Notes under the pieces: generated by a model
The model's database searches: none
Seen by the model: only the letters and a program-made list of their open reading frames with translations
Told to the model about the DNA's origin: nothing
Made by a program: the position numbers and the translations under genes
In this document: positions 1 to 64,000 of the stretch, in pieces
How positions within the stretch are numbered: position 1 is the stretch's first letter
How the letters are laid out: every line of letters starts with the position of its first letter
Virus record (IMG/VR): IMGVR_UViG_3300035698_003810
Span: 20,550 to 84,549 of that record
Source: a virus
Length of the DNA stretch: 64,000 bases
Reading direction: 5' to 3' (one strand)

Positions 1-1
1 A

Positions 2-694
2 TTGGGTTCTGTTTATATGTCAAAGAAATTATGGCACAAAAATGGTTATCTTAGAATGGCTCCGAAATTTAGAATTGTTGATTGGGATGGTACTGGTAAA
101 CCAATTTTCGCAGCATATCAACTTGCTAAGTTTGCTCTTCCGGGAAAACAAAATGCATGGGGTGAATCACTTGAAAAGGGTAAATATGGTGAAAAAGCTG
201 CAACTGGTGGCGGTGAAAAGTTGGCATTAGCAACACAAGAAAAAATGAAAAAATTAAATAATGGTTTGAAGAATATAACAGAAGGTGGGATGTTTGAAAG
301 CGTTGCTGGATTGCTTGGTAACAGTGTTGAGTCGCTTACAAGGGCTGTAACTAATCGTGCAAGTACAGTCAACACAAATGTAATTGAAGATGCGCATGAT
401 TATATAACATTAAAAAATGCACCACCTCCAGTGATGATTCAAATTGGTCAATTTTTTTATCATCCTGATATGATTATTACAAATGTTAATTTTGATTTCT
501 CATTGGACATGAGTGAAATGGGGCCGTTGTATGTTGACATTACTTTGGAGTTGTCATCACGAAAAATAATGAGTGGTATTGATGATATTGGATTTACACA
601 AAAGACAGGTTTTAGTAGAGGTACAATTGATAATACACCACAAATAGGGGAACTAAATCAAGAGCAATTACAAACTATAGCAGGTGTGGGATAG
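2..694 (+). CDS. Tail-tube-like baseplate protein, 5' end probably cut by window
   Basis: The open frame reaches the window edge and no ribosome site is visible, so the true start probably lies upstream. The last 90 residues, around IQIGQFFYHPDMIITNV and the MGPLYVDITLEL segment, resemble the C-terminal part of tail-tube-fold baseplate proteins (T4 gp48/gp54 type) that start the inner tube on the hub. The middle is Gly/Lys-rich and looks flexible. It is followed nine bases later by a gp53-like gene and then hub genes, which fits a baseplate role. The fold assignment is by pattern only; another tail tube or LysM-linked protein is possible. Confidence 0.5.
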   Translation: MGSVYMSKKLWHKNGYLRMAPKFRIVDWDGTGKPIFAAYQLAKFALPGKQNAWGESLEKGKYGEKAATGGGEKLALATQEKMKKLNNGLKNITEGGMFESVAGLLGNSVESLTRAVTNRASTVNTNVIEDAHDYITLKNAPPPVMIQIGQFFYHPDMIITNVNFDFSLDMSEMGPLYVDITLELSSRKIMSGIDDIGFTQKTGFSRGTIDNTPQIGELNQEQLQTIAGVG

Positions 695-703
695 GAATAA
701 ATT

Positions 704-1039
704 ATGATTAATAAATATAGTAGACAGAACTTTGTGCCGACGGTATCAGCCGGAGATTATTTAGAAAAGGATTTAATTCTTAACAATTGGGATTTGTTTG
801 AAATAAACAGACCAATTAGATTTGATACTATACACAGACAAGATTTACAAAGACCAGATTTATTATCATTGAGAGTGTATTCAAAAATGAGTTATTTCTG
901 GATATTGCTTAAAGTAAATATGATTGACAGTGTGTGGAATGATATGGAAATTGGTCAAGATATAATAGTACCAGATGTTGAAGATATTGTTGATTTTGTT
1001 TTGGCTGTTAAAAAAAGAATAAGAGCTTTAAATACATAA
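704..1039 (+). CDS. Baseplate wedge protein, gp53-like
   Basis: A 111-residue protein. The pattern RPDLLSLRVYSKMSYFWILL (residues about 49-68) matches the 'RPDLIS-x-R-x-Y...YWW' signature of gp53/LysM-type baseplate wedge subunits. The end, IGQDIIVPDVEDIVDF, looks like the LysM-like segment often found there. gp53 helps join wedges around the hub in T4. It is packed between a tube-like gene and a hub gene, consistent with a baseplate operon. It is shorter than T4 gp53, so only the core may be kept. Confidence 0.65.
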   Translation: MINKYSRQNFVPTVSAGDYLEKDLILNNWDLFEINRPIRFDTIHRQDLQRPDLLSLRVYSKMSYFWILLKVNMIDSVWNDMEIGQDIIVPDVEDIVDFVLAVKKRIRALNT

Positions 1040-1049
1040 GGGATAATAT

Positions 1050-2264
1050 ATGTCAATACCAGCACAACATTTTTATTTAAGTTTACGATTGAAAAACAAA
1101 AGCTCAGTAAACACCGGAGTTACTGATATAATTATACCTCGTGAAAATATAGAATCGTTGACAATAACAGAAGACATTCTTTCAGTATTGCCAAAGATTG
1201 AATGTGTTATGCATGATGTTGGTAGTTTTGTTGATAGATATGTATTTCTTGATGATGATATTGTTAGTGTTATTATATCTCAAGATGAGGAAATTGAACC
1301 AACAATCGATATGGAATTTGTAGTTAGTGATTATGTTTTTGAATCAGATAATCAAACAAATAATTCTAATACAGTTAAATTCATTGGGTATATGTCGGCA
1401 AAACAATTATTTGTTCCATATAGAAATAGAAGTTTCAATGATAATAGTGAAGATATATTAAAAAAAATTGCAAAAGAAACTGAAATTAAATTTGACAATC
1501 CTCATAATATTACTCCGAGTGATAAAATGATATGGTATCAAAATCAGAACAATTATAATTTTATAAAACATATGTTGAAACGAGGATTTATTGCAGATGA
1601 TGCCTTGTTCTTTTATGCAAACACTAAAAATAAATTTGTATATACATCACTAAAAGTAGAGATGGAAAAGGAACTTAATTTTAAAGCAACATACAATTCG
1701 AATCGTGTTTATAATTATTTATTATTAAGTGATGAGAATGATAAAATGTTTTTTAATTCTTATGATGTTATGAACTTGACAGGTGTATTTAATAAGATGA
1801 GTAATTATTCTGCAACATTTGGATACTATAATTTGAAGGGTAAGTACATCGGTGGTACGGTGGATAAAATTACTAAGATGACAGATTTGTATAATAAAAG
1901 TAAAGACTATGATGGCAAACCATCAATATTTTGTAATGTAGGAATGTTTGGAAATAATAATGTCTTTGAAGAATTCCCAAGGGGTATTGTTCAGAATATG
2001 TTTATGAAATATAATTTATTCACAACAACACTTCTTCTAAATATTAATTCAATGACTAATGTAAAATTGTTTGATAAAGTCAATGTTGGTATTCCAGAAA
2101 TTCTTGACGATAAGGAATCATTCAATGAGGCATATTCTGGAAATTATCTTGTCGGAGCAATAACTCATAACATAACACAAGATGGTGTTTATCAAAAGAA
2201 AACATTGTTATGTAGAAATGGAATAAATAAATCAGATGATTTGAAAGATTATAATGTTAATTAG
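1050..2264 (+). CDS. Baseplate hub protein, gp27/gpD-like
   Basis: 404 residues. The N-terminal half has beta-rich patterns. The segment around residues 130-200 (ILKKIAKETEIKF, then WYQNQNNYNFIKHMLKRGF) matches the hub architecture shared by T4 gp27, P2 gpD and VgrG N-termini. This protein would form the trimeric ring that links the tail tube to the spike. The next gene encodes an OB-fold spike, the usual partner. I infer the role from this motif and gene order; no catalytic function is expected. Confidence 0.65.
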   Translation: MSIPAQHFYLSLRLKNKSSVNTGVTDIIIPRENIESLTITEDILSVLPKIECVMHDVGSFVDRYVFLDDDIVSVIISQDEEIEPTIDMEFVVSDYVFESDNQTNNSNTVKFIGYMSAKQLFVPYRNRSFNDNSEDILKKIAKETEIKFDNPHNITPSDKMIWYQNQNNYNFIKHMLKRGFIADDALFFYANTKNKFVYTSLKVEMEKELNFKATYNSNRVYNYLLLSDENDKMFFNSYDVMNLTGVFNKMSNYSATFGYYNLKGKYIGGTVDKITKMTDLYNKSKDYDGKPSIFCNVGMFGNNNVFEEFPRGIVQNMFMKYNLFTTTLLLNINSMTNVKLFDKVNVGIPEILDDKESFNEAYSGNYLVGAITHNITQDGVYQKKTLLCRNGINKSDDLKDYNVN

Positions 2265-2272
2265 GAGATGGT

Positions 2273-2989
2273 ATGCATAAAAATAATGAAAGTATAAAAG
2301 CAATGTTGTCACAAGATATTACTGATTCATTAAATGATTTTTTAAATGATGATGAGTATGAAGGTAAATATGAAGGGAATTTTACTGGAATTATTGTTGA
2401 CAATAAAGACCCGGACAAAGTTGGAAAATGTAAAATAAGAGTGTTTGGTGTTCATGGTGATGACATTCAGGATAAGGATTTGCCGTGGGCATTTCCAGAT
2501 TTTAATTTCAGGGGTGGGTTGAAAGGTTCATTCATTGTTCCTCCGGTTGACTGTTTTGTCAATGTATATTTTGAACGTGGTGAAATTTATATTCCAAGAT
2601 ACTCAAATAAAGTTATTGATGAAAATAGTTTACCAACTAATAAAGATACTGATTATCCTGACAACATGGTGTTCTTTGAAACTGACAACGGTGATAAGTT
2701 TGAGATTAACAGAAAGAAAAAGACAACAATGTTTGAACATGCAAGTGGAACAAAGATTACACATACAATGAAGGAAACTGAATTTGAACATCATTCAGGT
2801 GCAAAGATTACAATTGATACTTTGGGGAATGTGACAATAGATTCTCCTTTGACAATAAAAACAAAACATGGTTTATTTTTAGAAGACACTGGAAGTACTG
2901 TAGTGCCAACTGGTTTGGGGCCATATTGCGCTCTTCCTGTTTGTGCAGTAACAGGTGTCACACAAACCGGAAACCGATGTACTCCATAA
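2273..2989 (+). CDS. Tail spike / hub OB-fold protein, gp5-like
   Basis: 238 residues. Residues about 36-110 (FTGIIVDNKDPDKVGKCKIR, then a Pro-rich stretch) match the OB-fold of gp5/gpV/VgrG spikes. This is followed by FFETDNGDKFEINRKK and the repeat EHASGTKITHT / EHHSGAKITIDTLGNVTID, typical of the triple-stranded beta-helix. No lysozyme domain is present between them, unlike T4 gp5. The C-terminus (GLGPYCALPVCAVTG) has paired cysteines and could bind a metal at the tip, in place of or next to a PAAR cap. It likely pierces the outer membrane. Confidence 0.75.
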   Translation: MHKNNESIKAMLSQDITDSLNDFLNDDEYEGKYEGNFTGIIVDNKDPDKVGKCKIRVFGVHGDDIQDKDLPWAFPDFNFRGGLKGSFIVPPVDCFVNVYFERGEIYIPRYSNKVIDENSLPTNKDTDYPDNMVFFETDNGDKFEINRKKKTTMFEHASGTKITHTMKETEFEHHSGAKITIDTLGNVTIDSPLTIKTKHGLFLEDTGSTVVPTGLGPYCALPVCAVTGVTQTGNRCTP

Positions 2990-3002
2990 AAGGATTTGAA
3001 TA

Positions 3003-3497
3003 ATGGCAATTAAAAGTAATACAGACGGGTTGAAAACAAAAATTGTTAATGCATTAAAAAAAGCAAAAATTAATGTACCAGTTAGTGCCGACCCTGATAC
3101 AGGTAAAGTTAAGTATGATGATGTTCCTTTTATCAGTACGAAAAAAGAAGGGAAGGTTGTAAATATTAAAGATGCAACTAAACCATTATATGGTGAAAAT
3201 TATTCATTAGATAAAGAAACTGGCATAGAGAAGATTGCAGAAGCAATTGCTAATGAGGTATTGAGTTATATTGCCGAACATGCAGAGGTCAATATGAAAG
3301 AAAGAATGGATGCTCTTGAGAGTGATTATAATGCCCTTATAATTTCTTTACAAAGTGGTGGGGCAAGTTTGTCTGTTGCACCACTCACACCTGTTGGTGC
3401 TGTTTTAACGGCTGCTGCCAGTGCAGGTGGGACTCCGGCAAGGGTTGGTATATCAAATACACTTAAAGCAACAAATGAAATAACTGACATAGGATAA
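3003..3497 (+). CDS. Hypothetical protein in baseplate operon
   Basis: 164 residues, not recognised. The N-terminal 50 residues are Lys-rich. Residues 75-120 look like a helix with heptads (ERMDALESDYNALIISLQ), and a Gly/Ala/Pro-rich tail follows (residues 118-150). This layout is like small phage baseplate or tail-assembly proteins that hold a helical bundle and a flexible tail. It sits between the spike gene and the gp25-like gene, so a baseplate or spike-tip role is likely by position only. Confidence 0.55.
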   Translation: MAIKSNTDGLKTKIVNALKKAKINVPVSADPDTGKVKYDDVPFISTKKEGKVVNIKDATKPLYGENYSLDKETGIEKIAEAIANEVLSYIAEHAEVNMKERMDALESDYNALIISLQSGGASLSVAPLTPVGAVLTAAASAGGTPARVGISNTLKATNEITDIG

Positions 3498-3501
3498 TTT
3501 A

Positions 3502-3509
3502 TATAAATA
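3502..3509 (+). promoter_or_regulatory. T4-type late promoter box (TATAAATA)
   Basis: An exact TATAAATA lies in the 29-base gap before the gp25-like gene. It is embedded in a 12-base palindrome, ATTTATATAAAT. In T4 this octamer, read by gp55 with the gp45 clamp, is enough for late transcription. It would drive the wedge and fibre genes downstream. Confidence 0.6.
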
Positions 3510-3526
3510 TACATAAAGGTGTTGTT

Positions 3527-3919
3527 ATGAATTTCGAAAAAATTAAAAAGTATGCTGATGATTGGGCTTATGATTTAGAAATCCAATTAAGAAAGAGTGG
3601 TGAAATAAAAAATGTTAATGTTATCAACCAAAGTATTGAGTTGATATTAATGACATTACCGGGTGAACGATTATTTAATCCATCATTTGGTTCTTATTTT
3701 CAATTAAGACTTTTTGATGTGATAACTGAGGATTTTCTGGAAAAATTAATTGATGATACTGTTGTTGCTATACAGAGATGGGAAGATAGAATAACAATCA
3801 TAGAACCGGAAGTTAGATTACGGGTTTCTCCTGATGCTAACCAAGCATACATTTCTATACCATATGTTATCAAAGAAAGACAACTGAAGGCTTCTTTTCA
3901 AAGAAAAATTACACAATAA
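3527..3919 (+). CDS. Baseplate wedge protein, gp25-like
   Basis: 130 residues. NQSIELILMTLPGERLFNPS (34-53) is the hallmark of the GPW/gp25 family, with the conserved Glu-Pro-Arg-type core here as PGER at 45-48, then FG at 54-55. The protein forms part of the wedge core and contacts the sheath in contractile tails. The length is typical (T4 gp25 has 132 residues). It sits directly before the gp6/baseplate-J gene, the order usual in contractile systems. Confidence 0.88.
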   Translation: MNFEKIKKYADDWAYDLEIQLRKSGEIKNVNVINQSIELILMTLPGERLFNPSFGSYFQLRLFDVITEDFLEKLIDDTVVAIQRWEDRITIIEPEVRLRVSPDANQAYISIPYVIKERQLKASFQRKITQ

Positions 3920-3931
3920 GGGATTGATATA

Positions 3932-6781
3932 ATGGCTGAGAATTTTTTAAAATATACTGAGTTGACATACGATACAATTGATGCTCAAATAAGAGATAAG
4001 ATTAATGCTGATACGAGATTTGATAATCCTCGTGAGTCTGCTATATTTCAAACAATAACAGAAATATTTTCTGGTACGGCAGATTTAGTTAATTATTATA
4101 TTCAACGTAGAGCAGAAGAATGTTATTTTGATACCGCACAATTAAAATCATCAATCATTCTCCTTGCACGTCAATTAGGTTATGTGGTAACACGCCCTCA
4201 ACCGGCAAAGGCCAAACTTAAAATTGTTTTAGATGGTGATTTTACTGGCGTATTTGATACAACAACAGGAGCGGACAATAAAATTCAATTACCATACTAT
4301 TCTAAATTTTCTCACGGTGGAAATGATTTTGTTTTGATTGACACATTTACATATAATGTATCGGATGCGCTTGTTACTGAAATGATTGCCAGTGCTGGTG
4401 AATTTGAAAAGAATATAACTAAAGATTCATTTGGAAATGACATTACAATCGCACAGGGAACTATTAGAGAGAAGACTGTTATTGGTAATAGTAATGTACA
4501 AGTGGGTAGTAATTTCCAATCATATAAATTTGAGGATAGAGAATTTTCAAATGTTTATGGATATGAGGATTATTTCTTTAATGATGTTACACAAGTGTAT
4601 GTTGGTAATACAAAAGATGCAACAACAAAATTTCAAATTGATAGACGTTCATTGATTAATTGGGAATCATTAGAAAGTAATGATTTGTCAACAGCATCGA
4701 AGGTGTGTCTTATTAGAACAACACCGGATGAATATGTTGAACTTATTTTTGGTGATGGTGCATTTGCAGCCAAAGGTGCATTAACACGAGAAGATAACAT
4801 ATATCTTCAATACTTGGCAACTGATGCTAAAGACGCAAATAAAGTTGGTGTTATTGATGAGAAAGTAAATTTCTCTGGTAAAGTATTTACAAACACTGGT
4901 GTTGAAGTTACAGATATAGTTAAATTTAAATTAAATTCAAACATTACTGGTGGTGCTGACATAGAAAGTAATGATAGTATTAAATTTTCTGCACCACAGA
5001 TTTATTATTCATTGGATAGATTGGTTACAAAATCAGATTATATAAACTATCTGAAGAGCCTTAAATCGCCTATCGATGTTCAGAATGCCATTGCATGGGG
5101 TGAACAGGAAGAACGCGACCTTGCGGGCGTATTTGCTGATATAAAGATGTTTAATGTGTCTCTCTTCTCTGTAGTAGGTAGTCTTTACAATTTGGATGGT
5201 AATATCTATACAGTAAGAACACGATATACAGGTCTTAATGAATCAGTTCTTGATTTAGATTATGACCCGTATTCGATTCACGTACAAAGTTATTTTAATG
5301 TATACACACGTCAAGCGATTGCTCATCAATTGAAAAAGTATGAAGTGTTGTATTATTATAAACGATTGGTTGGTGGTCAACCGTTAAGTGCATCTCCGGC
5401 ATATTACAGAGATGGTTATGGTGATAATGGTATTTTTAATTTTCATTATGCATCGGATATTGTTGCTAATGCAAGTAATATTTCAACATCTGGAACGGTT
5501 ACAGTAGACTTTTCATCATTGACAAACGCATCAACAATGAGTGATGTTGCAGGAAAAATTAATGATGAGATTGCATCATTCAATGATGTTAGAGCAAATA
5601 CATTTGATAATGCTAATTATAATGCTGTTGCATTTGATAATGGAAGTGATGCTATTGTTGGGTGGGATAATACAAATGAACGATTTGTATTTACATTTGG
5701 TGTAGATTCTCAGAATTATATAACATCTGCGTTTGACCCATTGGCAGGTGATTTAAATTTATCACAAACAATTGATACTATTGCCAGTTTAGAAAGTGAA
5801 GAGATGAGTGGAGATATAACTGAGGTTATAGGAAATTTAGATACAAGAGCACAAATGAATATTAAAAATATTTATGTCTCTCCTATCATTCATAATTTTA
5901 ATCTTGAAGGTACTGTATATGCTAAACCATTATATGATAAGGAAGCATTAAGAACTGAGATTAATAATTCTATTTACAGTTGGTTGAATATAAATGCAGA
6001 TTATAATGAACCAATAAGAATATCAAATATTATTGAGATAATAGAAAGACACCCGGGTATTGTTCATGCTAATTTAAAAATCACACCGGAAGATATAACT
6101 GCTGGTGTTAATAATAAAAATAATAAATATTATTATGGATGGCAAGACCAAACAGTAAATCCATATGGTGGAGAAATCGGAACTATAATTCTTTTATATT
6201 TACATAATTTTTTAAATAACACAAGTACATTCAAATCTATTGATGAAGTTAGAACATTTTATAATATGGGAACGGTTACATTATTATGGAACGGACTTCC
6301 AATACAAATACCAGTTGGTGAAGCATACACATTGGAAAATAAAAAATACTATTTACACAATTATATAAATGAAAGAAATTTCATGAATAAATTTTTAAAA
6401 GATTTATTTGATTTTTTGTTAAATAAAGCAGAAACTCAACCAAATCCTGCGGTTGGTCAAGACGCGAATGGTTATACATATATGAGTGTTAATGGTTCAA
6501 TTGTAGTTAACTATAGAAGATTTATTGGATATAATAGTTCACAAAGTTTATTCAATTCATTTAATAGATTTTATGCTGTGACAGCAGATAGTGATTTTAT
6601 AAAATCAGTAACAAAAATTCATAAGGACTTATCTTACATTATAAAATTAAATATGATTGACAGTCATGGAAATATTGATGTTGAATATGATGATGAAGAT
6701 AATTTTGTACGAGGTGGGTATTCTCTTGGTTCTGAAATTGTGAAACTGAATTTACAACCACTTAAATATGAATACAAATAA
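3932..6781 (+). CDS. Baseplate wedge protein, gp6 / baseplate-J-like
   Basis: 949 residues, longer than T4 gp6 (660). The N-terminus (about 1-90) matches wedge proteins that bind gp25. The segment ITGGADIESNDSIKFSAP with LDRLVTKSDYINYL (about 338-370) is the baseplate-J signature 'GG-x-D-x-E...AP...R-x-VT-x-x-DY'. The middle holds a large beta-rich insertion (about 490-640), and ARAQ...IKNIYVSPIIHNF starts the conserved C-terminal part. It should form the wedge heterotrimer that drives sheath contraction. It is followed after 12 bases by a very large unknown tail protein. Confidence 0.85.
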   Translation: MAENFLKYTELTYDTIDAQIRDKINADTRFDNPRESAIFQTITEIFSGTADLVNYYIQRRAEECYFDTAQLKSSIILLARQLGYVVTRPQPAKAKLKIVLDGDFTGVFDTTTGADNKIQLPYYSKFSHGGNDFVLIDTFTYNVSDALVTEMIASAGEFEKNITKDSFGNDITIAQGTIREKTVIGNSNVQVGSNFQSYKFEDREFSNVYGYEDYFFNDVTQVYVGNTKDATTKFQIDRRSLINWESLESNDLSTASKVCLIRTTPDEYVELIFGDGAFAAKGALTREDNIYLQYLATDAKDANKVGVIDEKVNFSGKVFTNTGVEVTDIVKFKLNSNITGGADIESNDSIKFSAPQIYYSLDRLVTKSDYINYLKSLKSPIDVQNAIAWGEQEERDLAGVFADIKMFNVSLFSVVGSLYNLDGNIYTVRTRYTGLNESVLDLDYDPYSIHVQSYFNVYTRQAIAHQLKKYEVLYYYKRLVGGQPLSASPAYYRDGYGDNGIFNFHYASDIVANASNISTSGTVTVDFSSLTNASTMSDVAGKINDEIASFNDVRANTFDNANYNAVAFDNGSDAIVGWDNTNERFVFTFGVDSQNYITSAFDPLAGDLNLSQTIDTIASLESEEMSGDITEVIGNLDTRAQMNIKNIYVSPIIHNFNLEGTVYAKPLYDKEALRTEINNSIYSWLNINADYNEPIRISNIIEIIERHPGIVHANLKITPEDITAGVNNKNNKYYYGWQDQTVNPYGGEIGTIILLYLHNFLNNTSTFKSIDEVRTFYNMGTVTLLWNGLPIQIPVGEAYTLENKKYYLHNYINERNFMNKFLKDLFDFLLNKAETQPNPAVGQDANGYTYMSVNGSIVVNYRRFIGYNSSQSLFNSFNRFYAVTADSDFIKSVTKIHKDLSYIIKLNMIDSHGNIDVEYDDEDNFVRGGYSLGSEIVKLNLQPLKYEYK

Positions 6782-6793
6782 TTGGAGTTATAA

Positions 6794-9790
6794 ATGGCAA
6801 TAGATTTTATAAACATATATGTTGATTTGGAACGGGCAACGGATGCATCTGGTATCACCGATTCATTGGGATTTATCCAATGTAACAGTGATAGTCCTGC
6901 GGGTACAACAACAAACCCATTGACTCTGGAACAATTCAGAACATATTTAAAATATAATCATGTTAGAAAAACTCAAAACTTTTTTCTTAAAGGTAAAGTT
7001 GTTATTAATTTTTCTACAGGTGAACATAAAAATTCACATTTAAATACTGGTGTTTTATTTGAAACACCACATCATGGTGGAGATATACAAATAACAAATT
7101 GGGTAAATCCTGTGGATGATTTAGATTATCCTTGGAGTGTTATTGTGAGTGCATCTGAAGATGAAATTGATTATTGTAGTGTTATTACGAATAATGATAA
7201 TGTTGAATTTAAAAATGGTGAAATAGAAATCACAGATACATATAAAAGACTTCAATTTGGAACATATTATAATGGTTTTGATGAAGATTTAGATAATGAT
7301 AATAATACGTTAGCACTTGCCAATATGAAATTATACACAGAGGCTCTGGCAGATTTGTATGGCTATTGGTCATTAACATTTGCAAATTACAAATCATTAA
7401 TTGTTGTTGGTTCTATTTTAAGTAATAAAACATTAATTGGTAGTATTATTGTAGAAAATAATTTCACCAATGATATGATTTGTTATTTTATCAATGATGT
7501 GTTTTATAATTTTAAATATATGATTGGTAATCCTGTTGATGATAATACACCTAAAATAAATGCAAAGGTAAAACAATCATCATTTACAAGTTCATTGAGT
7601 ACGTTTTCTACAATAAATATACCTAAATGGATGTATAATATTTTTGATTTGGAAGATATGGTTGAAACTAACAATATTCAATTTGATTGGGGTGGAGCGA
7701 GTGCATGTGAAGAATCATTTGTAAATTTAAGTCAATCGGCAAACTTTAATTATTTAGACCCGGAGGGTTGGGTTGATATATCTGTATCAGGTGTGATGAA
7801 CACACGTAATTATGATGGTGTTATTACAAAAGAATATGCCACACCACAACTAACTACGTTTACAAAAGTTAGAGATGGTATAGGTGCATTGACATTTGGT
7901 TTGATGACTACACCATATATATCAGCAACAATGGATGGGACATTAGCAACGGTTGGTGATTTGAGTGGTTCTGTTTACGATTCTTTATATTTACCATCTT
8001 ATTATAAGTGGTATTGGGGTGAATTATATGGAGATTTTAATGTAGAATTAACATCAGCAACTGATGAATTTAGTGCAACACATGATTATTTAAGTCCGGG
8101 AAGTCATATTATTAATGTTGGTGCTATTTCTCATAATAATTGGTATGATATAGGGTCATCTATATCTGTTAGTGTATTATTTACGTCGGCAAGTTACGAT
8201 TATATATTGTTAAGAACATCGGCTTCATGTTTTGATGGTAACACCGATATACAATCATATGAAATTATACAAGGAAATAATGTTTTATCGGCATATACAT
8301 TTGATGATATCATAGTGTCAGCGGTAAATACAAGTCCATATGATAATAATACTAAAATTTATAAATATGCTGGTGTTGATTGGAATGAGGGTTTAGGGTT
8401 TATTCAGTTATATTATTGGGAAGATACAGTTATTGGAGATTTTGTGTACCCGGATGGATATTTTGTAGAAAAAAATAAATACATATCTTCTGGACATCAT
8501 CACGTATATTTTGGAACAAGATTGGATGATGATACTTTGAGTGGGTCATACTTACCACTTAAACTTTATGATAGACCTCAAACCACATACTATGTAGATT
8601 TGGATGAATATTATGAAACTAATGGTAATAAATGGATTTACAAACAAACTGGAATATATGATACATTTGAAAATGGTTCTATTGATACTGGGTGGAGTGT
8701 TTCATTTAAAGGTGTTTATACTGTAGTTGATATGTGGGGAAGTAATTGTGCATCAAATGGTATTGTGGATTTAATATCAGACCCGGTGTATTGGAATTTT
8801 GATTATGAATGGGAATTTGCAAGAACAGAAAAAGATAATATTCCACATTTTCTTATAAAGTCAATATCAAATGATGTATTGAAAGTAGCGTGGGATTTTG
8901 AAAATGATGTTATACAACTATTTCATTATGGTACTCAATATAATATAAAATACAATATGTCAAAGTTGGGGTATGTGAAGGATTTGAGGTGTCCTAATTC
9001 GTTAAGATTTTTACCAATTAGAGTTGTGCATTTACCAGAAAGTGATTTTGGTGATGGGTTATTGCATATATATGTTAAGTTTGGTGATGAATGGGTTGAT
9101 TACACTGGAGTGCTCAATGGTGCAGGTATTGAAGAAGAAGATAAACGATTGTTTATGGAAGTATCTACTGACACAACAACGGGATTTAGGTATATCAAAT
9201 TACAATCACAATGTGGTCTTCCATATTTAAATGGTTCGGAAGATTTACCATTGACATATATAGAATTTTATAGAATGACTACATTTGATGATTTGGGTGA
9301 TTTTGATAATGCAATACCAACGGCAGATTATAAATCTATATTTAAAATGAAAAATTATAGAAGGGTGTTAAGACCGTATGATATATTGGAATATAAATAT
9401 TTTGAAATTGATGCATGGGATATGGCTATATATGGCCCGTGGATGTTGATGTATGATATCCATTTTAGTAATCCTATGAGGGGTACACTCACTAAGGTAT
9501 CATGGCAAAATACAAAATTGTCAAATGGTATTATTTATAATATAAAAGAAGAAACATCGGAAGGTAAATATGTCCCGAATATTGAATTATCATTTATGTA
9601 TGATATGTATATTGTGTGGAATTCTCCTTTTATATGTCCAACGTGTGATAATAATTCAATATATCATGGATTTATCAGAATAATGACAGATGAAGTTCCA
9701 AATAGACCATATAGAAGTTTATTTGTAGATAATATTGGTGGGACTATAAAATCAGAACGTGGTTTTGTAATGTACAACGAAGATGGATAA
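6794..9790 (+). CDS. Large tail protein of unknown function (998 aa)
   Basis: Not recognised. The composition is rich in Asp, Asn, Tyr, Ser and Gly with few Lys runs, giving the look of long beta-structure. The length and its position right after gp6 match T4 gp7 (1032 residues), a peripheral wedge protein, but I see no clear sequence link. The middle (about residues 420-640) resembles lectin or jelly-roll patterns with many aromatic residues, and the end carries a CPTCDN pair of cysteines. A wedge extension or fibre-attachment role is inferred from position. Confidence 0.6.
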   Translation: MAIDFINIYVDLERATDASGITDSLGFIQCNSDSPAGTTTNPLTLEQFRTYLKYNHVRKTQNFFLKGKVVINFSTGEHKNSHLNTGVLFETPHHGGDIQITNWVNPVDDLDYPWSVIVSASEDEIDYCSVITNNDNVEFKNGEIEITDTYKRLQFGTYYNGFDEDLDNDNNTLALANMKLYTEALADLYGYWSLTFANYKSLIVVGSILSNKTLIGSIIVENNFTNDMICYFINDVFYNFKYMIGNPVDDNTPKINAKVKQSSFTSSLSTFSTINIPKWMYNIFDLEDMVETNNIQFDWGGASACEESFVNLSQSANFNYLDPEGWVDISVSGVMNTRNYDGVITKEYATPQLTTFTKVRDGIGALTFGLMTTPYISATMDGTLATVGDLSGSVYDSLYLPSYYKWYWGELYGDFNVELTSATDEFSATHDYLSPGSHIINVGAISHNNWYDIGSSISVSVLFTSASYDYILLRTSASCFDGNTDIQSYEIIQGNNVLSAYTFDDIIVSAVNTSPYDNNTKIYKYAGVDWNEGLGFIQLYYWEDTVIGDFVYPDGYFVEKNKYISSGHHHVYFGTRLDDDTLSGSYLPLKLYDRPQTTYYVDLDEYYETNGNKWIYKQTGIYDTFENGSIDTGWSVSFKGVYTVVDMWGSNCASNGIVDLISDPVYWNFDYEWEFARTEKDNIPHFLIKSISNDVLKVAWDFENDVIQLFHYGTQYNIKYNMSKLGYVKDLRCPNSLRFLPIRVVHLPESDFGDGLLHIYVKFGDEWVDYTGVLNGAGIEEEDKRLFMEVSTDTTTGFRYIKLQSQCGLPYLNGSEDLPLTYIEFYRMTTFDDLGDFDNAIPTADYKSIFKMKNYRRVLRPYDILEYKYFEIDAWDMAIYGPWMLMYDIHFSNPMRGTLTKVSWQNTKLSNGIIYNIKEETSEGKYVPNIELSFMYDMYIVWNSPFICPTCDNNSIYHGFIRIMTDEVPNRPYRSLFVDNIGGTIKSERGFVMYNEDG

Positions 9791-9802
9791 GAGGGGAAAT
9801 AA

Positions 9803-11581
9803 ATGTCAGTATATTATATAAATAAATTCAATAGTGTTGGTGGTATATATCCATATACACGACCAGAAGATGGCGCAAAAAATTTTTATGAGTTGGTGAA
9901 AAACCCAAACACAAAAGTTAATTATCAACATGGTGATAGTATTAGAGTGTATAATCCGTGTGGTGGTGGTATTTGTGAAGTTGATGACACGGCTAATGAT
10001 ATTGAATTCAATAAAGAAGTTTCAATACTTCCTCACTCACCAAATAATGGTGTTATCATAAAATTAAAAAGTGATGGACAAGGATTAAAATTTTATAGAG
10101 GTGCATCAAAATCTGTTATAAGTGGATTAAGATTTACAAAGGAAACATTTAATGGTGGTTCATTGATATATGGTGATGACGTTATATCTCTTTTGATAAC
10201 TGATTGTGAGTTTGTTGCATCAACGGTTACTAATAATGGTATTTCTATTAATTTGAATAATTGTCAACATGCATTAATTACTCGTTCATATATTGAAGCA
10301 CCGATATATTCACTTGGTTATGCTGTGACATTGGATAATTGTCATAATTGTACTGTATCATTTAATGGGATTAATTTGAATGCCGGAGCTGGTATTGGTG
10401 TTAATTGTATTACTAATGTAGAATCAGTTGGTAATTATATTGGTGCGAATGTTGTTTACAATATGGGTGCGGGGTCAATTGCTATTAATTTAGATGGAAA
10501 ATTTAATAGCACTGGTTTAATGTATAATGTACTACGTCTTGCTGGAACAAATTCATATGGTGTTATTGCCTCTATTCCTGTAAACTATGGTAATGATATT
10601 GGAATAAAAAATAATGTTTTTATTTTTGAAGAAGATTCAAGTGCATTGTTTGGATTATATATACCTGATTTTGGTGTTAATGCTACGTCAATGTATGATA
10701 TTACAAATAATATATTTTATAATGAAACTACTTCAAATATAAAATTTGCATATGCATTGAGTGTTAGTGTCGATGTAGGAAGAAGTGTGGTGAATTATAA
10801 TGTATTTGATAGATTCGATTCAAATAATATATATTTTTGGGGTGGTAATCCAAATACGCTATCAGCAATGGGAAGTAGAACATATACTGATATAGACCCA
10901 CAATTATTGTATTATTATGATGATTCACCACCACAACCATATTCAATCACTGCGGTAGAATCATATCAATGTTCTGCATCATCTCAAACTCTTGGTTTGG
11001 GGCATTACCATGAACACATTGGAATGTTTGGTCAATTTTATAATGTTGGATATCCATATTGTAATTTTATTGATACGGTGACACATGAACTTGGGTCGGT
11101 AAGATTGGAAGCTGATAGCGCACACTTTACGTTTTTTAATAGTACATTTACAGAATCAAAGGAAAATGTCAATTTAAATTATAGAAAATTTTATACGAGT
11201 GGTGACGTTTATGAAAATCAATATTCTTGGGAGTCAAGTGCAGCGGGTGATTTTCCATTCACATCACAGAATCATTTATATAATAAAGATTTAATATATG
11301 TAATAACAAATAAAGATGAGCTTGAACCGTTCGATGGTATCTTTTGTCCAGCTAATCCGGGGTATGATTTTAGTGCTTATTCTGGATATGAAACTGGAAT
11401 TTTTGGATTCTCAAGAGCAGAATATATAAATACTTGTATAAGTGAACCATGTATCATTATAGATGATATATACGCAGAATTTATATGGATTGATGAAATC
11501 AATGCAGCATATGTATTCCAAGATGCAATAAACCCACCGTGTGTTGATGATGCACCGGTTTCTGCACCTATGGAATATTAA
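9803..11581 (+). CDS. Right-handed beta-helix tail fibre/spike protein
   Basis: 592 residues. It starts SVYYINKFNSVGG, a common opening of phage beta-helix proteins. Residues about 90-300 show short repeats ending in Asn/Gly turns (for example ISINLNNCQHALITRSYIEA and VTLDNCHNCTVSFNGINL), the pattern of a parallel beta-helix of the pectate-lyase type. Such proteins bind or cut surface glycans. I see no clear catalytic pair, so binding is as likely as cleavage. The opening resembles that of the 485-residue protein at 15668, suggesting related anchoring. Confidence 0.65.
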   Translation: MSVYYINKFNSVGGIYPYTRPEDGAKNFYELVKNPNTKVNYQHGDSIRVYNPCGGGICEVDDTANDIEFNKEVSILPHSPNNGVIIKLKSDGQGLKFYRGASKSVISGLRFTKETFNGGSLIYGDDVISLLITDCEFVASTVTNNGISINLNNCQHALITRSYIEAPIYSLGYAVTLDNCHNCTVSFNGINLNAGAGIGVNCITNVESVGNYIGANVVYNMGAGSIAINLDGKFNSTGLMYNVLRLAGTNSYGVIASIPVNYGNDIGIKNNVFIFEEDSSALFGLYIPDFGVNATSMYDITNNIFYNETTSNIKFAYALSVSVDVGRSVVNYNVFDRFDSNNIYFWGGNPNTLSAMGSRTYTDIDPQLLYYYDDSPPQPYSITAVESYQCSASSQTLGLGHYHEHIGMFGQFYNVGYPYCNFIDTVTHELGSVRLEADSAHFTFFNSTFTESKENVNLNYRKFYTSGDVYENQYSWESSAAGDFPFTSQNHLYNKDLIYVITNKDELEPFDGIFCPANPGYDFSAYSGYETGIFGFSRAEYINTCISEPCIIIDDIYAEFIWIDEINAAYVFQDAINPPCVDDAPVSAPMEY

Positions 11582-11600
11582 ATTAACTGGAGGACTAATA

Positions 11601-13517
11601 ATGTCAACAAGTGCAACAAGACGAATTTTACATATAGCAACTGATAATCTTTCAGATTTGAAAGATAAACAATTTGGTAATGCATTAAGTGCATTTTCAT
11701 ATTACAAGACTCCAACTTTACCATCACATTGGGGTGCTAAAGATATATATAGTCAAGTGCAACATTTTGCATCATGGGATAAGAGTGTCGTATTTGACAA
11801 ATTATATCTTGGTGGGGATGGTGTATCGAATGGCCCGATAACAATAGCCCGTGGTGCATCTGATGATGAACCTGTGGAGGGTACAACAAGAGCGGATAAT
11901 TCTATTAATATTGGTAGGGGTTCTGGTATTAATATGGTAGACTCTGCTGGTCATATCAACATCGGTGATTTCACAGGTGCGGAGTCAAGAGGTGGTTCTG
12001 GTATATATGCTCAAAATGTTAATATTGGTTATTACACTGCTTTGTTTACAAATGGTCAAGGTAATGTTAACATTGGAAGCACGGTTGCACATCAGATGAT
12101 AGGTAATTATAATGTTTATGTTGGAATCAATGCCGGTATATACACGTCGGGGGATAGTAATTCTTTAATTGGAAATGGTGCTGCAAATTATTTTGATGGT
12201 AGCAATAATGTTGGTATTGGTAAAGATATTCTTTTTTATGCTAAAGGTAACAATAATGCGGCATTTGGTGAAGGGAGTCTGTCATTTTCAGATACAAATT
12301 ACACTGTGTCAATTGGGTATAGTGCTGGTTATTTTATGGAGTCTACATCTGGTTCGGTATTAATAGGGCGTGGTTCTGGTATGTATACATCAGGGAATTG
12401 TAATACTATTATTGGTGTTGATTCAGGTTCAACGGTATCTGGTGATGATAATTTAGTGATTGGTAGAGGTATGGGTTTTAATATTGTTGGTCAAGATAAT
12501 ATTTATGTTGGTAGAGATGGTGTGTTTGCTACAAGTGGTAGTGGAAATATTGTATTTGGACATGGAGCATTTGTTCCAGTTTTGCCTCAACCTGATGTTG
12601 GTAAAGTTAAACGTGAAACTTGTGTTGTTATTGGACGATACGCAGCGGAAGTAGTTTCTAACGATTCAATAGATTCTATTTGTATTGGGAACCATGCATG
12701 TGCATCTGCATCAACGATGGATAGAGTGGTTGGTATTGGTAAAGATGTATTTGGAAATGGTGGTGTAATAACTGACAATGTGGCAATAGGAACAAGTGCC
12801 GGATATTACTCATCTCATTATAATAGTGTTTTGGTTGGATTGAATGCTGGTGCTGAAGGTGGGCATATATCTGGGGAATTAATTGCTATTGGGTCAAGAG
12901 CCGGATACAAATCAAATTCATATAGAACGATTGCTATTGGTGAAGATGCCGGTGCAAATTGTCCTTCTGGCCTTGCTGTTGGTACATTCATTGGTAGTGA
13001 AGCAGGTAGATACGGACAAATGAATGACTGTTTGGCAATTGGGGAACAAGCCGGATATGGTGCCTCTGCGGTTGACAGTATGTTTATTGGTGAGCTTGCA
13101 GGAAAAAATTCTACTGGTGGGAATTGCGTTTTCATTGGTGAGACTGCCGGAGAAAATAATACTGAAAATAATAAATTTGCAATTACAAATGGAAGTGCCA
13201 TTTTATTGAGTGGTGACTTTACAACTAAAGAAGTTATTATTGACCACGTAAAATTTCCAAGAACTAATGAACCAACGGTTGTAGATGGACATGCATATAT
13301 ATTTGCATCAGCAGCTGGGGCATTTGGTTCACAAACAGAATTGTATGTTGAAGATAGTCAATCTAACATAACAAGAATTTCTCCCCATAATGATGAAGGG
13401 GATTGGGAATATTTTTCTCGTAATAGAAATACAGGAAAAACAATTAAAATTAATATGGAAAAATTTATCCGTAAGATGGAAGATTTTACTGGTGAAAAAT
13501 TTATAGAGGAATTATAA
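11601..13517 (+). CDS. Trimeric-adhesin-like fibre with YadA-head-type repeats
   Basis: The chosen ATG follows GGAGG by 8 bases; a longer frame upstream overlaps the preceding gene and has no such site. Residues about 95-510 are built of many repeats of roughly 14-24 residues with the core 'x-IG-x-x-AG', for example AIGEDAGANC, FIGETAGEN and LIGRGSGMYT. This is the pattern of left-handed beta-roll heads of YadA-type trimeric adhesins. The C-terminal 60 residues (RISPHNDEGDWEYFSRN, then KFIRKMEDFTGEKFIEEL) form a separate cap that I recognise from other phage and marine repeat proteins. It is likely a receptor-binding fibre. Confidence 0.7.
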   Translation: MSTSATRRILHIATDNLSDLKDKQFGNALSAFSYYKTPTLPSHWGAKDIYSQVQHFASWDKSVVFDKLYLGGDGVSNGPITIARGASDDEPVEGTTRADNSINIGRGSGINMVDSAGHINIGDFTGAESRGGSGIYAQNVNIGYYTALFTNGQGNVNIGSTVAHQMIGNYNVYVGINAGIYTSGDSNSLIGNGAANYFDGSNNVGIGKDILFYAKGNNNAAFGEGSLSFSDTNYTVSIGYSAGYFMESTSGSVLIGRGSGMYTSGNCNTIIGVDSGSTVSGDDNLVIGRGMGFNIVGQDNIYVGRDGVFATSGSGNIVFGHGAFVPVLPQPDVGKVKRETCVVIGRYAAEVVSNDSIDSICIGNHACASASTMDRVVGIGKDVFGNGGVITDNVAIGTSAGYYSSHYNSVLVGLNAGAEGGHISGELIAIGSRAGYKSNSYRTIAIGEDAGANCPSGLAVGTFIGSEAGRYGQMNDCLAIGEQAGYGASAVDSMFIGELAGKNSTGGNCVFIGETAGENNTENNKFAITNGSAILLSGDFTTKEVIIDHVKFPRTNEPTVVDGHAYIFASAAGAFGSQTELYVEDSQSNITRISPHNDEGDWEYFSRNRNTGKTIKINMEKFIRKMEDFTGEKFIEEL

Positions 13518-13966
13518 TGGCTGGTTTAATTGATGATAAAGATAAAAATAGATTTACAAGACAATTGGAGATAAATCCAAGTGGTACTAACGGATTGTAT
13601 TTTATGTTATCTGCTGGAGATACATACGGTGCTGATATTTATGGGGATGTTCAAATATTTTCATTTGTTAGTATTAATTCAGTAGCTATAGCCGTTGGCA
13701 GTAGATATGAAGGTGGTTCATACTTTTTAAGTGCTAATGGGCAATTGACTAATAGTGATTTTGGTACGACAAGTGCATCTGTACATGAGAATGGTTCGCA
13801 GTTAACAGTAACGGTTCAATCATATAGTATGTATGGTATTATGGAAATTTTATTTACAAATGCTAATGCGACTGATATTATGACGGTGGTTACTAATATA
13901 GAATTTCAAAATGTTATGTATGATGCTTACATGGTTGAAGTTCCAGACCCACCATCATTACCATAG
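13517..13966 (+). CDS. Small fibre-tip-like protein, paralogue 1 of 3
   Basis: 149 residues, function not recognised. It begins MAGLIDDKDKNRFTRQ; the I/V-D-D...RFT opening is shared by the next two proteins, after which they diverge. The body is beta-rich with alternating Thr/Val/Ser and could be a jelly-roll. Its start overlaps the stop of the YadA-like fibre gene, so the two are probably co-translated. Likely a small accessory or tip subunit of the tail fibre. No enzyme motif is seen. Confidence 0.6.
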   Translation: MAGLIDDKDKNRFTRQLEINPSGTNGLYFMLSAGDTYGADIYGDVQIFSFVSINSVAIAVGSRYEGGSYFLSANGQLTNSDFGTTSASVHENGSQLTVTVQSYSMYGIMEILFTNANATDIMTVVTNIEFQNVMYDAYMVEVPDPPSLP

Positions 13967-13974
13967 GAGAAATA

Positions 13975-14394
13975 ATGGCAATAGGAAGTCGTATAGATGA
14001 TATATTATTGAGTAGATTTACAAAGAGAATGGCGATAGCAAATGCATCGGCATATACTCTTACATTTACTAATACATGGGGATTCACAACGTGGGCTGCT
14101 GGTGTTGAGGTGAAAGTTGCTTTACATAGACCAAGTGTTAGTGCTACAAATCTTGGTTCTTATTGGATTGGTGGTACATTTGTTATTAGTGGTGGTGTTT
14201 TTATAGAATCTGATATTACAATAAGAAGAGAAAGTTGTACATTGAGTGGTGATTTTGATGCAATTTTTGCTGTGAATAGTACTGATAACAAATCAATAGA
14301 TATTGCATTGACAAATGGTGGTGCTGATTGTAGTGCCGTGTGTAATGTAGAATTTTATACAGCTTATGGATATACTATAAGCGCATCACCATAG
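13975..14394 (+). CDS. Small fibre-tip-like protein, paralogue 2 of 3
   Basis: 139 residues. The opening SRIDDILLSRFTKRMAI is related to the openings of the flanking paralogues. The rest is beta-rich, with an Asn/Thr/Gly-rich end (SIDIALTNGGADCSAVCNVE) that lines up with the matching part of paralogue 1 (MEILFTNANATDIMTVVTNI). A GGAGA site lies just before the start. Serial duplication followed by divergence is the simplest reading; the role is probably as for its neighbours. Confidence 0.6.
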   Translation: MAIGSRIDDILLSRFTKRMAIANASAYTLTFTNTWGFTTWAAGVEVKVALHRPSVSATNLGSYWIGGTFVISGGVFIESDITIRRESCTLSGDFDAIFAVNSTDNKSIDIALTNGGADCSAVCNVEFYTAYGYTISASP

Positions 14395-14403
14395 GAGAAA
14401 ATA

Positions 14404-14808
14404 ATGCCTAAATATGTAGATGATATGAAGAAGAATAGATTTACAATTGCAGCTAATGGGTTACCTGTTGGTAGTACATATTATAAATTTGACCACAAAA
14501 GTGGACAATCGGTATATCGTGGTGCAATGATGGTAACTATGACATCTCTTGATAATTCACAAATATCAAACATGGGATGTGTTAGAGTTATAAATACATT
14601 TGAGGTTGATGCTGGAGTTTTACAAAATGTAGGTGCATTTGTTCCGGTTTATACTAATGGTGCCGTTGGTCTTACACTTGCTATGGGTATTGTTACTAAC
14701 GATTTAGCAATACAAGTATTTAATGATGGTATTATACGAGATATTATATTGAATTTTGAATTTTTAATGCCTGATGATGATTTTATGATATTTACAGGAG
14801 CTGTTTAA
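14404..14808 (+). CDS. Small fibre-tip-like protein, paralogue 3 of 3
   Basis: 134 residues. It opens PKYVDDMKKNRFTIAANG, the same V/I-D-D...RFT start as the two proteins before it. The C-terminal pattern (LAIQVFNDGIIRDIILNFEF) matches theirs in spacing. It is preceded by a GGAGA ribosome site. Together the three could form a hetero-oligomer or alternative tips. Nothing points to catalysis. Confidence 0.6.
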   Translation: MPKYVDDMKKNRFTIAANGLPVGSTYYKFDHKSGQSVYRGAMMVTMTSLDNSQISNMGCVRVINTFEVDAGVLQNVGAFVPVYTNGAVGLTLAMGIVTNDLAIQVFNDGIIRDIILNFEFLMPDDDFMIFTGAV

Positions 14809-14825
14809 ATTGAAAGGAATTAATT

Positions 14826-15668
14826 ATGGAAATTGATATTAAAGAATTGAGAAGTCGTGATATAAAAAAAAGAGAAAAAAATATTAAAGATATTGAGACA
14901 TTTAAAAAATATGATATTAAAATATTGACACCATTTTATAATGTGATTGATACAAAGACTGAAAGGGCAATTTTAAAATTATTAGATTCAAAGACATTGA
15001 ATTGTGCATGGTTATCATTACAAGGTACAGCGATTGCATATATTAGAAATAAACTTGTTAATGATGGTAACTCAGATTTACAATATCAGAAATTAAATGA
15101 TGGGTTTACTCATTATTTATTTATAGATTCAGATACAGTTGTTAATGAAAATACAGTTAAAAAATTATTATCATATGATTTGGATATAGTTGCCGGAGCA
15201 TATGTTAGTAGAGAATCTGAACACTGTTATGTTGGTGGACATTTTAAATATGAAGATGATAATATAATTGATTTTGTAAATATAGAAAAAACAACTAAAG
15301 GCTTAATTGAAGTTGATTGGATTGGTGCAGGATGTTTACTTATAAAGAAAGAAGTATTTGAAAATCTTCCATATCCTTGGTTTCATTACCCTATTATTGA
15401 AAAAATGTATAATGGGGAAAAACACACACAAATGGTATTTGAAGATGTGGGTTTTTCAATGTTAGCAAAAAAGTATGGTTATAAAATTTTTATGGATTGT
15501 GATGTTGAAGTAACACATTATGCAAGAAACTATCAAAGAGAAAATGTAACAGATTTTGAATTGCTATTTACAAATGTTAGTGATGATATGAATAAGGTAT
15601 TTCAATTAATGAGAATGATGAGTTATAGAATAAATGATTTGGAAAAAAAGAAAGAGGACGATAAATAA
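14826..15668 (+). CDS. GT-A-fold glycosyltransferase inside the fibre operon
   Basis: 280 residues. After a charged N-terminal helix (1-30) comes a GT-A pattern. KILTPFYNV is at 32-40. The DSD triad (101-103, in LFIDSDT) binds the metal and sugar nucleotide. VDWIGAGCLLIKKEVF is at about 161-176. FEDVGF (about 200) and a late His (VTHYAR) complete the active site. The protein is cytoplasmic, with no membrane segment. Placed between fibre genes, it may glycosylate a fibre protein or modify host glycans; the target is not shown by the sequence. Confidence 0.75.
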   Translation: MEIDIKELRSRDIKKREKNIKDIETFKKYDIKILTPFYNVIDTKTERAILKLLDSKTLNCAWLSLQGTAIAYIRNKLVNDGNSDLQYQKLNDGFTHYLFIDSDTVVNENTVKKLLSYDLDIVAGAYVSRESEHCYVGGHFKYEDDNIIDFVNIEKTTKGLIEVDWIGAGCLLIKKEVFENLPYPWFHYPIIEKMYNGEKHTQMVFEDVGFSMLAKKYGYKIFMDCDVEVTHYARNYQRENVTDFELLFTNVSDDMNKVFQLMRMMSYRINDLEKKKEDDK

Positions 15669-17125
15669 TGTCAACTTATTATGTAAATATAAGCAACGCA
15701 ATTGCAATTGGTGATGGTTCAATTGGTTCACCATTAAATTATAATCAGTTAGTAAACTTTTTTAATCCTGAGTATATAATTGGTGGTGAGGTTATTGCAA
15801 CGTCTGCTCAAGCTGGTGATGTTATAAAAGTTAAAGGTTCAAAAACTGAAGATTATGCACCGTCTGATAATACTTATGTTGATATGTTTGTTAGTTTTCA
15901 TGAATCATTGAGTGGTTCTTTTAGTATTGAAGGGTGGGATGTACTAACAGAAGGTTCTCCAATTTTATATAATGAGGAGACTCAATTTAGTTTATTTGGT
16001 AGAGCAAATGAGTATAAAACAAGTGCGATTGATTCAACATTAGATATAACATTAAAAAATATCATAGTTGATAATTATGGTATTAATGACGGAGGTACAT
16101 TTTCCGTATCATTATTTGATTATGGGTGGGCTTCACCAAGTAGACAAATTAATATTGATTTTAAAACTGTTGCAATTAAAACTAATACACTCGGTCAATT
16201 TCATTTATCTGAAACTGCCGTTGGGACGAGCGGGTATTCTAATGTGAGTTTTTATGGGTGTACATTAGATTGTGATGATATGACTCAATTTAGTAGAATT
16301 AATACATTTGGGTTATATGATTGTATTTTATTACATGATAGTATGACTTTAGATTTACAATCATATTCTACACTTAAAGCATCAAATAATTTAACGACAT
16401 TAGCAAGTTATACATCATATGTTGGTTCACCGGGTGATGTATCTCAATATATAGCACCTACATTTAATGATAGTTTGATAAGTTATTCTGTTGAGTCAAA
16501 TGCCGCAAATCAAATTGCGTATTATCAAAATAAAACAACATTAGAATATTCAAATTTTAATATACCCGAAGGTGGAGCAACAGATACATTTAGAACAACA
16601 AATGATTATGCAACGGGTTTGTTTGGTGAGACTCGTGTTGCTTATGGTGCATATGTATTTGAAATCACAGTAAGTGATTTTGGGAAAGGTCATATCGGTT
16701 CATTTTATTTTGGTGGTGACTTTGAAAATGTTATAGTAACGGTTGACCCCGGAATAATTGAATTTAATCCTGTAACCTGTGCCGGTGTAAATACATCTGG
16801 TCTTGGTGCATCAATTATCAATCTTGTTGTTCCCAGTATTAGAACATTTGGTTTTAATTCATTTCCATTTGATTTTAGTGGAACACCTGTTGAAGGTGCA
16901 TCACCATTGTATGTTAAATACCACGTTTACAATTACGAACCAAGGGGGCAATTTGCTGGTAGATGGGAAGCATATGAATTCAGATGGTGGTTTGATTATG
17001 ATACATCTGGTGGAACAACTGATTATATTGCATATGCTGTAGATAAAGTAAATTGGTTATATTGTGGTGTTTATGGGCAAACATATGATGTTCGTTGTTG
17101 TGTAATGTATAGACCTATAGAATAA
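15668..17125 (+). CDS. Tail fibre/spike protein of unknown fold (485 aa)
   Basis: It begins STYYVNISNAIAIGDGS..PL, a start common to phage beta-helix spikes and similar to the protein at 9803. Residues 120-260 have Asn-turn repeats fitting a short beta-helix. The C-terminal 160 residues are Tyr/Trp-rich (WEAYEFRWWFDYD) and look like a separate binding domain. The start codon overlaps the stop of the glycosyltransferase, so the two are made together. Likely an adhesin; the receptor is unknown. Confidence 0.55.
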   Translation: MSTYYVNISNAIAIGDGSIGSPLNYNQLVNFFNPEYIIGGEVIATSAQAGDVIKVKGSKTEDYAPSDNTYVDMFVSFHESLSGSFSIEGWDVLTEGSPILYNEETQFSLFGRANEYKTSAIDSTLDITLKNIIVDNYGINDGGTFSVSLFDYGWASPSRQINIDFKTVAIKTNTLGQFHLSETAVGTSGYSNVSFYGCTLDCDDMTQFSRINTFGLYDCILLHDSMTLDLQSYSTLKASNNLTTLASYTSYVGSPGDVSQYIAPTFNDSLISYSVESNAANQIAYYQNKTTLEYSNFNIPEGGATDTFRTTNDYATGLFGETRVAYGAYVFEITVSDFGKGHIGSFYFGGDFENVIVTVDPGIIEFNPVTCAGVNTSGLGASIINLVVPSIRTFGFNSFPFDFSGTPVEGASPLYVKYHVYNYEPRGQFAGRWEAYEFRWWFDYDTSGGTTDYIAYAVDKVNWLYCGVYGQTYDVRCCVMYRPIE

Positions 17126-17126
17126 A

Positions 17127-17134
17127 TATAAATA
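17127..17134 (+). promoter_or_regulatory. T4-type late promoter box (TATAAATA)
   Basis: An exact octamer just after the stop of the preceding gene and 32 bases before the 1432-residue tail gene. The position suits a late transcript with a leader of about 25 bases and a GGAG site. Confidence 0.6.
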
Positions 17135-17165
17135 ATTAAAAAGATGATTAATTTTTGGAGTATAA

Positions 17166-20100
17166 ATGGCTAATTTTTTTGAAGATTTTGTTGCATCAAC
17201 TGGAAATTTTTTCTATGCTGCACAGGTTGGATACCCATCATACCGATATTGGTATATCGATTATGTTAAGTTAATACCAACTGATGCTGTTGCATATCAA
17301 CCGGGATTCCTTCTTGTTGAAACACAACCAGAATTGAATGGTAGCTTGTCGGCTTCATATGTAAATCTTGACCCATATAATGGTTGTGATAACTTTATAA
17401 TTATTAGATATCAAAGTCCAACTGAATTTATGGGTTTGCGTGTTAATCCGGGGACTCTTGACCAAAAGGGAATTTATGTTTCTCATTCTAACCCAAGTGA
17501 ATGGCAGGGTGAGGGTAATGCATTATCTCAAGGTGATACAAAACTTAATCTTATAAACTCAGCAGGTGTTGCGATTAGTGCTGAAACGTGGCCTAATAAA
17601 ACTGCGTTTCCTCTTGATGGTTTAATTACAGTTGATATTACAAGTAATAATAATTATTCTCTTGAATGGTGGGATTCAGACCACACAATATTATATGCCT
17701 CTGCTACATTTATTGATAACCATATTATATCATCGGCAGGACACCACGGGTTCTTCCACACTACAAAATGGGATGCAAACATTGACGGGTGGGATTATAT
17801 CATGTGGGTTGATGGTGTATCTGCGGTTACACCACCGACAATAGAATCATTCAGTGCAACTGATTATGTAATAACTGATGGAGATAGTACTACTTTAGGG
17901 TGGTTTGTTTTAAGTGGTGATAATGATACAATAGTTACGATTGACAATGGGGTTGGTGATGTAGATTTATTTGGAACATCAGCTATAACTCCGGGGCTTG
18001 GTAGCCACACATATACAATATCAGCTTATAATGATGGTGGTTCAGTAAGTGCAGATTTTGGTTTGACAGTACTGGCAAATGCACCGACAATTGAGATATT
18101 TTCTGCATCTAATACTCCAGTGTCTGCTGGAGAAAATTCAACATTGGGGTGGATTACATCTGGTTCTTCTGTATCAGCTTTCATTGATAATGGTGTTGGT
18201 TGGATAACTCCTATTTGGGAAGTTAGTGCAGGTACGTATGAAGTTTCTGCATTGACAGCAACAACAACATACACAATGTCAGCGTTTGATGTTAGTGATA
18301 ACTTTGTTACCGACTCAACAACAGTTGAAGTTACTCCACCAATAATATCAGTATTTTCTGCCGACACACCAATATCTGCTGGTGGTAATTCAACATTGAC
18401 ATGGGAGACATCGGGTAGTTCTGTATCAGCATTTATTGATAATGATATTGGTTGGGTGACTCCAGTTAGTGCAGGTACATATGAAGTTTCTGCATTAACA
18501 GCAACAACAATATACACATTGTCAGCATTTGATTTTGTTGGTAATTATGTAACAGACACTGCATTGGTTGTGGTGTCAGCGGTACCACAAATAGTTGGTG
18601 GTACATTTTCGGCAACACCAAATCCAGTTTGTTCAGGGTCTGATTATTTAATTAGTTGGGAAACATTGGGAGCAACATCAGCATTCATTGATAATGGTGT
18701 TGGTTGGATTGCTTCATCTGCTGTAACTTCTGGTTCATATGGAACATCAGCTTCACTACCGACAACATATTCATTGTCTGCGTGGAATGACCTTGGAAAT
18801 ATTACAAGTGCGAGTTATATTCAACAGGTTTATTATAGAGACCCTGTTGCAGATGCAGGAAGTGATTTAGTATTTTCTGCAACGGATACCAGTGGGGTAT
18901 CGGTAACATTTAATTCAAGTGCCAGTTATGACCCTGATGGTCAAGCTATTGCAACATATTTATGGACATCAGCAGGTACGGTAATATCAACATCAGAATA
19001 TTTTACTCTTGTATTATCTGCTGGAGACTATGTATTTGATTTATTGATTACCGATGGATGTAATCAATCGGGAACTGATAGTGTAAGTGCTTCTGTTGTG
19101 AATTTAATTCCTCCGGTTGCTATTGCAAGTGCAACTCCATATTTTGTAAATGCTGGTGAAAGTTTTATTTTATCTGGTCAAGATAGTTATGACCCCGACG
19201 GAGCAATAGATAGTTACTTATGGGATTTAAGCGGAACATTCCTTTCAGCGACTGACGTAGCGGTACACACACAAAATACAGTGGGTGATTATACATATAC
19301 ATTGACAGTAACAGACACAAGTGGATTATCTGCTTCTGATACAACGTTAGTTCATGTGAATGGTATATACGCTCCAAGTGCTAATGCTGGTGACGACCAA
19401 TCACATTGTATGGTTTCTGGTGATTCGGTGGATGTAACACTTAATGGTAGTGATAGTTTTCCTTCTGAAACTGGTGGTACAATAGTTTGGTATGAGTGGG
19501 AATTAAGTGCGTTTGGTGTGTCTAATGTATCTGCCGATGTATCTGCGGTATATGAGATTTCAGCAACTGTAAGTGATGTTTCTGCATTTGGTACATATGA
19601 AGTTGGTTTGGTAGTTTCGGCATCAAATGGTATTATTGATAATGACATAATGAGTGTAACTATTAATCGTCAAGCAATTGTATCTGCTGGTGATGACCAA
19701 ACACATAATCTATCGTGTAGTGCTTCATTTATTAATATTGGGTTAAGTGGCAGCTCTGATTTATCTGGTACGTATATTTGGTATTTTAAAGATGGTGAAG
19801 TCACACAACAAGGACAAAATGTTACAAGAGAATATTCAGTAGGAACATACAGTGCCGGATTAGAAATTGTAACAACAGCAGCCAATGGTGCTGTATGTAC
19901 ATCAGACCAAGATATTATTAATATTGTTATAAGTGCCAACCCAATGTCAATTGAAACATTTGAGTTTAGCCCTAATTTTATAAATGGAACGTCTGCATAT
20001 GTGTGGACAACATTGTCATGGGAAACATCTGGTGCAGTAAGTGCAACTATTGATAATAATGTTGGGTGGTTAGATACATCAGCAATTAGTGCGGGTAGCA

Positions 20101-21464
20101 TTGCGGTTTCAGCAACAAGTAGTATAACATATGCGATTTCAGCATTTGATGTTAGTGGTTGTATGATAACAGCAACAACAACAGCTATAATAAATTTAGG
20201 AACGATTTCAGCTTGTTTACTTAAAGTAAATTATATTTCTCTATTTGGCCCGGAACATATACGATGGGGTGAATGTCGAGATATTAATTTGGTTGACATG
20301 TTACCATCAACATTGAATGGTACAGATACAGAAACATATCTTAAAGTTTATCAAGATTATTTAAATGAAATGTATGCGGGAAGTTGTGGGTATACCCTTG
20401 GTGCATCAGCATTAGATACATGTGCGTGTGAAGTTTCAGCATGTCTATTATCTGCTGTTAATAATTTTTATGAACATCAAACATATTTGAGTGGTGGAAT
20501 TTCAGCGAACACTTTATACACCCCTACTGATGATGTTGAGAAAGTATTCCTTAGTAATTTTTGTCAAATACCAAAAGATAATATATCTGTTCTTGAAAAG
20601 ACATATAGATTGACAGAATTGTTTGACCCGGATTTAATTCCGATTGAGTTAATTCAATTCTATGCATCTAATCTTGGATATAAAGTTGGATTGAGTCGTG
20701 ATAATGTTGGGTTAGATTTTTCTGCTGCTCAAACAACATCAGAAGAGTCAATAAATCAAAAGAAATATTTACGTTTCATGATTAGAAATTTACCAACATG
20801 GTACAAAATTAAAACAACAAGAAACTCAGTTAAGATGATGTTGTACTCATTTGGGTTAGTTGGTGATTTTATTTATTACTTTACAAGAAATTATAGAGAC
20901 CCCGATACAGGAATTGGTTTAAATAGCTTAGAATATAATGCAACTAATGGAATCACAGTAAACACTCCAAGTGGTGGTACAGACACTTCTGGTTTTAATA
21001 ACTATGTTATTAATGATAACATGACATATAGAGAACTTCAGAAATTGAAATGTGATACATCACAATGGGAAGAATTTAAGAACAATAAAAAAGCATATTT
21101 CAATATGTTGAACGATTTACAACCGACAGGAAATAATGATTGGTTATTGACTGATGTAAATCCTATATCGGTACAGGAAGATATTTCAAATATCCCGGAT
21201 GCTTTCTTCTCATCACCCCATTTTAGATTGTGGTTTGATATTTTAGAAAGTTTAACAAATGGAAATTATACAACTGATTTACATAGACAGAAATTAATAT
21301 CAGAATCAATAAAGGCAATCAAGCCAATCAATACAGTTTTTGAGGGTGTTACAGGTGTATTTAGAACTGTAGTTGATTTATACTACTTAGCATATCCGAG
21401 AATTAGAAAACACATTTCATTATTCTCTGATGGTTATGCGGATTGGTATATGCCTGATGTTTAA
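17166..21464 (+). CDS. Ig/PKD-repeat protein with baseplate-like C-terminus (1432 aa)
   Basis: The N-terminal 215 residues look like a carbohydrate-binding or concanavalin-like domain. Residues about 220-555 hold four Ig-like repeats sharing SA-x-IDN-x-VGW. PKD-type domains follow, with the signature SYDPDG at about 580 and 678, then related repeats starting AGDDQ to about 920. A fifth IDNNVGW repeat lies at about 960. From about 1020 the character changes. FDPDLIPIELIQFYASNLGY and the RNLPTWYKIKTTRNSVKMM segment resemble tail-P2-I/wedge proteins that sit on the baseplate. The whole reads as a baseplate subunit fused to a long repeat arm that could bind cell-surface polymers. Confidence 0.7.
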   Translation: MANFFEDFVASTGNFFYAAQVGYPSYRYWYIDYVKLIPTDAVAYQPGFLLVETQPELNGSLSASYVNLDPYNGCDNFIIIRYQSPTEFMGLRVNPGTLDQKGIYVSHSNPSEWQGEGNALSQGDTKLNLINSAGVAISAETWPNKTAFPLDGLITVDITSNNNYSLEWWDSDHTILYASATFIDNHIISSAGHHGFFHTTKWDANIDGWDYIMWVDGVSAVTPPTIESFSATDYVITDGDSTTLGWFVLSGDNDTIVTIDNGVGDVDLFGTSAITPGLGSHTYTISAYNDGGSVSADFGLTVLANAPTIEIFSASNTPVSAGENSTLGWITSGSSVSAFIDNGVGWITPIWEVSAGTYEVSALTATTTYTMSAFDVSDNFVTDSTTVEVTPPIISVFSADTPISAGGNSTLTWETSGSSVSAFIDNDIGWVTPVSAGTYEVSALTATTIYTLSAFDFVGNYVTDTALVVVSAVPQIVGGTFSATPNPVCSGSDYLISWETLGATSAFIDNGVGWIASSAVTSGSYGTSASLPTTYSLSAWNDLGNITSASYIQQVYYRDPVADAGSDLVFSATDTSGVSVTFNSSASYDPDGQAIATYLWTSAGTVISTSEYFTLVLSAGDYVFDLLITDGCNQSGTDSVSASVVNLIPPVAIASATPYFVNAGESFILSGQDSYDPDGAIDSYLWDLSGTFLSATDVAVHTQNTVGDYTYTLTVTDTSGLSASDTTLVHVNGIYAPSANAGDDQSHCMVSGDSVDVTLNGSDSFPSETGGTIVWYEWELSAFGVSNVSADVSAVYEISATVSDVSAFGTYEVGLVVSASNGIIDNDIMSVTINRQAIVSAGDDQTHNLSCSASFINIGLSGSSDLSGTYIWYFKDGEVTQQGQNVTREYSVGTYSAGLEIVTTAANGAVCTSDQDIINIVISANPMSIETFEFSPNFINGTSAYVWTTLSWETSGAVSATIDNNVGWLDTSAISAGSIAVSATSSITYAISAFDVSGCMITATTTAIINLGTISACLLKVNYISLFGPEHIRWGECRDINLVDMLPSTLNGTDTETYLKVYQDYLNEMYAGSCGYTLGASALDTCACEVSACLLSAVNNFYEHQTYLSGGISANTLYTPTDDVEKVFLSNFCQIPKDNISVLEKTYRLTELFDPDLIPIELIQFYASNLGYKVGLSRDNVGLDFSAAQTTSEESINQKKYLRFMIRNLPTWYKIKTTRNSVKMMLYSFGLVGDFIYYFTRNYRDPDTGIGLNSLEYNATNGITVNTPSGGTDTSGFNNYVINDNMTYRELQKLKCDTSQWEEFKNNKKAYFNMLNDLQPTGNNDWLLTDVNPISVQEDISNIPDAFFSSPHFRLWFDILESLTNGNYTTDLHRQKLISESIKAIKPINTVFEGVTGVFRTVVDLYYLAYPRIRKHISLFSDGYADWYMPDV

Positions 21465-21470
21465 GAAAAA

Positions 21471-21484
21471 TATAAATATAAATA
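21471..21484 (+). promoter_or_regulatory. Tandem overlapping late promoter boxes
   Basis: Two overlapping copies of TATAAATA (starting at 21471 and 21477) lie in the 54-base gap before the 969-residue fibre gene. Doubling could give two nearby start sites or stronger late expression. Confidence 0.6.
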
Positions 21485-21518
21485 GATATATAGTTAATAT
21501 ATTAAGGAGAAATTATTA

Positions 21519-24428
21519 ATGGCACAATATGCAATGATTACAGAAACTGGTCTGAACGAGATAGATAATGCTCATCCATTGGGACAATATATTGAAATAG
21601 CATATTACTTACCAGTTTACGATTATAGAATAGACCCAAATATTTTACCAACAGATACTTCTATAAGTGGAACTGAAATCAGAACGTGTACAAGTTCTGC
21701 TGACACTGTACCACAAGGAGAAATTCTATGGAATGTTTCTGGAGATTCCTATACATTATCACCAGAACAATTATATTTGATACGTACAGGGGATGAACTT
21801 GTAACTACAAGTGGTACAAATAAACAGATAACTAATTTTGCACATAGAGAAGTGTTCTCTATAAATAAATTTAAAACAAGTGCTATTGGTGATTACTATA
21901 CAGGTGATACAGTATCATCTCCGGGAACGGCTGGTGCATCATGGTTTATATCTAATGCAGGGTATGGTTTGTTATCAGCACCAACATCTGCCGAGGGATT
22001 TGGCCCGGAAGACCCGGACAGTCCAGCAGCGAGTTTTCTTTACAAAGGTGTAACATATCAACATGTTATTACATCTGCTAATGATAGTAGAGCTAATTTC
22101 AAAGTTACTATGAGAGCAGAACATGGACAAATCAAATTTAATAAAGTTGGTTTGTATGGTGTTAAGAGAACAGCAGATGGTGTTATTGCTACCGACCCAT
22201 TTTTATTTGGACAAGTAATTATTCCTGAACCACAAATTCTTTATTCAAGAGATGTTGGTAGCACGGGTAAAGTAACGGAAATTACATTAGATTATCAAAT
22301 TGAATCAAAAACACTAAGTGCTGGTTTATTTGAAGATGTATTTTATTCAACATCTGGTGACTATTGGGTAAGAACAACTAATGAAGAAAATGGCAATTAT
22401 GGTCTATCATATGATGGTAGTGTATATATTTCAAATACATTAGGCATAGACGAAACAGGACAGGTGTTACCGGGTGATGACGATAGAAGTGTAGCCAAAC
22501 TACTGGTTAGTACATTTGAGTACGTTAATAAGCCTGTAACGAGTGCTGAGAGAGAAATGCCTCAACTTTGCTTACAATATGTTGCAAGTCAAGGTATAGA
22601 ATCAAAACGTATCAGAACAACAATGAAAACTAATGTGAGTGGTGATTGTGAATTTGATATGTATGGTGCATGTTTAAGTGCTCATCCTGATAACTATTCA
22701 TTGATTCCTGCTATTGACAAAGGTTATGGTTTGGGGTTAGAAGGTAAAAGGTGGAGTCATGCATATATATCAAACACATTTGAAATGTTTAATGACTCTT
22801 GGGCTGATGTTACATCCGGTTCAAACTTTCTTGATTCATATATTAATTTTGATAGTTCAAATGCACTGGCTCATTTTGGAAGCACAAATGTTTATGTTGG
22901 CCCATACCATAACACAAAACAAATTAAATTCGATGGGTCTACATTTTTAAAAAAAATTAACAATACAAGATATATGCATGGTAATATTTCATCATATCGT
23001 GCTTCGGCAACTGGTAATGATATTATTACTGGTGTTGAAAATATATACACGCAAGAATATGATTTACTTATAAGAGGATTAAATGATATTGCATTGGTTA
23101 CATTATCAGCCGGAAGTGAATCATCATTCACTGCTGAAGAAATTATTGATAAAATTTGGACAACATATACAATAACCGAAGCTGAAATTGACAGATTAAA
23201 AAAACTTATAACTGCCAATGAAATAAGTATTGATGTAATAAATGGTGATATTGCTCAGTTTACAACATCAACACCTGTTGGTTTAATACAAGAAAGAAAT
23301 CAATTAACATTTGAAAATGAAAAATTAGCTTCACAAATTAAAACATTAGAAGAAAGTGGTGAGAATATTAACACATATCTTGGAGAATCTCAAGATATTC
23401 TTCTTGTTGCTGGAAGAAATATTCATACAAATGGAAATGTGATTCCGTTAAGAAATCTTGTAAATGATTTGGGTTGGTGGGATAATCAATTTGCTCATGT
23501 GTTTACAGAAAACATCACTGGGTGGAATAGGGATGATGGTAATGGTAGACAAGTGACATTCCAAGGACATATAGTTCCTGATGGTACTGGACATAAAATA
23601 AGAGAAAACAAATGGACAGGATGGGAATGGTCTGAAATTACTGCAAAGAAGTTTGGTCGAACTGATAAATATGTTGAAAAGGCATATTTAAGAAAAATAT
23701 ACACTCGTGATATTAGAATTGAAGAAAACGGTAGTCTTGAGTTTACTAATGGTATTAAAATGTCAAATAGTAGTATATGGGGAAATATTAACAATATAGG
23801 GACGGATACTAATCCAGTTAATATAATTTATGTTAATGATTTGGTATTGAAAAATCAATATAAAACATACACTGTTGGTGATTTATTAACACCAAAATCA
23901 ACTTCTATTTATTCATCAAATTTTAAATCAGCGGGTGGGTCATTTAAATTTAAAAATGTAACAGCGAGATATAGTGCAATACAGCAGGGTGGTATTTTAT
24001 ATTTAACTTTTGAAAAAGACCAATCTATTGCAGATGCTTCTTCTAATTGGAATCCAAATGATATACCAGGTAAAAAAGATATGGTTACTATACCATATTC
24101 TGGAATGATGCAAATATTTGGATTTAATACTATGCAGTATGTGGATAGTACTCCTATTACATTACAACAATATGTTCATTCAAATGAAGATGGTATTGGT
24201 GGAAAAGATGAAGGTAATTTTAAATTTGCGGGTACTATATTTCAAGCCCCTGATGATATAGGATTTGTTGTGGCTGGTAAATATAGAACATTAACCAACC
24301 CAAGTGATGGTAGTTCTAAAAGGTTTTGGAAATTTTTAGCCGGTAATAAGGTTAGTATAAGGGATACCGACATCGTTCTTACATTTAAGTTTACAGGAGT
24401 ATTGACTTCAGTATGGTCAGAACAATAA
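21519..24428 (+). CDS. Tail fibre protein with coiled coil (969 aa)
   Basis: The N-terminus (AQYAMITETGLNEIDNAHPL) and the segment FNKVGLYGVKRT at about 208-219 match the attachment region of phage tail-fibre/collar proteins, which joins the fibre to the baseplate. Residues about 540-630 form a long coiled coil (ITEAEIDRLKKL, then QERNQLTFENEKLASQIKTL), fitting a trimeric shaft. The remainder is beta-rich with Trp-containing repeats (NITGWNRDDGNG). The protein ends in a compact domain of about 120 residues. A late promoter pair precedes it. Likely a long or short tail fibre. Confidence 0.7.
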   Translation: MAQYAMITETGLNEIDNAHPLGQYIEIAYYLPVYDYRIDPNILPTDTSISGTEIRTCTSSADTVPQGEILWNVSGDSYTLSPEQLYLIRTGDELVTTSGTNKQITNFAHREVFSINKFKTSAIGDYYTGDTVSSPGTAGASWFISNAGYGLLSAPTSAEGFGPEDPDSPAASFLYKGVTYQHVITSANDSRANFKVTMRAEHGQIKFNKVGLYGVKRTADGVIATDPFLFGQVIIPEPQILYSRDVGSTGKVTEITLDYQIESKTLSAGLFEDVFYSTSGDYWVRTTNEENGNYGLSYDGSVYISNTLGIDETGQVLPGDDDRSVAKLLVSTFEYVNKPVTSAEREMPQLCLQYVASQGIESKRIRTTMKTNVSGDCEFDMYGACLSAHPDNYSLIPAIDKGYGLGLEGKRWSHAYISNTFEMFNDSWADVTSGSNFLDSYINFDSSNALAHFGSTNVYVGPYHNTKQIKFDGSTFLKKINNTRYMHGNISSYRASATGNDIITGVENIYTQEYDLLIRGLNDIALVTLSAGSESSFTAEEIIDKIWTTYTITEAEIDRLKKLITANEISIDVINGDIAQFTTSTPVGLIQERNQLTFENEKLASQIKTLEESGENINTYLGESQDILLVAGRNIHTNGNVIPLRNLVNDLGWWDNQFAHVFTENITGWNRDDGNGRQVTFQGHIVPDGTGHKIRENKWTGWEWSEITAKKFGRTDKYVEKAYLRKIYTRDIRIEENGSLEFTNGIKMSNSSIWGNINNIGTDTNPVNIIYVNDLVLKNQYKTYTVGDLLTPKSTSIYSSNFKSAGGSFKFKNVTARYSAIQQGGILYLTFEKDQSIADASSNWNPNDIPGKKDMVTIPYSGMMQIFGFNTMQYVDSTPITLQQYVHSNEDGIGGKDEGNFKFAGTIFQAPDDIGFVVAGKYRTLTNPSDGSSKRFWKFLAGNKVSIRDTDIVLTFKFTGVLTSVWSEQ

Positions 24429-24455
24429 TTTTTTATAAAAAAAGGAGATATTGAA

Positions 24456-24962
24456 ATGGAAGTAACATTGAAAAATCGTGAATTGGTTGATTTGTTTGAT
24501 GCAATGAAACAGATAAGTGAAACAGAGAAAAATAATAAATGGTTTACTTATGCGGTGACATTAAATGAGCAAAATTTAATGCCGAAAGTTATTGCTATTA
24601 TAGAATGTGGTAAACCTGCAAATGAATATAAATCATTTGAGGCTGAACGAGAAAAATTAATTGATGTGTATGTTGAACGTGATGAAGATGGTAATTATGT
24701 TGTTGATGAAAGCACACAAATGATTAAGATTAAAAATGAATTTATAGTAGAAGCAAAACAAAAATTTGATGAATTGGATAAAAATAATGAAAGTATTCGT
24801 ATTCAAAGACAAAATGATATAAACGAATATTATGCATTATTGGATAAAGAAACAACGGTTGATATTGAGCAAATATCATTAGATAATTTTCCTAATTATA
24901 TGAATAAAATAATGATGAAATCATTACAACCATTAATAGCCAAAACAATTATAGAGGATTAA
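24456..24962 (+). CDS. Hypothetical tail-region protein (168 aa)
   Basis: Not recognised. Mostly alpha-helical and acidic, with a helical stretch at 100-135 (FIVEAKQKFDELDKNNESIR) and an Ile/Asp-rich end. It is preceded by a strong AAGGAG site. It ends two bases before a tail-tube-like gene, so a chaperone or small structural role in tail assembly fits the position. Nothing more can be supported. Confidence 0.55.
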   Translation: MEVTLKNRELVDLFDAMKQISETEKNNKWFTYAVTLNEQNLMPKVIAIIECGKPANEYKSFEAEREKLIDVYVERDEDGNYVVDESTQMIKIKNEFIVEAKQKFDELDKNNESIRIQRQNDINEYYALLDKETTVDIEQISLDNFPNYMNKIMMKSLQPLIAKTIIED

Positions 24963-24964
24963 TA

Positions 24965-25597
24965 ATGGCGTACAACGCATTTCCAAATACGTTCCATAAT
25001 GATAAGTGGGTATTGACATTTAGTAATTTACCTAATGTTGGTGACCTTTCTGATATGAGATATTTTCAAAGCTATATTAAAAATTTAATATTGCCGGATT
25101 ATAATATGGGAGAAATAGCTGATGTTGGCCCATTTGGATTCCAAGTAAGACATCCGATTGCCGGGATGAAAAAGAATACAGAGTTAAGTCAATTACAAAT
25201 TGAATTTAAATTGTCGGAAGATTTATTAAACTATATGTATTTTTTCCGTTGGATAAAGGATTTGAAATATGGTAATTTAAATGAAGGTGCGTATACTGAT
25301 TTAATTAGAAAGTTTACAATCAAGAAGGCCATTCTTAGTATTTTGGATAATCAAAAGAGAACAGTTGTTAATTTATTTTTTACAGAATTATTTTTGTTAA
25401 ATTTAAGTTCTCTTCAATTGACAATGGGTAGTTCAGATGAAGTTACATTTACGTGTAATTTTAGTTATGAAGAAATTGATTATGACATTAAAGACCCATC
25501 AATTGGAAGTTCTAATCCGACAACTCCGACACTTGTTAACCCATGTGGAACGAGTGCAGTACCTGCTACTTCAGCATCAACTGATTGGGAGATATAA
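24965..25597 (+). CDS. Tail-tube-fold protein (gp19/gp54 superfamily-like)
   Basis: 210 residues. The pattern of a central amphipathic helix (LLNYMYFFRWIKDL, about 90-103) followed by two beta-hairpins (KAILSILDNQKRTVVNLFF, then LQLTMGSSDEVTFTCNFSYEEIDY) is that of tail-tube and tube-initiator proteins. The C-terminal 25 residues are a Pro/Thr/Ser-rich tail. It overlaps the start of the next gene by one base. Which tube protein it is cannot be decided here. Its position after the fibres suggests a baseplate tube or completion protein rather than the main tube. Confidence 0.45.
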   Translation: MAYNAFPNTFHNDKWVLTFSNLPNVGDLSDMRYFQSYIKNLILPDYNMGEIADVGPFGFQVRHPIAGMKKNTELSQLQIEFKLSEDLLNYMYFFRWIKDLKYGNLNEGAYTDLIRKFTIKKAILSILDNQKRTVVNLFFTELFLLNLSSLQLTMGSSDEVTFTCNFSYEEIDYDIKDPSIGSSNPTTPTLVNPCGTSAVPATSASTDWEI

Positions 25598-26034
25598 TGT
25601 ATTACATAGTGCAAGTATCAGAATTAAGTGATTTCTCTAACTTGGCATCTAATAAGATTGTAGAGGAAGTTACCGAGGATGTTATTACATATGGATTAGA
25701 TACAGGTACTCTATATTATTGGAGAGCGAAAAGTGTAAACAATCAAACAGGTAAGGAAAGTGTTTGGTCTGCTACATGTTGGTTTATAACTCAGTATGCT
25801 GATATTATAATAATCCAAGGAAGTCATACAGATGGTGTTGAGTTGAATAATGTTATTTACTATGAGGCTGGAGTTAATAGAGCATCAACATGTTTTGCAC
25901 CGGATGGAATTATTGCTGATAAGTTATGTCGTAGCTCTTCGGCATGTTGTGGTGCTATTGCTACAGATGTTCCAGTGGGTGATGATGGGCTTGGTAGTGG
26001 TTTGTGTGGTCAGAGTTGTTCTGAATTATTATAA
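25597..26034 (+). CDS. FN3-like protein with Cys-rich tail
   Basis: 145 residues from the ATG at 25597, which has GGGAG six bases upstream and overlaps the previous stop. Residues 1-70 have fibronectin-III features: VQVSELSDFSNL, then GLDTGTLYYWRAKSVN. The last 35 residues hold six cysteines (CRSSSACC, then CGQSCSELL), unusual for a cytoplasmic phage protein and possibly metal-binding or disulfide-forming. FN3 domains decorate many phage tails and aid surface binding. Likely a small decoration or tip protein. Confidence 0.55.
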   Translation: MYYIVQVSELSDFSNLASNKIVEEVTEDVITYGLDTGTLYYWRAKSVNNQTGKESVWSATCWFITQYADIIIIQGSHTDGVELNNVIYYEAGVNRASTCFAPDGIIADKLCRSSSACCGAIATDVPVGDDGLGSGLCGQSCSELL

Positions 26035-26037
26035 ATA
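26030..26037 (+). promoter_or_regulatory. T4-type late promoter box before regA
   Basis: An exact TATAAATA overlaps the stop codon of the FN3-like gene and lies 52 bases before regA. No sigma-70-like box pair is evident in the gap. Confidence 0.55.
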
Positions 26038-26088
26038 TTTGAAAATTGACGGGTGAAGCTGAAAAAATTAAAAAGTTAGGAGTAAATT

Positions 26089-26460
26089 ATGGAACTATTA
26101 AAAGTTAAATTATTAACAGATAAGAAAGTGGTGCAGGAAACAACAAACAGAATCGGAATTGCAAATAAAAGAAAACAAATTTTATATCCAAGTTGTTACA
26201 TCTATGAAAAAGATGGTGAAACATATCTTGTTCATTTTAAACAATTGTTTGTTTTAAGAGATAATGGGTACAATAATGTGTGTGATGAAGATATTAAAAG
26301 AAGAAATGCTGTAGCTTTTTGTCTTAAAAATTGGGGATTAATTGATGTAGAAGATGAGGAAATTGAACCACATGATATATATGTTTTTGTTCTACCTCAT
26401 AAAGAAAAACATGAATGGAAAATTTCTCATAAAGTCAACCTTTTTACTTTAAGCAGTTAA
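26089..26460 (+). CDS. regA: RegA-family translational repressor
   Basis: 123 residues, one more than T4 RegA. Conserved blocks are visible in order: GIAN (23-26), LYPSC (32-36), LVHFK (47-51), the RRNAVAF helix (71-77), NWGLID (81-86) and KEKHEWK (105-111). In T4 the protein binds initiation regions of many early mRNAs and blocks ribosome entry, including its own. Here it stands apart from the clamp-loader genes it accompanies in T4, and follows a late promoter box. That suggests it has moved or is also made late. It may act on the AT-rich leaders of genes in this window. Confidence 0.9.
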   Translation: MELLKVKLLTDKKVVQETTNRIGIANKRKQILYPSCYIYEKDGETYLVHFKQLFVLRDNGYNNVCDEDIKRRNAVAFCLKNWGLIDVEDEEIEPHDIYVFVLPHKEKHEWKISHKVNLFTLSS

Positions 26461-26466
26461 AAATTA

Positions 26467-26474
26467 TATAAATA
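26467..26474 (+). promoter_or_regulatory. T4-type late promoter box with overlapping short inverted repeat
   Basis: Exact TATAAATA. The AAATAC at 26470-26475 can pair with GTATTT at 26490-26495, leaving the AAGGAG site in the loop and the TTG start at the edge of the right arm. The stem is only 6 bp and AT-rich, so its effect is doubtful. Confidence 0.5.
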
Positions 26475-26494
26475 CTTAAGTAAGGAGATGTATT

Positions 26495-26620
26495 TTGAAG
26501 AAAGATAAATACAATTACAGCGTGGATGATGTCGAAGATTTTGAAGAATTTGAAAAATATTTCGGCTTTAGTGACGAAGAAAATGAAGATGGTGAACCGA
26601 AAGAACTTGATTTTGGATAA
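26495..26620 (+). CDS. Small acidic protein (41 aa)
   Basis: A short gene with a TTG start seven bases after AAGGAG. It runs KKDKYNYSVDDVEDFEEFEK and continues Asp/Glu-rich. About a third of its residues are acidic. Size and charge recall small prohead-core proteins such as T4 gp67, but there is no clear match. The close spacing to the acidic 495-residue protein and a late promoter support a late structural or assembly role. Confidence 0.5.
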   Translation: MKKDKYNYSVDDVEDFEEFEKYFGFSDEENEDGEPKELDFG

Positions 26621-26645
26621 AATATAAAAAATATAGGAGAATAAT

Positions 26646-28133
26646 ATGGATTTTCTAAATTATTTAAGCAATTATGAAAAAGAAAATGTAACAAGTGTAA
26701 AACAGATTGTTAAAGAAAACAAATCAAAACTTGATGTTGTTTTAAAAGAAGCATTCTATGGTAAATTTGTTTCTAAGACCGAAGCAAAATTACTTATTTC
26801 TACTGGATTTACTGATGTTAATAAAGCACCAAAATCAGTTGATGTAAAATATGTATCAGAAAACTTGGATGCCATCATTAATAAAGTTGAAAAACTTGAT
26901 GAAGGGTCTATTAAAATTATAATCAATAATAATGAAAGTGATGCTAAATCTAAAGGTAAAGCTGGTGGTGGTGGTGTTCCTATTATTGTTCCTGATATTG
27001 AGTTTGAAGAATCTTGTAGTAAAATTAAAGATAAAAAGAAAATGAAATCTTCTGATTATTCTACAGAAACTAAAAAAGAATCAACTGACAAAGAAGTTCT
27101 TGACGAAACAGATGATGATGATGATGATTTGACTGGTATCGATAAAGATAAAAAGAAAAAGAAATTACCTAAAGGTAAACTTCCAAAAGACTTTAAAGCT
27201 ATCGATGAAAAAGATGAAGAAGAAGAACTTGACGAAAAGAAAAAAGAAAAAGCTACTACATTATCTTATACTGAGTTTTGGAATAAAGCAGAGGCTAAAC
27301 CTGACAAAGAAGATAAAGACGGTAAGAAAATCGTTGGTGAATCTGTAGAACTTGACGAAAAGATAAAACCAAAAGATATGAGTCAGGAAGAATGGGATGC
27401 ACATTTAGAGGATGAAAAGGATGCCAAGAAAGAAGATGCACCCGAAACGGAATTAGATGAAGAAGATGATAAAGAAGAGTCTGGAGATGAAGAAGAAAAA
27501 GAAGATGACGATTCTGAGGGTGAAGATTCGGATGAGGAAGAACTTGATGTTAAATGGTCTGATATAGAAGACCATCTTGCAAGTATCGATGACAAACTTG
27601 ACACATTGGTTGGTGATAAAGAGGGAGAAGATGGTGATGCTGAATACGGTGATGTTGAGCCGGGTGATGTTGAAGCTGACCTTGAAGCTGATGCTGAAGA
27701 AATAGTTGTAGATGATGTGGAACTTGAGGAAGAAGATGGTGAAGAAAAAGAAATCGAACTTGAACTTGGTGATGATGAAATCGAGTTAAAAGTTGGTGAT
27801 AAAGAAGTAGAAATTTCACTTGATGATGAAGAGGAAGAGGAAGAGCTTGACGAAGGAAAAATTAAAAAAATTAAGGATGATGAATTTGGTGGATATAAAT
27901 ATAAAATTTCTCATGAGTTTGAATCTATGGAAGATTTAATTAATTTAATGGATGATGAAGAAATAAAAAATCTGTTATATTCAATTGATAGTGGTGATTC
28001 AGTTGAAAGTAAAAACGGAGAAAATGCGTTTGCTGGTGCGGATATTTTCGATTTTTTGCCTGAAAATATAGACGAATCGGACGTTGCAAAACATGGTTCA
28101 GAATATATAAACTATTTAATGGGAGATGAATAA
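26646..28133 (+). CDS. Highly acidic protein with repeated LDE motifs; possible prohead-core/scaffold protein
   Basis: 495 residues. The N-terminal 110 residues are a mixed domain, MDFLNYLSNYEKEN onward. Residues about 130-400 are dominated by Asp, Glu and Lys. Within this part the motif LDE recurs at about 151, 194, 236, 269 and 400, each flanked by charged residues. L/I-x-E is the cut site of T4-type prohead proteases, and T4 scaffold gp22 is a charged helical protein cut at many such sites. The C-terminal 90 residues fold differently. A scaffold or internal-head role is my inference; no protease or capsid gene is present in the window to support it. Confidence 0.5.
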   Translation: MDFLNYLSNYEKENVTSVKQIVKENKSKLDVVLKEAFYGKFVSKTEAKLLISTGFTDVNKAPKSVDVKYVSENLDAIINKVEKLDEGSIKIIINNNESDAKSKGKAGGGGVPIIVPDIEFEESCSKIKDKKKMKSSDYSTETKKESTDKEVLDETDDDDDDLTGIDKDKKKKKLPKGKLPKDFKAIDEKDEEEELDEKKKEKATTLSYTEFWNKAEAKPDKEDKDGKKIVGESVELDEKIKPKDMSQEEWDAHLEDEKDAKKEDAPETELDEEDDKEESGDEEEKEDDDSEGEDSDEEELDVKWSDIEDHLASIDDKLDTLVGDKEGEDGDAEYGDVEPGDVEADLEADAEEIVVDDVELEEEDGEEKEIELELGDDEIELKVGDKEVEISLDDEEEEEELDEGKIKKIKDDEFGGYKYKISHEFESMEDLINLMDDEEIKNLLYSIDSGDSVESKNGENAFAGADIFDFLPENIDESDVAKHGSEYINYLMGDE

Positions 28134-28540
28134 TGGAACTATTAAGGGATAGACAAGTATACAAAGGTAGTATGGTTGATGATGCTAATACATATTACAA
28201 TGAAAATGTTAATGGCATCTACAAAGACTCATCTTCTAAAAAGATTGACGAAAGCAAGATGACAGAAAAAGGTAAAGAGTGGTTGTATCTTGAAGAAAAG
28301 GCAAAACCTATTGTTGAGGCAAAAACTGAAAAGGTTGTTGTTAAAAAAATGGAATACAAAGCCAAAGTATTTGATGATAAAGATGTCGCTAATAAGTGGA
28401 TGGAAAAAAATAAAGGTTGGGGTGTTATCAAAACAGAGAAAGGCAAAGTATATGTTGCTAAAAATGATGACAAAGGTAAGAAGATTGATGAATCATTAAA
28501 TCTTTCTGAAAACATTAAGAGTGCATCACAATGGTTATAA
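28133..28540 (+). CDS. Lys-rich protein with IDES motifs (135 aa)
   Basis: Not recognised. It is basic and helical in the middle (KEWLYLEEKAKPIVEAKTEK). A repeat-like half (YKAKVFDDKDVANKWMEKNK) could be a small alpha/beta domain. IDES occurs at 38-41 and again at 118-121, resembling L/I-x-E|S protease sites. It ends IKSASQWL, close to SANQW in the leader of the protein at 47632. It directly follows the acidic protein and precedes a late promoter/terminator. It may be a packaged head protein. Confidence 0.5.
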   Translation: MELLRDRQVYKGSMVDDANTYYNENVNGIYKDSSSKKIDESKMTEKGKEWLYLEEKAKPIVEAKTEKVVVKKMEYKAKVFDDKDVANKWMEKNKGWGVIKTEKGKVYVAKNDDKGKKIDESLNLSENIKSASQWL

Positions 28541-28559
28541 AATAGTATTTTGTTATAAG

Positions 28560-28567
28560 TATAAATA
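28560..28567 (+). promoter_or_regulatory. T4-type late promoter abutting a terminator hairpin
   Basis: Exact TATAAATA. With the usual T4 spacing, transcription would begin near 28573-28575, inside the left arm of the hairpin that follows. A transcript begun here could not form the full terminator stem. Confidence 0.6.
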
Positions 28568-28594
28568 AAGGGGAAGAGTCAATCTTCCCTTTTT
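28568..28594 (+). terminator. Rho-independent terminator
   Basis: GGGAAGA at 28571-28577 pairs with TCTTCCC at 28583-28589 around a GTCAA loop, extended by flanking A-T and G-T pairs to about 10 bp and followed by TTTTT. It would end transcription coming from the 26-28 kb genes. Confidence 0.8.
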
Positions 28595-28614
28595 GATTTT
28601 TGAACGGAGTATAA

Positions 28615-29319
28615 ATGATAACTACAAAAGAAAATGATGTAATCGCAATGACAGAAGAATTTTGGTTTGGTCAAGATAAACCACTTGTGTCATGTCTAAT
28701 GTTGACATACAATAGATTTGGCCCATTTAAAAAAGCACTTGAGTGTTTCCTTAAACAAATATATACCAATAAGCAATTAATAATTGTCAATTCTGGTAAT
28801 AAAAGTTATAACAAAAAAGTACATAAACTTGTGACAAGATGTATGTCAGTTTGTAAAATAAAATATATACCACATGCTCCTGTGATGTCCATCGGTGAAT
28901 TAAGAAATTTTGCATTGAAATATTGTGATGGTGAATACGTGATATGTTTTGATGATGATGATATTCATCACCCAATGAGAATAGCACGTCAAATTGATTT
29001 GTGTTTAAAATCAAACATCCAAGGAACAATACTTAAGAATTTTACAGCAAAAATTGGATGGAAAGAACACAAATGTTCTATACTTCATGGGCTTGAGGGT
29101 TCACTACTATTCAAGAATCCAAAAGGTAAGATTCAGTACACTGATATGAATCAAGGTGAGGACACCGATTTTATAAAAAAATTAAGAGATAATGAGTACA
29201 ATATTGCTGTGATTGATGAAGATTTTGACACGTATAAATATATACATCACAGAACAAATACCGTGAGCAAAAAACACTTCAAAAATATGATTGAATTAAA
29301 TGTTCCTGTACGAAGATAA
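28615..29319 (+). CDS. Family-2-like glycosyltransferase
   Basis: 234 residues. VSCLMLTYNR (25-34) opens a GT2 nucleotide-sugar-binding fold. LRNFALKYCDGEYVICFDDD (97-116) carries the DDDD acidic cluster at 113-116. HHPMRI follows, with ED at about 183 in QGEDTDF as the likely catalytic acid. It is short for the family and lacks membrane segments, so it is probably soluble. It is the first gene of the sugar-transfer island and is followed by a sigma-70-like promoter. Confidence 0.8.
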   Translation: MITTKENDVIAMTEEFWFGQDKPLVSCLMLTYNRFGPFKKALECFLKQIYTNKQLIIVNSGNKSYNKKVHKLVTRCMSVCKIKYIPHAPVMSIGELRNFALKYCDGEYVICFDDDDIHHPMRIARQIDLCLKSNIQGTILKNFTAKIGWKEHKCSILHGLEGSLLFKNPKGKIQYTDMNQGEDTDFIKKLRDNEYNIAVIDEDFDTYKYIHHRTNTVSKKHFKNMIELNVPVRR

Positions 29320-29322
29320 TTA

Positions 29323-29351
29323 TTGACTTTTGAATAAGAATTTATTATATT
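29323..29351 (+). promoter_or_regulatory. Sigma-70-like promoter
   Basis: TTGACT (29323-29328), a spacer of 17 bases, then TATATT (29346-29351), 39 bases before the start of the 1097-residue glycosyltransferase gene. The same layout occurs at 43383, 51256 and 59386. Confidence 0.75.
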
Positions 29352-29389
29352 GTTATAGTATATTATTAGCATATTGAATGGAGGTAAAA

Positions 29390-32300
29390 TTGAAAAAGAT
29401 TGTAGTTTACACAGCGATTTTTGGGGCATATGATTCCCAATTAGTTGAGGTTGAATTTGACCGTGAAAAATTTGACTTTATTTGTTTTACAAACCAGAAG
29501 AGATTGAAGTCTAATAGTTGGGATATTAGAGTTGTTGAAGACCCTGTACCCAATGATAATCCCCGCAGTTCTTACTACTTTAAAACTAATCCTCATGATG
29601 TGTGGGAAGACCAATATGACATGTCTATTTGGATGGATTCATCTTGTAACAGAATAGATACATATAAGTTATATGAGATGGTTGAAAAATTTGATAAATT
29701 AGGCACTGCCCTTTACATCGAGAAACATCCCGGAAGAACATGTATCTATAAAGAACTCGAAGCAAACATTCATTTCAAAAAAGATGATGAAGCTGCTATG
29801 AGAGCACATGTTGAATCATATCGTAAAGAGGGTATGCCTAAAGATTTTGGTATGGTTGAAACTGGTTTACAACTTCGTAAACATAATGCACCGGACGTTA
29901 TTGAATTTCAAGAAATGCTTTGGGATGAGATGATGACCAAGACTCGTAGAGACCAATTATCATGGACATATTGTCAATGGAAATTGGGGTTTACTAATTT
30001 TTCTTTCTTTACGTTTCAAGAAAAGATTGATGTGCTTTGGTTCCAAGACCATCCACATAAAGTTAATCACACAGAAAAGGTTTTATTAATTGGGCCTTGG
30101 TATGGAGAGGAAAAGTACGAGCAACAATGGTCTGATTATGCAAATGGCTTTGTTGGTATGTCTCCGTTTGATACAGTCATCGTGGGATGTAGACCGGGAA
30201 GAAAAGATATTTATAAAGACATTGGGCCGGATAGATTTCTTTATGCAGACCCTGAAGGTGAAAAGAAATTAAATTTACTTAATGGTAGCCTTCCAAGATT
30301 TAATGTTAAGTCAACAGGTGAAAAAGAAATCACACAATTAAATCCTAAAGATGAACTTTTTAATAGATTTAAATTGTATGGTGGTTCTGTTCATTTTAAA
30401 ATTCATATCATTGGATGGAAAGCTGGAAGATATATTGAGAGGGCATTGAAATCTTTACTTAGCCAGAATCATAAAAATTGGCAAGCACAGATTGTATTAG
30501 ACCCGGATGATACAAATGAAACATATGAAATTGCAAAACAATATGAATCAGATAAGATAAAGGTTCATCTTAACAAAGAGAGACAAGGTCCAACTCAGAA
30601 CCACATTGACTGTGTTGCAATGATGAAACCTAATGATGATGATGTCTGTGTTACATTAGATGCAGATGATTGGTTTGCACATGATTACGCATTGACAGTA
30701 ATAGAAAATGAATATTTAAAAGACCCGAAAACATTAATCACACACGGTAGTTGGATTGACTATCCGAAACCGGGTTCATTACAACCGAACAATTCACAAC
30801 CATATTCACCAACTGAATTTGATAATATAAGAAAAACAATTTTCAAAGCCTCTCATGTTAGAACAGTAAAGTATAAAATTTGGAAACATATCACAAAAGA
30901 TTATTTAACACACTCAGAAACTGGTAAATATTATGATAGTTGTGGTGATGTTGCTATTATGTTTACGGCATTAGAGATGGCGGGTTATGATAGAGTTAAA
31001 TTTATTCCTGACATTCTTTATGTTTACAATAGAGAAACTGGTATGAATGAAGATAAGGTATCCCAATCACAACAGTCTAATATGATGGATATCATGAATA
31101 AGAAACCACACACATTATATAAAGAAACAGTTGATGATGGAATTGATTCTATTGTGTTTAGTAAAGACCGTGCATGTCAGCTTGATGCATTTTTAAGAAG
31201 TATGAAAGAACACCATAATAATTTAGATGAATGTAGTGTAACAATTCTTTATACATATTCTAATGATGAATTTAAAAGTGGGTATGATTTACTTATTAAA
31301 AAATTCCCTGAGTTTTCATTTGTAAAAGAAGACAATTTTAAAAGTGATTTGATAAATATATTTGCCAACGGTGTTCATGAGTATGTTCAATTTTTTGTTG
31401 ATGATAATGTATGGAAAAATGATTTTAGTTTTGATGATGTTGAATTCGATATGTTTAAAATGAATGATAATATATTATCATTATCATTAAGACTGTATAA
31501 GGGAATAACATATTGTCATCCAATGAATAAAGAAACAACACCACCATCGAATTTAAATAGCTTGAATAAATATAATATAAATGTGTGGGATTGGAATGGT
31601 GCAGATGGGGATTGGGGTTATCCAATGTCAGTTGATGGTAATATTTTTAGAAAGAAAAATATTGAATTATATGTAAATAGTTTTATGTATAATAATCCAA
31701 ATACATTTGAAGCTACTATGGCTTCAAGTCCTCCGGTAACATTTTCAAAGATGATTTGTTATTCTGATTCAAAGATTTTAAATATCCCAATGAATAGAGT
31801 TCAAAACACATTTCAAAATCCGTGTGGTGATGTTGATACAAAGATGTTGAATGATAAATTACTGTCTGGTGAAGTTATAAATATTAGTAAAGTTGATGGT
31901 TTTCAAAACTCAGCATGTCATCAAGAAATTGAATTGGACTTTATGAAAAATGTTAAATTAGTTATTAGACAGCCTTGGGGTGGTCTTGGAGATAATCTTC
32001 AGTTCTCAACTCTACCGGAAATGTTTTATAAAAAATATGGTATGAAGTGTGTATATATTCATAATGATAATGCATATAGAAATCCTGAGATTAAACAATT
32101 GGTTTGGGATATGAATCCATACATTGCCGGATTTACTTCTGATAACGATGGTGTGATTGACCTTAAAGCTGATAATGACCTTGATGGATTTTGGACGGAG
32201 AAAATTGAATCTCATTATGGAGTAGAGCCAACAAACAAATCACCTAAGATTTATTATGAATATGATGAATCAAAGAAAGAACAATTTAAAGATAAAGTGG

Positions 32301-32683
32301 TTATTGATGTTTCATTTGATTCTCGTAATAGTTCAATGACATCTGATACAGTTCGCAATAACATATTAAAATTTTTCTCAGAATTTAAAACAGACAAAGA
32401 AGTGTATTTAATTAAATTTGGTGAACAGGTTTCTTATTCTGAATTTGATATTATAAGTCATATTAATTGTCCTAATGTCAAAGAGTATAAAGTAAAAGAT
32501 ATATATGATTATTGTGATTTGATGAAGTACTGTGATACACTGATTTGTACATTCTCTGGACAAGCGGTACTTGCATCTGCTGTTAAAGGTGATAGTGAGA
32601 CACCAAGGATTGTTACGTTCCCACGGGATGATTGTTATAATGGTAAATTGTACATTTTTAATAATGCCGAATATATAGTTTAA
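29390..32683 (+). CDS. Four-module glycosyltransferase (about 1097 aa)
   Basis: The TTG at 29390 sits five bases after GGAGG; the ATG at 29378 overlaps that site and is less likely. Module 1 (about 1-215, KKIVVYTAIFGAYDSQL) resembles the DUF616/TOD1-type sugar transferases. Module 2 (about 335-560) is GT2-like with DADD at 424-427. Module 3 (about 585-790, IVFSKDRACQLDAFL, then FFVDDN) is another GT-A-like unit. Module 4 (about 854-1097, RQPWGGLGDNLQFSTLPEM) is GT-B-like, as in heptosyltransferases. It could build a short glycan by itself, and no membrane segment is seen. Transcribed from its own promoter. Confidence 0.75.
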   Translation: MKKIVVYTAIFGAYDSQLVEVEFDREKFDFICFTNQKRLKSNSWDIRVVEDPVPNDNPRSSYYFKTNPHDVWEDQYDMSIWMDSSCNRIDTYKLYEMVEKFDKLGTALYIEKHPGRTCIYKELEANIHFKKDDEAAMRAHVESYRKEGMPKDFGMVETGLQLRKHNAPDVIEFQEMLWDEMMTKTRRDQLSWTYCQWKLGFTNFSFFTFQEKIDVLWFQDHPHKVNHTEKVLLIGPWYGEEKYEQQWSDYANGFVGMSPFDTVIVGCRPGRKDIYKDIGPDRFLYADPEGEKKLNLLNGSLPRFNVKSTGEKEITQLNPKDELFNRFKLYGGSVHFKIHIIGWKAGRYIERALKSLLSQNHKNWQAQIVLDPDDTNETYEIAKQYESDKIKVHLNKERQGPTQNHIDCVAMMKPNDDDVCVTLDADDWFAHDYALTVIENEYLKDPKTLITHGSWIDYPKPGSLQPNNSQPYSPTEFDNIRKTIFKASHVRTVKYKIWKHITKDYLTHSETGKYYDSCGDVAIMFTALEMAGYDRVKFIPDILYVYNRETGMNEDKVSQSQQSNMMDIMNKKPHTLYKETVDDGIDSIVFSKDRACQLDAFLRSMKEHHNNLDECSVTILYTYSNDEFKSGYDLLIKKFPEFSFVKEDNFKSDLINIFANGVHEYVQFFVDDNVWKNDFSFDDVEFDMFKMNDNILSLSLRLYKGITYCHPMNKETTPPSNLNSLNKYNINVWDWNGADGDWGYPMSVDGNIFRKKNIELYVNSFMYNNPNTFEATMASSPPVTFSKMICYSDSKILNIPMNRVQNTFQNPCGDVDTKMLNDKLLSGEVINISKVDGFQNSACHQEIELDFMKNVKLVIRQPWGGLGDNLQFSTLPEMFYKKYGMKCVYIHNDNAYRNPEIKQLVWDMNPYIAGFTSDNDGVIDLKADNDLDGFWTEKIESHYGVEPTNKSPKIYYEYDESKKEQFKDKVVIDVSFDSRNSSMTSDTVRNNILKFFSEFKTDKEVYLIKFGEQVSYSEFDIISHINCPNVKEYKVKDIYDYCDLMKYCDTLICTFSGQAVLASAVKGDSETPRIVTFPRDDCYNGKLYIFNNAEYIV

Positions 32684-32694
32684 CGAGAGGTGTA

Positions 32695-33204
32695 ATGGAT
32701 TTATTAGGTTATAAAGGCAGAACATACCCCAAGTTTCAAGAACAGGGGTATGCTTCACAGTTCGCAATTCCCTTTGCAAAGCACTTTTGTAAAGGTATTG
32801 GGTATGACATAGGTTGTCATAAAATAGAATGGTCATTTCCGGGGTCAATTCCTGTAGATTTAATTTTGGATAATAATGAATATGATGCATTTAATTTGCC
32901 GGAAGAGCAGGTAGATTATATTTATTCAAGCCATTGTCTTGAACATTTGGATTCATGGGTTAATGCTATTGACTATTGGAAAACTAAATTAAAAGATGGT
33001 GGTATTTTGTTTCTTTATCTTCCACATTATAATCAAGAATATTGGAGACCGTGGAATAATAAAAAACATAAACATGTAATGACATCGGAAGGTGTTGTTG
33101 ATTTTATAATAGACAGAAGATTTATTCACACATTTAATAGTGAACGGGATTTAAATGATTCGTTTATGGTTGTATGTGAAAGGAGTTATGAAAATGAGTA
33201 TTGA
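32695..33204 (+). CDS. SAM-dependent methyltransferase-like protein
   Basis: 169 residues. GYDIGCHKIEW (36-46) stands where motif I of class I methyltransferases would be, and VDYIYSSHCLEHL (73-85) matches motif IV of type-11 enzymes. KLKDGGILFLYLPHY follows as motif V/VI. The protein is short and the glycine motif is degenerate, so weak or altered activity is possible. In sugar clusters such enzymes usually methylate sugars. Its end overlaps the next gene. Confidence 0.7.
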   Translation: MDLLGYKGRTYPKFQEQGYASQFAIPFAKHFCKGIGYDIGCHKIEWSFPGSIPVDLILDNNEYDAFNLPEEQVDYIYSSHCLEHLDSWVNAIDYWKTKLKDGGILFLYLPHYNQEYWRPWNNKKHKHVMTSEGVVDFIIDRRFIHTFNSERDLNDSFMVVCERSYENEY

Positions 33205-33946
33205 TATTTTTATTACGTGTGCAAAAAAAGATTACATTAAATTACCATATTGTATTGCTTCAATTGAAAGAAACATAGCTGATATTGATGAAATTCATAT
33301 TGCATCACCCACTGAAATTAAAATCGATGGTGTGATTTGGCATAATGAAAATGATATTTTGCATGTTGATAAAACAAAAATAAAACACAGACCAAATTGG
33401 GTGTTTCAACAATTGATAAAATTATTTCAAACCGTAACTAAAAACGATTTCTATTTGACTATTGATTCTGATACTATAATTAATAGACCATTGAAATTGT
33501 TTACTGATGAAGGTAAGCCAATTTTATATGCCGGGATTCAACAATACCATGCCCCATATTTTAAATTTATGAAAGAAGTTTTTAATTTGGATAAAGTTAT
33601 CAAAGAATCTTTTATTACAGATATGAATTTTTTTAATAGAAATATAATAAATGAAATGCTCGTTAATAACAATTATACAGTTGAATCATTTTTAGAAAAA
33701 TTATATGAAGTAACAAAACCAAGCGAATGTTATATTGGTGAGCCGGAACTGTATGGTAATTATGTTGTGGAACATCATATGGATATGTATACGATTAGAC
33801 AATTGAAAATGAAAATGTCTGGTAAAGAAATTAATAATGCTAATGATGTAGTTTGGTGTAATCAAGAAATTGAAACTGGTATTAAAGTTATGAAAAATCT
33901 TGATTATGATACATTCTCTATGCACTCATGGGTATTGGGGGATTAA
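33194..33946 (+). CDS. Glycosyltransferase-like protein (250 aa)
   Basis: The ATG at 33194 has AGGAG eight bases upstream; an ATG at 33188 is also possible. SIDIFITCAKKDYIKLPYCI begins a GT-A-like fold. YLTIDSDTIINRPLKLF carries the DSD metal motif, and EPELYGNYV resembles an acceptor-site segment. It looks like the DUF6492 type of phage and bacterial polysaccharide glycosyltransferases. It follows the methyltransferase with overlap and abuts the next gene. Confidence 0.7.
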   Translation: MSIDIFITCAKKDYIKLPYCIASIERNIADIDEIHIASPTEIKIDGVIWHNENDILHVDKTKIKHRPNWVFQQLIKLFQTVTKNDFYLTIDSDTIINRPLKLFTDEGKPILYAGIQQYHAPYFKFMKEVFNLDKVIKESFITDMNFFNRNIINEMLVNNNYTVESFLEKLYEVTKPSECYIGEPELYGNYVVEHHMDMYTIRQLKMKMSGKEINNANDVVWCNQEIETGIKVMKNLDYDTFSMHSWVLGD

Positions 33947-34801
33947 ATGAATTTAGTTTTAATACACATTGGTGATACGTTGCCTTCGTATGTTAGTGAT
34001 ACAATAGAACAGGCAAGAAAGTTTTATGATGGTGATTTGTATTTTGTAAAATCTAAAGATTGTAAAATTTCACATTGGGATAATATCATAGAGATTGATT
34101 ATGAATCATTACTTGACCATCCGAGAGTAAAACAGTTTAAAGATATTTCTACACTAAAAGGTTTTTGGGGTGTGACGTGTGAACGATTTATTATATTAGA
34201 AGCCTTGATGGAAAAATTAAATTTGGATACAGTTTTTCATATTGAAAATGATGTTACTATTTACAATGACCCGAATAATTTGTTGCCATATGTTTCATCA
34301 TTTTGTAAAGACGCGGTTGTTGTGAATCCTACTGGCCCTGAGATATCAACCGGGGCATTTGTATACGTTGATAATTTGAAAGCAATATCATTTGTAAATG
34401 AAAAATTTATTGAATTATTAAAAAACCCACAAGGGATATTAAATCGTTTGACTGAAAAGTTTATAAGTGAAATGAAATTATTAAATATTCTTCAAACGGA
34501 TTATCCAGATAAAGTAAAACATTTTCCTATATTACCACACACAGATGATTACATTGATTTGATTTTTGATTGTGCAACATGGGGTCAATTACTTGGTGGA
34601 ACACCTAATGGTGAGGTTGGTGCAGACCAACTTCAACATCATTGGATTGGTAAAGAAATGTACCCTGAAAGAAAATATAAATACTTGTGGGAAAATGATG
34701 AGAAAGGAAGACGTTGTATTTTTATTGTTGATAAATCGGGAAATAAATATAAGTTAAATAATTTACACGTTCATAGTAAACGTGTGAGGGAGTTTATGTA
34801 A
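33947..34801 (+). CDS. Glycosyltransferase-like protein (284 aa)
   Basis: It opens NLVLIHIGDTLPSYVSDTIE. FHIENDVTIYND (about 98-109) holds an END acidic motif in the place of DxD. PTGPEISTGAFVYVDN follows. LGGTPNGEVGADQLQHHWIG near 215-234 looks like an acceptor-binding loop. The layout is that of a GT-A enzyme with a relaxed metal motif. It directly joins the preceding glycosyltransferase, so the two may work in sequence. Confidence 0.6.
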   Translation: MNLVLIHIGDTLPSYVSDTIEQARKFYDGDLYFVKSKDCKISHWDNIIEIDYESLLDHPRVKQFKDISTLKGFWGVTCERFIILEALMEKLNLDTVFHIENDVTIYNDPNNLLPYVSSFCKDAVVVNPTGPEISTGAFVYVDNLKAISFVNEKFIELLKNPQGILNRLTEKFISEMKLLNILQTDYPDKVKHFPILPHTDDYIDLIFDCATWGQLLGGTPNGEVGADQLQHHWIGKEMYPERKYKYLWENDEKGRRCIFIVDKSGNKYKLNNLHVHSKRVREFM

Positions 34802-34802
34802 G

Positions 34803-36158
34803 GTGAATAGCATATGTTTGATTAATCCTCCATCACCATTTTTAATTGATGAGAAGGTATTTGTTTCAATTGGTATTTTAAGAGTAGCAACGTCATTAAT
34901 AGACCATTTGTATAATGCTGATATTTTAGATTTAGCGGGTATTAAAGATTGGAAAGATAAAATTGATAATATTATTTATAAATATGATATTGTTGGTATT
35001 TCATCAACTACTCCACAAATTCCTATAGTGACAAAGATTGCCGAATATATTAAATCCAAACATAATAAACAAGTTGTGTTAGGTGGCCCACATGCAACGG
35101 TTGTTCTTGGTGCATATAAAGAGAATCCGACAGGACGTGCGTTATTAGAACTCGATAGATTACAGAGGATATTCGATTATATAGTTTGTGGTGATGGTGA
35201 ATTCGTAATTTTAGATATAATGAGAGGACACAAGACAGGGATATTGGATAGTGAAACTAATCCTGATTGGTACTTGACAAATGAAAAATATGATTCATTA
35301 TCGGTTCCTATTCGTAGTTTAATTGATATAGATTCATATCATTATAAAATTGATGGCGTTAAATCTACTAATTTGATATGTCAAATGGGATGCCCGTTTG
35401 GATGTAATTTTTGTGGTGGAAGAAAATCTAAAACATTTAGACAAATAAGAACACGAAGTATTCCATTAGTTATTAAAGAAATAGATTATCTCTACCGTGG
35501 TTGGGGGTATACAGGATTTATGTTTTATGATGATGAATTGAATGTTAATGGAAAATTATTTCTTAATTTTTTAGATGAATTGATTAAATATCAAAATAAC
35601 AACAATGTTAATTTTAATTTAAGAGGATTCACACGTGCGGATTTATTGACACAAGAGCAAGCAGATAAAATGTATGAAGCAGGGTTTAAATGGCTTCTTA
35701 CTGGTTTTGAATCCGGTTCAGATAGAATGTTGTTAAATATGAATAAGAGAAATACCGTTGAAGATAATACAAATGCTTGTATGACTGCCAGATTTGCAGG
35801 ACTTAAAGTAAAGGCATTGATGTCTATTGGTCACCCGGGTGAGTCAAGTGAAACAATAAAAGAAACTAAAGATTGGGTTAAGATGGTTAAACCAGATGAT
35901 GTTGATGTTACAATAATATCAACATATCCCGGTACACCATATTATGATGATGTAACATGGGATGAAAATAAAAAGGTATGGAAATATATTAGTCCTAAAA
36001 CTGGAGATATTTTGTATTCTTTGGATGTAAATTATACAAAGGATTCTGTATTCTATAAGAGTGACCCGGACAGTTATGAATCTTTTGTCTTTACTGATAA
36101 TTTGTCATGTCAAGATTTAGTTGACGAAAGAAGGCAGTTGGAGAGGGAATTAAAATGA
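34803..36158 (+). CDS. B12-binding-type radical SAM protein
   Basis: 451 residues with a GTG start. Residues about 1-140 form a Rossmann-like cobalamin-binding-type domain (YDIVGISSTTPQIP, GGPHAT at 94-99), without the DxHxxG histidine. The radical SAM core follows, with Cys197, Cys201 and Cys204 (CPFGCNFC) to hold the 4Fe-4S cluster. FYDDELNVN and FESGSDRML are typical later motifs. Such enzymes methylate or rearrange unreactive carbons, often in sugar, lipid or peptide natural products. It is rare in phages and sits amid glycosyltransferases, so a sugar or lipid substrate is likely. Confidence 0.85.
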   Translation: MNSICLINPPSPFLIDEKVFVSIGILRVATSLIDHLYNADILDLAGIKDWKDKIDNIIYKYDIVGISSTTPQIPIVTKIAEYIKSKHNKQVVLGGPHATVVLGAYKENPTGRALLELDRLQRIFDYIVCGDGEFVILDIMRGHKTGILDSETNPDWYLTNEKYDSLSVPIRSLIDIDSYHYKIDGVKSTNLICQMGCPFGCNFCGGRKSKTFRQIRTRSIPLVIKEIDYLYRGWGYTGFMFYDDELNVNGKLFLNFLDELIKYQNNNNVNFNLRGFTRADLLTQEQADKMYEAGFKWLLTGFESGSDRMLLNMNKRNTVEDNTNACMTARFAGLKVKALMSIGHPGESSETIKETKDWVKMVKPDDVDVTIISTYPGTPYYDDVTWDENKKVWKYISPKTGDILYSLDVNYTKDSVFYKSDPDSYESFVFTDNLSCQDLVDERRQLERELK

Positions 36159-36979
36159 ATAAAGATTGGGTAAAGTCATTTAGTCGAGATGATTTTGTTG
36201 ATGGAGATGGGTTTGAAAATATTGCAAAAGACTTAGGAATAACATACACAGAAAGTCATAATTTAAAACATGTAATAGATAATGAAATTATTTTATCTCA
36301 TAATGGGGATGCATGTGTATTGCCAGAGGGTGTTAATATAATAAGAACAGGCGAATCAAGAGTTGGTATTGATTTTAATTGGTTAAATATTCCTGAAAAA
36401 TTAAAAGTATTATTCTCATTAAATGTTGACGTTAAGGATGATAGAATATATTATTTGCCAGTTGGGTTAGAAAGAAAACGGTGGAATCCCCAACAGAAAA
36501 AGCAGGAAAATTTATTCAATATGATGAATACAGATATCGAACCATCTAAATTGGTTTATTTGAATATAGCAGCGGGGACAAATATACAATCAAGACCTAA
36601 ATTAATTGAAGTAATGAAAGATAAATCTTGGTGTACAAATGATAATCGTGGTAATGGTTCTGATTATATGAATTTTATAACTAATATAAAAGAACACAAA
36701 TTTGTATTTTCACCTGATGGTAATTCATTAGAAGGTCATAGAACATGGGAAACATTATATTTGGGTAGAATACCAATCATAGAACGTCATGTGTTTACGG
36801 AATATTTTGCTGAACGCTTACCGTTACTTATTGTTGATAATTGGGAAGATGTTACTGAAGAATTTCTTAATGATAAATATAATGAAATGATAAATAAAGA
36901 GTGGGATTGGGATTTGTTAAAAAATTCATATTGGAAAACATATATAAGCGGAGTTATTGATAATGTTAAACAAAAATAG
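36155..36979 (+). CDS. Exostosin/GT47-like glycosyltransferase, copy 1
   Basis: 274 residues. The C-terminal half (FSPDGNSLEGHRTWETLYLG, then IPIIERHV and LLIVDNWEDVT) matches the nucleotide-sugar site of exostosin-type GT-B enzymes: a 'GN-x-x-x-x-HR-x-WE' stretch and a following P-I-x-E/x. It starts inside the stop of the radical SAM gene. The protein at 37628 is a clear paralogue, sharing DGDGFENIAK and the same C-terminal motifs. Confidence 0.75.
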   Translation: MNKDWVKSFSRDDFVDGDGFENIAKDLGITYTESHNLKHVIDNEIILSHNGDACVLPEGVNIIRTGESRVGIDFNWLNIPEKLKVLFSLNVDVKDDRIYYLPVGLERKRWNPQQKKQENLFNMMNTDIEPSKLVYLNIAAGTNIQSRPKLIEVMKDKSWCTNDNRGNGSDYMNFITNIKEHKFVFSPDGNSLEGHRTWETLYLGRIPIIERHVFTEYFAERLPLLIVDNWEDVTEEFLNDKYNEMINKEWDWDLLKNSYWKTYISGVIDNVKQK

Positions 36980-37628
36980 TATTGACGAAATTTATAAAAA
37001 ACTCGATATTCCTAAATATGATAAACCACTATTAGAATATAATAATGGTAATTGGAAATGGGAGAATAAAGATTTCTCAAGAGTACCAACTTTAATTGAA
37101 TTTAGAAAAATGGTTGATGAATTAAAATTATCATCTGAAAAAATGTTAGTTATAAATGGTACAGGAGACCCCGAATTAGAATTCATTCCAACTAAAGAAG
37201 TTAAACATGGTGTTTATATTCATGAACCGGAATTGTATGATTTGCATACAATGGATTTGGATGAAAAGGATTATGATTTTTTAATGTGTAATCAAACATT
37301 AGAACATGTTTATAATCCTTTTGTTGCATTAAAAACTATGAATAAACATTTGAGGATGGGTGGCTATTGCTACATTACAGTTCCTTGTAATAATATTCCT
37401 CATGATACACCGATGCATTTTTATACAGGATTTACAGCCGTTGGATTAGGAACCTTTTTTGTTGAAGGAGGATTTGAAATTATTAAGTTAGGACAATGGG
37501 GAAATTATAAGGCAGTTGAAACTATGTTTACAGATGATTGGGCAGACTATAGAAAATCAAGTTGGAATAATGAAGAGAAATGTCCCATAACAAGTTGGTG
37601 TTTAGGAAGAAAAATTGAGGAGGTATAA
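36963..37628 (+). CDS. SAM-dependent methyltransferase-like protein (221 aa)
   Basis: The ATG at 36963 has GGAG nine bases upstream. MLVINGTGDPELEFIP stands as a degenerate motif I. YDFLMCNQTLEHVYNPFVAL (about 103-122) is a clear motif IV of type-11 methyltransferases, and KHLRMGGYCYITVPCNNIPH is the post-motif strand. It lies between two paralogous glycosyltransferase genes and overlaps both, so all three should be co-translated. Likely a sugar methyltransferase. Confidence 0.7.
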   Translation: MLNKNSIDEIYKKLDIPKYDKPLLEYNNGNWKWENKDFSRVPTLIEFRKMVDELKLSSEKMLVINGTGDPELEFIPTKEVKHGVYIHEPELYDLHTMDLDEKDYDFLMCNQTLEHVYNPFVALKTMNKHLRMGGYCYITVPCNNIPHDTPMHFYTGFTAVGLGTFFVEGGFEIIKLGQWGNYKAVETMFTDDWADYRKSSWNNEEKCPITSWCLGRKIEEV

Positions 37629-38449
37629 TGGATTACAGGTGGTCAACATTTAGTCAAGATGATTTTATTGACGGTGATGGATTTGAAAATATTGCAAAGG
37701 AATTAGGAATTACATATTGTGAAGGTAGAGATATTAATGCTATAGATAACGAATATGTTTTATATCATAATGGTGATGCTTGTGTCTTACCTGTTGGTGT
37801 TGATAGAAGACCACTTGGTGAGCATCGAGGATATGATTTATTTTGGGAAAATATACCGGATAAATTAAAATTATTCTTTTCACAAAATGTTGATGTTGAC
37901 GATGACCGTATTGTGTGTTTACCTATCGGACTTGAAAGAAGCAGGTGGAAACAAATGTTTCGTGTTGATAAACATGAACGATTACTTAATATGATGACAC
38001 AAGATGTTGAAAAAAGTGGATTAGTTTATTTAAATGTCAACCCAACTACAAATCGTATATCAAGACCTAAATTAATTGAAATAATGAAAGATAAACCTTG
38101 GTGTACAAACGAACTTCGCCCGAATGGGTTTGAATATGATAACTATCTACATCAAATGAAATCACATAAATTTGTTTTCTGTCCAGATGGTAATGGAATA
38201 GATTGTCATAGAACATGGGAAGCACTTTATGTTGGTTCATATCCTATTGTAGAACGTCACGTGTATGCAGAAAAATTTGCAAAGTATCTTCCAATATTGG
38301 TAGTTGATAATTGGGACGATGTTACTGAAGAACTTCTTAATAAAACATATGGGGAGTTTTATAATACTTGGTGGGATTGGAATATGTTATCGATGTCTTA
38401 TTGGAAAAAGTTTATTACAGAAAAGGTGGAAGGTAATGATACGAACTAA
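37628..38449 (+). CDS. Exostosin/GT47-like glycosyltransferase, copy 2
   Basis: 273 residues. It parallels the protein at 36155 through its whole length: DDFIDGDGFENIAKELGITY, NVDVDDDRIVCLPIGLERSR, CPDGNGIDCHRTWEALYVGS and VVDNWDDVTEELL. The two differ enough to suggest different donors or acceptors. The start overlaps the stop of the methyltransferase, and its end overlaps a GT11-like gene. Soluble, no signal peptide. Confidence 0.75.
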   Translation: MDYRWSTFSQDDFIDGDGFENIAKELGITYCEGRDINAIDNEYVLYHNGDACVLPVGVDRRPLGEHRGYDLFWENIPDKLKLFFSQNVDVDDDRIVCLPIGLERSRWKQMFRVDKHERLLNMMTQDVEKSGLVYLNVNPTTNRISRPKLIEIMKDKPWCTNELRPNGFEYDNYLHQMKSHKFVFCPDGNGIDCHRTWEALYVGSYPIVERHVYAEKFAKYLPILVVDNWDDVTEELLNKTYGEFYNTWWDWNMLSMSYWKKFITEKVEGNDTN

Positions 38450-39143
38450 TTATATTGGTAGAGTTGGAAACAATATGTTTCAGTATGTATTCAATAGAAT
38501 GCTTGCTGAACGATGTAATCTTTACTTTGAAGAAACTATAACACATCCATATTGGAAAGATTGTTCATCTAAAAATTTTCCTATTGAAGTTATTCCGTAT
38601 AATAATGATGGAAAAGTTAAATTGAAACATGAAGATATGGTACAGACTGCCGGATATTATCAAGACCCCCGAATATATGATGCAAATACAAAACTAATAC
38701 GGTCGTTTTTTAAATATGATATAAATAAAAGAAATCACCAATCAGTAACAGCGCACATTAGATTAAAAGATTATTATGAATTTGGTAAAGAGGGTGTTGT
38801 GATACACCCGGAGTGGTACACTAAGATTTTTAAAATGTTGGGTTGTGATGCTGACTATGTAACATTGTATATTGTTTCCGATAATATCAATGATGCATAT
38901 ATGGATAATTTTAAAGAGTTTAATCCTAAATTTATATCTGGAACACCAAAAGAAGATTTTCAATTTATTATGAATTCAGATATAACTGTTGTTGGGAATA
39001 GTTCTTTTTCTTGGTGGGCATCATGGCTTAGTGATGCATCACAGATATATACATTCAAGCCTTGGATATATAGAGATGATAATAGAGAATATAATCTGTC
39101 TCGTATGGATAGGGCAATAAGAGTCGATGGAAAATTTTTATAA
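38436..39143 (+). CDS. GT11-like (alpha-1,2-fucosyltransferase-type) glycosyltransferase
   Basis: 235 residues from the ATG at 38436, which has GGAAGG just upstream. GRVGNNMFQY (8-17) matches the family start 'G-G-L-G-N-Q-M-F-Q-Y'. HIRLKDYY (107-114) matches HIRRGDY. IVSDNIND stands for the DDI motif, and NSSFSWWASWL (188-198) is the classic 'NSTFSWW' end motif. The protein is shorter than typical bacterial GT11 enzymes (near 290). It probably adds fucose or a similar deoxysugar to the glycan built by this island. Confidence 0.82.
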   Translation: MIRTNYIGRVGNNMFQYVFNRMLAERCNLYFEETITHPYWKDCSSKNFPIEVIPYNNDGKVKLKHEDMVQTAGYYQDPRIYDANTKLIRSFFKYDINKRNHQSVTAHIRLKDYYEFGKEGVVIHPEWYTKIFKMLGCDADYVTLYIVSDNINDAYMDNFKEFNPKFISGTPKEDFQFIMNSDITVVGNSSFSWWASWLSDASQIYTFKPWIYRDDNREYNLSRMDRAIRVDGKFL

Positions 39144-39156
39144 AGGAGTTAATGTT

Positions 39157-39726
39157 GTGAGAGAACAAGTTGAGGTAAATTTTAATAGAAGTCATCAGTT
39201 AGGACAAATGGGTGCCGATGAACGTGAGGCAATGTATAATCTTGTTATGGGGGTTAATCCAAAACATATATTTGAAATTGGTACATGGATGGGTGGTGGT
39301 AGTACATACATACTTGCATCAGCACTTTACAATTTGGATTGTGGTGGTAAATTACATACGGTTGAATCACATAAAGGTGCATTTAATCACGCAATACGTT
39401 TTTATGGTACATATGCCGATTTAATGCCGTTGGAACCATATGTTGATTTTAATTTAGGAAGTAGTACTGACATTTATGGTAAGATGTTAAAGGATTATGA
39501 ATCAATTGAGATGGTTCTTTTTGATGGTGCTGATGATGACCAGAGTACATTAGATGAATGGAATTTATTTAAAGATAAATTTAAAACTGGTACTATTGTT
39601 TTATGTCATGATTGGAAGACTAAAAAGGCTGATTTCATCAAGGATTTTTTATTAAATGAAGATGAATGGCAAAATATATTCATTATGGATACACAAACTG
39701 GTTTTGCTGCATTTAAAAAGAAATAA
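39157..39726 (+). CDS. Class I methyltransferase (methyltransferase-24 type)
   Basis: 189 residues from the GTG at 39157, which follows AGGAG by eight bases. FEIGTWMGGGSTYILA (39-54) is motif I, LHTVE (66-70) supplies the acidic ribose-binding residue, and EMVLFDGADDDQSTLDEW carries motif IV. CHDW near 150 resembles the metal/His end of cephalosporin-hydroxylase-like sugar enzymes. It is the last gene of the sugar island. Confidence 0.72.
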   Translation: MREQVEVNFNRSHQLGQMGADEREAMYNLVMGVNPKHIFEIGTWMGGGSTYILASALYNLDCGGKLHTVESHKGAFNHAIRFYGTYADLMPLEPYVDFNLGSSTDIYGKMLKDYESIEMVLFDGADDDQSTLDEWNLFKDKFKTGTIVLCHDWKTKKADFIKDFLLNEDEWQNIFIMDTQTGFAAFKKK

Positions 39727-39743
39727 CAGATTGATAGAAAATA

Positions 39744-39778
39744 CATAAATACTATTATATGTCAATTATGTAGTATTT
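39744..39778 (+). promoter_or_regulatory. Late promoter variant overlapping a hairpin
   Basis: CATAAATA at 39744-39751 differs from the late box at one base. AAATACTA (39747-39754) inside it can pair with TAGTATTT (39771-39778). The arrangement matches other late-box/hairpin overlaps in this window, but this one has no U-run. Confidence 0.4.
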
Positions 39779-39806
39779 AAATATTTCATCAGGGGGAGGA
39801 TTTGTA

Positions 39807-40190
39807 ATGGACGCAACGATGATTTTTATTATTTGCACTATTATTACAGTGGTAGTATCTATTGTGGTGAGAGTAGTGTGGGATTGGGCTGGTAATAAAA
39901 ATGGGAAGAAAGAAATTGACCAACTTAAAAAAGATGTGCATGATAAAATTACAGAAAAATTTTCTATGGTGGAAAAAGTAAATGTTAATATTGAAAAACA
40001 ACGAGAAGAATTTTCAGAATTAAAAGGTCTGATATTAACTTCTTATGTTAAAAAAGAGGAATTTGAAAAACACTTAGCACGATTTGAAACTGTCAGGGAT
40101 AAGACACTTAGTAATGACAATACGATAACTATGATTAATGAGACCGTTCGCCAAAATGTGCAGAGAATGACACAGTTAGAAAACAGTTAA
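39807..40190 (+). CDS. Membrane-anchored coiled-coil protein (127 aa)
   Basis: Residues 4-23 (TMIFIICTIITVVVSIVVRV) form one membrane helix, followed by KNGKKE, which places the rest in the cytoplasm. Residues 35-75 and 85-125 are heptad-rich coiled coils. It has a strong GGGGGAGG site and is followed by a CheY-like gene. The pairing suggests a membrane partner or scaffold, but no sensor or kinase domain is seen. A spanin-like or anchoring role is also possible. Confidence 0.6.
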   Translation: MDATMIFIICTIITVVVSIVVRVVWDWAGNKNGKKEIDQLKKDVHDKITEKFSMVEKVNVNIEKQREEFSELKGLILTSYVKKEEFEKHLARFETVRDKTLSNDNTITMINETVRQNVQRMTQLENS

Positions 40191-40203
40191 TCGGAGATGT
40201 AAA

Positions 40204-40605
40204 ATGAAAGTTCTTATTGTAGAGGATAGTTTAGGGTTAGTTAATGTTTACGAACATTTAATCGAAAATATTATTAATAAAATCACACCCGAAGAAGATT
40301 TACAAATTATATCAATAGTAAATTATAATGAATTTATTTATTTTAAAAATGTAGATTTTGATTTAGTTATACTGGATTGGAATATTATTGGTGGCACGTC
40401 AAGACAAATAATTGAAGAGGGATACACCAACATGAAGTGTGTTATTTTCATTACTGGGTATGCAAACAATAAACAAGTTCAAATGATGTCAGAGAAATTT
40501 TCTATTCCAATTATATCAAAACCAACCACAGAATTTGAGATTTCATCAATGTTAGAAAAGGCAGTGGTGTCAATTCATTCTAATTTACCATATGCTATTG
40601 CATAA
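40204..40605 (+). CDS. Response-regulator receiver (CheY-like) protein
   Basis: 133 residues, a single receiver domain with no output domain. The acidic pair is E7 D8 (LIVEDS), the phosphate acceptor D58 (VILDWN), the switch Thr84 (FITGYA) and the invariant Lys106 (ISKPT). All catalytic residues are kept, so it may be phosphorylated by a host histidine kinase. A stand-alone receiver in a phage could drain or mimic a host two-component signal. It follows a membrane coiled-coil gene by 13 bases. Confidence 0.85.
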   Translation: MKVLIVEDSLGLVNVYEHLIENIINKITPEEDLQIISIVNYNEFIYFKNVDFDLVILDWNIIGGTSRQIIEEGYTNMKCVIFITGYANNKQVQMMSEKFSIPIISKPTTEFEISSMLEKAVVSIHSNLPYAIA

Positions 40606-40622
40606 ATTTAAGAGGTAATAAT

Positions 40623-41528
40623 ATGGGTTTTTTAAATGAGTATTATGGTGACACGTGGAGAGATAAAATAGTAACTCACAGAACACCAACTGGTAGAACG
40701 TCAAGGGTGAAAGTTAGAAGTCTTCCTCCAGATGAACAGCTTAAGTATAATCCAAATAGATTTAAAAGAACTAAATCTGATACCAAAATGACAAAAGATG
40801 ATTATGATAAAATTAAATCTTCTGATGATAAAATCAGAACGGTGGATTTTTATATGGCATCACGGGATTTAGATGTTGTTGAAGATGTTAGAAATAATAT
40901 TAAAGAAGGTAAATTGATAATGGCAACAACAGATAGTAAAAATGTTATTGATTTATTCAATGATGATTTGGATGTTGTTAAGATGTTAAATGTTCCAGTA
41001 ACGGCAATCAAAAAATATCTGGATGTTGATATTGAAGATGTTGAATCTATAAGTGATTTGGAATTTAAAGATGCTGGAACTGAGGATGAAGAAAAGTTAT
41101 ATGAACTTAGTACGTTTTCAGATGCAACAATATTCCTTATTGACTTATATCCATATGTAAAGGATATCGAAATCAAATTAGATAAACATGATGACGAAGA
41201 AGATAACTTTGATGAATTGAAAGCTGAAGGTAACGGTATGTTCAAAGGATTTTATATGAATGAAGATGCCGGAAGACTCATAACAGAGATGCCTCATCTT
41301 GTAATTGGTGATAACACATATGATTTTTATATGGAAAAAGATGGTTGGGTTGATAGATTAGTAAATATAATTAAAACCGGAAATCATAGTATTCATGATA
41401 TATTAGAACCATTTTACGGTATTTATAAGGGATTTTTCCTAAAGAGATTTGAAAATTTGGAATCATGGGAACAAGATAAGTTGAAAAAGTACACACCACT
41501 CGAATTCAGATTAATCATGGGGATATAA
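40623..41528 (+). CDS. Hypothetical protein with FLNE leader; possible head-packaged protein
   Basis: 301 residues, body not recognised. It opens MGFLNEYYGD, like the MSILNE leaders of genes further on. The first 60 residues after that are basic (HRTPTGRTSRVKVR), and the remainder is strongly acidic and helical, ending FENLESWEQDKLKKYTPLEF. It abuts the ADP-ribosyltransferase-like gene by one base. Inferred membership in the packaged set rests on the leader and location only. Confidence 0.5.
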   Translation: MGFLNEYYGDTWRDKIVTHRTPTGRTSRVKVRSLPPDEQLKYNPNRFKRTKSDTKMTKDDYDKIKSSDDKIRTVDFYMASRDLDVVEDVRNNIKEGKLIMATTDSKNVIDLFNDDLDVVKMLNVPVTAIKKYLDVDIEDVESISDLEFKDAGTEDEEKLYELSTFSDATIFLIDLYPYVKDIEIKLDKHDDEEDNFDELKAEGNGMFKGFYMNEDAGRLITEMPHLVIGDNTYDFYMEKDGWVDRLVNIIKTGNHSIHDILEPFYGIYKGFFLKRFENLESWEQDKLKKYTPLEFRLIMGI

Positions 41529-42533
41529 ATGAACTCATTTACAACACATTATTTTAATGAAGACTTGATAAGTGAGATGCTTATCAAAGGAAAAAGAAAA
41601 GAAGATGGTCAACAAGAGATTATGGCATTCAATAAATGGATTTATTTTCTTGATGATGAACACCCACAATGGGAAGAAATGAAAAAAGAGATTGTTGATG
41701 CTTTAGAATTGGAAGAATATGATTATGAAGATGAAGATGCATATGAATTCAAAGCAAATATTAGTGAACGTGTGCCAGATATTTTAATAGGTAACATAGA
41801 TGGTAATGATTTAAATATTGAAACACGTGGTTCATTTAAACTTGACCCACAATCTTCTATTCTTGTAAAGAAAGTTGTTAATCAATTAGGAATTGACAAC
41901 GTAGAATATATGTCGGGTGACGGTGAGTCTGAAAATGTTTCCAAATGGGATGTTAAAGGTGAGATTCCAGATGTTGCATATCATGGAACAACAACTGAAT
42001 ATTTTGATGAAATAGTAAAACTTGGTATACGTCCGGGAAGTAAAGAATCTAATTGGATTAAACAACGTATTAGTCATCCAGATAAAGTATTCTTTGCAAC
42101 TAATTTTGATGAAGCAATGAACCATGCTATTATGACTGCAAATAAACAGGGTGGGTATCCACTGGTTATTGAGTTTAAGATTCCTAATAAAGATGCAATT
42201 ATTCCTGATTATGATGTTGAAGTTCAAACTGGAGAGAAGGGTGATGATGTATTGATTAATTTATATTATGATTACATTAATAAAAGATATGATGATGGTG
42301 TTAAAACTCATAAGAACAAACCAATGTCTGTAAGTAAAGAGTTTGGTGTATATGGATACATGGGTAACATAATGCCTAAGAATATACAATCAGTTTGGGT
42401 TGCAATGGAAGAACCATCAGAAGTATATAACAAAAGTCAATTTACAGAATACGATGGCTCTGACATAGATGAACTAAAACGAGAATTAAATCCAGAAGAC
42501 TATTGGGAAGATGAAGATGAAGATGAAGAATAA
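41529..42533 (+). CDS. ADP-ribosyltransferase-superfamily-like protein with leader
   Basis: 334 residues. The leader FTTHYFNEDLISEM has two candidate x-x-E cut sites (FNE, ISE). The C-terminal half carries YHGTT (151-155), IVKLGIRPGS (162-171) and VFFATNFDEAMNHA (187-200). This order fits the H-Y-type fold shared by KptA and diphtheria-toxin-like transferases: His of HGT, then a second strand with F-A-T. T4 packages and injects the transferase Alt, giving a precedent. The target cannot be told; KptA-type RNA phosphate transfer is an alternative. Confidence 0.62.
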   Translation: MNSFTTHYFNEDLISEMLIKGKRKEDGQQEIMAFNKWIYFLDDEHPQWEEMKKEIVDALELEEYDYEDEDAYEFKANISERVPDILIGNIDGNDLNIETRGSFKLDPQSSILVKKVVNQLGIDNVEYMSGDGESENVSKWDVKGEIPDVAYHGTTTEYFDEIVKLGIRPGSKESNWIKQRISHPDKVFFATNFDEAMNHAIMTANKQGGYPLVIEFKIPNKDAIIPDYDVEVQTGEKGDDVLINLYYDYINKRYDDGVKTHKNKPMSVSKEFGVYGYMGNIMPKNIQSVWVAMEEPSEVYNKSQFTEYDGSDIDELKRELNPEDYWEDEDEDEE

Positions 42534-42597
42534 TGAGATTTTTTATACAATTTGTGACTTAAATTTTAATAATAGTGTCTATAGTTAGGAGTGTATA

Positions 42598-43299
42598 ATG
42601 TCAATTTTCAATGTGCTTAATTTATTATTAGAAACATCAGAAATTAAAGGTTATGATTTAAAAAAATATTATGATGATTTTAATAAAAAATATTTTGATG
42701 ATGAATTACCAGAGATTCCCCTTGTATATGTTAATAGTAGAAAATCTGGTGGTTGGGTTGATGCCACTATAAATAGAAAGACAGATGAAATAACAATAAA
42801 AAGATTAGCAATATCAAAATATTTTAAACGTGATGAAGATAATTTCATTCAAATAATGCTTCACGAAATGATACATGTGTATTTATTTCATAAACATATA
42901 GTTGAACGAGAACAGCATGGGGTTGAGTTTAAAAGAAAATCCCGTGACATTGAAAAACGCAGTGGAGTGAAAATACCAGAAAGTGATAGTATTGCGTCTG
43001 TTGTATCCGATGATGTCAAGTCAAAAGAATTCGATGTTATTTTTATTGACACTAAAAAATTAGAAAATAAATATAGTATTGGTGTATTTAAATCTGGATT
43101 TTTTGATAAGTTATTTAAATCAGGTGAACATAGTCTTGAAAGATTAAAACGTAGATATGAATATCCAATTTTTATACTAAAATCTGATGACAGAGTATTA
43201 TTAAAATACCCAACTCAACGAAGTAAAAATAAAATTTCTTTTTATCATATGAATAATGAAGATGCTGAAAGAATAATTGATAATTATAAAAATAGTTAA
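42598..43299 (+). CDS. SprT-like zinc metallopeptidase
   Basis: 233 residues. The leader MSIFNVLNLLLETS ends in LLE|T, like the MSILNE group. LKKYYDDFNKKYFDDELP (21-38) is the usual SprT opening. The zinc site is HEMIH (89-93) with His108 (EQHGVEF) as third ligand. The last 100 residues are basic and could bind DNA. In bacteria and eukaryotes SprT/Spartan-type proteases cut DNA-bound proteins. An injected copy could clear host proteins from phage DNA, or protect it; this is inference. Confidence 0.8.
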   Translation: MSIFNVLNLLLETSEIKGYDLKKYYDDFNKKYFDDELPEIPLVYVNSRKSGGWVDATINRKTDEITIKRLAISKYFKRDEDNFIQIMLHEMIHVYLFHKHIVEREQHGVEFKRKSRDIEKRSGVKIPESDSIASVVSDDVKSKEFDVIFIDTKKLENKYSIGVFKSGFFDKLFKSGEHSLERLKRRYEYPIFILKSDDRVLLKYPTQRSKNKISFYHMNNEDAERIIDNYKNS

Positions 43300-43361
43300 T
43301 GTATCAAAAATGATACATTAACGGTCAAAAAGGTGTGTAATGTATTAAAAATGATACATTA
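43297..43361 (+). repeat. Direct repeat of a 24-base inverted-repeat unit
   Basis: Two 24-base units, at 43297-43320 and 43338-43361, differ at one base. Each reads TAATGTAT, then C or T, AAAAA, then TGATACATTA. The first is a perfect 10-bp hairpin. The second is enlarged into the terminator stem below. The gap between units is 17 bases. Confidence 0.8.
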
Positions 43362-43373
43362 CACACCTTTTTT
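43327..43373 (+). terminator. Strong terminator with 19-bp stem
   Basis: AAAAAGGTGTGTAATGTAT (43327-43345) pairs perfectly with its complement at 43354-43372 over an 8-base loop and runs into TTTTTTATTTTT. The A-rich and T-rich ends make it usable from either strand. It ends the transcript of the SprT-like gene and isolates the CCA enzyme promoter that follows. Confidence 0.92.
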
Positions 43374-43382
43374 ATTTTTATC

Positions 43383-43411
43383 TTGACATCCCAAATGGCA
43401 TGATATATTAT
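43383..43411 (+). promoter_or_regulatory. Sigma-70-like promoter of the CCA-enzyme gene
   Basis: TTGACA (43383-43388), 17 bases, TATTAT (43406-43411). The predicted transcript begins near 43418 with TATCAAAAAACAAA, the same leader found after the promoter at 59386. Confidence 0.85.
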
Positions 43412-43441
43412 TTGTGTATCAAAAAACAAAGGAGTTACATA

Positions 43442-44833
43442 ATGAAATTGAATGATTGGGAACGGAAAATACAAGATAACAAAGAATTGTCTGTTGCTAT
43501 TGAAATTATAGAAATTATAGTGGATATCGGTTATGATGCATATATTGTGGGTGGTTTCGTTAGAGATTTGATGCTTGATATTGAATCTGCTGATATAGAT
43601 ATTTCTTCAAATGTGACTGAATTGAAATTGTCTGAATTTTTTGATATAATAGATATAGGGCAGTCAAAAAAATTTGGCGTATTTGTTATTAAATATAAGG
43701 GATTTGTATTTGAGATTGCACAATATCGTTCTGACGTTTATGACGAGATTGCAGGTAAAGGTGCAGATAAAGTGAAATTGGTACAAACTTTTAAAGATGA
43801 TGCAGCAAGGCGCGATTTAACAATAAATTCTTTTGGGTTGGACTACAAAGGTAATGTTGTTGATTATTTTGGTGGTTTGTATGACATTGAACATAAAATT
43901 ATCAACACGGTCGGTAGTGCATATGATAGATTTGAAGAGGATTATATTAGAATGCTTAGATGTTTGAGATTTTCAGTTAAACTTGGATTTAGAATACATG
44001 ATGGAGTTTTTGAAGCAATAAAGGATAATGCTCATAACATAGTTAATGTTGCACCAGAAAGAATATTAAAAGAACTTAACAAAATGGCATCACTATCCGG
44101 TAGTAAATTTGCAGATGCAATAGAGTTATTGGATGAATCTGGGTTATTGTTATATATATTACCAGAAGTTATTTGGATGAAGCCATTGAAACACAACCTA
44201 AAATTTCATCCAGAAGGTGGGTCAACGGTATATGGTCATATAATCGAGGCATTAAGATGTAACAATATTCCAAATAAATTGATAAATTGGGCAATACTAT
44301 TTCATGACATTGGAAAATTAACGTCATACACTAAAGATGGTAATGGTCATCATTATTATAAACACCATTTGGAAGCCGGTGATATAATTGATAGTATTAC
44401 ACATAGACTTAAATTTGATAATGTTACAAGAGATGTGTGTAAATTTGTAGGATTGAATCATATGGTGCTTCATGATTTTTTAAAAGTAAAGAAGAGTGTT
44501 GCTATGAGATTGATTGATGATAACAATTGGGATGTGTTGTTACAAGCGTCATATTGTGACTCTAAGTGCCGTGGAGATGACCTTTTTAGTTATGATGAGT
44601 GGCAGAGGATATTAGACCGTGTAGAAAGCCTTAGAGAGTGGTTTAAAGGCAAGCAAGCTACTGATGCTATACGTAAGGTAGTTAATGGTCAAATGGTCAT
44701 GAGAGTACGTCCTGACGTTAAACCATCACCTGAGATGGGTAGAATCATAGAAGCTACTGTAGAATGGGTAATGGATAATGAAATTGATATAGAGGATATA
44801 CAATCGATAGAAGAGATAATGAGAACGGTTTAG
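43442..44833 (+). CDS. cca: CCA-adding tRNA nucleotidyltransferase with HD domain
   Basis: 463 residues from the ATG at 43442, after AAGGAG; an earlier in-frame start has no ribosome site and lies too close to the promoter. GGFVRD (37-42) and DIDIS (51-55) form the class II nucleotidyltransferase head site. ARRDLTINSFGLD and EEDYIRMLRCLRFS follow in the family order. FHDIGK (287-292) is the HD phosphohydrolase motif. It would repair or finish 3' CCA ends of tRNAs, which can matter when host defences cut tRNAs. It stands as a single early transcription unit inside the packaged-protein cluster. Confidence 0.92.
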   Translation: MKLNDWERKIQDNKELSVAIEIIEIIVDIGYDAYIVGGFVRDLMLDIESADIDISSNVTELKLSEFFDIIDIGQSKKFGVFVIKYKGFVFEIAQYRSDVYDEIAGKGADKVKLVQTFKDDAARRDLTINSFGLDYKGNVVDYFGGLYDIEHKIINTVGSAYDRFEEDYIRMLRCLRFSVKLGFRIHDGVFEAIKDNAHNIVNVAPERILKELNKMASLSGSKFADAIELLDESGLLLYILPEVIWMKPLKHNLKFHPEGGSTVYGHIIEALRCNNIPNKLINWAILFHDIGKLTSYTKDGNGHHYYKHHLEAGDIIDSITHRLKFDNVTRDVCKFVGLNHMVLHDFLKVKKSVAMRLIDDNNWDVLLQASYCDSKCRGDDLFSYDEWQRILDRVESLREWFKGKQATDAIRKVVNGQMVMRVRPDVKPSPEMGRIIEATVEWVMDNEIDIEDIQSIEEIMRTV

Positions 44834-44860
44834 TTGTATAATTCCTTAATAATCTTTAGG

Positions 44861-44890
44861 ATGCCTGTATTTTTTGATACAGGCATTTTT
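44861..44890 (+). terminator. Rho-independent terminator after the CCA gene
   Basis: ATGCCTGTAT (44861-44870) pairs with ATACAGGCAT (44877-44886) around a TTTTTG loop and continues into TTTT. A perfect 10-bp stem. Confidence 0.88.
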
Positions 44891-44896
44891 AATTTA

Positions 44897-44904
44897 TATA
44901 AATA
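44897..44904 (+). promoter_or_regulatory. T4-type late promoter box
   Basis: Exact TATAAATA seven bases after the terminator. It should start the late transcript that carries the second part of the packaged-protein cluster. Confidence 0.6.
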
Positions 44905-44922
44905 ATAACATAAGGGGTTTAT

Positions 44923-45229
44923 ATGATATGTTTTGAAGTGATGACAAACCTTGAGCTTTTGGTTGATAAATGGAAAAGCATCGGTGTTGAATTAAGAATC
45001 ATTGAATATGAAGACCATTACTATTTGGCAAAGATTGTAGTACCAGAAGAAAAAAGAAATCAAGGTATAGGTACACAGATATTGAAAGAACTCAAAGAGT
45101 ATGCTGGTGAGAAGGAACTAAACCGTTCTCATTATCTCTTCTTATTGTATACCGACAATAGGTTATGGTGCATCATCAAAAAGAAGATTAAAGAATTTTT
45201 ATAAAAAGAATAATATATTTATAGAATAA
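44923..45229 (+). pseudogene. GNAT acetyltransferase gene broken by a frameshift
   Basis: The first frame (44923-45204) gives a GNAT N-terminal half with VVPEEKRNQGIGTQIL, the acetyl-CoA loop. After about 45122 that frame loses its sense. The next frame (codons from 45122) continues with CIPTIGYGASSKRRLKNFYK and stops at 45229. The intact paralogue at 46329 reads LTPSKDFGATSIPRLIKFYK in the same place, so the two halves belong to one gene. The break lies at about 45122-45140. A sequencing error, programmed shift or true decay cannot be told apart here. Unlike its paralogue it lacks the MSILNE leader. Confidence 0.72.
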
Positions 45230-45244
45230 AATGAGGATTATATA

Positions 45245-45706
45245 ATGTCAATCTTAAATGAAATCAACTCACAGTTATATGAAGCAATCAAAAAAGTTAA
45301 AGTTTTAGAAAGTGAAGACCTCGCCAAATCATGTTTTGGATTAGTAAAGTATAATAATGGACTTTACAAATCAGACAAACAAAAATGGTTCATAGAAAAT
45401 AAAATCAAAGCTGGAAAAGAAATTGAACAAAATGTTCCTGATGCCACTGTTGGTGTTGTTAAAACTGATTTCAATAGCACATATGGTATTGTATGGAAAT
45501 ATGTTTTAGATGGTAAAGGTGTTGTTCAACAATTAAAATTAAAGTGGAAATTGGAAAGAGGTAAATCAAAAGAACAGATTGATAGAGATTATAGGGGTAT
45601 GACTTTTAAACAGCGTGAACAAAGTGCAGGTTTACAGGGTGAAGAAATGCAGGATAAATGGGTGTTCCAAGGAACTACGGTTGTTTGGGAAAGAGAGGAT
45701 GTGTAA
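45245..45706 (+). CDS. Hypothetical protein with MSILNE leader (153 aa)
   Basis: The leader MSILNEINSQLYEA ends in LYE|A, a T4-prohead-protease-like site. The body is basic and beta-rich (TYGIVWKYVLDGKGVVQQLK, then WKLERGKSKEQIDRDYRGMT) and not recognised. The repeated Trp and Lys could bind nucleic acid. The following gene begins two bases later with the same leader. Confidence 0.55.
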   Translation: MSILNEINSQLYEAIKKVKVLESEDLAKSCFGLVKYNNGLYKSDKQKWFIENKIKAGKEIEQNVPDATVGVVKTDFNSTYGIVWKYVLDGKGVVQQLKLKWKLERGKSKEQIDRDYRGMTFKQREQSAGLQGEEMQDKWVFQGTTVVWEREDV

Positions 45707-46315
45707 ATGTCAATGTCAATCTTAAATGAAGTAGAACAAGTTATAGATGAAAGTAGAATTCCAAAAACATTAGTAGTGGTTGACATTCAACCATCATACG
45801 AAGATTATGTTCGGTATATGCTTGATGATTTTATTGAACACCTAAATGAAAATGAATACAACAAGATTGTATATCTATTCAATGGCCCGGATTTAGGAAT
45901 GGAAGGCTTCGATGAGATTTACGAATGGCTACTTGATAATGGATTGGATGAGGCAGTTCACATTGACCAAACATTCGAAAAGAATTATGCTTTCTTCAGA
46001 GATGTTATGGATGAAGGTATTCTTGATGATGATGAGATGATTGAACTTGGAAAATACATGATTGAAAATGATGTCAGTGATGTTAGAGATATGAGTGAAG
46101 AAGATTGGGATGCTCTTTCATTTGATGTTGACAAGAAAGAAGAACTACAATTAGAAAATCATGGATTTTATATTCCTGACGTTGCAGATGAATTAAAACA
46201 TTTGGATAATATCGTATTAGTCGGTGGTGGTGAAACTGAATGTTTACGTGAGGTTGAACTACTTCTTGACATGTTAGGAAAACCATATGACCGTATAGAG
46301 AATTTAATATACTAA
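45707..46315 (+). CDS. Isochorismatase-like-fold protein with MSILNE leader
   Basis: 202 residues; the first MS may be an extra start, since a second ATG follows six bases later. The leader MSILNEVEQVIDES ends in IDE|S. The body begins TLVVVDIQPSYEDYV, like the VIDMQ strand of cysteine-hydrolase/isochorismatase folds. It ends NIVLVGGGETECLREVELLL, with a Cys in the place of their nucleophile. The middle is longer and very acidic. The link is by pattern and is not secure. Substrate unknown. Confidence 0.45.
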   Translation: MSMSILNEVEQVIDESRIPKTLVVVDIQPSYEDYVRYMLDDFIEHLNENEYNKIVYLFNGPDLGMEGFDEIYEWLLDNGLDEAVHIDQTFEKNYAFFRDVMDEGILDDDEMIELGKYMIENDVSDVRDMSEEDWDALSFDVDKKEELQLENHGFYIPDVADELKHLDNIVLVGGGETECLREVELLLDMLGKPYDRIENLIY

Positions 46316-46328
46316 TAAGGATGTGTAA

Positions 46329-46700
46329 ATGTCAATCTTAAATGAAATATCATTATATGAAGGTGTTTATGATGTAATACAAAAATGGAAAAGTGATGGT
46401 ATTGATATATCATTAATTGCCAGTGGTGATAAATATTTAAAACTTGATAAAATAGTAATACCAAAAAGTTTACGTGGTGATGGTGTAGGTTCGAAGGTAA
46501 TGAATGATATTATAAACTTAGGTGATACAATGAAAAGAACAATTACATTAACACCATCTAAAGATTTTGGTGCAACGTCTATTCCTCGTTTAATAAAGTT
46601 TTATAAACGTTTTGGTTTTATTGACAACAAAGGTAAAAATAAAGATTTTGATATAAATTATTCTATGTATAGATTACCAGAGGGAACAAATGAAGTTTAA
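46329..46700 (+). CDS. GNAT acetyltransferase with MSILNE leader
   Basis: 123 residues. The leader MSILNEISLYEG (1-12) ends in LYE|G. The body has GNAT motif A, IVIPKSLRGDGVGSKVM (about 43-59), and the late segment LTPSKDFGATSIPRLIKFYK before a final YKRFGF. It is the intact paralogue of the broken gene at 44923. It would acetylate a small molecule or a protein amine using acetyl-CoA; the target is unknown. Its 3' end overlaps the HAD gene. Confidence 0.75.
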   Translation: MSILNEISLYEGVYDVIQKWKSDGIDISLIASGDKYLKLDKIVIPKSLRGDGVGSKVMNDIINLGDTMKRTITLTPSKDFGATSIPRLIKFYKRFGFIDNKGKNKDFDINYSMYRLPEGTNEV

Positions 46701-47196
46701 AGAGCATTATTTGAAAGAAGAAAACGGGTTTGAAGTTTACTGTGATATGGATGGTTGCCTAACCGACTTCAAGAAAGCATATGCAAAGTACTCTGATATA
46801 GATATGGATGAAGCAGAGAGAAGATATACAGCATCTTCAGAGAAGTTTTGGGAGCCTGTCAATGATGCTAAAGTAAAATTCTGGTCTGAGATGGAATGGA
46901 TGCCCGATGGTAAACAGTTATGGGAGTACATAACACCACATAATCCAACAATCCTTACGTCTCCTTCAAAGGGAACTGCTTGTCCAAAAGGTAAAACAAT
47001 TTGGGTAAAAAGAGAACTTGGTGAAAAAACTCCAGTGATAATTGAACGTGACAAATATAAATACTCAGGAGATAACAAAATACTCATAGATGACACAGAA
47101 CAGAAGATTACAGATTGGGTTGACAAAGGTGGAATAGGAATTCTTCACACGTCAAGCGAAGATACAATCAAACAATTCAAGGAAATAATGGGATAA
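46690..47196 (+). CDS. HAD-superfamily 5'-nucleotidase-like phosphatase
   Basis: 168 residues. The leader KFKEHYLKEENG has LKE in the place of a cut site. DMDG at 19-22 (VYCDMDGCLTDF) gives the two catalytic Asp of HAD enzymes. LTSPS is motif II and ILIDDTEQK (about 131-139) is motif IV. The size and the DMDG form fit the phage 5'(3')-deoxyribonucleotidase-like group. If packaged and injected it could act on nucleotides or on phospho-ends early in infection. Confidence 0.78.
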   Translation: MKFKEHYLKEENGFEVYCDMDGCLTDFKKAYAKYSDIDMDEAERRYTASSEKFWEPVNDAKVKFWSEMEWMPDGKQLWEYITPHNPTILTSPSKGTACPKGKTIWVKRELGEKTPVIIERDKYKYSGDNKILIDDTEQKITDWVDKGGIGILHTSSEDTIKQFKEIMG

Positions 47197-47627
47197 TGTC
47201 AATCTTAAATGAATTTAACAATCTATTATGTGAAAGTGAGTACCAATCGGTGCATCAAGCTGACTATGAAGTGGATTATCACCCACCATTATATGATTTA
47301 CATAAGACAGGGATTGCACCGGATGATATGTATAACAATCCAATGATATATTCTCAAACTGACAAACAAGCAGGTGCTGAATCTGCGGAAGTAATTCAAT
47401 CAGTGTATGAAAAACCAGATGAGATTGTTACGATATATAGGGGTGTTCCTGATAACGTGAATGATATTAACGATGGTGATTGGGTTACGCTGTCATTGAC
47501 ATATGCAGAAGGCCATGTCGAAGGTGAAGAGAACATGCATGTGATTTCTAAAGAAGTTCCTGCAAAGCAAGTTATATGGCAAGGTGATGATATTAATGAA
47601 TTTGGTTATTTTATAAAAGGGGAATAA
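47196..47627 (+). CDS. ADP-ribosyltransferase-like protein with MSILNE leader
   Basis: 143 residues. The leader MSILNEFNNLLCES ends in LCE|S. The body has IYRGVP (80-85) with Arg82, GDWVTLSLTYAEGH (94-107) with the S-T-S-type TLS, and DDINEFGYF (131-139) with Glu135. This is the R-S-E order of arginine-type ADP-ribosyltransferases, in the small form common in phages. T4 Alt, which is packaged and injected, provides a functional precedent. The start overlaps the stop of the HAD gene. Confidence 0.7.
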   Translation: MSILNEFNNLLCESEYQSVHQADYEVDYHPPLYDLHKTGIAPDDMYNNPMIYSQTDKQAGAESAEVIQSVYEKPDEIVTIYRGVPDNVNDINDGDWVTLSLTYAEGHVEGEENMHVISKEVPAKQVIWQGDDINEFGYFIKGE

Positions 47628-47631
47628 TATA

Positions 47632-48972
47632 ATGAACTTAATAGAAAGTGCAAATCAATGGATGGATGAAGACTACATAACTGAGATTAGTCAAGCTGCC
47701 ACAAAGAAAGCAATTGATAAATTTGTTAAGCAAGGTGCCGATGAAGAAGAAGCCACAGCAGTTGTAAATCAATTTAATGATATGACAGCTAAAAATAAAC
47801 TTAAAGGTGTCAATATCTTTGGTTTAAAGTTTGATGATTTGAAAAAGGAAATAGATAAAGCTGGTCAAGTAAAATCTAAATCAGAAAAAGTAAAGATAAT
47901 AAGAGACAAAGAAACTGAATTTGTATTTGAAAATGATAATGTTCTTGTTATATCTCCTAAGTCACACGATTCATCTTGTAAATATGGTGCTAACACTCAA
48001 TGGTGTACTACAATGGAAGATGAGCATTATTGGAAAGATTATAGACAAAAGGGAGATAAGTTATATTACATACTCCCTAAAGATGGTTCGGATAAAACCG
48101 CTGTTAAAGTTAGTAGAGATGGTAGTAAAGAAATATATAATGCTGTAGATGATGAAATTGGAATAGATGGGTTAGAAGATGTGTTGGAAGAATATGAAAT
48201 TGATGAAGGTATATTTGACGAAATGGATGATGAAGAATTTGCAGAAATCAATCAGTTGACAGATGATGAAAAACATGAGTATGCAGCGGGGTTATTAAGA
48301 GATTTGGGTGTATCACCAGAGGATGCTGAATATGATAATGCATTAGCAAATATAGTTCAAGGAATAGAACAAAAATATGATGAATATAATTATGGAGATT
48401 TTAATATTAGGGATATGATTGAAAATGATTTTGGTGATTTGTCATATACTATAGAAGACGCATTAGAAAAACTCAACGACAAATATGGAATAGACAAAGA
48501 TAGTATAAAAAATAAAATAGGTTTAACTTATGATGCGATTACTGATGGTGAAGATTTAACTTATTATATAGATAGTGAAAGTGACCATTGGGCTGTTGAT
48601 GACGTAAAGCAAAGAATTAAAGATGGTGATTATGAGATGTATAACGTGAATGAACTTAAATTTGAAACGTTTATGGACTTTGTTGGTTTTGATTTTCAGG
48701 GTATGTTAGATGGCGAACAAGAAGACAAAATAGAAAAACGATTGGCATATCAATATAACGAAGATTTTGAAGCATTCGAATCTTTTTATGATGATTTTGT
48801 TGAAGAGTTAAAGTCGTATTTGGGTGTTGATGAAGAAATATCAAAAGAACTATCAAAACAGGTAAAAGAATTAATAGACAAAGTATCTAAAGTGGAATAT
48901 GGTAAACAAGGACATCCCAAATTAGATTTGGAATCTATGACATTAGATTTTTATAATAAATATTTTGGATAA
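47632..48972 (+). CDS. WCT-motif protein with capsid-targeting-like leader (446 aa)
   Basis: The leader LIESANQWMDEDYITE has sites at MDE and ITE. A compact domain (about 85-170) carries SPKSHDSSCKYGANTQWCTT (108-127), followed by YWKDYRQKGDKLYYILPK. I recall this 'YG-x-x-T-x-WCT' pattern from other phage proteins of unknown function. Invariant-looking Cys116, Cys125 and His112 suggest an enzyme or metal site. The remaining 270 residues are acidic and helical. Function unknown. Confidence 0.55.
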   Translation: MNLIESANQWMDEDYITEISQAATKKAIDKFVKQGADEEEATAVVNQFNDMTAKNKLKGVNIFGLKFDDLKKEIDKAGQVKSKSEKVKIIRDKETEFVFENDNVLVISPKSHDSSCKYGANTQWCTTMEDEHYWKDYRQKGDKLYYILPKDGSDKTAVKVSRDGSKEIYNAVDDEIGIDGLEDVLEEYEIDEGIFDEMDDEEFAEINQLTDDEKHEYAAGLLRDLGVSPEDAEYDNALANIVQGIEQKYDEYNYGDFNIRDMIENDFGDLSYTIEDALEKLNDKYGIDKDSIKNKIGLTYDAITDGEDLTYYIDSESDHWAVDDVKQRIKDGDYEMYNVNELKFETFMDFVGFDFQGMLDGEQEDKIEKRLAYQYNEDFEAFESFYDDFVEELKSYLGVDEEISKELSKQVKELIDKVSKVEYGKQGHPKLDLESMTLDFYNKYFG

Positions 48973-48984
48973 TTAAGGAGAATA

Positions 48985-49629
48985 ATGATGGATAAATATT
49001 TTACAGAAAGGGCAAATTATTTTATGTATACAGATATACAATCTGATAATATAAAATTGGAAGCTGAAGAAGGAAAAACGATAACTATCAATTTTAAAAA
49101 ATCGGATGTTAATGTCGATACATTAGATGAGATAGATGCAAAATTGGTTCGTGCTGGTCTTGTTGGTACTCCAGATTTTACCGATATGACATATACAATT
49201 AAAGCAGAACATTTAGATAGATTCATTGACATTATGAAAAACTCAACTTATGATTATACATATGAAAATGAAATCAAAGAGGATGAAACTGAATTGTTTT
49301 CACTTGCTGAAGATTTGGTTAGTGGTCTTACATATGAACAACTTATAAATACAGTTGAAGCGAATGAACAAGTTAGGGATGAAGATGCAGTTGAAAAGGT
49401 ATTCGTAGAAGAACTCAGTAGAATTATTGAAGAAGCCAGAGAAAATTTTGAATTAAATAAAGACAAAATAATGGCAGGACTTGGTGGTGAAGAGGAAACA
49501 AATGAAGGTATGTTTTCAAAGGGCAAAAGTAAAGAAGAACTCATAGCAAAAAGTATGGTAAGACTTATTAAAGATAAGGGTGTTGACGTTAAAACAGTTA
49601 TTACTTTGATGATGGACAAATATAGATAA
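48985..49629 (+). CDS. Hypothetical protein with YFTE leader (214 aa)
   Basis: Starts at one of two ATGs three bases apart; AAGGAG precedes both. The leader DKYFTERANYFMYTD shares YFTE with the gene at 50218 and RAN-x-F-M with the one at 49646. The body has a beta-rich N-terminal half and a helical acidic half, ending in a Lys-rich helix (KEELIAKSMVRLIKDKG). No family recognised. Confidence 0.5.
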   Translation: MMDKYFTERANYFMYTDIQSDNIKLEAEEGKTITINFKKSDVNVDTLDEIDAKLVRAGLVGTPDFTDMTYTIKAEHLDRFIDIMKNSTYDYTYENEIKEDETELFSLAEDLVSGLTYEQLINTVEANEQVRDEDAVEKVFVEELSRIIEEARENFELNKDKIMAGLGGEEETNEGMFSKGKSKEELIAKSMVRLIKDKGVDVKTVITLMMDKYR

Positions 49630-49645
49630 ATTGGAGAAGAATAAA

Positions 49646-50215
49646 ATGAGAAAGAAAACATTAGCAGAACAGGCAAATCGATTTATGGATGAGGACTTTT
49701 TACAATCCCCTCAACCTGCAACAACATTTGACCCGTTTGCACCAAACTATGGTGATACACCGAAAGCATCTAAGCCAGTTTCAGATGAAAATAAACCAAT
49801 GGATACAGATGCCGAAAAAGATGTTGACCAAGTAGAACCAGAAACTTCAGATAATGAAGATGAAGAAAAAGGAAATAAGAGTTTTGTTAAAAAATCATTC
49901 ACTGAAATATCAGAACTATTCAAAGATGTAATTGCAGAATCAAAAAATATTGGTGATAAACTTGACAATTTAGTAACGGGTATTGATAGTGCTTCAAATG
50001 AAAAGATTATTTCAATGGAAGGTGTCAGTAAACAATTGACTGATGATGTTGAAAAATTTAATACTATTATCAAATCTTTTATTGAAATTTTAAATTCTGT
50101 GGATGACGCATCAGAAGAAGAAAAGAATGAACCTGAAGGTAAAACTCCAGAAGTGAAAGATGAAGAACCAGACGAAAATGAAGGTGAAGAACCGGAAGCT
50201 GACACAGGGGAATAA
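49646..50215 (+). CDS. Acidic hypothetical protein with FMDED leader
   Basis: 189 residues from the ATG at 49646, after GGAGAAG. The leader KKTLAEQANRFMDEDFLQ closely parallels ESANQWMDEDY of the gene at 47632. A Pro/Thr-rich linker follows, then a coiled coil (about 75-150, DVIAESKNIGDKLDNLVTGI), then a Glu/Pro-rich tail. It has no enzyme motif, so it is likely a structural or DNA-condensing partner in the head rather than an effector. Confidence 0.5.
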   Translation: MRKKTLAEQANRFMDEDFLQSPQPATTFDPFAPNYGDTPKASKPVSDENKPMDTDAEKDVDQVEPETSDNEDEEKGNKSFVKKSFTEISELFKDVIAESKNIGDKLDNLVTGIDSASNEKIISMEGVSKQLTDDVEKFNTIIKSFIEILNSVDDASEEEKNEPEGKTPEVKDEEPDENEGEEPEADTGE

Positions 50216-50217
50216 TA

Positions 50218-51006
50218 ATGGATTTTTATGATTACTACTTTACAGAAGGTCATGAGTGTGACGAGGAAGTTTACGAAATAGATTTAAATGATTTAACTGG
50301 TGAGCGGTTAACTTGTTTGTCTGAAATTGCTAAATCTCAACTCATGACTAAGACTGATGAAGGAAGAGTAAACAGAGCAATAAAAGATATAAAAACACAC
50401 CGAAGAAATATTCGTGTGCAGGAAGATGCAGAAGGAAATGAAATCATCGAATATGATTTCAGAGCAAACCCTTCTTGTGAATTCCGTAATCATTGGGGAT
50501 ATGTTATTCATGATGGTAATGATGTGAAACAAGTGTTCTGTGATTGTATGGATTTCTTTTATCGTCTTTATGCTCCTATGGTACGAGCGGGTTTAGCTAC
50601 ATGGGACATCCCGGCAAAATACAAAAAGAGAATGGAAAAGTTTATTAAGCCACACAACCGTTCGTGGACGGATGAAACTAATCCTACTGGTAAACTATAT
50701 GTGTGTAAACATATATATGCTCTTCTTCAAACATTTGTTGGCCCGGATATTAAAGCAAGACCTCTTAAAGGTGTTAAGATTCCTGCGGATGTCAAGGCAC
50801 GTATTGCTAAAGATAGAGCACAAGCTAAAGCTGATAAGGAAGCACCACCAGAATCTGGTGATAAGCAAGATGGTAATAAACATATTGGTGCTGATGATGC
50901 ACTTGACCAAGACAAAGTAAGTGCAGATATGGAAAAGAGAAAAGCTAAAGAAGCAGAAAAGAAAGAAAAAGACACTGAAGAAGACGAAGAAAAGAAAGAT
51001 AAATAA
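50218..51006 (+). CDS. SWIM zinc-finger protein with YYFTE leader
   Basis: 262 residues. The leader MDFYDYYFTEGHE has FTE|G. The SWIM pattern C-x-C...C-x-H is seen as Cys108, Cys110 (VFCDCMDF), Cys163 and His165 (VCKHIYALL). SWIM domains bind DNA or proteins. The last 60 residues are Lys/Glu repeats, probably disordered. It precedes a small helix-turn-helix-like gene by one base. Confidence 0.65.
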   Translation: MDFYDYYFTEGHECDEEVYEIDLNDLTGERLTCLSEIAKSQLMTKTDEGRVNRAIKDIKTHRRNIRVQEDAEGNEIIEYDFRANPSCEFRNHWGYVIHDGNDVKQVFCDCMDFFYRLYAPMVRAGLATWDIPAKYKKRMEKFIKPHNRSWTDETNPTGKLYVCKHIYALLQTFVGPDIKARPLKGVKIPADVKARIAKDRAQAKADKEAPPESGDKQDGNKHIGADDALDQDKVSADMEKRKAKEAEKKEKDTEEDEEKKDK

Positions 51007-51007
51007 A

Positions 51008-51259
51008 ATGAAAATCGATTCTGAATTTCTGTTAAAAATAATAGACAAGAGAGGCATCACATTAAGTGATGTCTCTTTTTCTACTGATATTGAATTAGAT
51101 GAGTTGAAACAATTATTCGCTGGTTCTGAAATACGTGGATGGCAAATGATTAGATTGATGAGATATTTCAATTGCAAAACAATGGTTATGTTCAAAACAA
51201 AACCATCTACAATACACCACTCAACTCCAATATCCACAAGAAAAAATAAAAAATATTGA
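51008..51259 (+). CDS. Small helix-turn-helix-like protein (83 aa)
   Basis: The ATG at 51008 directly follows the stop of the SWIM gene; a longer frame would overlap it out of frame. Residues 5-55 (FLLKIIDKRGITLSDVSFST, then LKQLFAGSEIRGWQMIRLMR) look like a Cro/XRE-type fold. The tail is basic and Thr/Ser-rich. A terminator hairpin lies inside codons 14-24, so full-length expression needs readthrough or antitermination. It may also be only a passing frame. Confidence 0.45.
   Translation: MKIDSEFLLKIIDKRGITLSDVSFSTDIELDELKQLFAGSEIRGWQMIRLMRYFNCKTMVMFKTKPSTIHHSTPISTRKNKKY
51047..51080 (+). terminator. Terminator hairpin inside a coding frame
   Basis: The left arm 51047-51060 (ending GGCATCAC) pairs with the right arm 51066-51079 (beginning GTGATGTC), with an ATTAA loop, one or two G-T pairs, and TTTTTC at the end. 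It would close the 45-51 kb transcript. Confidence 0.75.
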
Positions 51260-51284
51260 CTTCTCTGATGCCATAGATTATATT
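51256..51284 (+). promoter_or_regulatory. Sigma-70-like promoter of the ligase gene
   Basis: TTGACT (51256-51261), 17 bases, TATATT (51279-51284), 33 bases before the ligase ATG. The -35 box overlaps the end of the preceding frame. Confidence 0.8.
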
Positions 51285-51316
51285 GTACTACTATAATTAA
51301 TCAAAGGAGGCTATAT

Positions 51317-53191
51317 ATGTCAGAATATTTTAATAATGCAATAGATGAAGTGGATGGAATTGATAGTGTTACACTAAAAATCAAAGCATTAGAACAGTTC
51401 GTTATATTTTGCTCACAACATTACTACTCAAAAAACGATAGTCCAATCACAGATAAAGAGTTTGATACACTTGTTCTTGGACTTTTACGATATGACCCAA
51501 AGAATGAGGTCGCAAATGCTGTTGGGTTTGGATACAAAGCTGGTGATAAGAGTGCAAAGCATCCATATCATCCAATGGGTGGTATCGGTGATAAACCAAA
51601 TGTTGATGAGAATGCAGTCATTGATAACGGTGACGCTGATTATGGCCCGAAATTGGATGGGTGTTCTGGTAATGCTTACTATTCCAAAGGAAGATACTAT
51701 CGGGCAATCACTCGTGGTGGTAGTGATGGGTATGGAAAAGATATAACCAGAAGCATATACCTCAAAGTACCACACTACATTACAGATTTCACTGGATATG
51801 TCAGATTTGAATGTGCTGTAACATACACAAACTTCAGAAAGCACTTCAATCCAAAAAGTTCAATAAGAAATATTGCATCAGGAATCATTGGTGCTCAATC
51901 AGAAAAACCATTATTACCTTATGTTGATGTTGTTCCAGTTGCAATATATAATGCTGATAGTGATGTTACATATCATATGGGTAGTGTTAAGTTTCATGCA
52001 GTGACACTGGACTTTAAACATAAAGTATTTCCATTGTCGGTTGAAGGTAAAGACACCAAAGTTCAACTCGGACTTGAGTTGCTTGACAAATTGAGAAATG
52101 ATTATCCAGTTGACGGATACGTATGCTATAAAGATGGTGAAATTCTCTGTGCATATAAATTCGATGGAGAGATATTGGATGCTCCCGTGCTTTACGTTGA
52201 GGGAAAAACAAAACCAACGACAAGAATACAACCTCGTATTTTCATTGAACCAACAGAAATTTCTGATTGTACTTGTCGTAAGGTGACAGGTAAAAGTTAT
52301 GATGCAATTCTTAAAGGTAAAGTTGGTAAAGGTGCCATCATTGAAATCATACGTTCCGGGGAAGTGGTTCCTAACTGGACAAATAACGTAACCAAAGAAT
52401 CCGATGATGTGTGGGTTCCAAAATGTAGTTATGGTTGTGATGAGAAGTTTGTCAAGAGAACAGGTGCTAATGCTTATTGCACAAATCCTGACTGCCCATC
52501 TATTCTTGACGGAACGGCAGAGAAGTTAATCCGACACTTTGCACCTAAAGGATTCAGAACTGATATGTTGGACGAGATGTTTGATTATTTTGGTACTGGC
52601 GGGGGTATGTTAGATACATTATTATATGAAGCAGGTTCTGTTAAAGATTCACACCCATATAATATTGGAACTACAGAACATCAACATAAAATGATTAATC
52701 AAACAATGACTGAAATGAAAAAAGGTAAAATGTCATTGCATAACCTTGTGTCAATCTGTTCCATTGAAGCATTTGGTAAAACTCTTTCAACTGAGTTGGA
52801 AAAACAACTACAGGGATGTGGTGATGTCAATACATTTTTTATGAATAAAAAGAATTTCACATCTAATCAAGTAAATAATTCAAAGGCACGAGATTCATGG
52901 TCAAATAGACATGACCTTCTTTGTCAAGTACTGAAAGTATTTGAAATAGTCATTCCTGTTCATAAACCAGAAGGTAAGAATGGAACTGTTTGTATCAGTG
53001 GTGCTCTTCCTTCAGGAACAAAGAAGAAAGACTTTGCTTCTGTAATTGAATCTAAGGGGTATACGTGGGTAGAAAAGGTCAAGAAGGATACCACAATACT
53101 CATTAGTAGTTTGCCTAACTCAGGGAAGGCTCAGAAGGCCAGAAAGAATGGAACGACAATTATGACAGAACAGGAATTCATGGAGATATAA
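51317..53191 (+). CDS. ligA: NAD-dependent DNA ligase
   Basis: 624 residues. Residues 25-90 form the NAD-binding Ia-like domain (ITDKEFDTLV, HPMGG). The AMP-accepting lysine is Lys112 in PKLDG (111-115). PVDGYVCY and EIIRSGEVVPNW mark the end of the adenylation domain and the OB fold. Four cysteines in KCSYGCDEKF and YCTNPDCPS make the zinc finger. A helix-hairpin-helix region follows, and a BRCT domain (about 545-624, GTVCISGALPSGTKKKDF) ends the protein. T4 uses an ATP ligase, so this is a notable difference. It seals nicks during phage replication. Confidence 0.92.
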   Translation: MSEYFNNAIDEVDGIDSVTLKIKALEQFVIFCSQHYYSKNDSPITDKEFDTLVLGLLRYDPKNEVANAVGFGYKAGDKSAKHPYHPMGGIGDKPNVDENAVIDNGDADYGPKLDGCSGNAYYSKGRYYRAITRGGSDGYGKDITRSIYLKVPHYITDFTGYVRFECAVTYTNFRKHFNPKSSIRNIASGIIGAQSEKPLLPYVDVVPVAIYNADSDVTYHMGSVKFHAVTLDFKHKVFPLSVEGKDTKVQLGLELLDKLRNDYPVDGYVCYKDGEILCAYKFDGEILDAPVLYVEGKTKPTTRIQPRIFIEPTEISDCTCRKVTGKSYDAILKGKVGKGAIIEIIRSGEVVPNWTNNVTKESDDVWVPKCSYGCDEKFVKRTGANAYCTNPDCPSILDGTAEKLIRHFAPKGFRTDMLDEMFDYFGTGGGMLDTLLYEAGSVKDSHPYNIGTTEHQHKMINQTMTEMKKGKMSLHNLVSICSIEAFGKTLSTELEKQLQGCGDVNTFFMNKKNFTSNQVNNSKARDSWSNRHDLLCQVLKVFEIVIPVHKPEGKNGTVCISGALPSGTKKKDFASVIESKGYTWVEKVKKDTTILISSLPNSGKAQKARKNGTTIMTEQEFMEI

Positions 53192-53199
53192 ATAATATT

Positions 53200-53529
53200 A
53201 TGACACTATTAGAATTATATAAAGAAGTAAAAGACTTGAAAATGGAAGGGAACGTCATCGTTCCTTTTCGTAAATCTGAGTATCACATTTGTCGTATCGG
53301 TCAATTCAGTGTAATTCCCGATATGACAATTGATATTACAGAATCTGATAATCACGAGGCTATCAGTGTTAATGACTTTGTTGAAATTATTAATAAGGCA
53401 ATTGTTCGTGGGCGTAGAGGGGCTCTTGAATATGCACAGGTTGAATTATATTATGAAGGAAAGGATAATATATACGGTTTATCAGGCGTATATGCAATGG
53501 ATGAAAAATTATATTTAATAATAGGATAA
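53200..53529 (+). CDS. Hypothetical protein (109 aa)
   Basis: Not recognised. An alpha/beta protein with LLELYKEVKDLK at the start and YGLSGVYAMDEKLYLIIG at the end. No clear ribosome site is seen close to the ATG; GGAG lies 14 bases upstream. It follows the ligase gene by eight bases, so translation may be coupled. Small size and context fit an early accessory protein. Confidence 0.5.
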   Translation: MTLLELYKEVKDLKMEGNVIVPFRKSEYHICRIGQFSVIPDMTIDITESDNHEAISVNDFVEIINKAIVRGRRGALEYAQVELYYEGKDNIYGLSGVYAMDEKLYLIIG

Positions 53530-53534
53530 GAAAA

Positions 53535-54149
53535 ATGAAAGAGCAGATATTAAATAAGGATAAGATGAGTCCTGAATTAAAGAAGAGATTGGATAAAGCA
53601 AAAGACGATATTAAAAACGGCAACTTTAAATCATACTCTACAGTGGATGAATTGTTTGCAGATATGGAGAAAAGGCGTAGGTGGTGGCACTCACAATACT
53701 ATGCGTGTGTGAGATTCTTTGACAATTGGATAAATCCATCAACATGGGCATACCGTATTCATAGGTGGTATCTCTGGCTTTTCATTTGGGGATTCAACCC
53801 AAAGGATATATGGTCATTAGATTACACTATGTCAAAATGGATTGTTCCCCGTTTGAAAAGATTAAAAGAAGTTAAACATGGAGTTCCTACAATGTTGTAT
53901 GGTGACGAAGAATTACTTGCATCATATGAAAAGGAACATGGGAAACTTGAACTTGACAAATCAGAAGAGGAAGCCGAATTGATTTTCAATGAGAAGCTGT
54001 GGAAATTTGCAATGGATAAAATGATAAAGGCATTTGAGTTGACAATTGAAGACGTATCCGGCATATCAGATGATTATAAAAGAAATCAAAAACAAATGGC
54101 AGAGGGTTTAGAATATTTTGTTAAGTACTTCAATTGCCTATGGGATTAA
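53535..54149 (+). CDS. Conserved phage-type hypothetical protein (204 aa)
   Basis: The central segment (about 55-115) is very rich in Trp and Tyr: RRWWHSQYYACVRFF, WYLWLFIWGFNPKDIWSLDY, then SKWIVPRLKRLKEV. I recall the 'DIWSLDYT...LPRL' motif from hypothetical proteins of many phages, with no known function. The Trp-rich stretch could be membrane-associated. The C-terminal half is helical and acidic (GISDDYKRNQKQMAEGLEYF). Confidence 0.6.
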   Translation: MKEQILNKDKMSPELKKRLDKAKDDIKNGNFKSYSTVDELFADMEKRRRWWHSQYYACVRFFDNWINPSTWAYRIHRWYLWLFIWGFNPKDIWSLDYTMSKWIVPRLKRLKEVKHGVPTMLYGDEELLASYEKEHGKLELDKSEEEAELIFNEKLWKFAMDKMIKAFELTIEDVSGISDDYKRNQKQMAEGLEYFVKYFNCLWD

Positions 54150-54151
54150 TT

Positions 54152-54463
54152 ATGAATATATTTCAAAAAAAGAAAAAAGAAAATATAATTGCGATGTTTC
54201 GTTTACTTGGTGAGAAATACAATAAAATGAAAGACACGCAATTAAAAAAGGATTATCGTAGATTGATATATTTTATACAATCCGATAAAGGTGATTTGAA
54301 AAAAATATTAGAATCGATTGATAAAAAGATTAAGTTGTATAGCCTTGCACCAAGTAAAATAGTTGGTCTTGAAAATGAAGGTGTTGTTAAATTTTGGAAA
54401 CAAATTAAAACGATTATAATGAATGTATATATTGAAAATAAAAAACTCGATATGGGTTTATAA
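54152..54463 (+). CDS. Hypothetical helical protein (103 aa)
   Basis: The ATG at 54152 is preferred (GGGA seven bases upstream) over an in-frame start inside the previous gene. Basic and helical throughout, opening NIFQKKKKENIIAMF, with a heptad segment KGDLKKILESIDKKIKL. No motif recognised. Confidence 0.45.
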   Translation: MNIFQKKKKENIIAMFRLLGEKYNKMKDTQLKKDYRRLIYFIQSDKGDLKKILESIDKKIKLYSLAPSKIVGLENEGVVKFWKQIKTIIMNVYIENKKLDMGL

Positions 54464-54472
54464 GGAGGCCAC

Positions 54473-54751
54473 ATGGAATTATTTTTATTTATGGTTATCA
54501 TGATAATAGCTGTTGTTGGTTGTACGCTGTTGAGACGTAGAACACCACGTTTAATTCGTAATGCAAATTTGGTTTGTGGGAACACTTCTGTTCTTAATGT
54601 TTACCAGACAAATAAGAAAACTGTAGTCAAGGTTGGTGGTAAAAAATTCACTGGTAAAGGTAAATTTGAAATTGTGAATGGTGTTGTAAAAATTGGTGGT
54701 GAAGTAGTTGGTGAAACTGAAGATGATGGTAATTCAATAACAATAGGATAA
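54473..54751 (+). CDS. Small membrane or lipoprotein-like protein (92 aa)
   Basis: Residues 3-20 (LFLFMVIMIIAVVGCTLL) form a hydrophobic start; VVGC resembles a lipobox, but no positive residues precede it. After an RRR stretch comes a small beta-domain with repeated Gly/Lys (VVKVGGKKFTGKGKFEIVNG). Preceded by AAGGAGG. Likely anchored in the inner membrane; role unknown. Confidence 0.5.
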   Translation: MELFLFMVIMIIAVVGCTLLRRRTPRLIRNANLVCGNTSVLNVYQTNKKTVVKVGGKKFTGKGKFEIVNGVVKIGGEVVGETEDDGNSITIG

Positions 54752-54761
54752 GGAAGATAAC

Positions 54762-55019
54762 GTGGATAATAATTTTAAGTATTGTGAGAAGTGTGAAGAT
54801 GAAACGTATCACGTTGATGGTGAATGCAGACGTTGTGTAAATAAGAATAAAGTGATTGTTAATATACCAATGCACATTCTTGACACAATGGTAAGTAAAA
54901 CTGGCGCATATAAAATGTCTATCGATGAAGCAATTGACAGAACAGTAAATGCTGTTCGTAACGAAATTAAAGCAACATATTCTAATTGGAAAGAAGAAAC
55001 AGAGAAACGGGGTTGGTAA
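54762..55019 (+). CDS. Small zinc-ribbon protein (85 aa)
   Basis: GTG start after AAGGAAG. The N-terminus CEKCEDETYHVDGECRRC (8-25) has two CxxC pairs. The rest (KVIVNIPMHILDTMVSKTGA) is an alpha-helical unit resembling ribbon-helix-helix or toxin-antitoxin folds. The stop overlaps the start of the RlaP-like gene. A DNA- or protein-binding regulator is possible. Confidence 0.5.
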   Translation: MDNNFKYCEKCEDETYHVDGECRRCVNKNKVIVNIPMHILDTMVSKTGAYKMSIDEAIDRTVNAVRNEIKATYSNWKEETEKRGW

Positions 55020-55999
55020 TGGCTTACACTGATGAGTTTATTAAAAAAGGAAGATTCACTGAAGATGATATGTGGATGAGGGATAATTTGATTTGTGAAT
55101 GTGTCATGGGCAGTCAGGCATATGGTGTTGCTAACAAAGAATCTGATATTGATATTGTGGGAATCGTAATGAATCCTCATATGGAATTGTTTCCTCAAAA
55201 CTATAAGTTTGTTCGTGGGTTTGATAATCCACCAATATTTACAAATAAAGAATACAAACACGATGGTAAAATCGTTCTTGATAATGGTATTGATTGTGAG
55301 GGTGAATGGCATACGTTGTGTGACTTCTTTCATCTTGCTGGAATAAAGGGTTCTCCAAATCTATTGGAAACTCTTTTTGTCCGTAGACCACTTGTTAGTC
55401 ATCATGATAATAAAAACATCACATGGAGATTACGAGACAACAGGAGAATATTTTTGTCAATGAAAAATTTCCTTGGTTTAAAGGGATATGCCAATGGTCA
55501 ATTAATGCGTATGAAGCGTGGAGTTGACAGATGGAATAGAGAACACACATGTGATAACAGCAGACGTAGGGGATATTTTGAGAAATATGGTTATGATGTG
55601 AAGATGGCTTACCATCCTCTCCGTTTACTTGACAACCTCCATCAAATTATTACTACTAATGATATTGACTTGATGAGAAACAAAGACGAATGTCAAAGAA
55701 TGAGAGCCGGGGCGTGGGGAACATTTGAAGAGTTTGACAAATACGTCACTGGCAAGTTGAAAACTTTGGAAGAGTTGTCAATGAAATCAAACAAGTTGTC
55801 CATTGAGCCACAGTTCCAAGCATTGAAGCAACTACTCCTTGAGTGTATTGAGGATTGGTATGGTTCTGGTGAGGCATATCAACAAGCACAGGATGAGTAT
55901 GCATCTGTTAAAGAGTTGCGTGTACATCTTAATCGTATTGAGAAAAAGGTTGACTCATTGGATAAGGTTAAGTTTGGTGATGGAAAGTGGGCTGAATGA
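55019..55999 (+). CDS. RlaP-like nucleotidyltransferase
   Basis: 326 residues from the ATG at 55019. MGSQAYGVANKESDIDIVGI (30-49) holds the GS...D-x-D site of the polymerase-beta-type nucleotidyltransferase fold, in the arrangement of the RlaP family. NLLETLF and KGYANGQL segments, also typical of the family, follow. Such enzymes are found in phages and may act in RNA repair or modification, but substrates are not known. It lies between a zinc-ribbon gene and a membrane-protein gene. Confidence 0.78.
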   Translation: MAYTDEFIKKGRFTEDDMWMRDNLICECVMGSQAYGVANKESDIDIVGIVMNPHMELFPQNYKFVRGFDNPPIFTNKEYKHDGKIVLDNGIDCEGEWHTLCDFFHLAGIKGSPNLLETLFVRRPLVSHHDNKNITWRLRDNRRIFLSMKNFLGLKGYANGQLMRMKRGVDRWNREHTCDNSRRRGYFEKYGYDVKMAYHPLRLLDNLHQIITTNDIDLMRNKDECQRMRAGAWGTFEEFDKYVTGKLKTLEELSMKSNKLSIEPQFQALKQLLLECIEDWYGSGEAYQQAQDEYASVKELRVHLNRIEKKVDSLDKVKFGDGKWAE

Positions 56000-56388
56000 A
56001 AATTAGATTTAGATTCAGATACAACGGTCTATTAATTACGTGTATTGTACTTGGTGTCGTTGCATTCTTTCAGCAAGCACAAATAGTATACTTACATAAT
56101 ACGATGACAAACATCCAAGATTCAATACCATCGGTTGGTGATTGGGAAAAGCATAGCCAATTCATGAATCGGAGATGTAATTTGATTGAATTTCAAATAC
56201 AAGATGTGTATGCAACTGCATCAACGGCATATGATATTGCATATGGTAATACTGGTAAGGGTATAAATAATAGTGAATGGATGGTTGGAAAGACTACTGA
56301 GGAAATCAGTAGAATATTACTTGAAAAACGAGACGCAGACCGTGAGAAATATATAAAGATGTTAGATAATAAGGGCGGTGAAAAGTAA
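55996..56388 (+). CDS. Single-pass membrane protein (130 aa)
   Basis: A basic N-terminus (KIRFRFRYNG) is followed by one membrane helix (12-30, LLITCIVLGVVAFF), then about 95 residues. By charge the bulk is likely periplasmic. It contains two Cys and a helical end (EISRILLEKRDADREKYIKM). The start overlaps the stop of the RlaP-like gene. It may be a spanin-like or lysis-inhibition protein; nothing specific is seen. Confidence 0.5.
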   Translation: MKIRFRFRYNGLLITCIVLGVVAFFQQAQIVYLHNTMTNIQDSIPSVGDWEKHSQFMNRRCNLIEFQIQDVYATASTAYDIAYGNTGKGINNSEWMVGKTTEEISRILLEKRDADREKYIKMLDNKGGEK

Positions 56389-56391
56389 CAA

Positions 56392-56535
56392 ATGGGAAAG
56401 AGTTTTAGAAGTAGCAATACGGATGATGGGTTTAAAAAAATCAAGAGTATTGACAAAAAGAAAAAGAACCGTAAAAATGACAAGGTGAAAACCGAAGGTT
56501 ATATACGAGAGAATAATAGAATGCATCAATACTAA
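56392..56535 (+). CDS. Small basic protein (47 aa)
   Basis: A short frame opening MGKSFRSSNTDDGF, with a run of Lys/Arg (KKKKNRKNDK) in the middle. It follows a gene that ends GGEK, four bases before its start. Strongly basic and likely disordered; nucleic-acid binding is a guess. No long alternative frame in the interval. Confidence 0.4.
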   Translation: MGKSFRSSNTDDGFKKIKSIDKKKKNRKNDKVKTEGYIRENNRMHQY

Positions 56536-56556
56536 CTTTTTTCAAAGGACATCACT

Positions 56557-56793
56557 ATGGAATTCGAAGATTTTATTCACAGTGAAGTTGAAAAAATTAA
56601 AATTGACAAATGGATTGAAGGTAAAAAAATACACAGAGACCCCGGAGTTGAATTTGAAATGATGTGGGTTAATAGTAATGCTAAAAATTATAGAGATGCT
56701 TGGTGTAAATCTAAATGTAGAACGTGTAAGAATTGTCAACGGTGTGGTTATAATGTGATTAGTGCTTGTGATAATTATGAGGAAATGGTATGA
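56557..56793 (+). CDS. Cys-rich small protein (78 aa)
   Basis: The last 30 residues hold six cysteines in a CKSKCRTCKNCQRCG cluster plus one more near the end (SACDNY). This could bind one or two zinc ions. The N-terminal half is acidic with HSEVEKIKIDKWIEGKKI. The spacing does not match a named zinc-finger family that I know. It ends just before a late promoter. Confidence 0.5.
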   Translation: MEFEDFIHSEVEKIKIDKWIEGKKIHRDPGVEFEMMWVNSNAKNYRDAWCKSKCRTCKNCQRCGYNVISACDNYEEMV

Positions 56794-56795
56794 AA

Positions 56796-56803
56796 TATAA
56801 ATA
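56796..56803 (+). promoter_or_regulatory. T4-type late promoter box overlapping a ribosome-site hairpin
   Basis: Exact TATAAATA. Its last bases are part of the left arm of the hairpin described next. A late transcript would begin near 56809, past the left arm. Confidence 0.65.
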
Positions 56804-56843
56804 CTCCTGAGTTTAAATAATAGTTTAACCGGGGGTATTTTTT
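56799..56843 (+). promoter_or_regulatory. Hairpin masking the patatin ribosome site, with U-run
   Basis: AAATACTCC (56799-56807) pairs with GGGGTATTT (56832-56840), with one T-G pair. The right arm contains the GGGGG ribosome site (56831-56835) of the gene starting at 56844, and a T-run follows the stem. In readthrough RNA this would both act as a terminator and hide the ribosome site. RNA from the late box would lack the left arm. Confidence 0.65.
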
Positions 56844-57758
56844 ATGATTAAAAAAGTATTATGTTTAAAAGGTGGTGGAGCAAAAGGTTATGCTCAACTG
56901 CAAGTACTGAAAGCACTGGAAAAAGAATATGGCAAACCATTACATGAAGTTTATGATTTAATTGCCGGGACATCTGTGGGTGCTATCAATGCTGCATTAA
57001 TATCAACAGGTAAATTTTCAATGGATGAACTTGAAAAAATTTACCCAAGCGTATTAAAGAAAGTGTTTACTAAAAAATGGTATAGAGTTAAGAAACCTAA
57101 ATACCAAAGAAAATATTTTGAAAAAGAATGGAGTAAATTGGTAGGAACATCGTTTACAATGGGAGACTCCAAGACTAAGTTGATGTTAACTTCTGTAGAT
57201 TTGGTTAAGGATATAAATCATTTCTTTAAAAGCTGGCATTCAGAAATGTCAAAAGAGAAAATGGTTGACATTGTTTGTCGCTCATTTGCAGCACCAATGT
57301 ATTTTGGTCACATAGTTGACAAGAAGAATAAGATGGTGTGGTCTGATGGTGGCGTTGGAAATGCAAATCTTCCTTTAAATGAAGTTAAGACTCAAATTGA
57401 ATCATTCAAGTGGTATGATTTTCCGGGCAAAGGTGATAATCAGATACAAGTAGATGCTGTTGGTTGTTTGTATCATGACCCACACCATAAGTTCAGTGAT
57501 GTGTCAAAAGATAGATGGTTGAAACAGGTGATTGATTTTATGAATCCTGCTGGTGGCGGTTTGGCAAGGGTACAAAGTTCTCAAGACCAAGTGCGTATGA
57601 TGGAGTATCTATCAAGAAAAAATTCAAACATAACATTTAGATTTTGGGATAAGGACATTCCTAAAAAATTTGACAAATTAGATGGTATTAAGTATTTGCG
57701 TGAGTATAAAAAATATGGAATTGAAATGGCAAAGAAACCTTTACTTGATTTAGTGTAG
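56844..57758 (+). CDS. Patatin-like phospholipase
   Basis: 304 residues. GGGAKG (10-15) forms the oxyanion hole, GTSVG (42-46) carries the catalytic Ser44, and the catalytic Asp is Asp169 in SDGG. The family order is complete, so activity is expected. No signal peptide, so it acts inside the cell, probably cleaving acyl chains of host phospholipids. Such an enzyme could remodel the membrane late in infection or help lysis. Its expression is likely restricted to late transcripts by the overlapping promoter and hairpin. Confidence 0.9.
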   Translation: MIKKVLCLKGGGAKGYAQLQVLKALEKEYGKPLHEVYDLIAGTSVGAINAALISTGKFSMDELEKIYPSVLKKVFTKKWYRVKKPKYQRKYFEKEWSKLVGTSFTMGDSKTKLMLTSVDLVKDINHFFKSWHSEMSKEKMVDIVCRSFAAPMYFGHIVDKKNKMVWSDGGVGNANLPLNEVKTQIESFKWYDFPGKGDNQIQVDAVGCLYHDPHHKFSDVSKDRWLKQVIDFMNPAGGGLARVQSSQDQVRMMEYLSRKNSNITFRFWDKDIPKKFDKLDGIKYLREYKKYGIEMAKKPLLDLV

Positions 57759-57774
57759 AATCGAAGGAGAAACC

Positions 57775-58164
57775 TTGACTACAAAATTGGTTACTGATAC
57801 AAACGAACGAAGCAAACAACAAGAAATGAAATTGAAGATTTGTCAATTTCCCAAGTGTAAAAAAGAATTTTTAGGAAGAGGTAAAACCAAATATTGTACA
57901 GAACACCGTAAACAAAAATATAAAAAGTTTTTGTATCAACGTCCTATAAGCAATGGCATTGGTGAAGCCAATGTCGTTGTTAAACATAAGCAAAGTAAAG
58001 CCGTTAAGGTTACACGTGTTTGTGGGTTGGATGGGTGTGAGTTTGAATATGAAATTACTCTTATTCCTAATCAAACAATATATCCTAAATTTTGTATTGA
58101 ACATCGAAATAAATACAAACGAGGTTATTTTATTAACAAACGGACTAAAGAGAATGAAATATAA
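57775..58164 (+). CDS. Duplicated zinc-finger-like protein (129 aa)
   Basis: TTG start after GAAGGAG. Two similar units: CQFPKCKKEF...KYCTEHRKQKYK (about 23-51) and CGLDGCEFEY...KFCIEHRNKYK (about 82-116). Each has C-x4-C, then C-x-x-H. This spacing would bind one zinc each. The linker is basic. It resembles small DNA- or RNA-binding phage regulators. Its end overlaps the metallopeptidase gene by 11 bases. Confidence 0.6.
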   Translation: MTTKLVTDTNERSKQQEMKLKICQFPKCKKEFLGRGKTKYCTEHRKQKYKKFLYQRPISNGIGEANVVVKHKQSKAVKVTRVCGLDGCEFEYEITLIPNQTIYPKFCIEHRNKYKRGYFINKRTKENEI

Positions 58165-58792
58165 AGAATGCCCAATATTACTGAGAACTGCACCCGGTGA
58201 AGTGTTAATTGCCAATTCTTTAATTAAGCGGTTCAAAGAACAGAACAAAGTGGATTTTGATTTAACAATTAATATTGATTTTTTATTAGAGGATAGCGGT
58301 GTATACATTCCATCCAAGAAACATAACATATATGTCAATCCTGATATGGCTATGTATACCACAGAAGATGATGCAGTCACAACTAAAAGTTATCATGGTT
58401 ATATAAATGATTGTTCGTTATTAGGAAACGTGATGCATGAGTTCGGCCACTTCTTATGTTATGAACCTTACAACGGAATAGTGGATGAATATAAAAAAGA
58501 TTTCCCAATCCAAAAAGATAGATTATATCTTTGTGCGTATTCAAATGAAACCATAGATGAAGAGATGGCAGAAATTATTAGATTGTATTTTTTGAATCCT
58601 CTATTGTTAAAATTGATAAACGAGAAAACGTATAAATTTTTTAGAAAGAAATTTAAATCTCCATCACCAACTTCACAAAGACACACAATTCAAATGGTTG
58701 ATGATTTCCCAATAACAATTAAAAATGAACTATATGATAAATGGAATATTGCTCATGATGTTAATATTGATAAAATTATAAAAGTGGGGTAA
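58154..58792 (+). CDS. HExxH zinc metallopeptidase
   Basis: 212 residues from the ATG at 58154; an in-frame start 201 bases upstream would run inside the zinc-finger gene. HEFGH (95-99) is the zinc site, and DEEMAE (135-140) offers the third ligand about 40 residues on, as in gluzincins and lethal-factor-like folds. No signal peptide; it would act on host or phage proteins in the cytoplasm. It is the second zinc protease in the window, unrelated to the SprT-like one. Substrate unknown. Confidence 0.78.
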   Translation: MKYKECPILLRTAPGEVLIANSLIKRFKEQNKVDFDLTINIDFLLEDSGVYIPSKKHNIYVNPDMAMYTTEDDAVTTKSYHGYINDCSLLGNVMHEFGHFLCYEPYNGIVDEYKKDFPIQKDRLYLCAYSNETIDEEMAEIIRLYFLNPLLLKLINEKTYKFFRKKFKSPSPTSQRHTIQMVDDFPITIKNELYDKWNIAHDVNIDKIIKVG

Positions 58793-58797
58793 ATAAT

Positions 58798-59052
58798 ATG
58801 GAATATAATGACGATGAAAAAATAAAAGTTCAAGTATTGCGAGTAGGTATTAACAATAATAAAAAAATCATTGTTGAAGCTAACCATGAAATGTTTAATG
58901 AAATGGAAGATATTGAGGCACTATATCTTTTAATCGGTGTATTAGAAGGACAAAAAATTAGATTACATGATAGAATTTGTGAAATTGAAATGGATAATAC
59001 AATCGAAGATGACGATGAGGAGTCAGGGAATAATAAATATGGGCTTTTTTAA
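58798..59052 (+). CDS. Acidic hypothetical protein (84 aa)
   Basis: Not recognised. An alpha/beta start (KIKVQVLRVGINNNKKIIVE), a helix (MEDIEALYLLIGVLEGQKIR) and a Glu/Asp tail. It could be a small regulator or anti-host protein. Starts five bases after the metallopeptidase stop with no clear ribosome site, suggesting translational coupling. Confidence 0.5.
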   Translation: MEYNDDEKIKVQVLRVGINNNKKIIVEANHEMFNEMEDIEALYLLIGVLEGQKIRLHDRICEIEMDNTIEDDDEESGNNKYGLF

Positions 59053-59061
59053 TATTAGGTA

Positions 59062-59091
59062 TTGACTTTTTATATTACCACCGTATATATT
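59062..59091 (+). promoter_or_regulatory. Sigma-70-like promoter
   Basis: TTGACT (59062-59067), 18 bases, TATATT (59086-59091); TATATA at a 16-base spacing is an alternative. It lies 41 bases before the small gene at 59132. Confidence 0.65.
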
Positions 59092-59131
59092 ATTACCACA
59101 TTGATTATGATACGAATTGAAAAGGGAGCAA

Positions 59132-59368
59132 ATGGAAATTAAAGAAAATTGGAAGCCGGTATATATCAAACCTGAAGATTTTAGGTATTGGCCTAAAATC
59201 CGGGAAGCATACAATTCTCCAGACATGCAGTATGAAAGCACCAATGGAGAACCTGCATTTAAGAGAGTGTTATATAAAGGTATAAAAAATCCACCAATTT
59301 TTCTTGTTGTTGTTGAATTTCAAAGCGAGAACCAATCAATGATTAATGTCTTTGAAATACTGTCATAA
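59132..59368 (+). CDS. Small early hypothetical protein (78 aa)
   Basis: The ATG at 59132 follows GGGAG; an in-frame TTG at 59117 overlaps that site. It has a Trp/Pro-rich start (KENWKPVYIKPEDFRYWPKI) and a beta-strand end (PPIFLVVVEF). It stands alone between two early-type promoters, which is typical of small host-takeover proteins, but no function is recognisable. Confidence 0.5.
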   Translation: MEIKENWKPVYIKPEDFRYWPKIREAYNSPDMQYESTNGEPAFKRVLYKGIKNPPIFLVVVEFQSENQSMINVFEILS

Positions 59369-59385
59369 AAAAGTTGAGAAATAAC

Positions 59386-59414
59386 TTGACATGAAATTGG
59401 GACTAAATTATATT
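59386..59414 (+). promoter_or_regulatory. Consensus sigma-70 promoter
   Basis: TTGACA (59386-59391), 17 bases, TATATT (59409-59414). The best early promoter in the window. The transcript leader starts with the same TATCAAAAAACAAA as that of the CCA gene. Confidence 0.85.
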
Positions 59415-59466
59415 AAGGTATCAAAAAACAAAAAGTAAAAAACAAACAAATTGAGGAGGATACAAT

Positions 59467-59778
59467 ATGCCATCAGTAATTATGTTAAAGTTGTTCTTGT
59501 TATTAATTCTATTAGCTGTACTTTATGGGTTGTATAAAGTGGTAGTATCTCTGTTTTCTTCTGTTGATAAAGATGTAGCTATTAAAAACAGAAAAGACGA
59601 AATCAAAGATACTGCTAATATAGTATCCGACATCCAAAAATTTCAAAAGAAAAATCGTGATGATATTGAAGCGGAGAAAAAGAATGATGAAAGTATTTAT
59701 GCATTTATAAACAATGAAACTATTAACTCTACTGAGGAGAAAGGAGAACCAAAAATAAACCTCGAAAAATCAGAGTGA
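59467..59778 (+). CDS. Small membrane protein before band-7 gene (103 aa)
   Basis: Residues 5-28 (IMLKLFLLLILLAVLYGLYK) form one membrane helix near the N-terminus. The rest is a charged, helical cytoplasmic tail (DIQKFQKKNRDDIEAEKKND). It has a GAGGAGG site. It shares an early promoter with the band-7 protein 76 bases on, so it may be its membrane partner or regulator. Confidence 0.55.
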   Translation: MPSVIMLKLFLLLILLAVLYGLYKVVVSLFSSVDKDVAIKNRKDEIKDTANIVSDIQKFQKKNRDDIEAEKKNDESIYAFINNETINSTEEKGEPKINLEKSE

Positions 59779-59853
59779 TATAAAATCATGTGTTGAAATA
59801 AACACACACAATCGTTCGTAAACTAAATTTGAATTTATTGAAAAGGAGTCATT

Positions 59854-61050
59854 ATGACAAAAGGCGAAATTTTTAAAGGTACTATAATAGTCGGTCTCGT
59901 TGCTGTAGTTATTGCTATCTTCGTTGGTTTTAGTTCAATCACAGAATTCATCGACAATGATGAGTACGCTATTCACCAATCAGCAATTAAAGGTAAATTG
60001 ACAGTATGGAACTCACCGGGTTTACATTGGCAGTGGTTTGGTAAAGTAGTTACATATAAAAAACAGGGTGACATATACTTATCTGCCGATGCTCTTGATG
60101 GTGGTAATGGTGATGACGTTCAGGCTGTAAGAGTACAATTCCCGGATGGACATGCCGACATTGATGTTGTTACACGTTATCAACTATCATTGAATGAAGA
60201 CATTCAGAAATCTCTTTACCAACAAATTGGTAATGAAGAAGCAATCACACGTCTCATGAGACAGCAAATCCTTGAAGCTGTAGGACAGGTTGGCCCTCTC
60301 ATGTTAAGTTCTGATGCATACGCTGACCGTAGACCTGACATTGCCCGTCTCGGTAGAGAAATGACATTGATTGGTATTTATGCTGCTGGTGTGACACGTG
60401 ATACTACTGGCTACGATAAAGATAAAAATCCTATCCTTATTAAACAGTATGGCGTTCTCATGGAAAATAACAAAGCAGTTGTAACGAAAGAATCTATACT
60501 TGCTGATTATGCAATATCATTTCCAGTGTTTAACTGCAAAGGTATGAAGTTTGATAGTAAAACAGTTGCCTTAATCGAAGCGAAGAAAGATGCCAAGAAA
60601 GCAAAGCAGGACGCTATTACAGCATTTGAAAACGGTCAGGCTAAAGTTGCTACTGAAAAAGCTACACAGGAAGTTGAAAAAATCAAACAAGTTACTATTG
60701 CTGAGAAAGAAAAAGATGTTGCGGTACTTAACGCTACGAGAAAGAAAGAAGTTGCAGAGCTTGCAGCACTTGAAGCAAAAGAAAAGAAGAAAGCAAAAGT
60801 ACTCATGGCACAAGCTAAGAAAGCTGAACTTGACATCGCTGATGGTCTTTCAGAACTTGCTAAGTATACCATTGACAAACAGACAGAAGCTACAATCGAA
60901 TCTGCTAAATTCTATTCCAAATGGGTTGGCCCTCAGATAGTTGTAACTGGTCAGGGTGGCGGTTCAGGTGGAAGTGGTCTTGGTGATGTACTGATGCTTG
61001 AACGCTATCAGGCAATGCTTAAGAACAAATCTGAAATTGGTGTTAAATAA
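59854..61050 (+). CDS. SPFH/band-7 (prohibitin-like) membrane protein
   Basis: 398 residues. A membrane helix at about 8-26 (TIIVGLVAVVIAIFVGF) is followed by the SPFH domain (about 30-200): NDEYAIHQSAIKGKLTVW, SPGLHWQWFGKV, DIDVVTRYQLSL. Residues 225-330 form a long Ala/Lys/Glu coiled coil (AKQDAITAFENGQAKVATEK), and a Gly-rich segment lies near 370. The layout is that of stomatin/prohibitin-type scaffolds, which form ring or cage oligomers on membranes and regulate proteases. In phages such proteins may guard or remodel the host membrane, as T4 rII or lysis-control proteins do; that is inference. Base composition is richer in C than its neighbours, hinting at transfer. Confidence 0.85.
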   Translation: MTKGEIFKGTIIVGLVAVVIAIFVGFSSITEFIDNDEYAIHQSAIKGKLTVWNSPGLHWQWFGKVVTYKKQGDIYLSADALDGGNGDDVQAVRVQFPDGHADIDVVTRYQLSLNEDIQKSLYQQIGNEEAITRLMRQQILEAVGQVGPLMLSSDAYADRRPDIARLGREMTLIGIYAAGVTRDTTGYDKDKNPILIKQYGVLMENNKAVVTKESILADYAISFPVFNCKGMKFDSKTVALIEAKKDAKKAKQDAITAFENGQAKVATEKATQEVEKIKQVTIAEKEKDVAVLNATRKKEVAELAALEAKEKKKAKVLMAQAKKAELDIADGLSELAKYTIDKQTEATIESAKFYSKWVGPQIVVTGQGGGSGGSGLGDVLMLERYQAMLKNKSEIGVK

Positions 61051-61070
61051 GAAGCCGGGAATGAAGAACA

Positions 61071-61078
61071 TATAAATA
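61071..61078 (+). promoter_or_regulatory. T4-type late promoter abutting a terminator
   Basis: Exact TATAAATA ending two bases before the stem of the terminator at 61080. The expected start (near 61084) is in the left arm, so late transcripts would not form the full stem. Confidence 0.6.
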
Positions 61079-61079
61079 T

Positions 61080-61112
61080 AAAAAGGCACGGCTATTATAG
61101 CTGTGCCTTTTT
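61080..61112 (+). terminator. Rho-independent terminator after the band-7 gene
   Basis: GGCACGGCT (61084-61092) pairs with AGCTGTGCC (61098-61106), one G-T pair, extended by A-T pairs, and is followed by TTTTTT. Loop ATTAT. A strong site that would stop the early transcript. Confidence 0.9.
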
Positions 61113-61139
61113 TCTAATTTTAATTGAATGGAGTTTATC

Positions 61140-61259
61140 ATGGTTAAATTTTTAAAAGTAGTCGCAATAGGTATAGCAGTCATCTTTGTTGGTCGTATTC
61201 TTATTGACAAAGCGGTTGAGTATGCAGATGATTTAGATACTGAAGGGTATGACAACTAA
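61140..61259 (+). CDS. Tiny single-helix membrane protein (39 aa)
   Basis: A short frame after TGGAG. It begins MVKFLKVVAIGIAVIFVGRI and has one membrane helix at 4-21, then an acidic cytoplasmic or periplasmic tail (EYADDLDTEGYDN). Too small to classify; small phage membrane proteins often act in lysis timing or superinfection exclusion. Confidence 0.5.
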   Translation: MVKFLKVVAIGIAVIFVGRILIDKAVEYADDLDTEGYDN

Positions 61260-61275
61260 AGGAAAAACAGGATTA

Positions 61276-61446
61276 ATGTCAAAAACAAAACACGGTTCTT
61301 TCAAATGTAATTTATGTGGTGTGGATAGCAGAGGATAAGTAAGAATGGAAGGTTTTTCAATTGTAAACGGTAGAAGATTTTTAAGACCTGTCGGAGAAGC
61401 AGAGATTCATATTTGTACTGAATGTAAAGAAGCATTAAGTAAATGA
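61276..61446 (+). pseudogene. Zinc-ribbon gene interrupted by an in-frame stop
   Basis: Frame 61276-61338 encodes 20 residues ending FKCNLCGVDSRG, then TAA. The same frame continues from an ATG at 61345 for 33 residues, to HICTECKEALSK and a stop. Joined, they give CxxC...CxxC separated by 33 residues with a Gly/Arg/Val-rich middle, as in the ClpX-type zinc ribbon. Each half carries only one CxxC, so neither is likely to fold alone. Decay, a sequence error or readthrough are all possible. Confidence 0.55.
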
Positions 61447-61619
61447 AATTAAAGAACATTAGGTGCTCAAATTGTAAAGGTGTTGTTGACGAAAAAGAAA
61501 TGGTATGCATAGGATGTGGTTCAAAGTGTATAATAATACATGGAGGAATGATATCCTATGCTGTTTTTGAATTTAGATATAATTATGAAAAAAGTAGTTT
61601 ACATAATAGGGATAGTTGA
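61443..61619 (+). CDS. Com-like zinc-ribbon small protein (58 aa)
   Basis: The ATG overlaps the previous stop (ATGA). RCSNCKGVVDEKEMVCIGCG (7-26) has two CxxC pairs spaced 12 residues apart, resembling small zinc ribbons like Mu Com. The C-terminal 20 residues overlap the next gene in another frame, so they may be fortuitous. It could be a translational or DNA-binding regulator. Confidence 0.5.
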   Translation: MKLKNIRCSNCKGVVDEKEMVCIGCGSKCIIIHGGMISYAVFEFRYNYEKSSLHNRDS

Positions 61620-61821
61620 CAAATACGATTGCATACATTCAAAAGCATTTTACGGTGATGGTTGGCTGGAAAAAACCCATTCGCACTATTGGGATGAGAG
61701 GCACAGGAGATGGCGTTGGAGTGAGAAGGAAGGCTTTCACTGCTACATGCATTACGACTTCACCACTGTAGAGTGGGATGATATTATGCACCATTGTAAA
61801 AAAAGATATAAGTTAATTTAA
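61558..61821 (+). CDS. Hypothetical His/Trp/Cys-rich protein (87 aa)
   Basis: A GGAGG site lies about ten bases before the ATG at 61558; a second in-frame ATG at 61585 has none. The middle is aromatic and His-rich (KTHSHYWDERHRRWRWSEKE, then HCYMHYDF). It could bind metal or nucleic acid. The first 62 bases overlap the zinc-ribbon gene before it. Not recognised. Confidence 0.5.
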   Translation: MLFLNLDIIMKKVVYIIGIVDKYDCIHSKAFYGDGWLEKTHSHYWDERHRRWRWSEKEGFHCYMHYDFTTVEWDDIMHHCKKRYKLI

Positions 61822-61835
61822 CGGAGGATATTCGG

Positions 61836-62333
61836 TTGAGTAAAGAAAAGTTTAAGTTGTTTTATGGTGGGATTTACAGTCAGTGGAAATTGGCAAAGAT
61901 GTATGACCCGAAGTTGGATTTGGTTTTCAATTGTTGTGAGCAATACATGATGTATCATAAAGCGATGTTATTTAATGATACTGAAATTGCTGAGAAGATT
62001 ATGGAAAATCATGACCCAATGGCACAAAAGAAAATGGGCAGACAGGTTAAAAATTTCAATGTTGATAAATGGGAAGCAATTGCACGTGGTATTGTTGAGC
62101 ATGGCAACTACCTTAAGTTTACTCAGAATAGAAAACTACTCATTGAACTGATGCAGGATGTTAAAGATGGCTATACAACATTTGTTGAGGCATCTCCCTT
62201 TGACAAGATATGGGGAATTGCTTTAGGTGAAGATGACCCGGACTGTCTTGACAGAACGAAATGGTTAGGGCTTAATTGGTTAGGTGAATGTATTACAAAT
62301 GTTAAAGACCGCTTGGTAAAGGAGCTACTGTAA
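61836..62333 (+). CDS. NADAR-family protein (YbiA-like)
   Basis: 165 residues; TTG start eight bases after GGAGG. Family features in order: FKLFYGGIYSQWKLA (6-20), FNCCEQYMMYHKAMLF (31-46), EASPFDKIWGIAL (118-130) and WLGLNWLGECI (143-153). NADAR proteins are N-glycosidases, linked to riboflavin intermediates (YbiA) and to removal of ADP-ribose from bases or NAD-derived molecules. Carrying it along with two ADP-ribosyltransferase-like genes suggests ADP-ribose-related chemistry or defence against a host system. Confidence 0.85.
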   Translation: MSKEKFKLFYGGIYSQWKLAKMYDPKLDLVFNCCEQYMMYHKAMLFNDTEIAEKIMENHDPMAQKKMGRQVKNFNVDKWEAIARGIVEHGNYLKFTQNRKLLIELMQDVKDGYTTFVEASPFDKIWGIALGEDDPDCLDRTKWLGLNWLGECITNVKDRLVKELL

Positions 62334-62927
62334 ATGTCAGAAGAAAAACAAGAAACAGAATTTAATCCAGATGATATCAAATTAAATGAAGACACAAAAA
62401 AAGGATTAAAAGGACTACGTGAATTCATTCAGTATTGGGAAAGTGACCTTAAGGTGTATGCACGTAAGAGTATTGAAATTGGATTGCCATTGTATATTGA
62501 ATTATCTCAGGTGTCAAGTGATACAGAACGATTTGTTAAAGAAAATGATATCGTTGGTATTAAAAATGCACAAGGCGAATTTACATATCAATATACTGAC
62601 GGTAGAAATTTAAGTGTAGCCGATGCAAAAGTAATTGGAGCATTCCAAAAACATGGTGATAAAATATTTGCTGAAAGTCAAAAAACTGGAATTGTTGATT
62701 TCTTTGCAATTCATAGTATCAGTGAAATGATGTATGCTGTGGATGATGATATTAATAATTTCAAAAACCCGGCAATACACATGCTCAAGGTTTACGGTAA
62801 CTTTACAGATGCAAATTATTTCATCGATGTGTTTAAAGATAAAGATGATTGTGAAGAAGCTGAATACTATAGAGGCTTGGCAACGAAAATTGAATATGCA
62901 TTTGGTATACTGAAAGATGTTAAATAA
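62334..62927 (+). CDS. Hypothetical acidic protein (197 aa)
   Basis: Starts right after the NADAR gene stop (co-translation likely). All-helical, with an N-terminal charged segment (EEKQETEFNPDDIKLNEDTK), IEIGLPLYIELSQV near 53-66 and GIVDFFAIHSISEMMYAVDD near 122-141. No motif recognised. Being coupled to the NADAR gene, it may be its partner. Confidence 0.5.
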   Translation: MSEEKQETEFNPDDIKLNEDTKKGLKGLREFIQYWESDLKVYARKSIEIGLPLYIELSQVSSDTERFVKENDIVGIKNAQGEFTYQYTDGRNLSVADAKVIGAFQKHGDKIFAESQKTGIVDFFAIHSISEMMYAVDDDINNFKNPAIHMLKVYGNFTDANYFIDVFKDKDDCEEAEYYRGLATKIEYAFGILKDVK

Positions 62928-63030
62928 GATTAAAACTCGATATTGTAAAGATAATAATATAGAGTTAGTAAGAATTCCTTATTGGGATTTTAATAAAATT
63001 GAAAATCTAATAGGAGGTGGTTTAATATGA
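62917..63030 (+). pseudogene. Remnant of a homing-endonuclease C-terminus
   Basis: A 37-residue frame containing KIKTRYCKDNNIELVRIPYW and DFNKIENLI. This is the typical last segment of phage endonucleases of the PD-(D/E)xK/VSR-like class (YC-x-x-N-x-I-x-L-x-RIPYW-x-F...IE-x-IL). The catalytic part is absent, and the frame overlaps the end of the gene before it by 11 bases. A remnant of a lost mobile nuclease; whether it is translated is unclear. Confidence 0.55.
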
Positions 63031-63525
63031 ACTTGACTAAAATAAAACTCGTTATTTCGGGTGGTCAAGTTGGATGAAGCCGATTCGGGTGGATTAATGG
63101 CTGCATATGATGTGGGCATCCCTACAGGGGGAATTGCACCGAAAGGCTATCGAACTAAATATGGTAACAATCTCAAACTTAAATCTCTTGGTTTGGTGGA
63201 GCATGACTCATGGGAGTATGCTCCCCGGACAGAAGAGAATGTTAAAAATAGTGATGGTACAATCAGGTTTGCTTATAATTTCATGAGTGCCGGAGAGTTG
63301 TGTACATTACGATATATAAAGAAACACAAGAAACCACGTTTTGATTTTGATTTGAATGATGTTGGAAATTATCTTGTGTTTGATTTTCTTGAATGGATTG
63401 ATGAAAATAAAATTAAAGTATTGAATGTTGCTGGTAATGCCGGGAATGATATTGATGAATCCAAAAAGATATTCTCTCTTGTCAGGCAAACATTGAACTG
63501 TTGGTTAAGGAGGTGTAATGAGTGA
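63027..63525 (+). pseudogene. YpsA/MoCo-carrier-like (SLOG) gene with frameshift
   Basis: ATG at 63027 after GGAGG. The first frame gives KIKLVISGGQVG and then TGA at 63075. The next frame gives DEADSGGLMAAYDVGIPTGG, then IAPKGYRTKYGN and the rest. Together they read as the ISGGQ-x-G-x-D-x-x-x-x...GIP-x-GG-x-x-PKG-x-R signature of the putative molybdenum-carrier/YpsA-like Rossmann family (nucleotide-sensing SLOG relatives). A one-base loss near 63073-63077 explains the break. About 165 residues if repaired. The last bases overlap the MazG-like gene. Confidence 0.7.
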
Positions 63526-63892
63526 TTTTAAATATTTGACAGATGGTTATGCTAACATTATGAGGCTTGGTGAATTTGTAACTGAAGTAAAAGACTTGAC
63601 AGATATACAAATTGAATCTGGTGATACACCAAACACAGTATTCTTTCACATGATGTCAGAGATTGGTGAAGTTGCTGAAGCGATGGCTGCTGAAGGTGGT
63701 AGCTTGACAAAGAAGCACAAGAAGATGGATGAAACAGCAAAGGAAGAAATGGTTGACGTAATACAGTGTGCATTGTCTTTGTACTTCTCTCTTGGAGGAG
63801 ACACAAAACATTTATCTGAATATGGTAAAAAGAAAAATGCTAAATGGATTAAAGCACAAAATGAATCAAAACAAATTGACGAAGGAGTTTAA
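63518..63892 (+). CDS. MazG-like nucleotide pyrophosphohydrolase
   Basis: 124 residues. MMSEIGEVAEAMAAE (45-59) and KEEMVDVIQCALSLYFSLGG (75-94) give the E-x-x-E...E-x-x-D metal site of all-alpha NTP pyrophosphatases. ATG after GGAGG. Phage MazG-like enzymes hydrolyse (d)NTPs or alarmone-type nucleotides to alter the host's starvation response or the nucleotide pool. It overlaps the end of the SLOG-like gene. Confidence 0.82.
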   Translation: MSDFKYLTDGYANIMRLGEFVTEVKDLTDIQIESGDTPNTVFFHMMSEIGEVAEAMAAEGGSLTKKHKKMDETAKEEMVDVIQCALSLYFSLGGDTKHLSEYGKKKNAKWIKAQNESKQIDEGV

Positions 63893-63893
63893 A

Positions 63894-64000
63894 ATGGATT
63901 ATGTAAAAGAAATTAAAAAGTTTGAAAAGAGTCCACTGTTTAAGAATGCCTATAGTAAATTTATAGCAACACTTAAATTGTCAGGACAAACATTCCCATC
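63894..64000 (+). CDS. Start of a gene cut by the window end
   Basis: ATG at 63894 after AAGGAG. Only 35 codons are present: DYVKEIKKFEKSPLFKNAYS, then KFIATLKLSG. Too little to identify. Spacing of one base from the MazG-like stop indicates the same operon. Confidence 0.6.
   Translation, partial: MDYVKEIKKFEKSPLFKNAYSKFIATLKLSGQTFP

What the first reader, a model, noticed from the sequence alone, without database searches (positions are those of the whole stretch)
45245..47220. MSILNE leader copied onto at least four unrelated proteins
MSILNE starts the proteins at 45245, 45707 (after MS), 46329 and 47196, and MSIFNV at 42598 is a near variant. After 4-8 further residues each reaches LYE|A, IDE|S, LYE|G, LCE|S or LLE|T. 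Even the DNA is close to identical (ATGTCAATCTTAAATGAA). Such sharing of the first 18 bases by different genes suggests recent copying of a delivery tag onto new cargo.
Basis: seen in the sequence. Interest (0 to 1): 0.8.

Follow-up and report, generated by a model that had tools for sequence, protein, structure and literature searches.

The report
Shared capsid-targeting leader on phage cargo
A phage related to T4 puts the same short tag at the front of several unrelated proteins, very probably the address label and cut site that loads them into the phage head so they enter the host cell with the DNA; the trick is known from T4, but here it is applied to a larger, swappable set of enzymes.

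Summary
Confirmed: four genes of one cluster (45245, 45707, 46329, 47196) open with an identical 19-nt tract (A-ATGTCAATCTTAAATGAA, MSILNE). It is the only DNA word of 16 nt or more present four times in the 84.5-kb record. The bodies are unrelated. All four copies use the rare Ile codon ATC, so descent from one DNA copy is likely. Each then reaches an (L/I)xE site at residues 11-13.
Best reading: a T4-type capsid targeting sequence (CTS) plus prohead-protease site. The record encodes T4 head machinery: gp20, Peptidase_S77 gp21, gp22-like scaffold, and gp23 with an aligned LFTE|A site. A T4-type late promoter precedes the cluster. T4 ipII and ipIII themselves share 32 identical starting nucleotides on unrelated bodies. 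In relatives leaders swap: the same body carries different leaders (nucleotidase, tRNA nucleotidyltransferase, 45707 body) and the same leader class sits on different bodies. In phage Atu_ph07 a similar leader array lies inside a gene cluster rich in MS-detected virion proteins.
Not shown: packaging, cleavage or injection. The mechanism is known; leader class, cargo set and swapping are new detail. Overall: a well-supported new variant of the T4 internal-protein system.

The parts
44897..44904 (+). T4-type late-promoter-like TATAAATA, 26 nt before the first gene of the cluster
   Evidence: 36 copies on + strand vs 7 on - in the record; many lie 39-67 nt before head and tail genes (gp22, gp23, sheath)
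44923..45204 (+). leaderless GNAT-like protein, paralog of 46329 (natural leaderless control)
   Evidence: Pfam Acetyltransf_1 1.4e-6; blastp to 46329 2.6e-9
45245..45283 (+). leader MSILNEINSQLYE| of the 153-aa protein 45245-45706 (body unknown)
   Evidence: no Pfam hit, no PDB hit
45245..45706 (+). predicted packaged cargo 1, unknown orphan body
45713..45751 (+). leader MSILNEVEQVIDE| (gene starts at 45707 as MSMSILNE)
45707..46315 (+). predicted packaged cargo 2, unknown alpha/beta body (VVDIQP); homolog in G002 carries the other leader class, MIHFEKHYFAE
   Evidence: tblastn 4e-21 to L095
46329..46361 (+). leader MSILNEISLYE|
46329..46700 (+). predicted packaged cargo 3, GNAT of the kind found in DarB-like and polyvalent proteins
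   Evidence: phrog_10691 (3925-aa family) 6.7e-25; hits to DarB-like antirestriction proteins
46690..46719 (+). leader of the second class, MKFKEHYLKE|
46690..47196 (+). predicted packaged cargo 4, 5'(3')-deoxyribonucleotidase-like HAD protein
   Evidence: phrog_2643 2.2e-21; NT5C 0.0011
47196..47234 (+). leader MSILNEFNNLLCE|
47196..47627 (+). predicted packaged cargo 5, 'ParB C-terminal domain' family protein; VH7D homolog starts MKTYTEFLSE, close to the T4 CTS
   Evidence: phrog_2579 3.8e-30
42598..42633 (+). near-variant leader MSIFNVLNLLLE| of a SprT-like metallopeptidase (42598-43299)
   Evidence: Pfam SprT-like 2.6e-11; the L020 SprT homolog starts MSILNE
40623..41528 (+). probable further cargo, MGFLNE start; orthologs start MDFLEHYILTE, MNDFQFFCLLTE, MKFAMFYEQE
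41529..42533 (+). probable further cargo, KptA/ART-like, start MNSFTTHYFNE
   Evidence: phrog_11974 3.8e-29; PTS_2-RNA 0.061, weak
43442..44833 (+). tRNA nucleotidyltransferase / poly(A) polymerase family, leaderless here but leader-tagged in G002, G003 and G004
   Evidence: PolyA_pol 2.3e-24
47632..48972 (+). probable further cargo (MNLIESANQWMDEDYITE); G001 ortholog starts MSILDNMKELLE
48985..49629 (+). probable further cargo, (M)MDKYFTE| start
50218..51006 (+). probable further cargo, MDFYDYYFTE| start

Best explanation
MSILNE plus the next 5-7 residues is a T4-type capsid targeting sequence. Late in infection the tagged proteins are made from one + strand gene run behind a T4-type late promoter. 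Their N-terminal tag binds the gp22-like scaffold core and draws them into the prohead. The gp21-like S77 prohead protease then cuts after (L/I)xE (LYE|A, IDE|S, LYE|G, LCE|S), frees the bodies and lets the propeptide leave; DNA is packaged around them and they enter the next host with the DNA. The bodies are host-takeover or anti-defence enzymes (GNAT, nucleotidase, ParB-C/ART-like, SprT). The tag behaves as a detachable module: bodies gain, lose and exchange tags, and in this record one DNA copy was spread over four genes. Shown by sequence: identity, unrelated bodies, machinery, (L/I)xE boundary, leader swaps. Inferred: packaging, cleavage, injection and cargo function.
For: 1. Machinery in the same record: Peptidase_S77 gp21 (4.3e-23), T4 portal (6e-107), Gp23 (1.6e-79), T4_CASP scaffold (7e-10), Terminase_6. 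The MCP propeptide end GRELFTE|ASDG aligns with T4 gp23 GSFLTE|AEIG. 2. T4 precedent in DNA: ipII and ipIII share the first 32 nt (MKTYQEFIAEA) on unrelated bodies (L128). CTS role, length (10-19 aa) and processing are established for T4 (PMC9026906, PMC3012670). 3. Position rule: T4 CTS Y4-x-x-F7-I8-x-E10 and clade leaders F3-x-x-Y6-L7-x-E9 (MSFKKYLKE) or L7-x-x-Y10-L11-x-E13 (MTILNELENYLKE) share the same spacing. Such a core in the first 20 residues occurs in 13 of 91 genes vs 2.8% of internal windows, p=9e-6; also enriched in G002 and G004 (p=.002.003), marginal in G003 and G005 (.04), not in G001. 4. Leader swaps: nucleotidase MKFKEHYLKE| (window), MKFEEYYLKE| (G002), MGILEQIGLFE| (G003), MSILNEIEKYFKD| (G004); 45707 body MSILNEVEQVIDE| vs MIHFEKHYFAE| (G002); nucleotidyltransferase untagged here (M-KLNDWE) vs MRFEKYYFQE|TKLNNWD (G003); GNAT tagged and untagged in the window. 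5. Arrays in relatives: five MSFKxYLxE-type genes plus one MSILNE gene in L013; ten MxFxEYY-type genes in G002; nine MSFK-type genes in G003. 6. Codons differ between relatives while the peptide is kept. 7. Late promoter. 8. The Atu_ph07 array of M[RK]WxQLTE| genes is CDS 53-63 by my count, inside the CDS 31-76 cluster where 29 proteins were detected in virions by MS (PMC6102473). 9. The cargo GNAT type is shared with DarB-like proteins, and P1 DarB is packaged through an N-terminal signal (PMC9024508).
Against: No proteomic or N-terminal data exist for this uncultivated phage. MSILNE is not the T4 CTS sequence and has no aromatic at the T4 targeting positions 4 and 7 (except F7 in 47196). The exact cut site is ambiguous, since ILNE is itself an LxE ending at residue 6. 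Some relatives with MSILN[ED]-like starts lack a clean (L/I)xE (L027, L097, L102), and the G004 nucleotidase has FKD, where T4 data say Asp blocks cutting. The record G001 (MCP 90%) shows no general N-terminal enrichment; its contig starts inside the homologous cluster (47632 ortholog at base 86), so the rest may be missing. Which Atu_ph07 array proteins were detected could not be read (supplement not available).
Confidence: 0.87

Rival explanations
1. The shared 18 nt is an RNA or translation element (ribosome loading, operator, start-region codon choice), and the peptide is incidental.
For: DNA identity is perfect over 19 nt including the base before ATG, ends at codon 6, and two copies share 11 more upstream bases around the ribosome-binding site. 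The record has a T4 RegA-like translational repressor, which in T4 binds near start codons (own knowledge).
Against: Relatives keep the peptide with other codons: ATGAGTATTTTAAACGAT, ATGACGATACTAAATGAG, ATGTCAATTCTTAACGAG. Orthologous bodies swap to a different leader of the same peptide pattern, and (L/I)xE is kept just before the body. The Atu_ph07 leader is kept with many synonymous codons.
Confidence: 0.05
2. The leader is simply inherited: the proteins are diverged paralogs or fragments of one ancestral gene.
For: Genes are adjacent and co-directional; two GNAT paralogs lie in the cluster.
Against: No body homology among the four leader genes by blastp; distinct PHROG assignments (GNAT, ParB-C, none, none). 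The GNAT paralog of 46329 lacks the leader. 45707 and 46690 have orthologs with other leaders.
Confidence: 0.03
3. The leader brings the proteins to another place, for example a phage compartment, the membrane or a tail part, not into the head.
For: The target is not tested; T4 CTS data cover only the T4 scaffold.
Against: No long hydrophobic stretch in the leader; the site pattern resembles the site in the record's own gp23; similar leaders occur on genes of the head module near gp23 (record positions 8325, 8727, 9036); T4 ipII/ipIII use the same layout.
Confidence: 0.05

Closest known systems
T4 internal proteins IPI, IPII, IPIII and their capsid targeting sequence (MKTYQEFIAE|)
   Same: Short N-terminal leader identical in DNA on unrelated bodies (ipII/ipIII 32 nt), ending in an (L/I)xE site; gp21, gp22, gp23 homologs in the same record; bodies diverse, leader conserved (PMC3012670, PMC9026906).
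   Different: Leader sequence MSILNE-phi-x-x-phi-L-x-E is longer and mostly not aromatic; several leader classes coexist in one genome; cargo are recognisable enzymes in a cluster; leader swaps are seen on orthologs.
T4 Alt (packaged ADP-ribosyltransferase, MELITE start)
   Same: Short propeptide with ITE at residues 4-6, enzyme cargo ejected into the host; 41529 and 47196 are possibly ART-like.
   Different: No sequence homology to Alt was detected; ART identity of 47196 is unproven (no Pfam hit, poor model).
P1 Dar system / polyvalent proteins
   Same: Head-packaged anti-defence enzymes; the N-terminal 30 residues of DarB suffice for packaging (PMC9024508); the cargo GNAT is related to one found in DarB-like proteins.
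   Different: Dar proteins share no common leader by BLAST (PMC9024508); here domains are separate small proteins, each with its own tag.
phiKZ-like SPN3US gp53/gp54
   Same: Identical 15-residue N-termini on diverged head proteins (PMC5694885).
   Different: Those are paralogs (34% identity) with propeptides over 100 residues and a different (S80-related) protease.

Membership tests
T4-type capsid targeting sequence / internal protein system | short (about 10-19 aa) N-terminal propeptide ending at (L/I)xE | tested here: met
   11-13 residues, LYE/IDE/LYE/LCE; cutting itself not shown
T4-type capsid targeting sequence / internal protein system | same leader on non-homologous bodies | tested here: met
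T4-type capsid targeting sequence / internal protein system | S77 gp21 protease, gp22 scaffold and gp23 with matching site in the same phage | tested here: met
T4-type capsid targeting sequence / internal protein system | late expression with head genes | tested here: inconclusive
   TATAAATA at 44897 before the cluster; promoter activity not tested
T4-type capsid targeting sequence / internal protein system | T4 targeting residues (aromatic at 4 and 7) and processing residues 8 and 10 | tested here: inconclusive
   spacing phi-x-x-phi-[LI]-x-E is kept, aromatic in the MSFKxYLxE and MxFxEYYLxE classes, mostly aliphatic in the MSILNE class
T4-type capsid targeting sequence / internal protein system | protein present, cleaved, in the virion and ejected | not testable with these tools
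   needs virion proteomics; indirect support from the Atu_ph07 virion cluster
P1 Dar / polyvalent proteins | large multidomain polypeptide | tested here: not met
   cargo are separate ORFs of 123-446 aa

The most novel reading that the evidence does not exclude
T4-superfamily giant phages use a genome-readable address code: a few interchangeable leader classes (MSILNE-L-x-x-Y-L-x-E and MxFxEYYLxE) mark a whole set of injected enzymes, including tRNA repair and nucleotide enzymes, and tags are spread between genes by short DNA copying. Different classes may load different core sites, amounts or times.
Probability: 0.3. Interest if true: 0.78.

Novelty: new variant of a known kind. Interest (0 to 1): 0.6.

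Why it matters
Which proteins a phage injects with its DNA is known for only a handful of phages. A leader that can be read from sequence would let the injected set be predicted across uncultivated T4-like giant phages, and it points to unknown proteins (45245, 45707) as likely early host-takeover or anti-defence factors. Documented tag swapping on orthologs makes the idea of a modular delivery tag testable.

Tried and rejected
Close DNA relatives of the cluster in named phages: only one short local match. Body searches of 47196, 45245 and the DNA ligase in viral contigs: no relatives. AlphaFold of 45707 (single sequence, pLDDT 64) and PDB fold search: no significant match, E 0.05 at best. AlphaFold of 47196: pLDDT 37.5, not used. 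PDB sequence search of 47196 and 45245: none. Pattern hits in L007-L012, L014, L015, L019 judged internal Met codons or chance short ORFs. ART identity for 47196 and the Atu_ph07 array considered, but Pfam gives no hit, so kept only as a lead. Paralogy of bodies, and an RNA element as sole cause, were rejected. In G004 the MNFREHYFTE family is partly true paralogs, so it is not counted as independent evidence of tag sharing; the same holds for the Atu_ph07 YRGM proteins.

Full report
What is there. The window is bases 20550-84549 of an 84,549-base viral record. ATGTCAATCTTAAATGAA starts four ORFs on the + strand at 45245, 45713 (inside the ORF starting at 45707, MSMSILNE), 46329 and 47196. With the preceding A it is a 19-nt identity, and it is the only word of at least 16 nt found four times in the record. 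MSIFNV at 42598 is a weaker variant. Identity ends abruptly after codon 6. The genes at 45707 and 46329 share 11 further bases upstream (AGGATGTGTAA).

More than chance? Yes. Shuffles give 0.70 matches at up to three mismatches, while the observed four are exact, all at ORF starts, within 2 kb. Ile is ATC in all four, a codon used for 10.8% of Ile; four independent codings would be identical with probability 2.6e-5 (genome usage) or 1.6e-4 (start-region usage). This favours descent from one DNA copy, by copying or later homogenisation, over convergence. A purely nucleotide-level constraint is unlikely because relatives keep the peptide with other codons.

Bodies. 46329 is a GNAT of the type fused into DarB-like and polyvalent proteins. 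47196 belongs to the 'ParB C-terminal domain' family phrog_2579. 45245 and 45707 have no convincing family. 46690, sitting between leader genes, is a nucleotidase-like HAD protein with a different leader, MKFKEHYLKE. 42598 is SprT-like. With leaders removed, the four share no homology; the only significant pair is 46329 with the leaderless GNAT 44923.

Machinery. The record holds the T4 head set: portal, S77 prohead protease, T4_CASP scaffold, Gp23. The MCP has GRELFTE|ASDG where T4 gp23 has GSFLTE|AEIG (the T4 site is known). MCP identity to the best-ranked named phages, cyanophage gp23s, is 33-35%, so this is a divergent member of the T4 superfamily; whether it belongs to the 'Far-T4' group (PMC4360716) was not tested. 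TATAAATA, the T4 late promoter core, is found 36 times on + and 7 on -, often 39-67 nt before head and tail genes, and once (44897) right before the cluster.

T4 comparison. In T4 itself ipII and ipIII share the first 32 nt (MKTYQEFIAEA) on unrelated bodies. Their leader is the capsid targeting sequence, 10-19 residues, cut by gp21, with targeting at residues 4 and 7 and processing at 8 and 10 (PMC9026906). A review states that T-even internal proteins are diverse with only the CTS conserved (PMC3012670).

Relatives. An MCP search of viral contigs gave 38 loci, including records of 224, 264, 254, 124 and 169 kb (G001-G005). N-terminal families on different genes are common: ten MxFxEYY genes and four MSFxxYL genes in G002, nine MSFK-type genes in G003, five MSFK-type genes in G004. 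L013 has a run of MSFKKYLKE, MSFKQYLTE, MSFKEYIRE, MSFKKYLKE, MGFKEYLKE genes followed by MSILNEIEEAVDKMLLTE. The leaders share the spacing phi-x-x-phi-[LI]-x-E of the T4 CTS. This core within residues 2-20 is present in 14% of G000 genes against 2.8% of internal windows (p=9e-6), and enriched in G002 and G004. G003 and G005 are marginal and G001 is not enriched.

Leader swaps. Orthologous bodies carry different tags. Nucleotidase: MKFKEHYLKE|E (window), MKFEEYYLKE|E (G002), MGILEQIGLFE|S (G003), MSILNEIEKYFKD|K (G004). 45707 body: MSILNEVEQVIDE|S versus MIHFEKHYFAE|R (G002, 4e-21). 47632 body: MNLIESANQWMDEDYITE versus MSILDNMKELLE (G001). tRNA nucleotidyltransferase: untagged M-KLNDWE here, MRFEKYYFQE|TKLNNWD in G003, MRFSTFYTTHFLLE|A in G004, MRFDDFYEFAVYMNE|A in G002. 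A head-module protein: MILEDLEKYISE|D here, MTILNELENYLKE|D, MTILNEMEKYLTE|D and MGILNELEKYMIE|S elsewhere. The 47196 homolog in Vibrio phage VH7D begins MKTYTEFLSE, nearly the T4 CTS. The tag therefore behaves as a detachable module with its putative cut site at the body boundary.

Independent experimental hint. In Agrobacterium phage Atu_ph07 a GNAT plus YRGM-protein array opens with M[RK]WxQL[TN]E| or MRLFQLLE|, encoded with varied synonymous codons. By counting CDS (gp70 primase as calibration) it is CDS 53-63, inside the CDS 31-76 cluster in which 29 proteins were detected in virions by mass spectrometry (PMC6102473). Which ones were detected could not be read.

Limits. Packaging, cleavage and injection are inferred. 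The cut position (after residue 6 or 11-13) is open. MSILNE lacks the aromatic residues of the T4 CTS; some relatives with similar starts lack a clean site. Cargo functions are family-level guesses; 45245 is an orphan.

Noticed in passing
window 13517-14808: Three neighbouring small tail-region proteins share a DDxxxxRFT-like N-terminal motif (MAGLIDDKDKNRFTRQ, MAIGSRIDDILLSRFTKR, MPKYVDDMKKNRFT).
   Followed up: no
whole record; e.g. window 17127, 21471, 44897: T4-type late promoter core TATAAATA is strongly strand-biased (36 + vs 7 -) and placed 39-67 nt before many structural genes.
   Followed up: partly
window 43442-44833: tRNA nucleotidyltransferase/poly(A) polymerase family enzyme is untagged here but carries a capsid-targeting-like leader in three relatives; a leader-bearing kinase-like gene (MRFEEHYDEQPILLMTIGIPGSGKSTW) occurs in G002, suggesting injected RNA repair.
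   Followed up: partly
window 26646-28133: 495-aa very acidic, repetitive protein (ELDE and lysine-rich repeats) with an MDFLNYLSNYE start, next to a RegA homolog (26089); relatives in G002, G003, G004 and G005; possible prohead core protein.
   Followed up: no
window 28615-39726: Cluster of glycosyltransferase-, radical-SAM- and methyltransferase-like ORFs in a late region (families judged by eye, not searched).
   Followed up: no
G005 151703-153800 (L118): Six adjacent short proteins all begin MKIR[MT]GFVSNSSS[SA]S[FY] with differing bodies, another shared N-terminus array.
   Followed up: no
G005, nine sites (12547 to 168065): Nine near-identical MCNSASFIVTQNDVLFSKYSDSHEDIISENKLND proteins dispersed on both strands of one 169-kb record.
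   Followed up: no
L020 1733-4714: Three genes of a 45.6-kb contig share an M..I[KR][ILV]TExQ...L[VI][NE]E leader beside a SprT gene that starts MSILNE; a further leader class in another phage group.
   Followed up: no
window 56844-57758: Patatin-like phospholipase (6.8e-22); G001 has a similar 307-aa ORF.
   Followed up: no

What the first reader, a model, noticed from the sequence alone, without database searches (positions are those of the whole stretch)
56796..56858. Late promoter overlaid on a ribosome-masking hairpin before the patatin gene
The TATAAATA box shares bases with the left arm AAATACTCC; the right arm GGGGTATTT covers the GGGGG ribosome site and is followed by a T-run. RNA reading through from upstream would fold and silence the gene, while late RNA would begin past the left arm and be free. 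T4 uses this same arrangement for genes such as e and soc. It would keep a membrane-damaging lipase silent until late.
Basis: partly seen in the sequence, partly recalled or inferred. Interest (0 to 1): 0.72.

Follow-up and report, generated by a model that had tools for sequence, protein, structure and literature searches.

The report
Late-gene switch before phage patatin gene
A T4-like phage seems to keep a lipid-cutting enzyme silent until late infection by hiding its translation start in an RNA hairpin that late-made RNA cannot form; the trick is known from T4, but here it guards a new kind of gene and recurs in many environmental viruses.

Summary
TATAAATA (56796-56803) shares its AAATA with the left arm of an 11-bp stem (56799-56809 with 56830-56840); the right arm holds the GGGGG ribosome site, followed by TTTTTT and the ATG (56844) of an intact-looking patatin gene. 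Folding predicts a masked start on read-through RNA (opening cost 11.5-15.1 kcal/mol) and an open one on RNA starting at the T4-rule +1, 56809 (4-5). T4 e and soc fall in the same way. Among 136 TATAAATA sites in this record and four relatives, this one loses the most fold when RNA starts at +1; 7 of 10,000 shuffles match it. A scan found at least 119 viral stretches with the same compact layout; in 48 of 67 distinct hairpins an ATG follows within 7 nt, and stem pairs covary. Genes behind include homing endonucleases, neck gp13, tail tube and gp5. The mechanism is the known T4 e/soc/49/I-TevI switch: a new member guarding an unusual gene. Unsettled: whether the U-run also makes the hairpin a terminator, since neighbouring late promoters overlap terminator-like hairpins that leave the ribosome site free. 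No RNA data; gp55 was not found in this incomplete record.

The parts
56557..56793 (+). Upstream 78-aa ORF (no Pfam or PHROG match), co-directional; its stop codon ends 5 nt before the stem
56796..56803 (+). T4-type late promoter octamer TATAAATA
   Evidence: geometry -13 to -6 from PMC2988020 passages
56799..56809 (+). Left arm AAATACTCCTG, shares AAATA with the promoter
56809..56809 (+). Predicted late transcription start (octamer start + 13); inferred, not measured
   Evidence: rule from PMC2988020; effect computed
56830..56840 (+). Right arm CGGGGGTATTT
56831..56835 (+). Ribosome-binding site GGGGG, 8 nt before ATG, inside right arm
56838..56843 (+). T-run between ribosome site and start codon; possible terminator U-tract
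56844..57758 (+). Patatin-like phospholipase gene, 304 aa; GTSVG serine motif and SDGG motif present
   Evidence: PF01734, E 6.8e-22; motifs read, their roles recalled
28560..28600 (+). Comparison: TATAAATA running into the left arm of a terminator-like hairpin, ribosome site outside
61071..61118 (+). Comparison: TATAAATA running into a strong terminator-like hairpin, ribosome site outside

Best explanation
A late-only expression switch of the T4 e/soc/49/I-TevI kind. RNA that reads in from upstream carries both arms, folds, and buries the GGGGG ribosome site, so patatin is not translated. When the phage late sigma factor directs polymerase to TATAAATA, RNA starts at about 56809, lacks the left arm, and the site is open. 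The T-run behind the stem probably also lets the hairpin stop part of the read-through transcription. Shown by sequence and folding: the layout, the predicted change, recurrence with covariation. Inferred: the start site, early read-through, the late sigma factor, lasting silence before late time.
For: Opening energy of 56828-56847 is 11.5-15.1 kcal/mol on read-through RNA and 3.8-5.2 for starts at 56808-56811 (7.4 and 5.1 for a start at 56807). Positive controls fall likewise: T4 e 15.9 to 4.1 or 1.4, soc 9.1 to 5.1, I-TevII 13.9 to 8.0; gene 49 is 16.1 with its AATAAATA variant, no short form computed. Six of seven other T4 genes lie at 2.5-6.1; denV, at 11.9, is the exception. Largest fold loss of 136 octamers, 7 of 10,000 shuffles. 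48 of 67 distinct hairpins have ATG within 0-7 nt, against 57 of 211 viral and 22 of 226 cellular hairpins without TAT before them; the Y/R pair forms in 47 of 48, and inner pairs 1, 2, 3 and 5 pair beyond shuffles (at most 1 of 2000 reach the count); spacing from the G-run to ATG is 5-10 nt. 39 of 47 testable leaders have a co-directional stop within 60 nt upstream of the stem or overlapping it. T4-type head and tail genes lie in the same record.
Against: No RNA data. gp55 (phrog_234) was not found in the record or six relatives, all fragments, and the control also rang nowhere, so that is uninformative. No other patatin gene with this leader was found, so conservation at this very gene is untested. 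Late promoters at 28560, 61071 and L374:8751 overlap terminator-like hairpins that leave the ribosome site free, and L374:16678 has an A+T-rich overlapping stem with the site outside; masking is therefore not the only use of overlapping stems here. In the viral collection at large the same stem is rarely preceded by TAT: 4 of 120 stretches were already held (120 less 116 new loci), and 0 of 229 oriented sites in the 116 new loci had TAT.
Confidence: 0.7

Rival explanations
1. Mainly an intrinsic terminator fused to a late promoter: the hairpin and U-run end the upstream transcript, and late RNA starting inside the left arm escapes termination. Burying the ribosome site is a by-product of compactness.
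For: TATTTTTT follows the G+C core of the stem. Two other late octamers in the window, and one in relative G006, run into terminator-like hairpins with the ribosome site outside. In 48 ATG-adjacent leaders 105 of 130 bases between TATTT and ATG are T, against 0.36 T in the last three bases before ATG in 58 window ORFs. Head and tail genes such as gp13, gp5 and tail tube also carry the leader, where silence before late time seems less needed.
Against: The G-run lies 5-10 nt from ATG in all 48 ATG-adjacent leaders (the 0-7 nt cut for ATG sets the outer limit 5-12), which termination alone does not require. T4 e and 49 have the same layout without a U-run. The terminator scan did not list this hairpin, whose loop is longer than that scan allows.
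Confidence: 0.2
2. A translational coupling device: ribosomes ending at the upstream stop (56791-56793) melt the left arm, so patatin is made when the 78-aa ORF is translated.
For: The stop ends 5 nt before the first pair, close enough for a terminating ribosome to cover the base of the stem.
Against: T4 e and 49 have their upstream stops equally close, yet for e the long RNA is reported about 100-fold down (PMC3014915 passages). The precise promoter overlap would be unexplained.
Confidence: 0.06
3. Chance: an A+T-rich octamer beside an unrelated hairpin.
For: The window is 32% G+C and TATAAATA is common; 7 of 10,000 shuffles reach the observed effect and 136 sites were looked at. In the whole record TATAAATA (43 matches) is no commoner than the reversed-pattern control (42).
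Against: Octamer, pairing, G-run, spacing and start codon all line up, and the same layout recurs with covariation in other viruses.
Confidence: 0.04

Closest known systems
T4 gene e (lysozyme) leader
   Same: TATAAATAC in the left arm, GGAGGTATT right arm before ATG, upstream stop a few nt before the stem, same opening-energy drop; reported inhibitory structure on long RNA (PMC3014915 passages)
   Different: T4 e has two octamers and no U-run; the gene is a lysozyme, not a patatin
T4 soc and gene 49 leaders
   Same: Late octamer (variant AATAAATA for 49) inside or before the left arm, ribosome site in the right arm
   Different: soc has a weak A+T-rich stem; neither has a U-run
I-TevI, I-TevII, segB and Aeh1 mobE endonuclease leaders
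   Same: Hairpin on early RNA hides the ribosome site; late promoter starts past the left arm (PMC2988022 passages). Environmental copies of the present layout often precede GIY-YIG or HNH genes
   Different: Those genes are homing endonucleases; I-TevI also binds its own promoter
PeSL early promoter plus stem-loop cassettes of T4-type phages
   Same: Compact intergenic promoter plus stem-loop; seen only as a term in a search listing, details recalled
   Different: Early promoter, and as recalled the stem does not share bases with the promoter or hide the ribosome site

Membership tests
T4-type late promoter / ribosome-site hairpin switch | Late octamer shares bases with or lies in the left arm | tested here: met
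   56796-56803 and 56799-56809
T4-type late promoter / ribosome-site hairpin switch | Ribosome site buried in the right arm on long RNA | tested here: met
   Predicted unpaired probability at most 0.005 at 56831-56835
T4-type late promoter / ribosome-site hairpin switch | Late RNA begins past the left arm and frees the site | tested here: inconclusive
   Met if the T4 start rule holds; the 5' end is not measured. 56834-56835 stay largely paired with another stretch in the short form
T4-type late promoter / ribosome-site hairpin switch | Early or middle RNA reads through from upstream | not testable with these tools
   Co-directional upstream ORF only
T4-type late promoter / ribosome-site hairpin switch | Phage encodes gp55-type late sigma factor | tested here: inconclusive
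   0 of 7 fragmentary records; control silent too
T4-like phage | T4-type portal, protease, scaffold, major head, neck, tail sheath stabilizer, terminase and baseplate genes | tested here: met
Intrinsic terminator | G+C stem followed by a U-run | tested here: inconclusive
   Stem with four G-C pairs and TATTTTTT, but not listed by the terminator scan (loop too long for it)
Patatin-like phospholipase | Patatin domain with serine and aspartate motifs | tested here: met
   PF01734 E 6.8e-22; GTSVG and SDGG read in the translation, motif roles recalled; no activity data

The most novel reading that the evidence does not exclude
TATAAATACYCC-loop-GGRGTATTTTTTATG is a reusable triple-overlap part in which promoter, terminator and ribosome-site mask share about 45 bases. 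T4-like phages outside the T-even group would fit it to genes that must be strictly late, among them homing endonucleases and here a phospholipase, and it would both stop incoming transcription and block its translation.
Probability: 0.3. Interest if true: 0.6.

Novelty: new member of a known kind. Interest (0 to 1): 0.42.

Why it matters
It extends a classic T4 control device to a membrane-lipid enzyme and to many uncultured viruses, gives a sequence signature for finding strictly late genes in metagenomes without RNA data, and raises a testable question: whether such hairpins act by masking, by termination, or by both.

Tried and rejected
Looked for relatives of the patatin protein with the same leader: none among viral contigs, bacterial and archaeal contigs or 50 records (50 of the 125 records behind loci L004-L128). 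tblastn in phage records gave only Wolbachia phage WO relatives and one unnamed large phage, 27-33% identical, not T4-like. Neighbour proteins as bait: the RlaP-like protein gave nothing, the 398-aa protein one distant locus. Relatives found by the gp6-like protein do not reach the patatin region. Rfam: no match to 56500-57000 at E 1. gp55 search uninformative. P-SSM2 gp13 was fetched as a named example and shows no such leader, so the leader is not general for gp13.

Rejected: that TAT is generally attached to this stem in viruses; it is no commoner overall than in cells (0 of 229 oriented sites in the 116 new viral loci, with 4 of 120 stretches already held; 6 of 237 oriented sites in cells). 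One search left out loci already held, so its zero for viruses is partly by construction.

Rows dropped: identical hairpins were counted once (67 of 123 sites; 84 of 123 by site plus protein); leaders with under 250 nt upstream were left out (47 of 48 kept). Ten of the 84 rows have no start codon close behind and others only very short ORFs; these may be chance or ordinary terminators.

Full report
What is there. The window is bases 20550-84549 of an 84,549-base virus record. The record holds T4-type portal, protease, scaffold, major head, neck, tail sheath stabilizer and terminase genes and a baseplate wedge gene related to T4-like cyanophages, so it is a T4-like phage, probably a fragment. 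TATAAATA stands ahead of the scaffold gene (record 4769, ORF 4810), the major head gene (5675, ORF 5742) and further genes, as expected of a T4-type late promoter, which is an 8-bp TATA box about one helical turn before the start, first base at -13 (PMC2988020, passages). Against this, over the whole record the reversed-pattern control is as common as the octamer (42 against 43), although in the window the octamer exceeds shuffles (33 against 14.6).

The feature. At 56796-56803 the octamer runs into AAATACTCCTG, which pairs with CGGGGGTATTT at 56830-56840. The GGGGG ribosome site lies in the right arm, T6 follows, and ATG 56844 opens a 304-aa patatin-like protein (PF01734, E 6.8e-22) with the GTSVG and SDGG motifs in place. 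The upstream co-directional ORF stops 5 nt before the stem.

Is it chance. The fold lost when RNA starts at octamer+13 is 12.8 kcal/mol, reached by 7 of 10,000 shuffles and the largest of 136 octamers in this record and four relatives. About 0.1 such sites would be expected by chance over 136 octamers, before asking that the right arm also hold a ribosome site at the right distance from a start codon.

Predicted working. Opening the start region costs 11.5-15.1 kcal/mol on read-through RNA and 3.8-5.2 on RNA starting at 56808-56811. In the short form 56831-56833 are mostly open and 56834-56835 still mostly paired, so the freeing is large but not complete. The T4 genes reported to use this device behave alike: e 15.9 to 4.1 or 1.4, soc 9.1 to 5.1, I-TevII 13.9 to 8.0, and 49 at 16.1; of seven other T4 genes six lie at 2.5-6.1 and denV at 11.9. 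The published account for e, soc, 49, I-TevI, segB and mobE is in PMC2988022 and PMC3014915 (passages).

Recurrence. The pattern left the Y/R pair free to mismatch, yet it forms in 47 of 48 ATG-adjacent and 18 of 19 other hairpins. In the ATG-adjacent set inner pairs 1, 2, 3 and 5 exceed shuffles, pair 4 weakly, pairs 6 and 7 do not. The G-run to ATG distance is 5-10 nt in all 48. 39 of 47 have a same-strand stop within 60 nt upstream of the stem or overlapping it. The genes behind include GIY-YIG and HNH endonucleases (the commonest such group, KYGFVYIW..., is called GIY-YIG from its motif, recalled, with only a NUMOD3 match in Pfam for the member scanned), neck gp13, gp5, tail tube, distal tail and head decoration proteins.

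Masking or terminator. Both are plausible. The fixed ribosome-site spacing argues for masking. The T-rich spacer (105 of 130 bases, against 0.36 T in the last three bases before ATG of 58 window ORFs) and two other octamers in the window (28560, 61071) plus one in relative G006 (L374:8751), which run into terminator-like hairpins with the ribosome site outside, argue for termination as well. L374:8751 lies between the same two flanking gene groups as 28560. At L374:16678 and, with a CATAAATA variant, near window 39744, orthologous junctions both have AAATACTA that can pair with TAGTATTT while the ribosome site stays outside; these stems are A+T-rich and lack a long U-run, so neither masking nor ordinary termination explains them well.

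Verdict. The kind of switch is known; the patatin gene and the wide spread of this compact form are what is new here. The paper searches made listed no paper on a patatin under such control; these cover only the held open-access library and I read passages of three papers only. That the patatin is harmful, or serves in lysis, is inference.

Noticed in passing
window 28560-28600 and L374:8751-8795: Late octamer running into the left arm of a terminator-like hairpin, between the same flanking gene groups in two related phages: a promoter-terminator overlap with the ribosome site free.
   Followed up: partly
window 61071-61118: Late octamer directly followed by a strong terminator-like hairpin (AAAAAGGCACGGCTA ... 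TTTTTT) before the next gene; the predicted start keeps most of the hairpin.
   Followed up: partly
window 39740-39800 and L374:16678-16735: Orthologous junctions with a (variant) late octamer whose AAATACTA can pair with TAGTATTT, ribosome site outside and no long U-run; purpose unclear.
   Followed up: partly
L062, minus strand, near the pattern match 1204-1233: The AAATACTCC ... GGAGTATTT hairpin is present twice in tandem before a start codon, only the first copy with the octamer.
   Followed up: no
L022 1101-1754 and 9327-10030, minus strand: Two different KYGFxYIW (GIY-YIG-like) genes on one contig, each behind its own version of the leader.
   Followed up: no
window 58154-58792: 212-aa protein with an HEFGH stretch (HExxH-like metallopeptidase motif, recalled), second gene beyond patatin; only a weak sub-threshold Pfam match.
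   Followed up: no
window 56557-56793: 78-aa ORF before patatin with six cysteines near its end, possibly metal-binding; no family match.
   Followed up: no
L365 2940-3356 (T4 denV): In the T4 control set denV also has a costly start region (11.9 kcal/mol) though it was taken as an ordinary gene.
   Followed up: no
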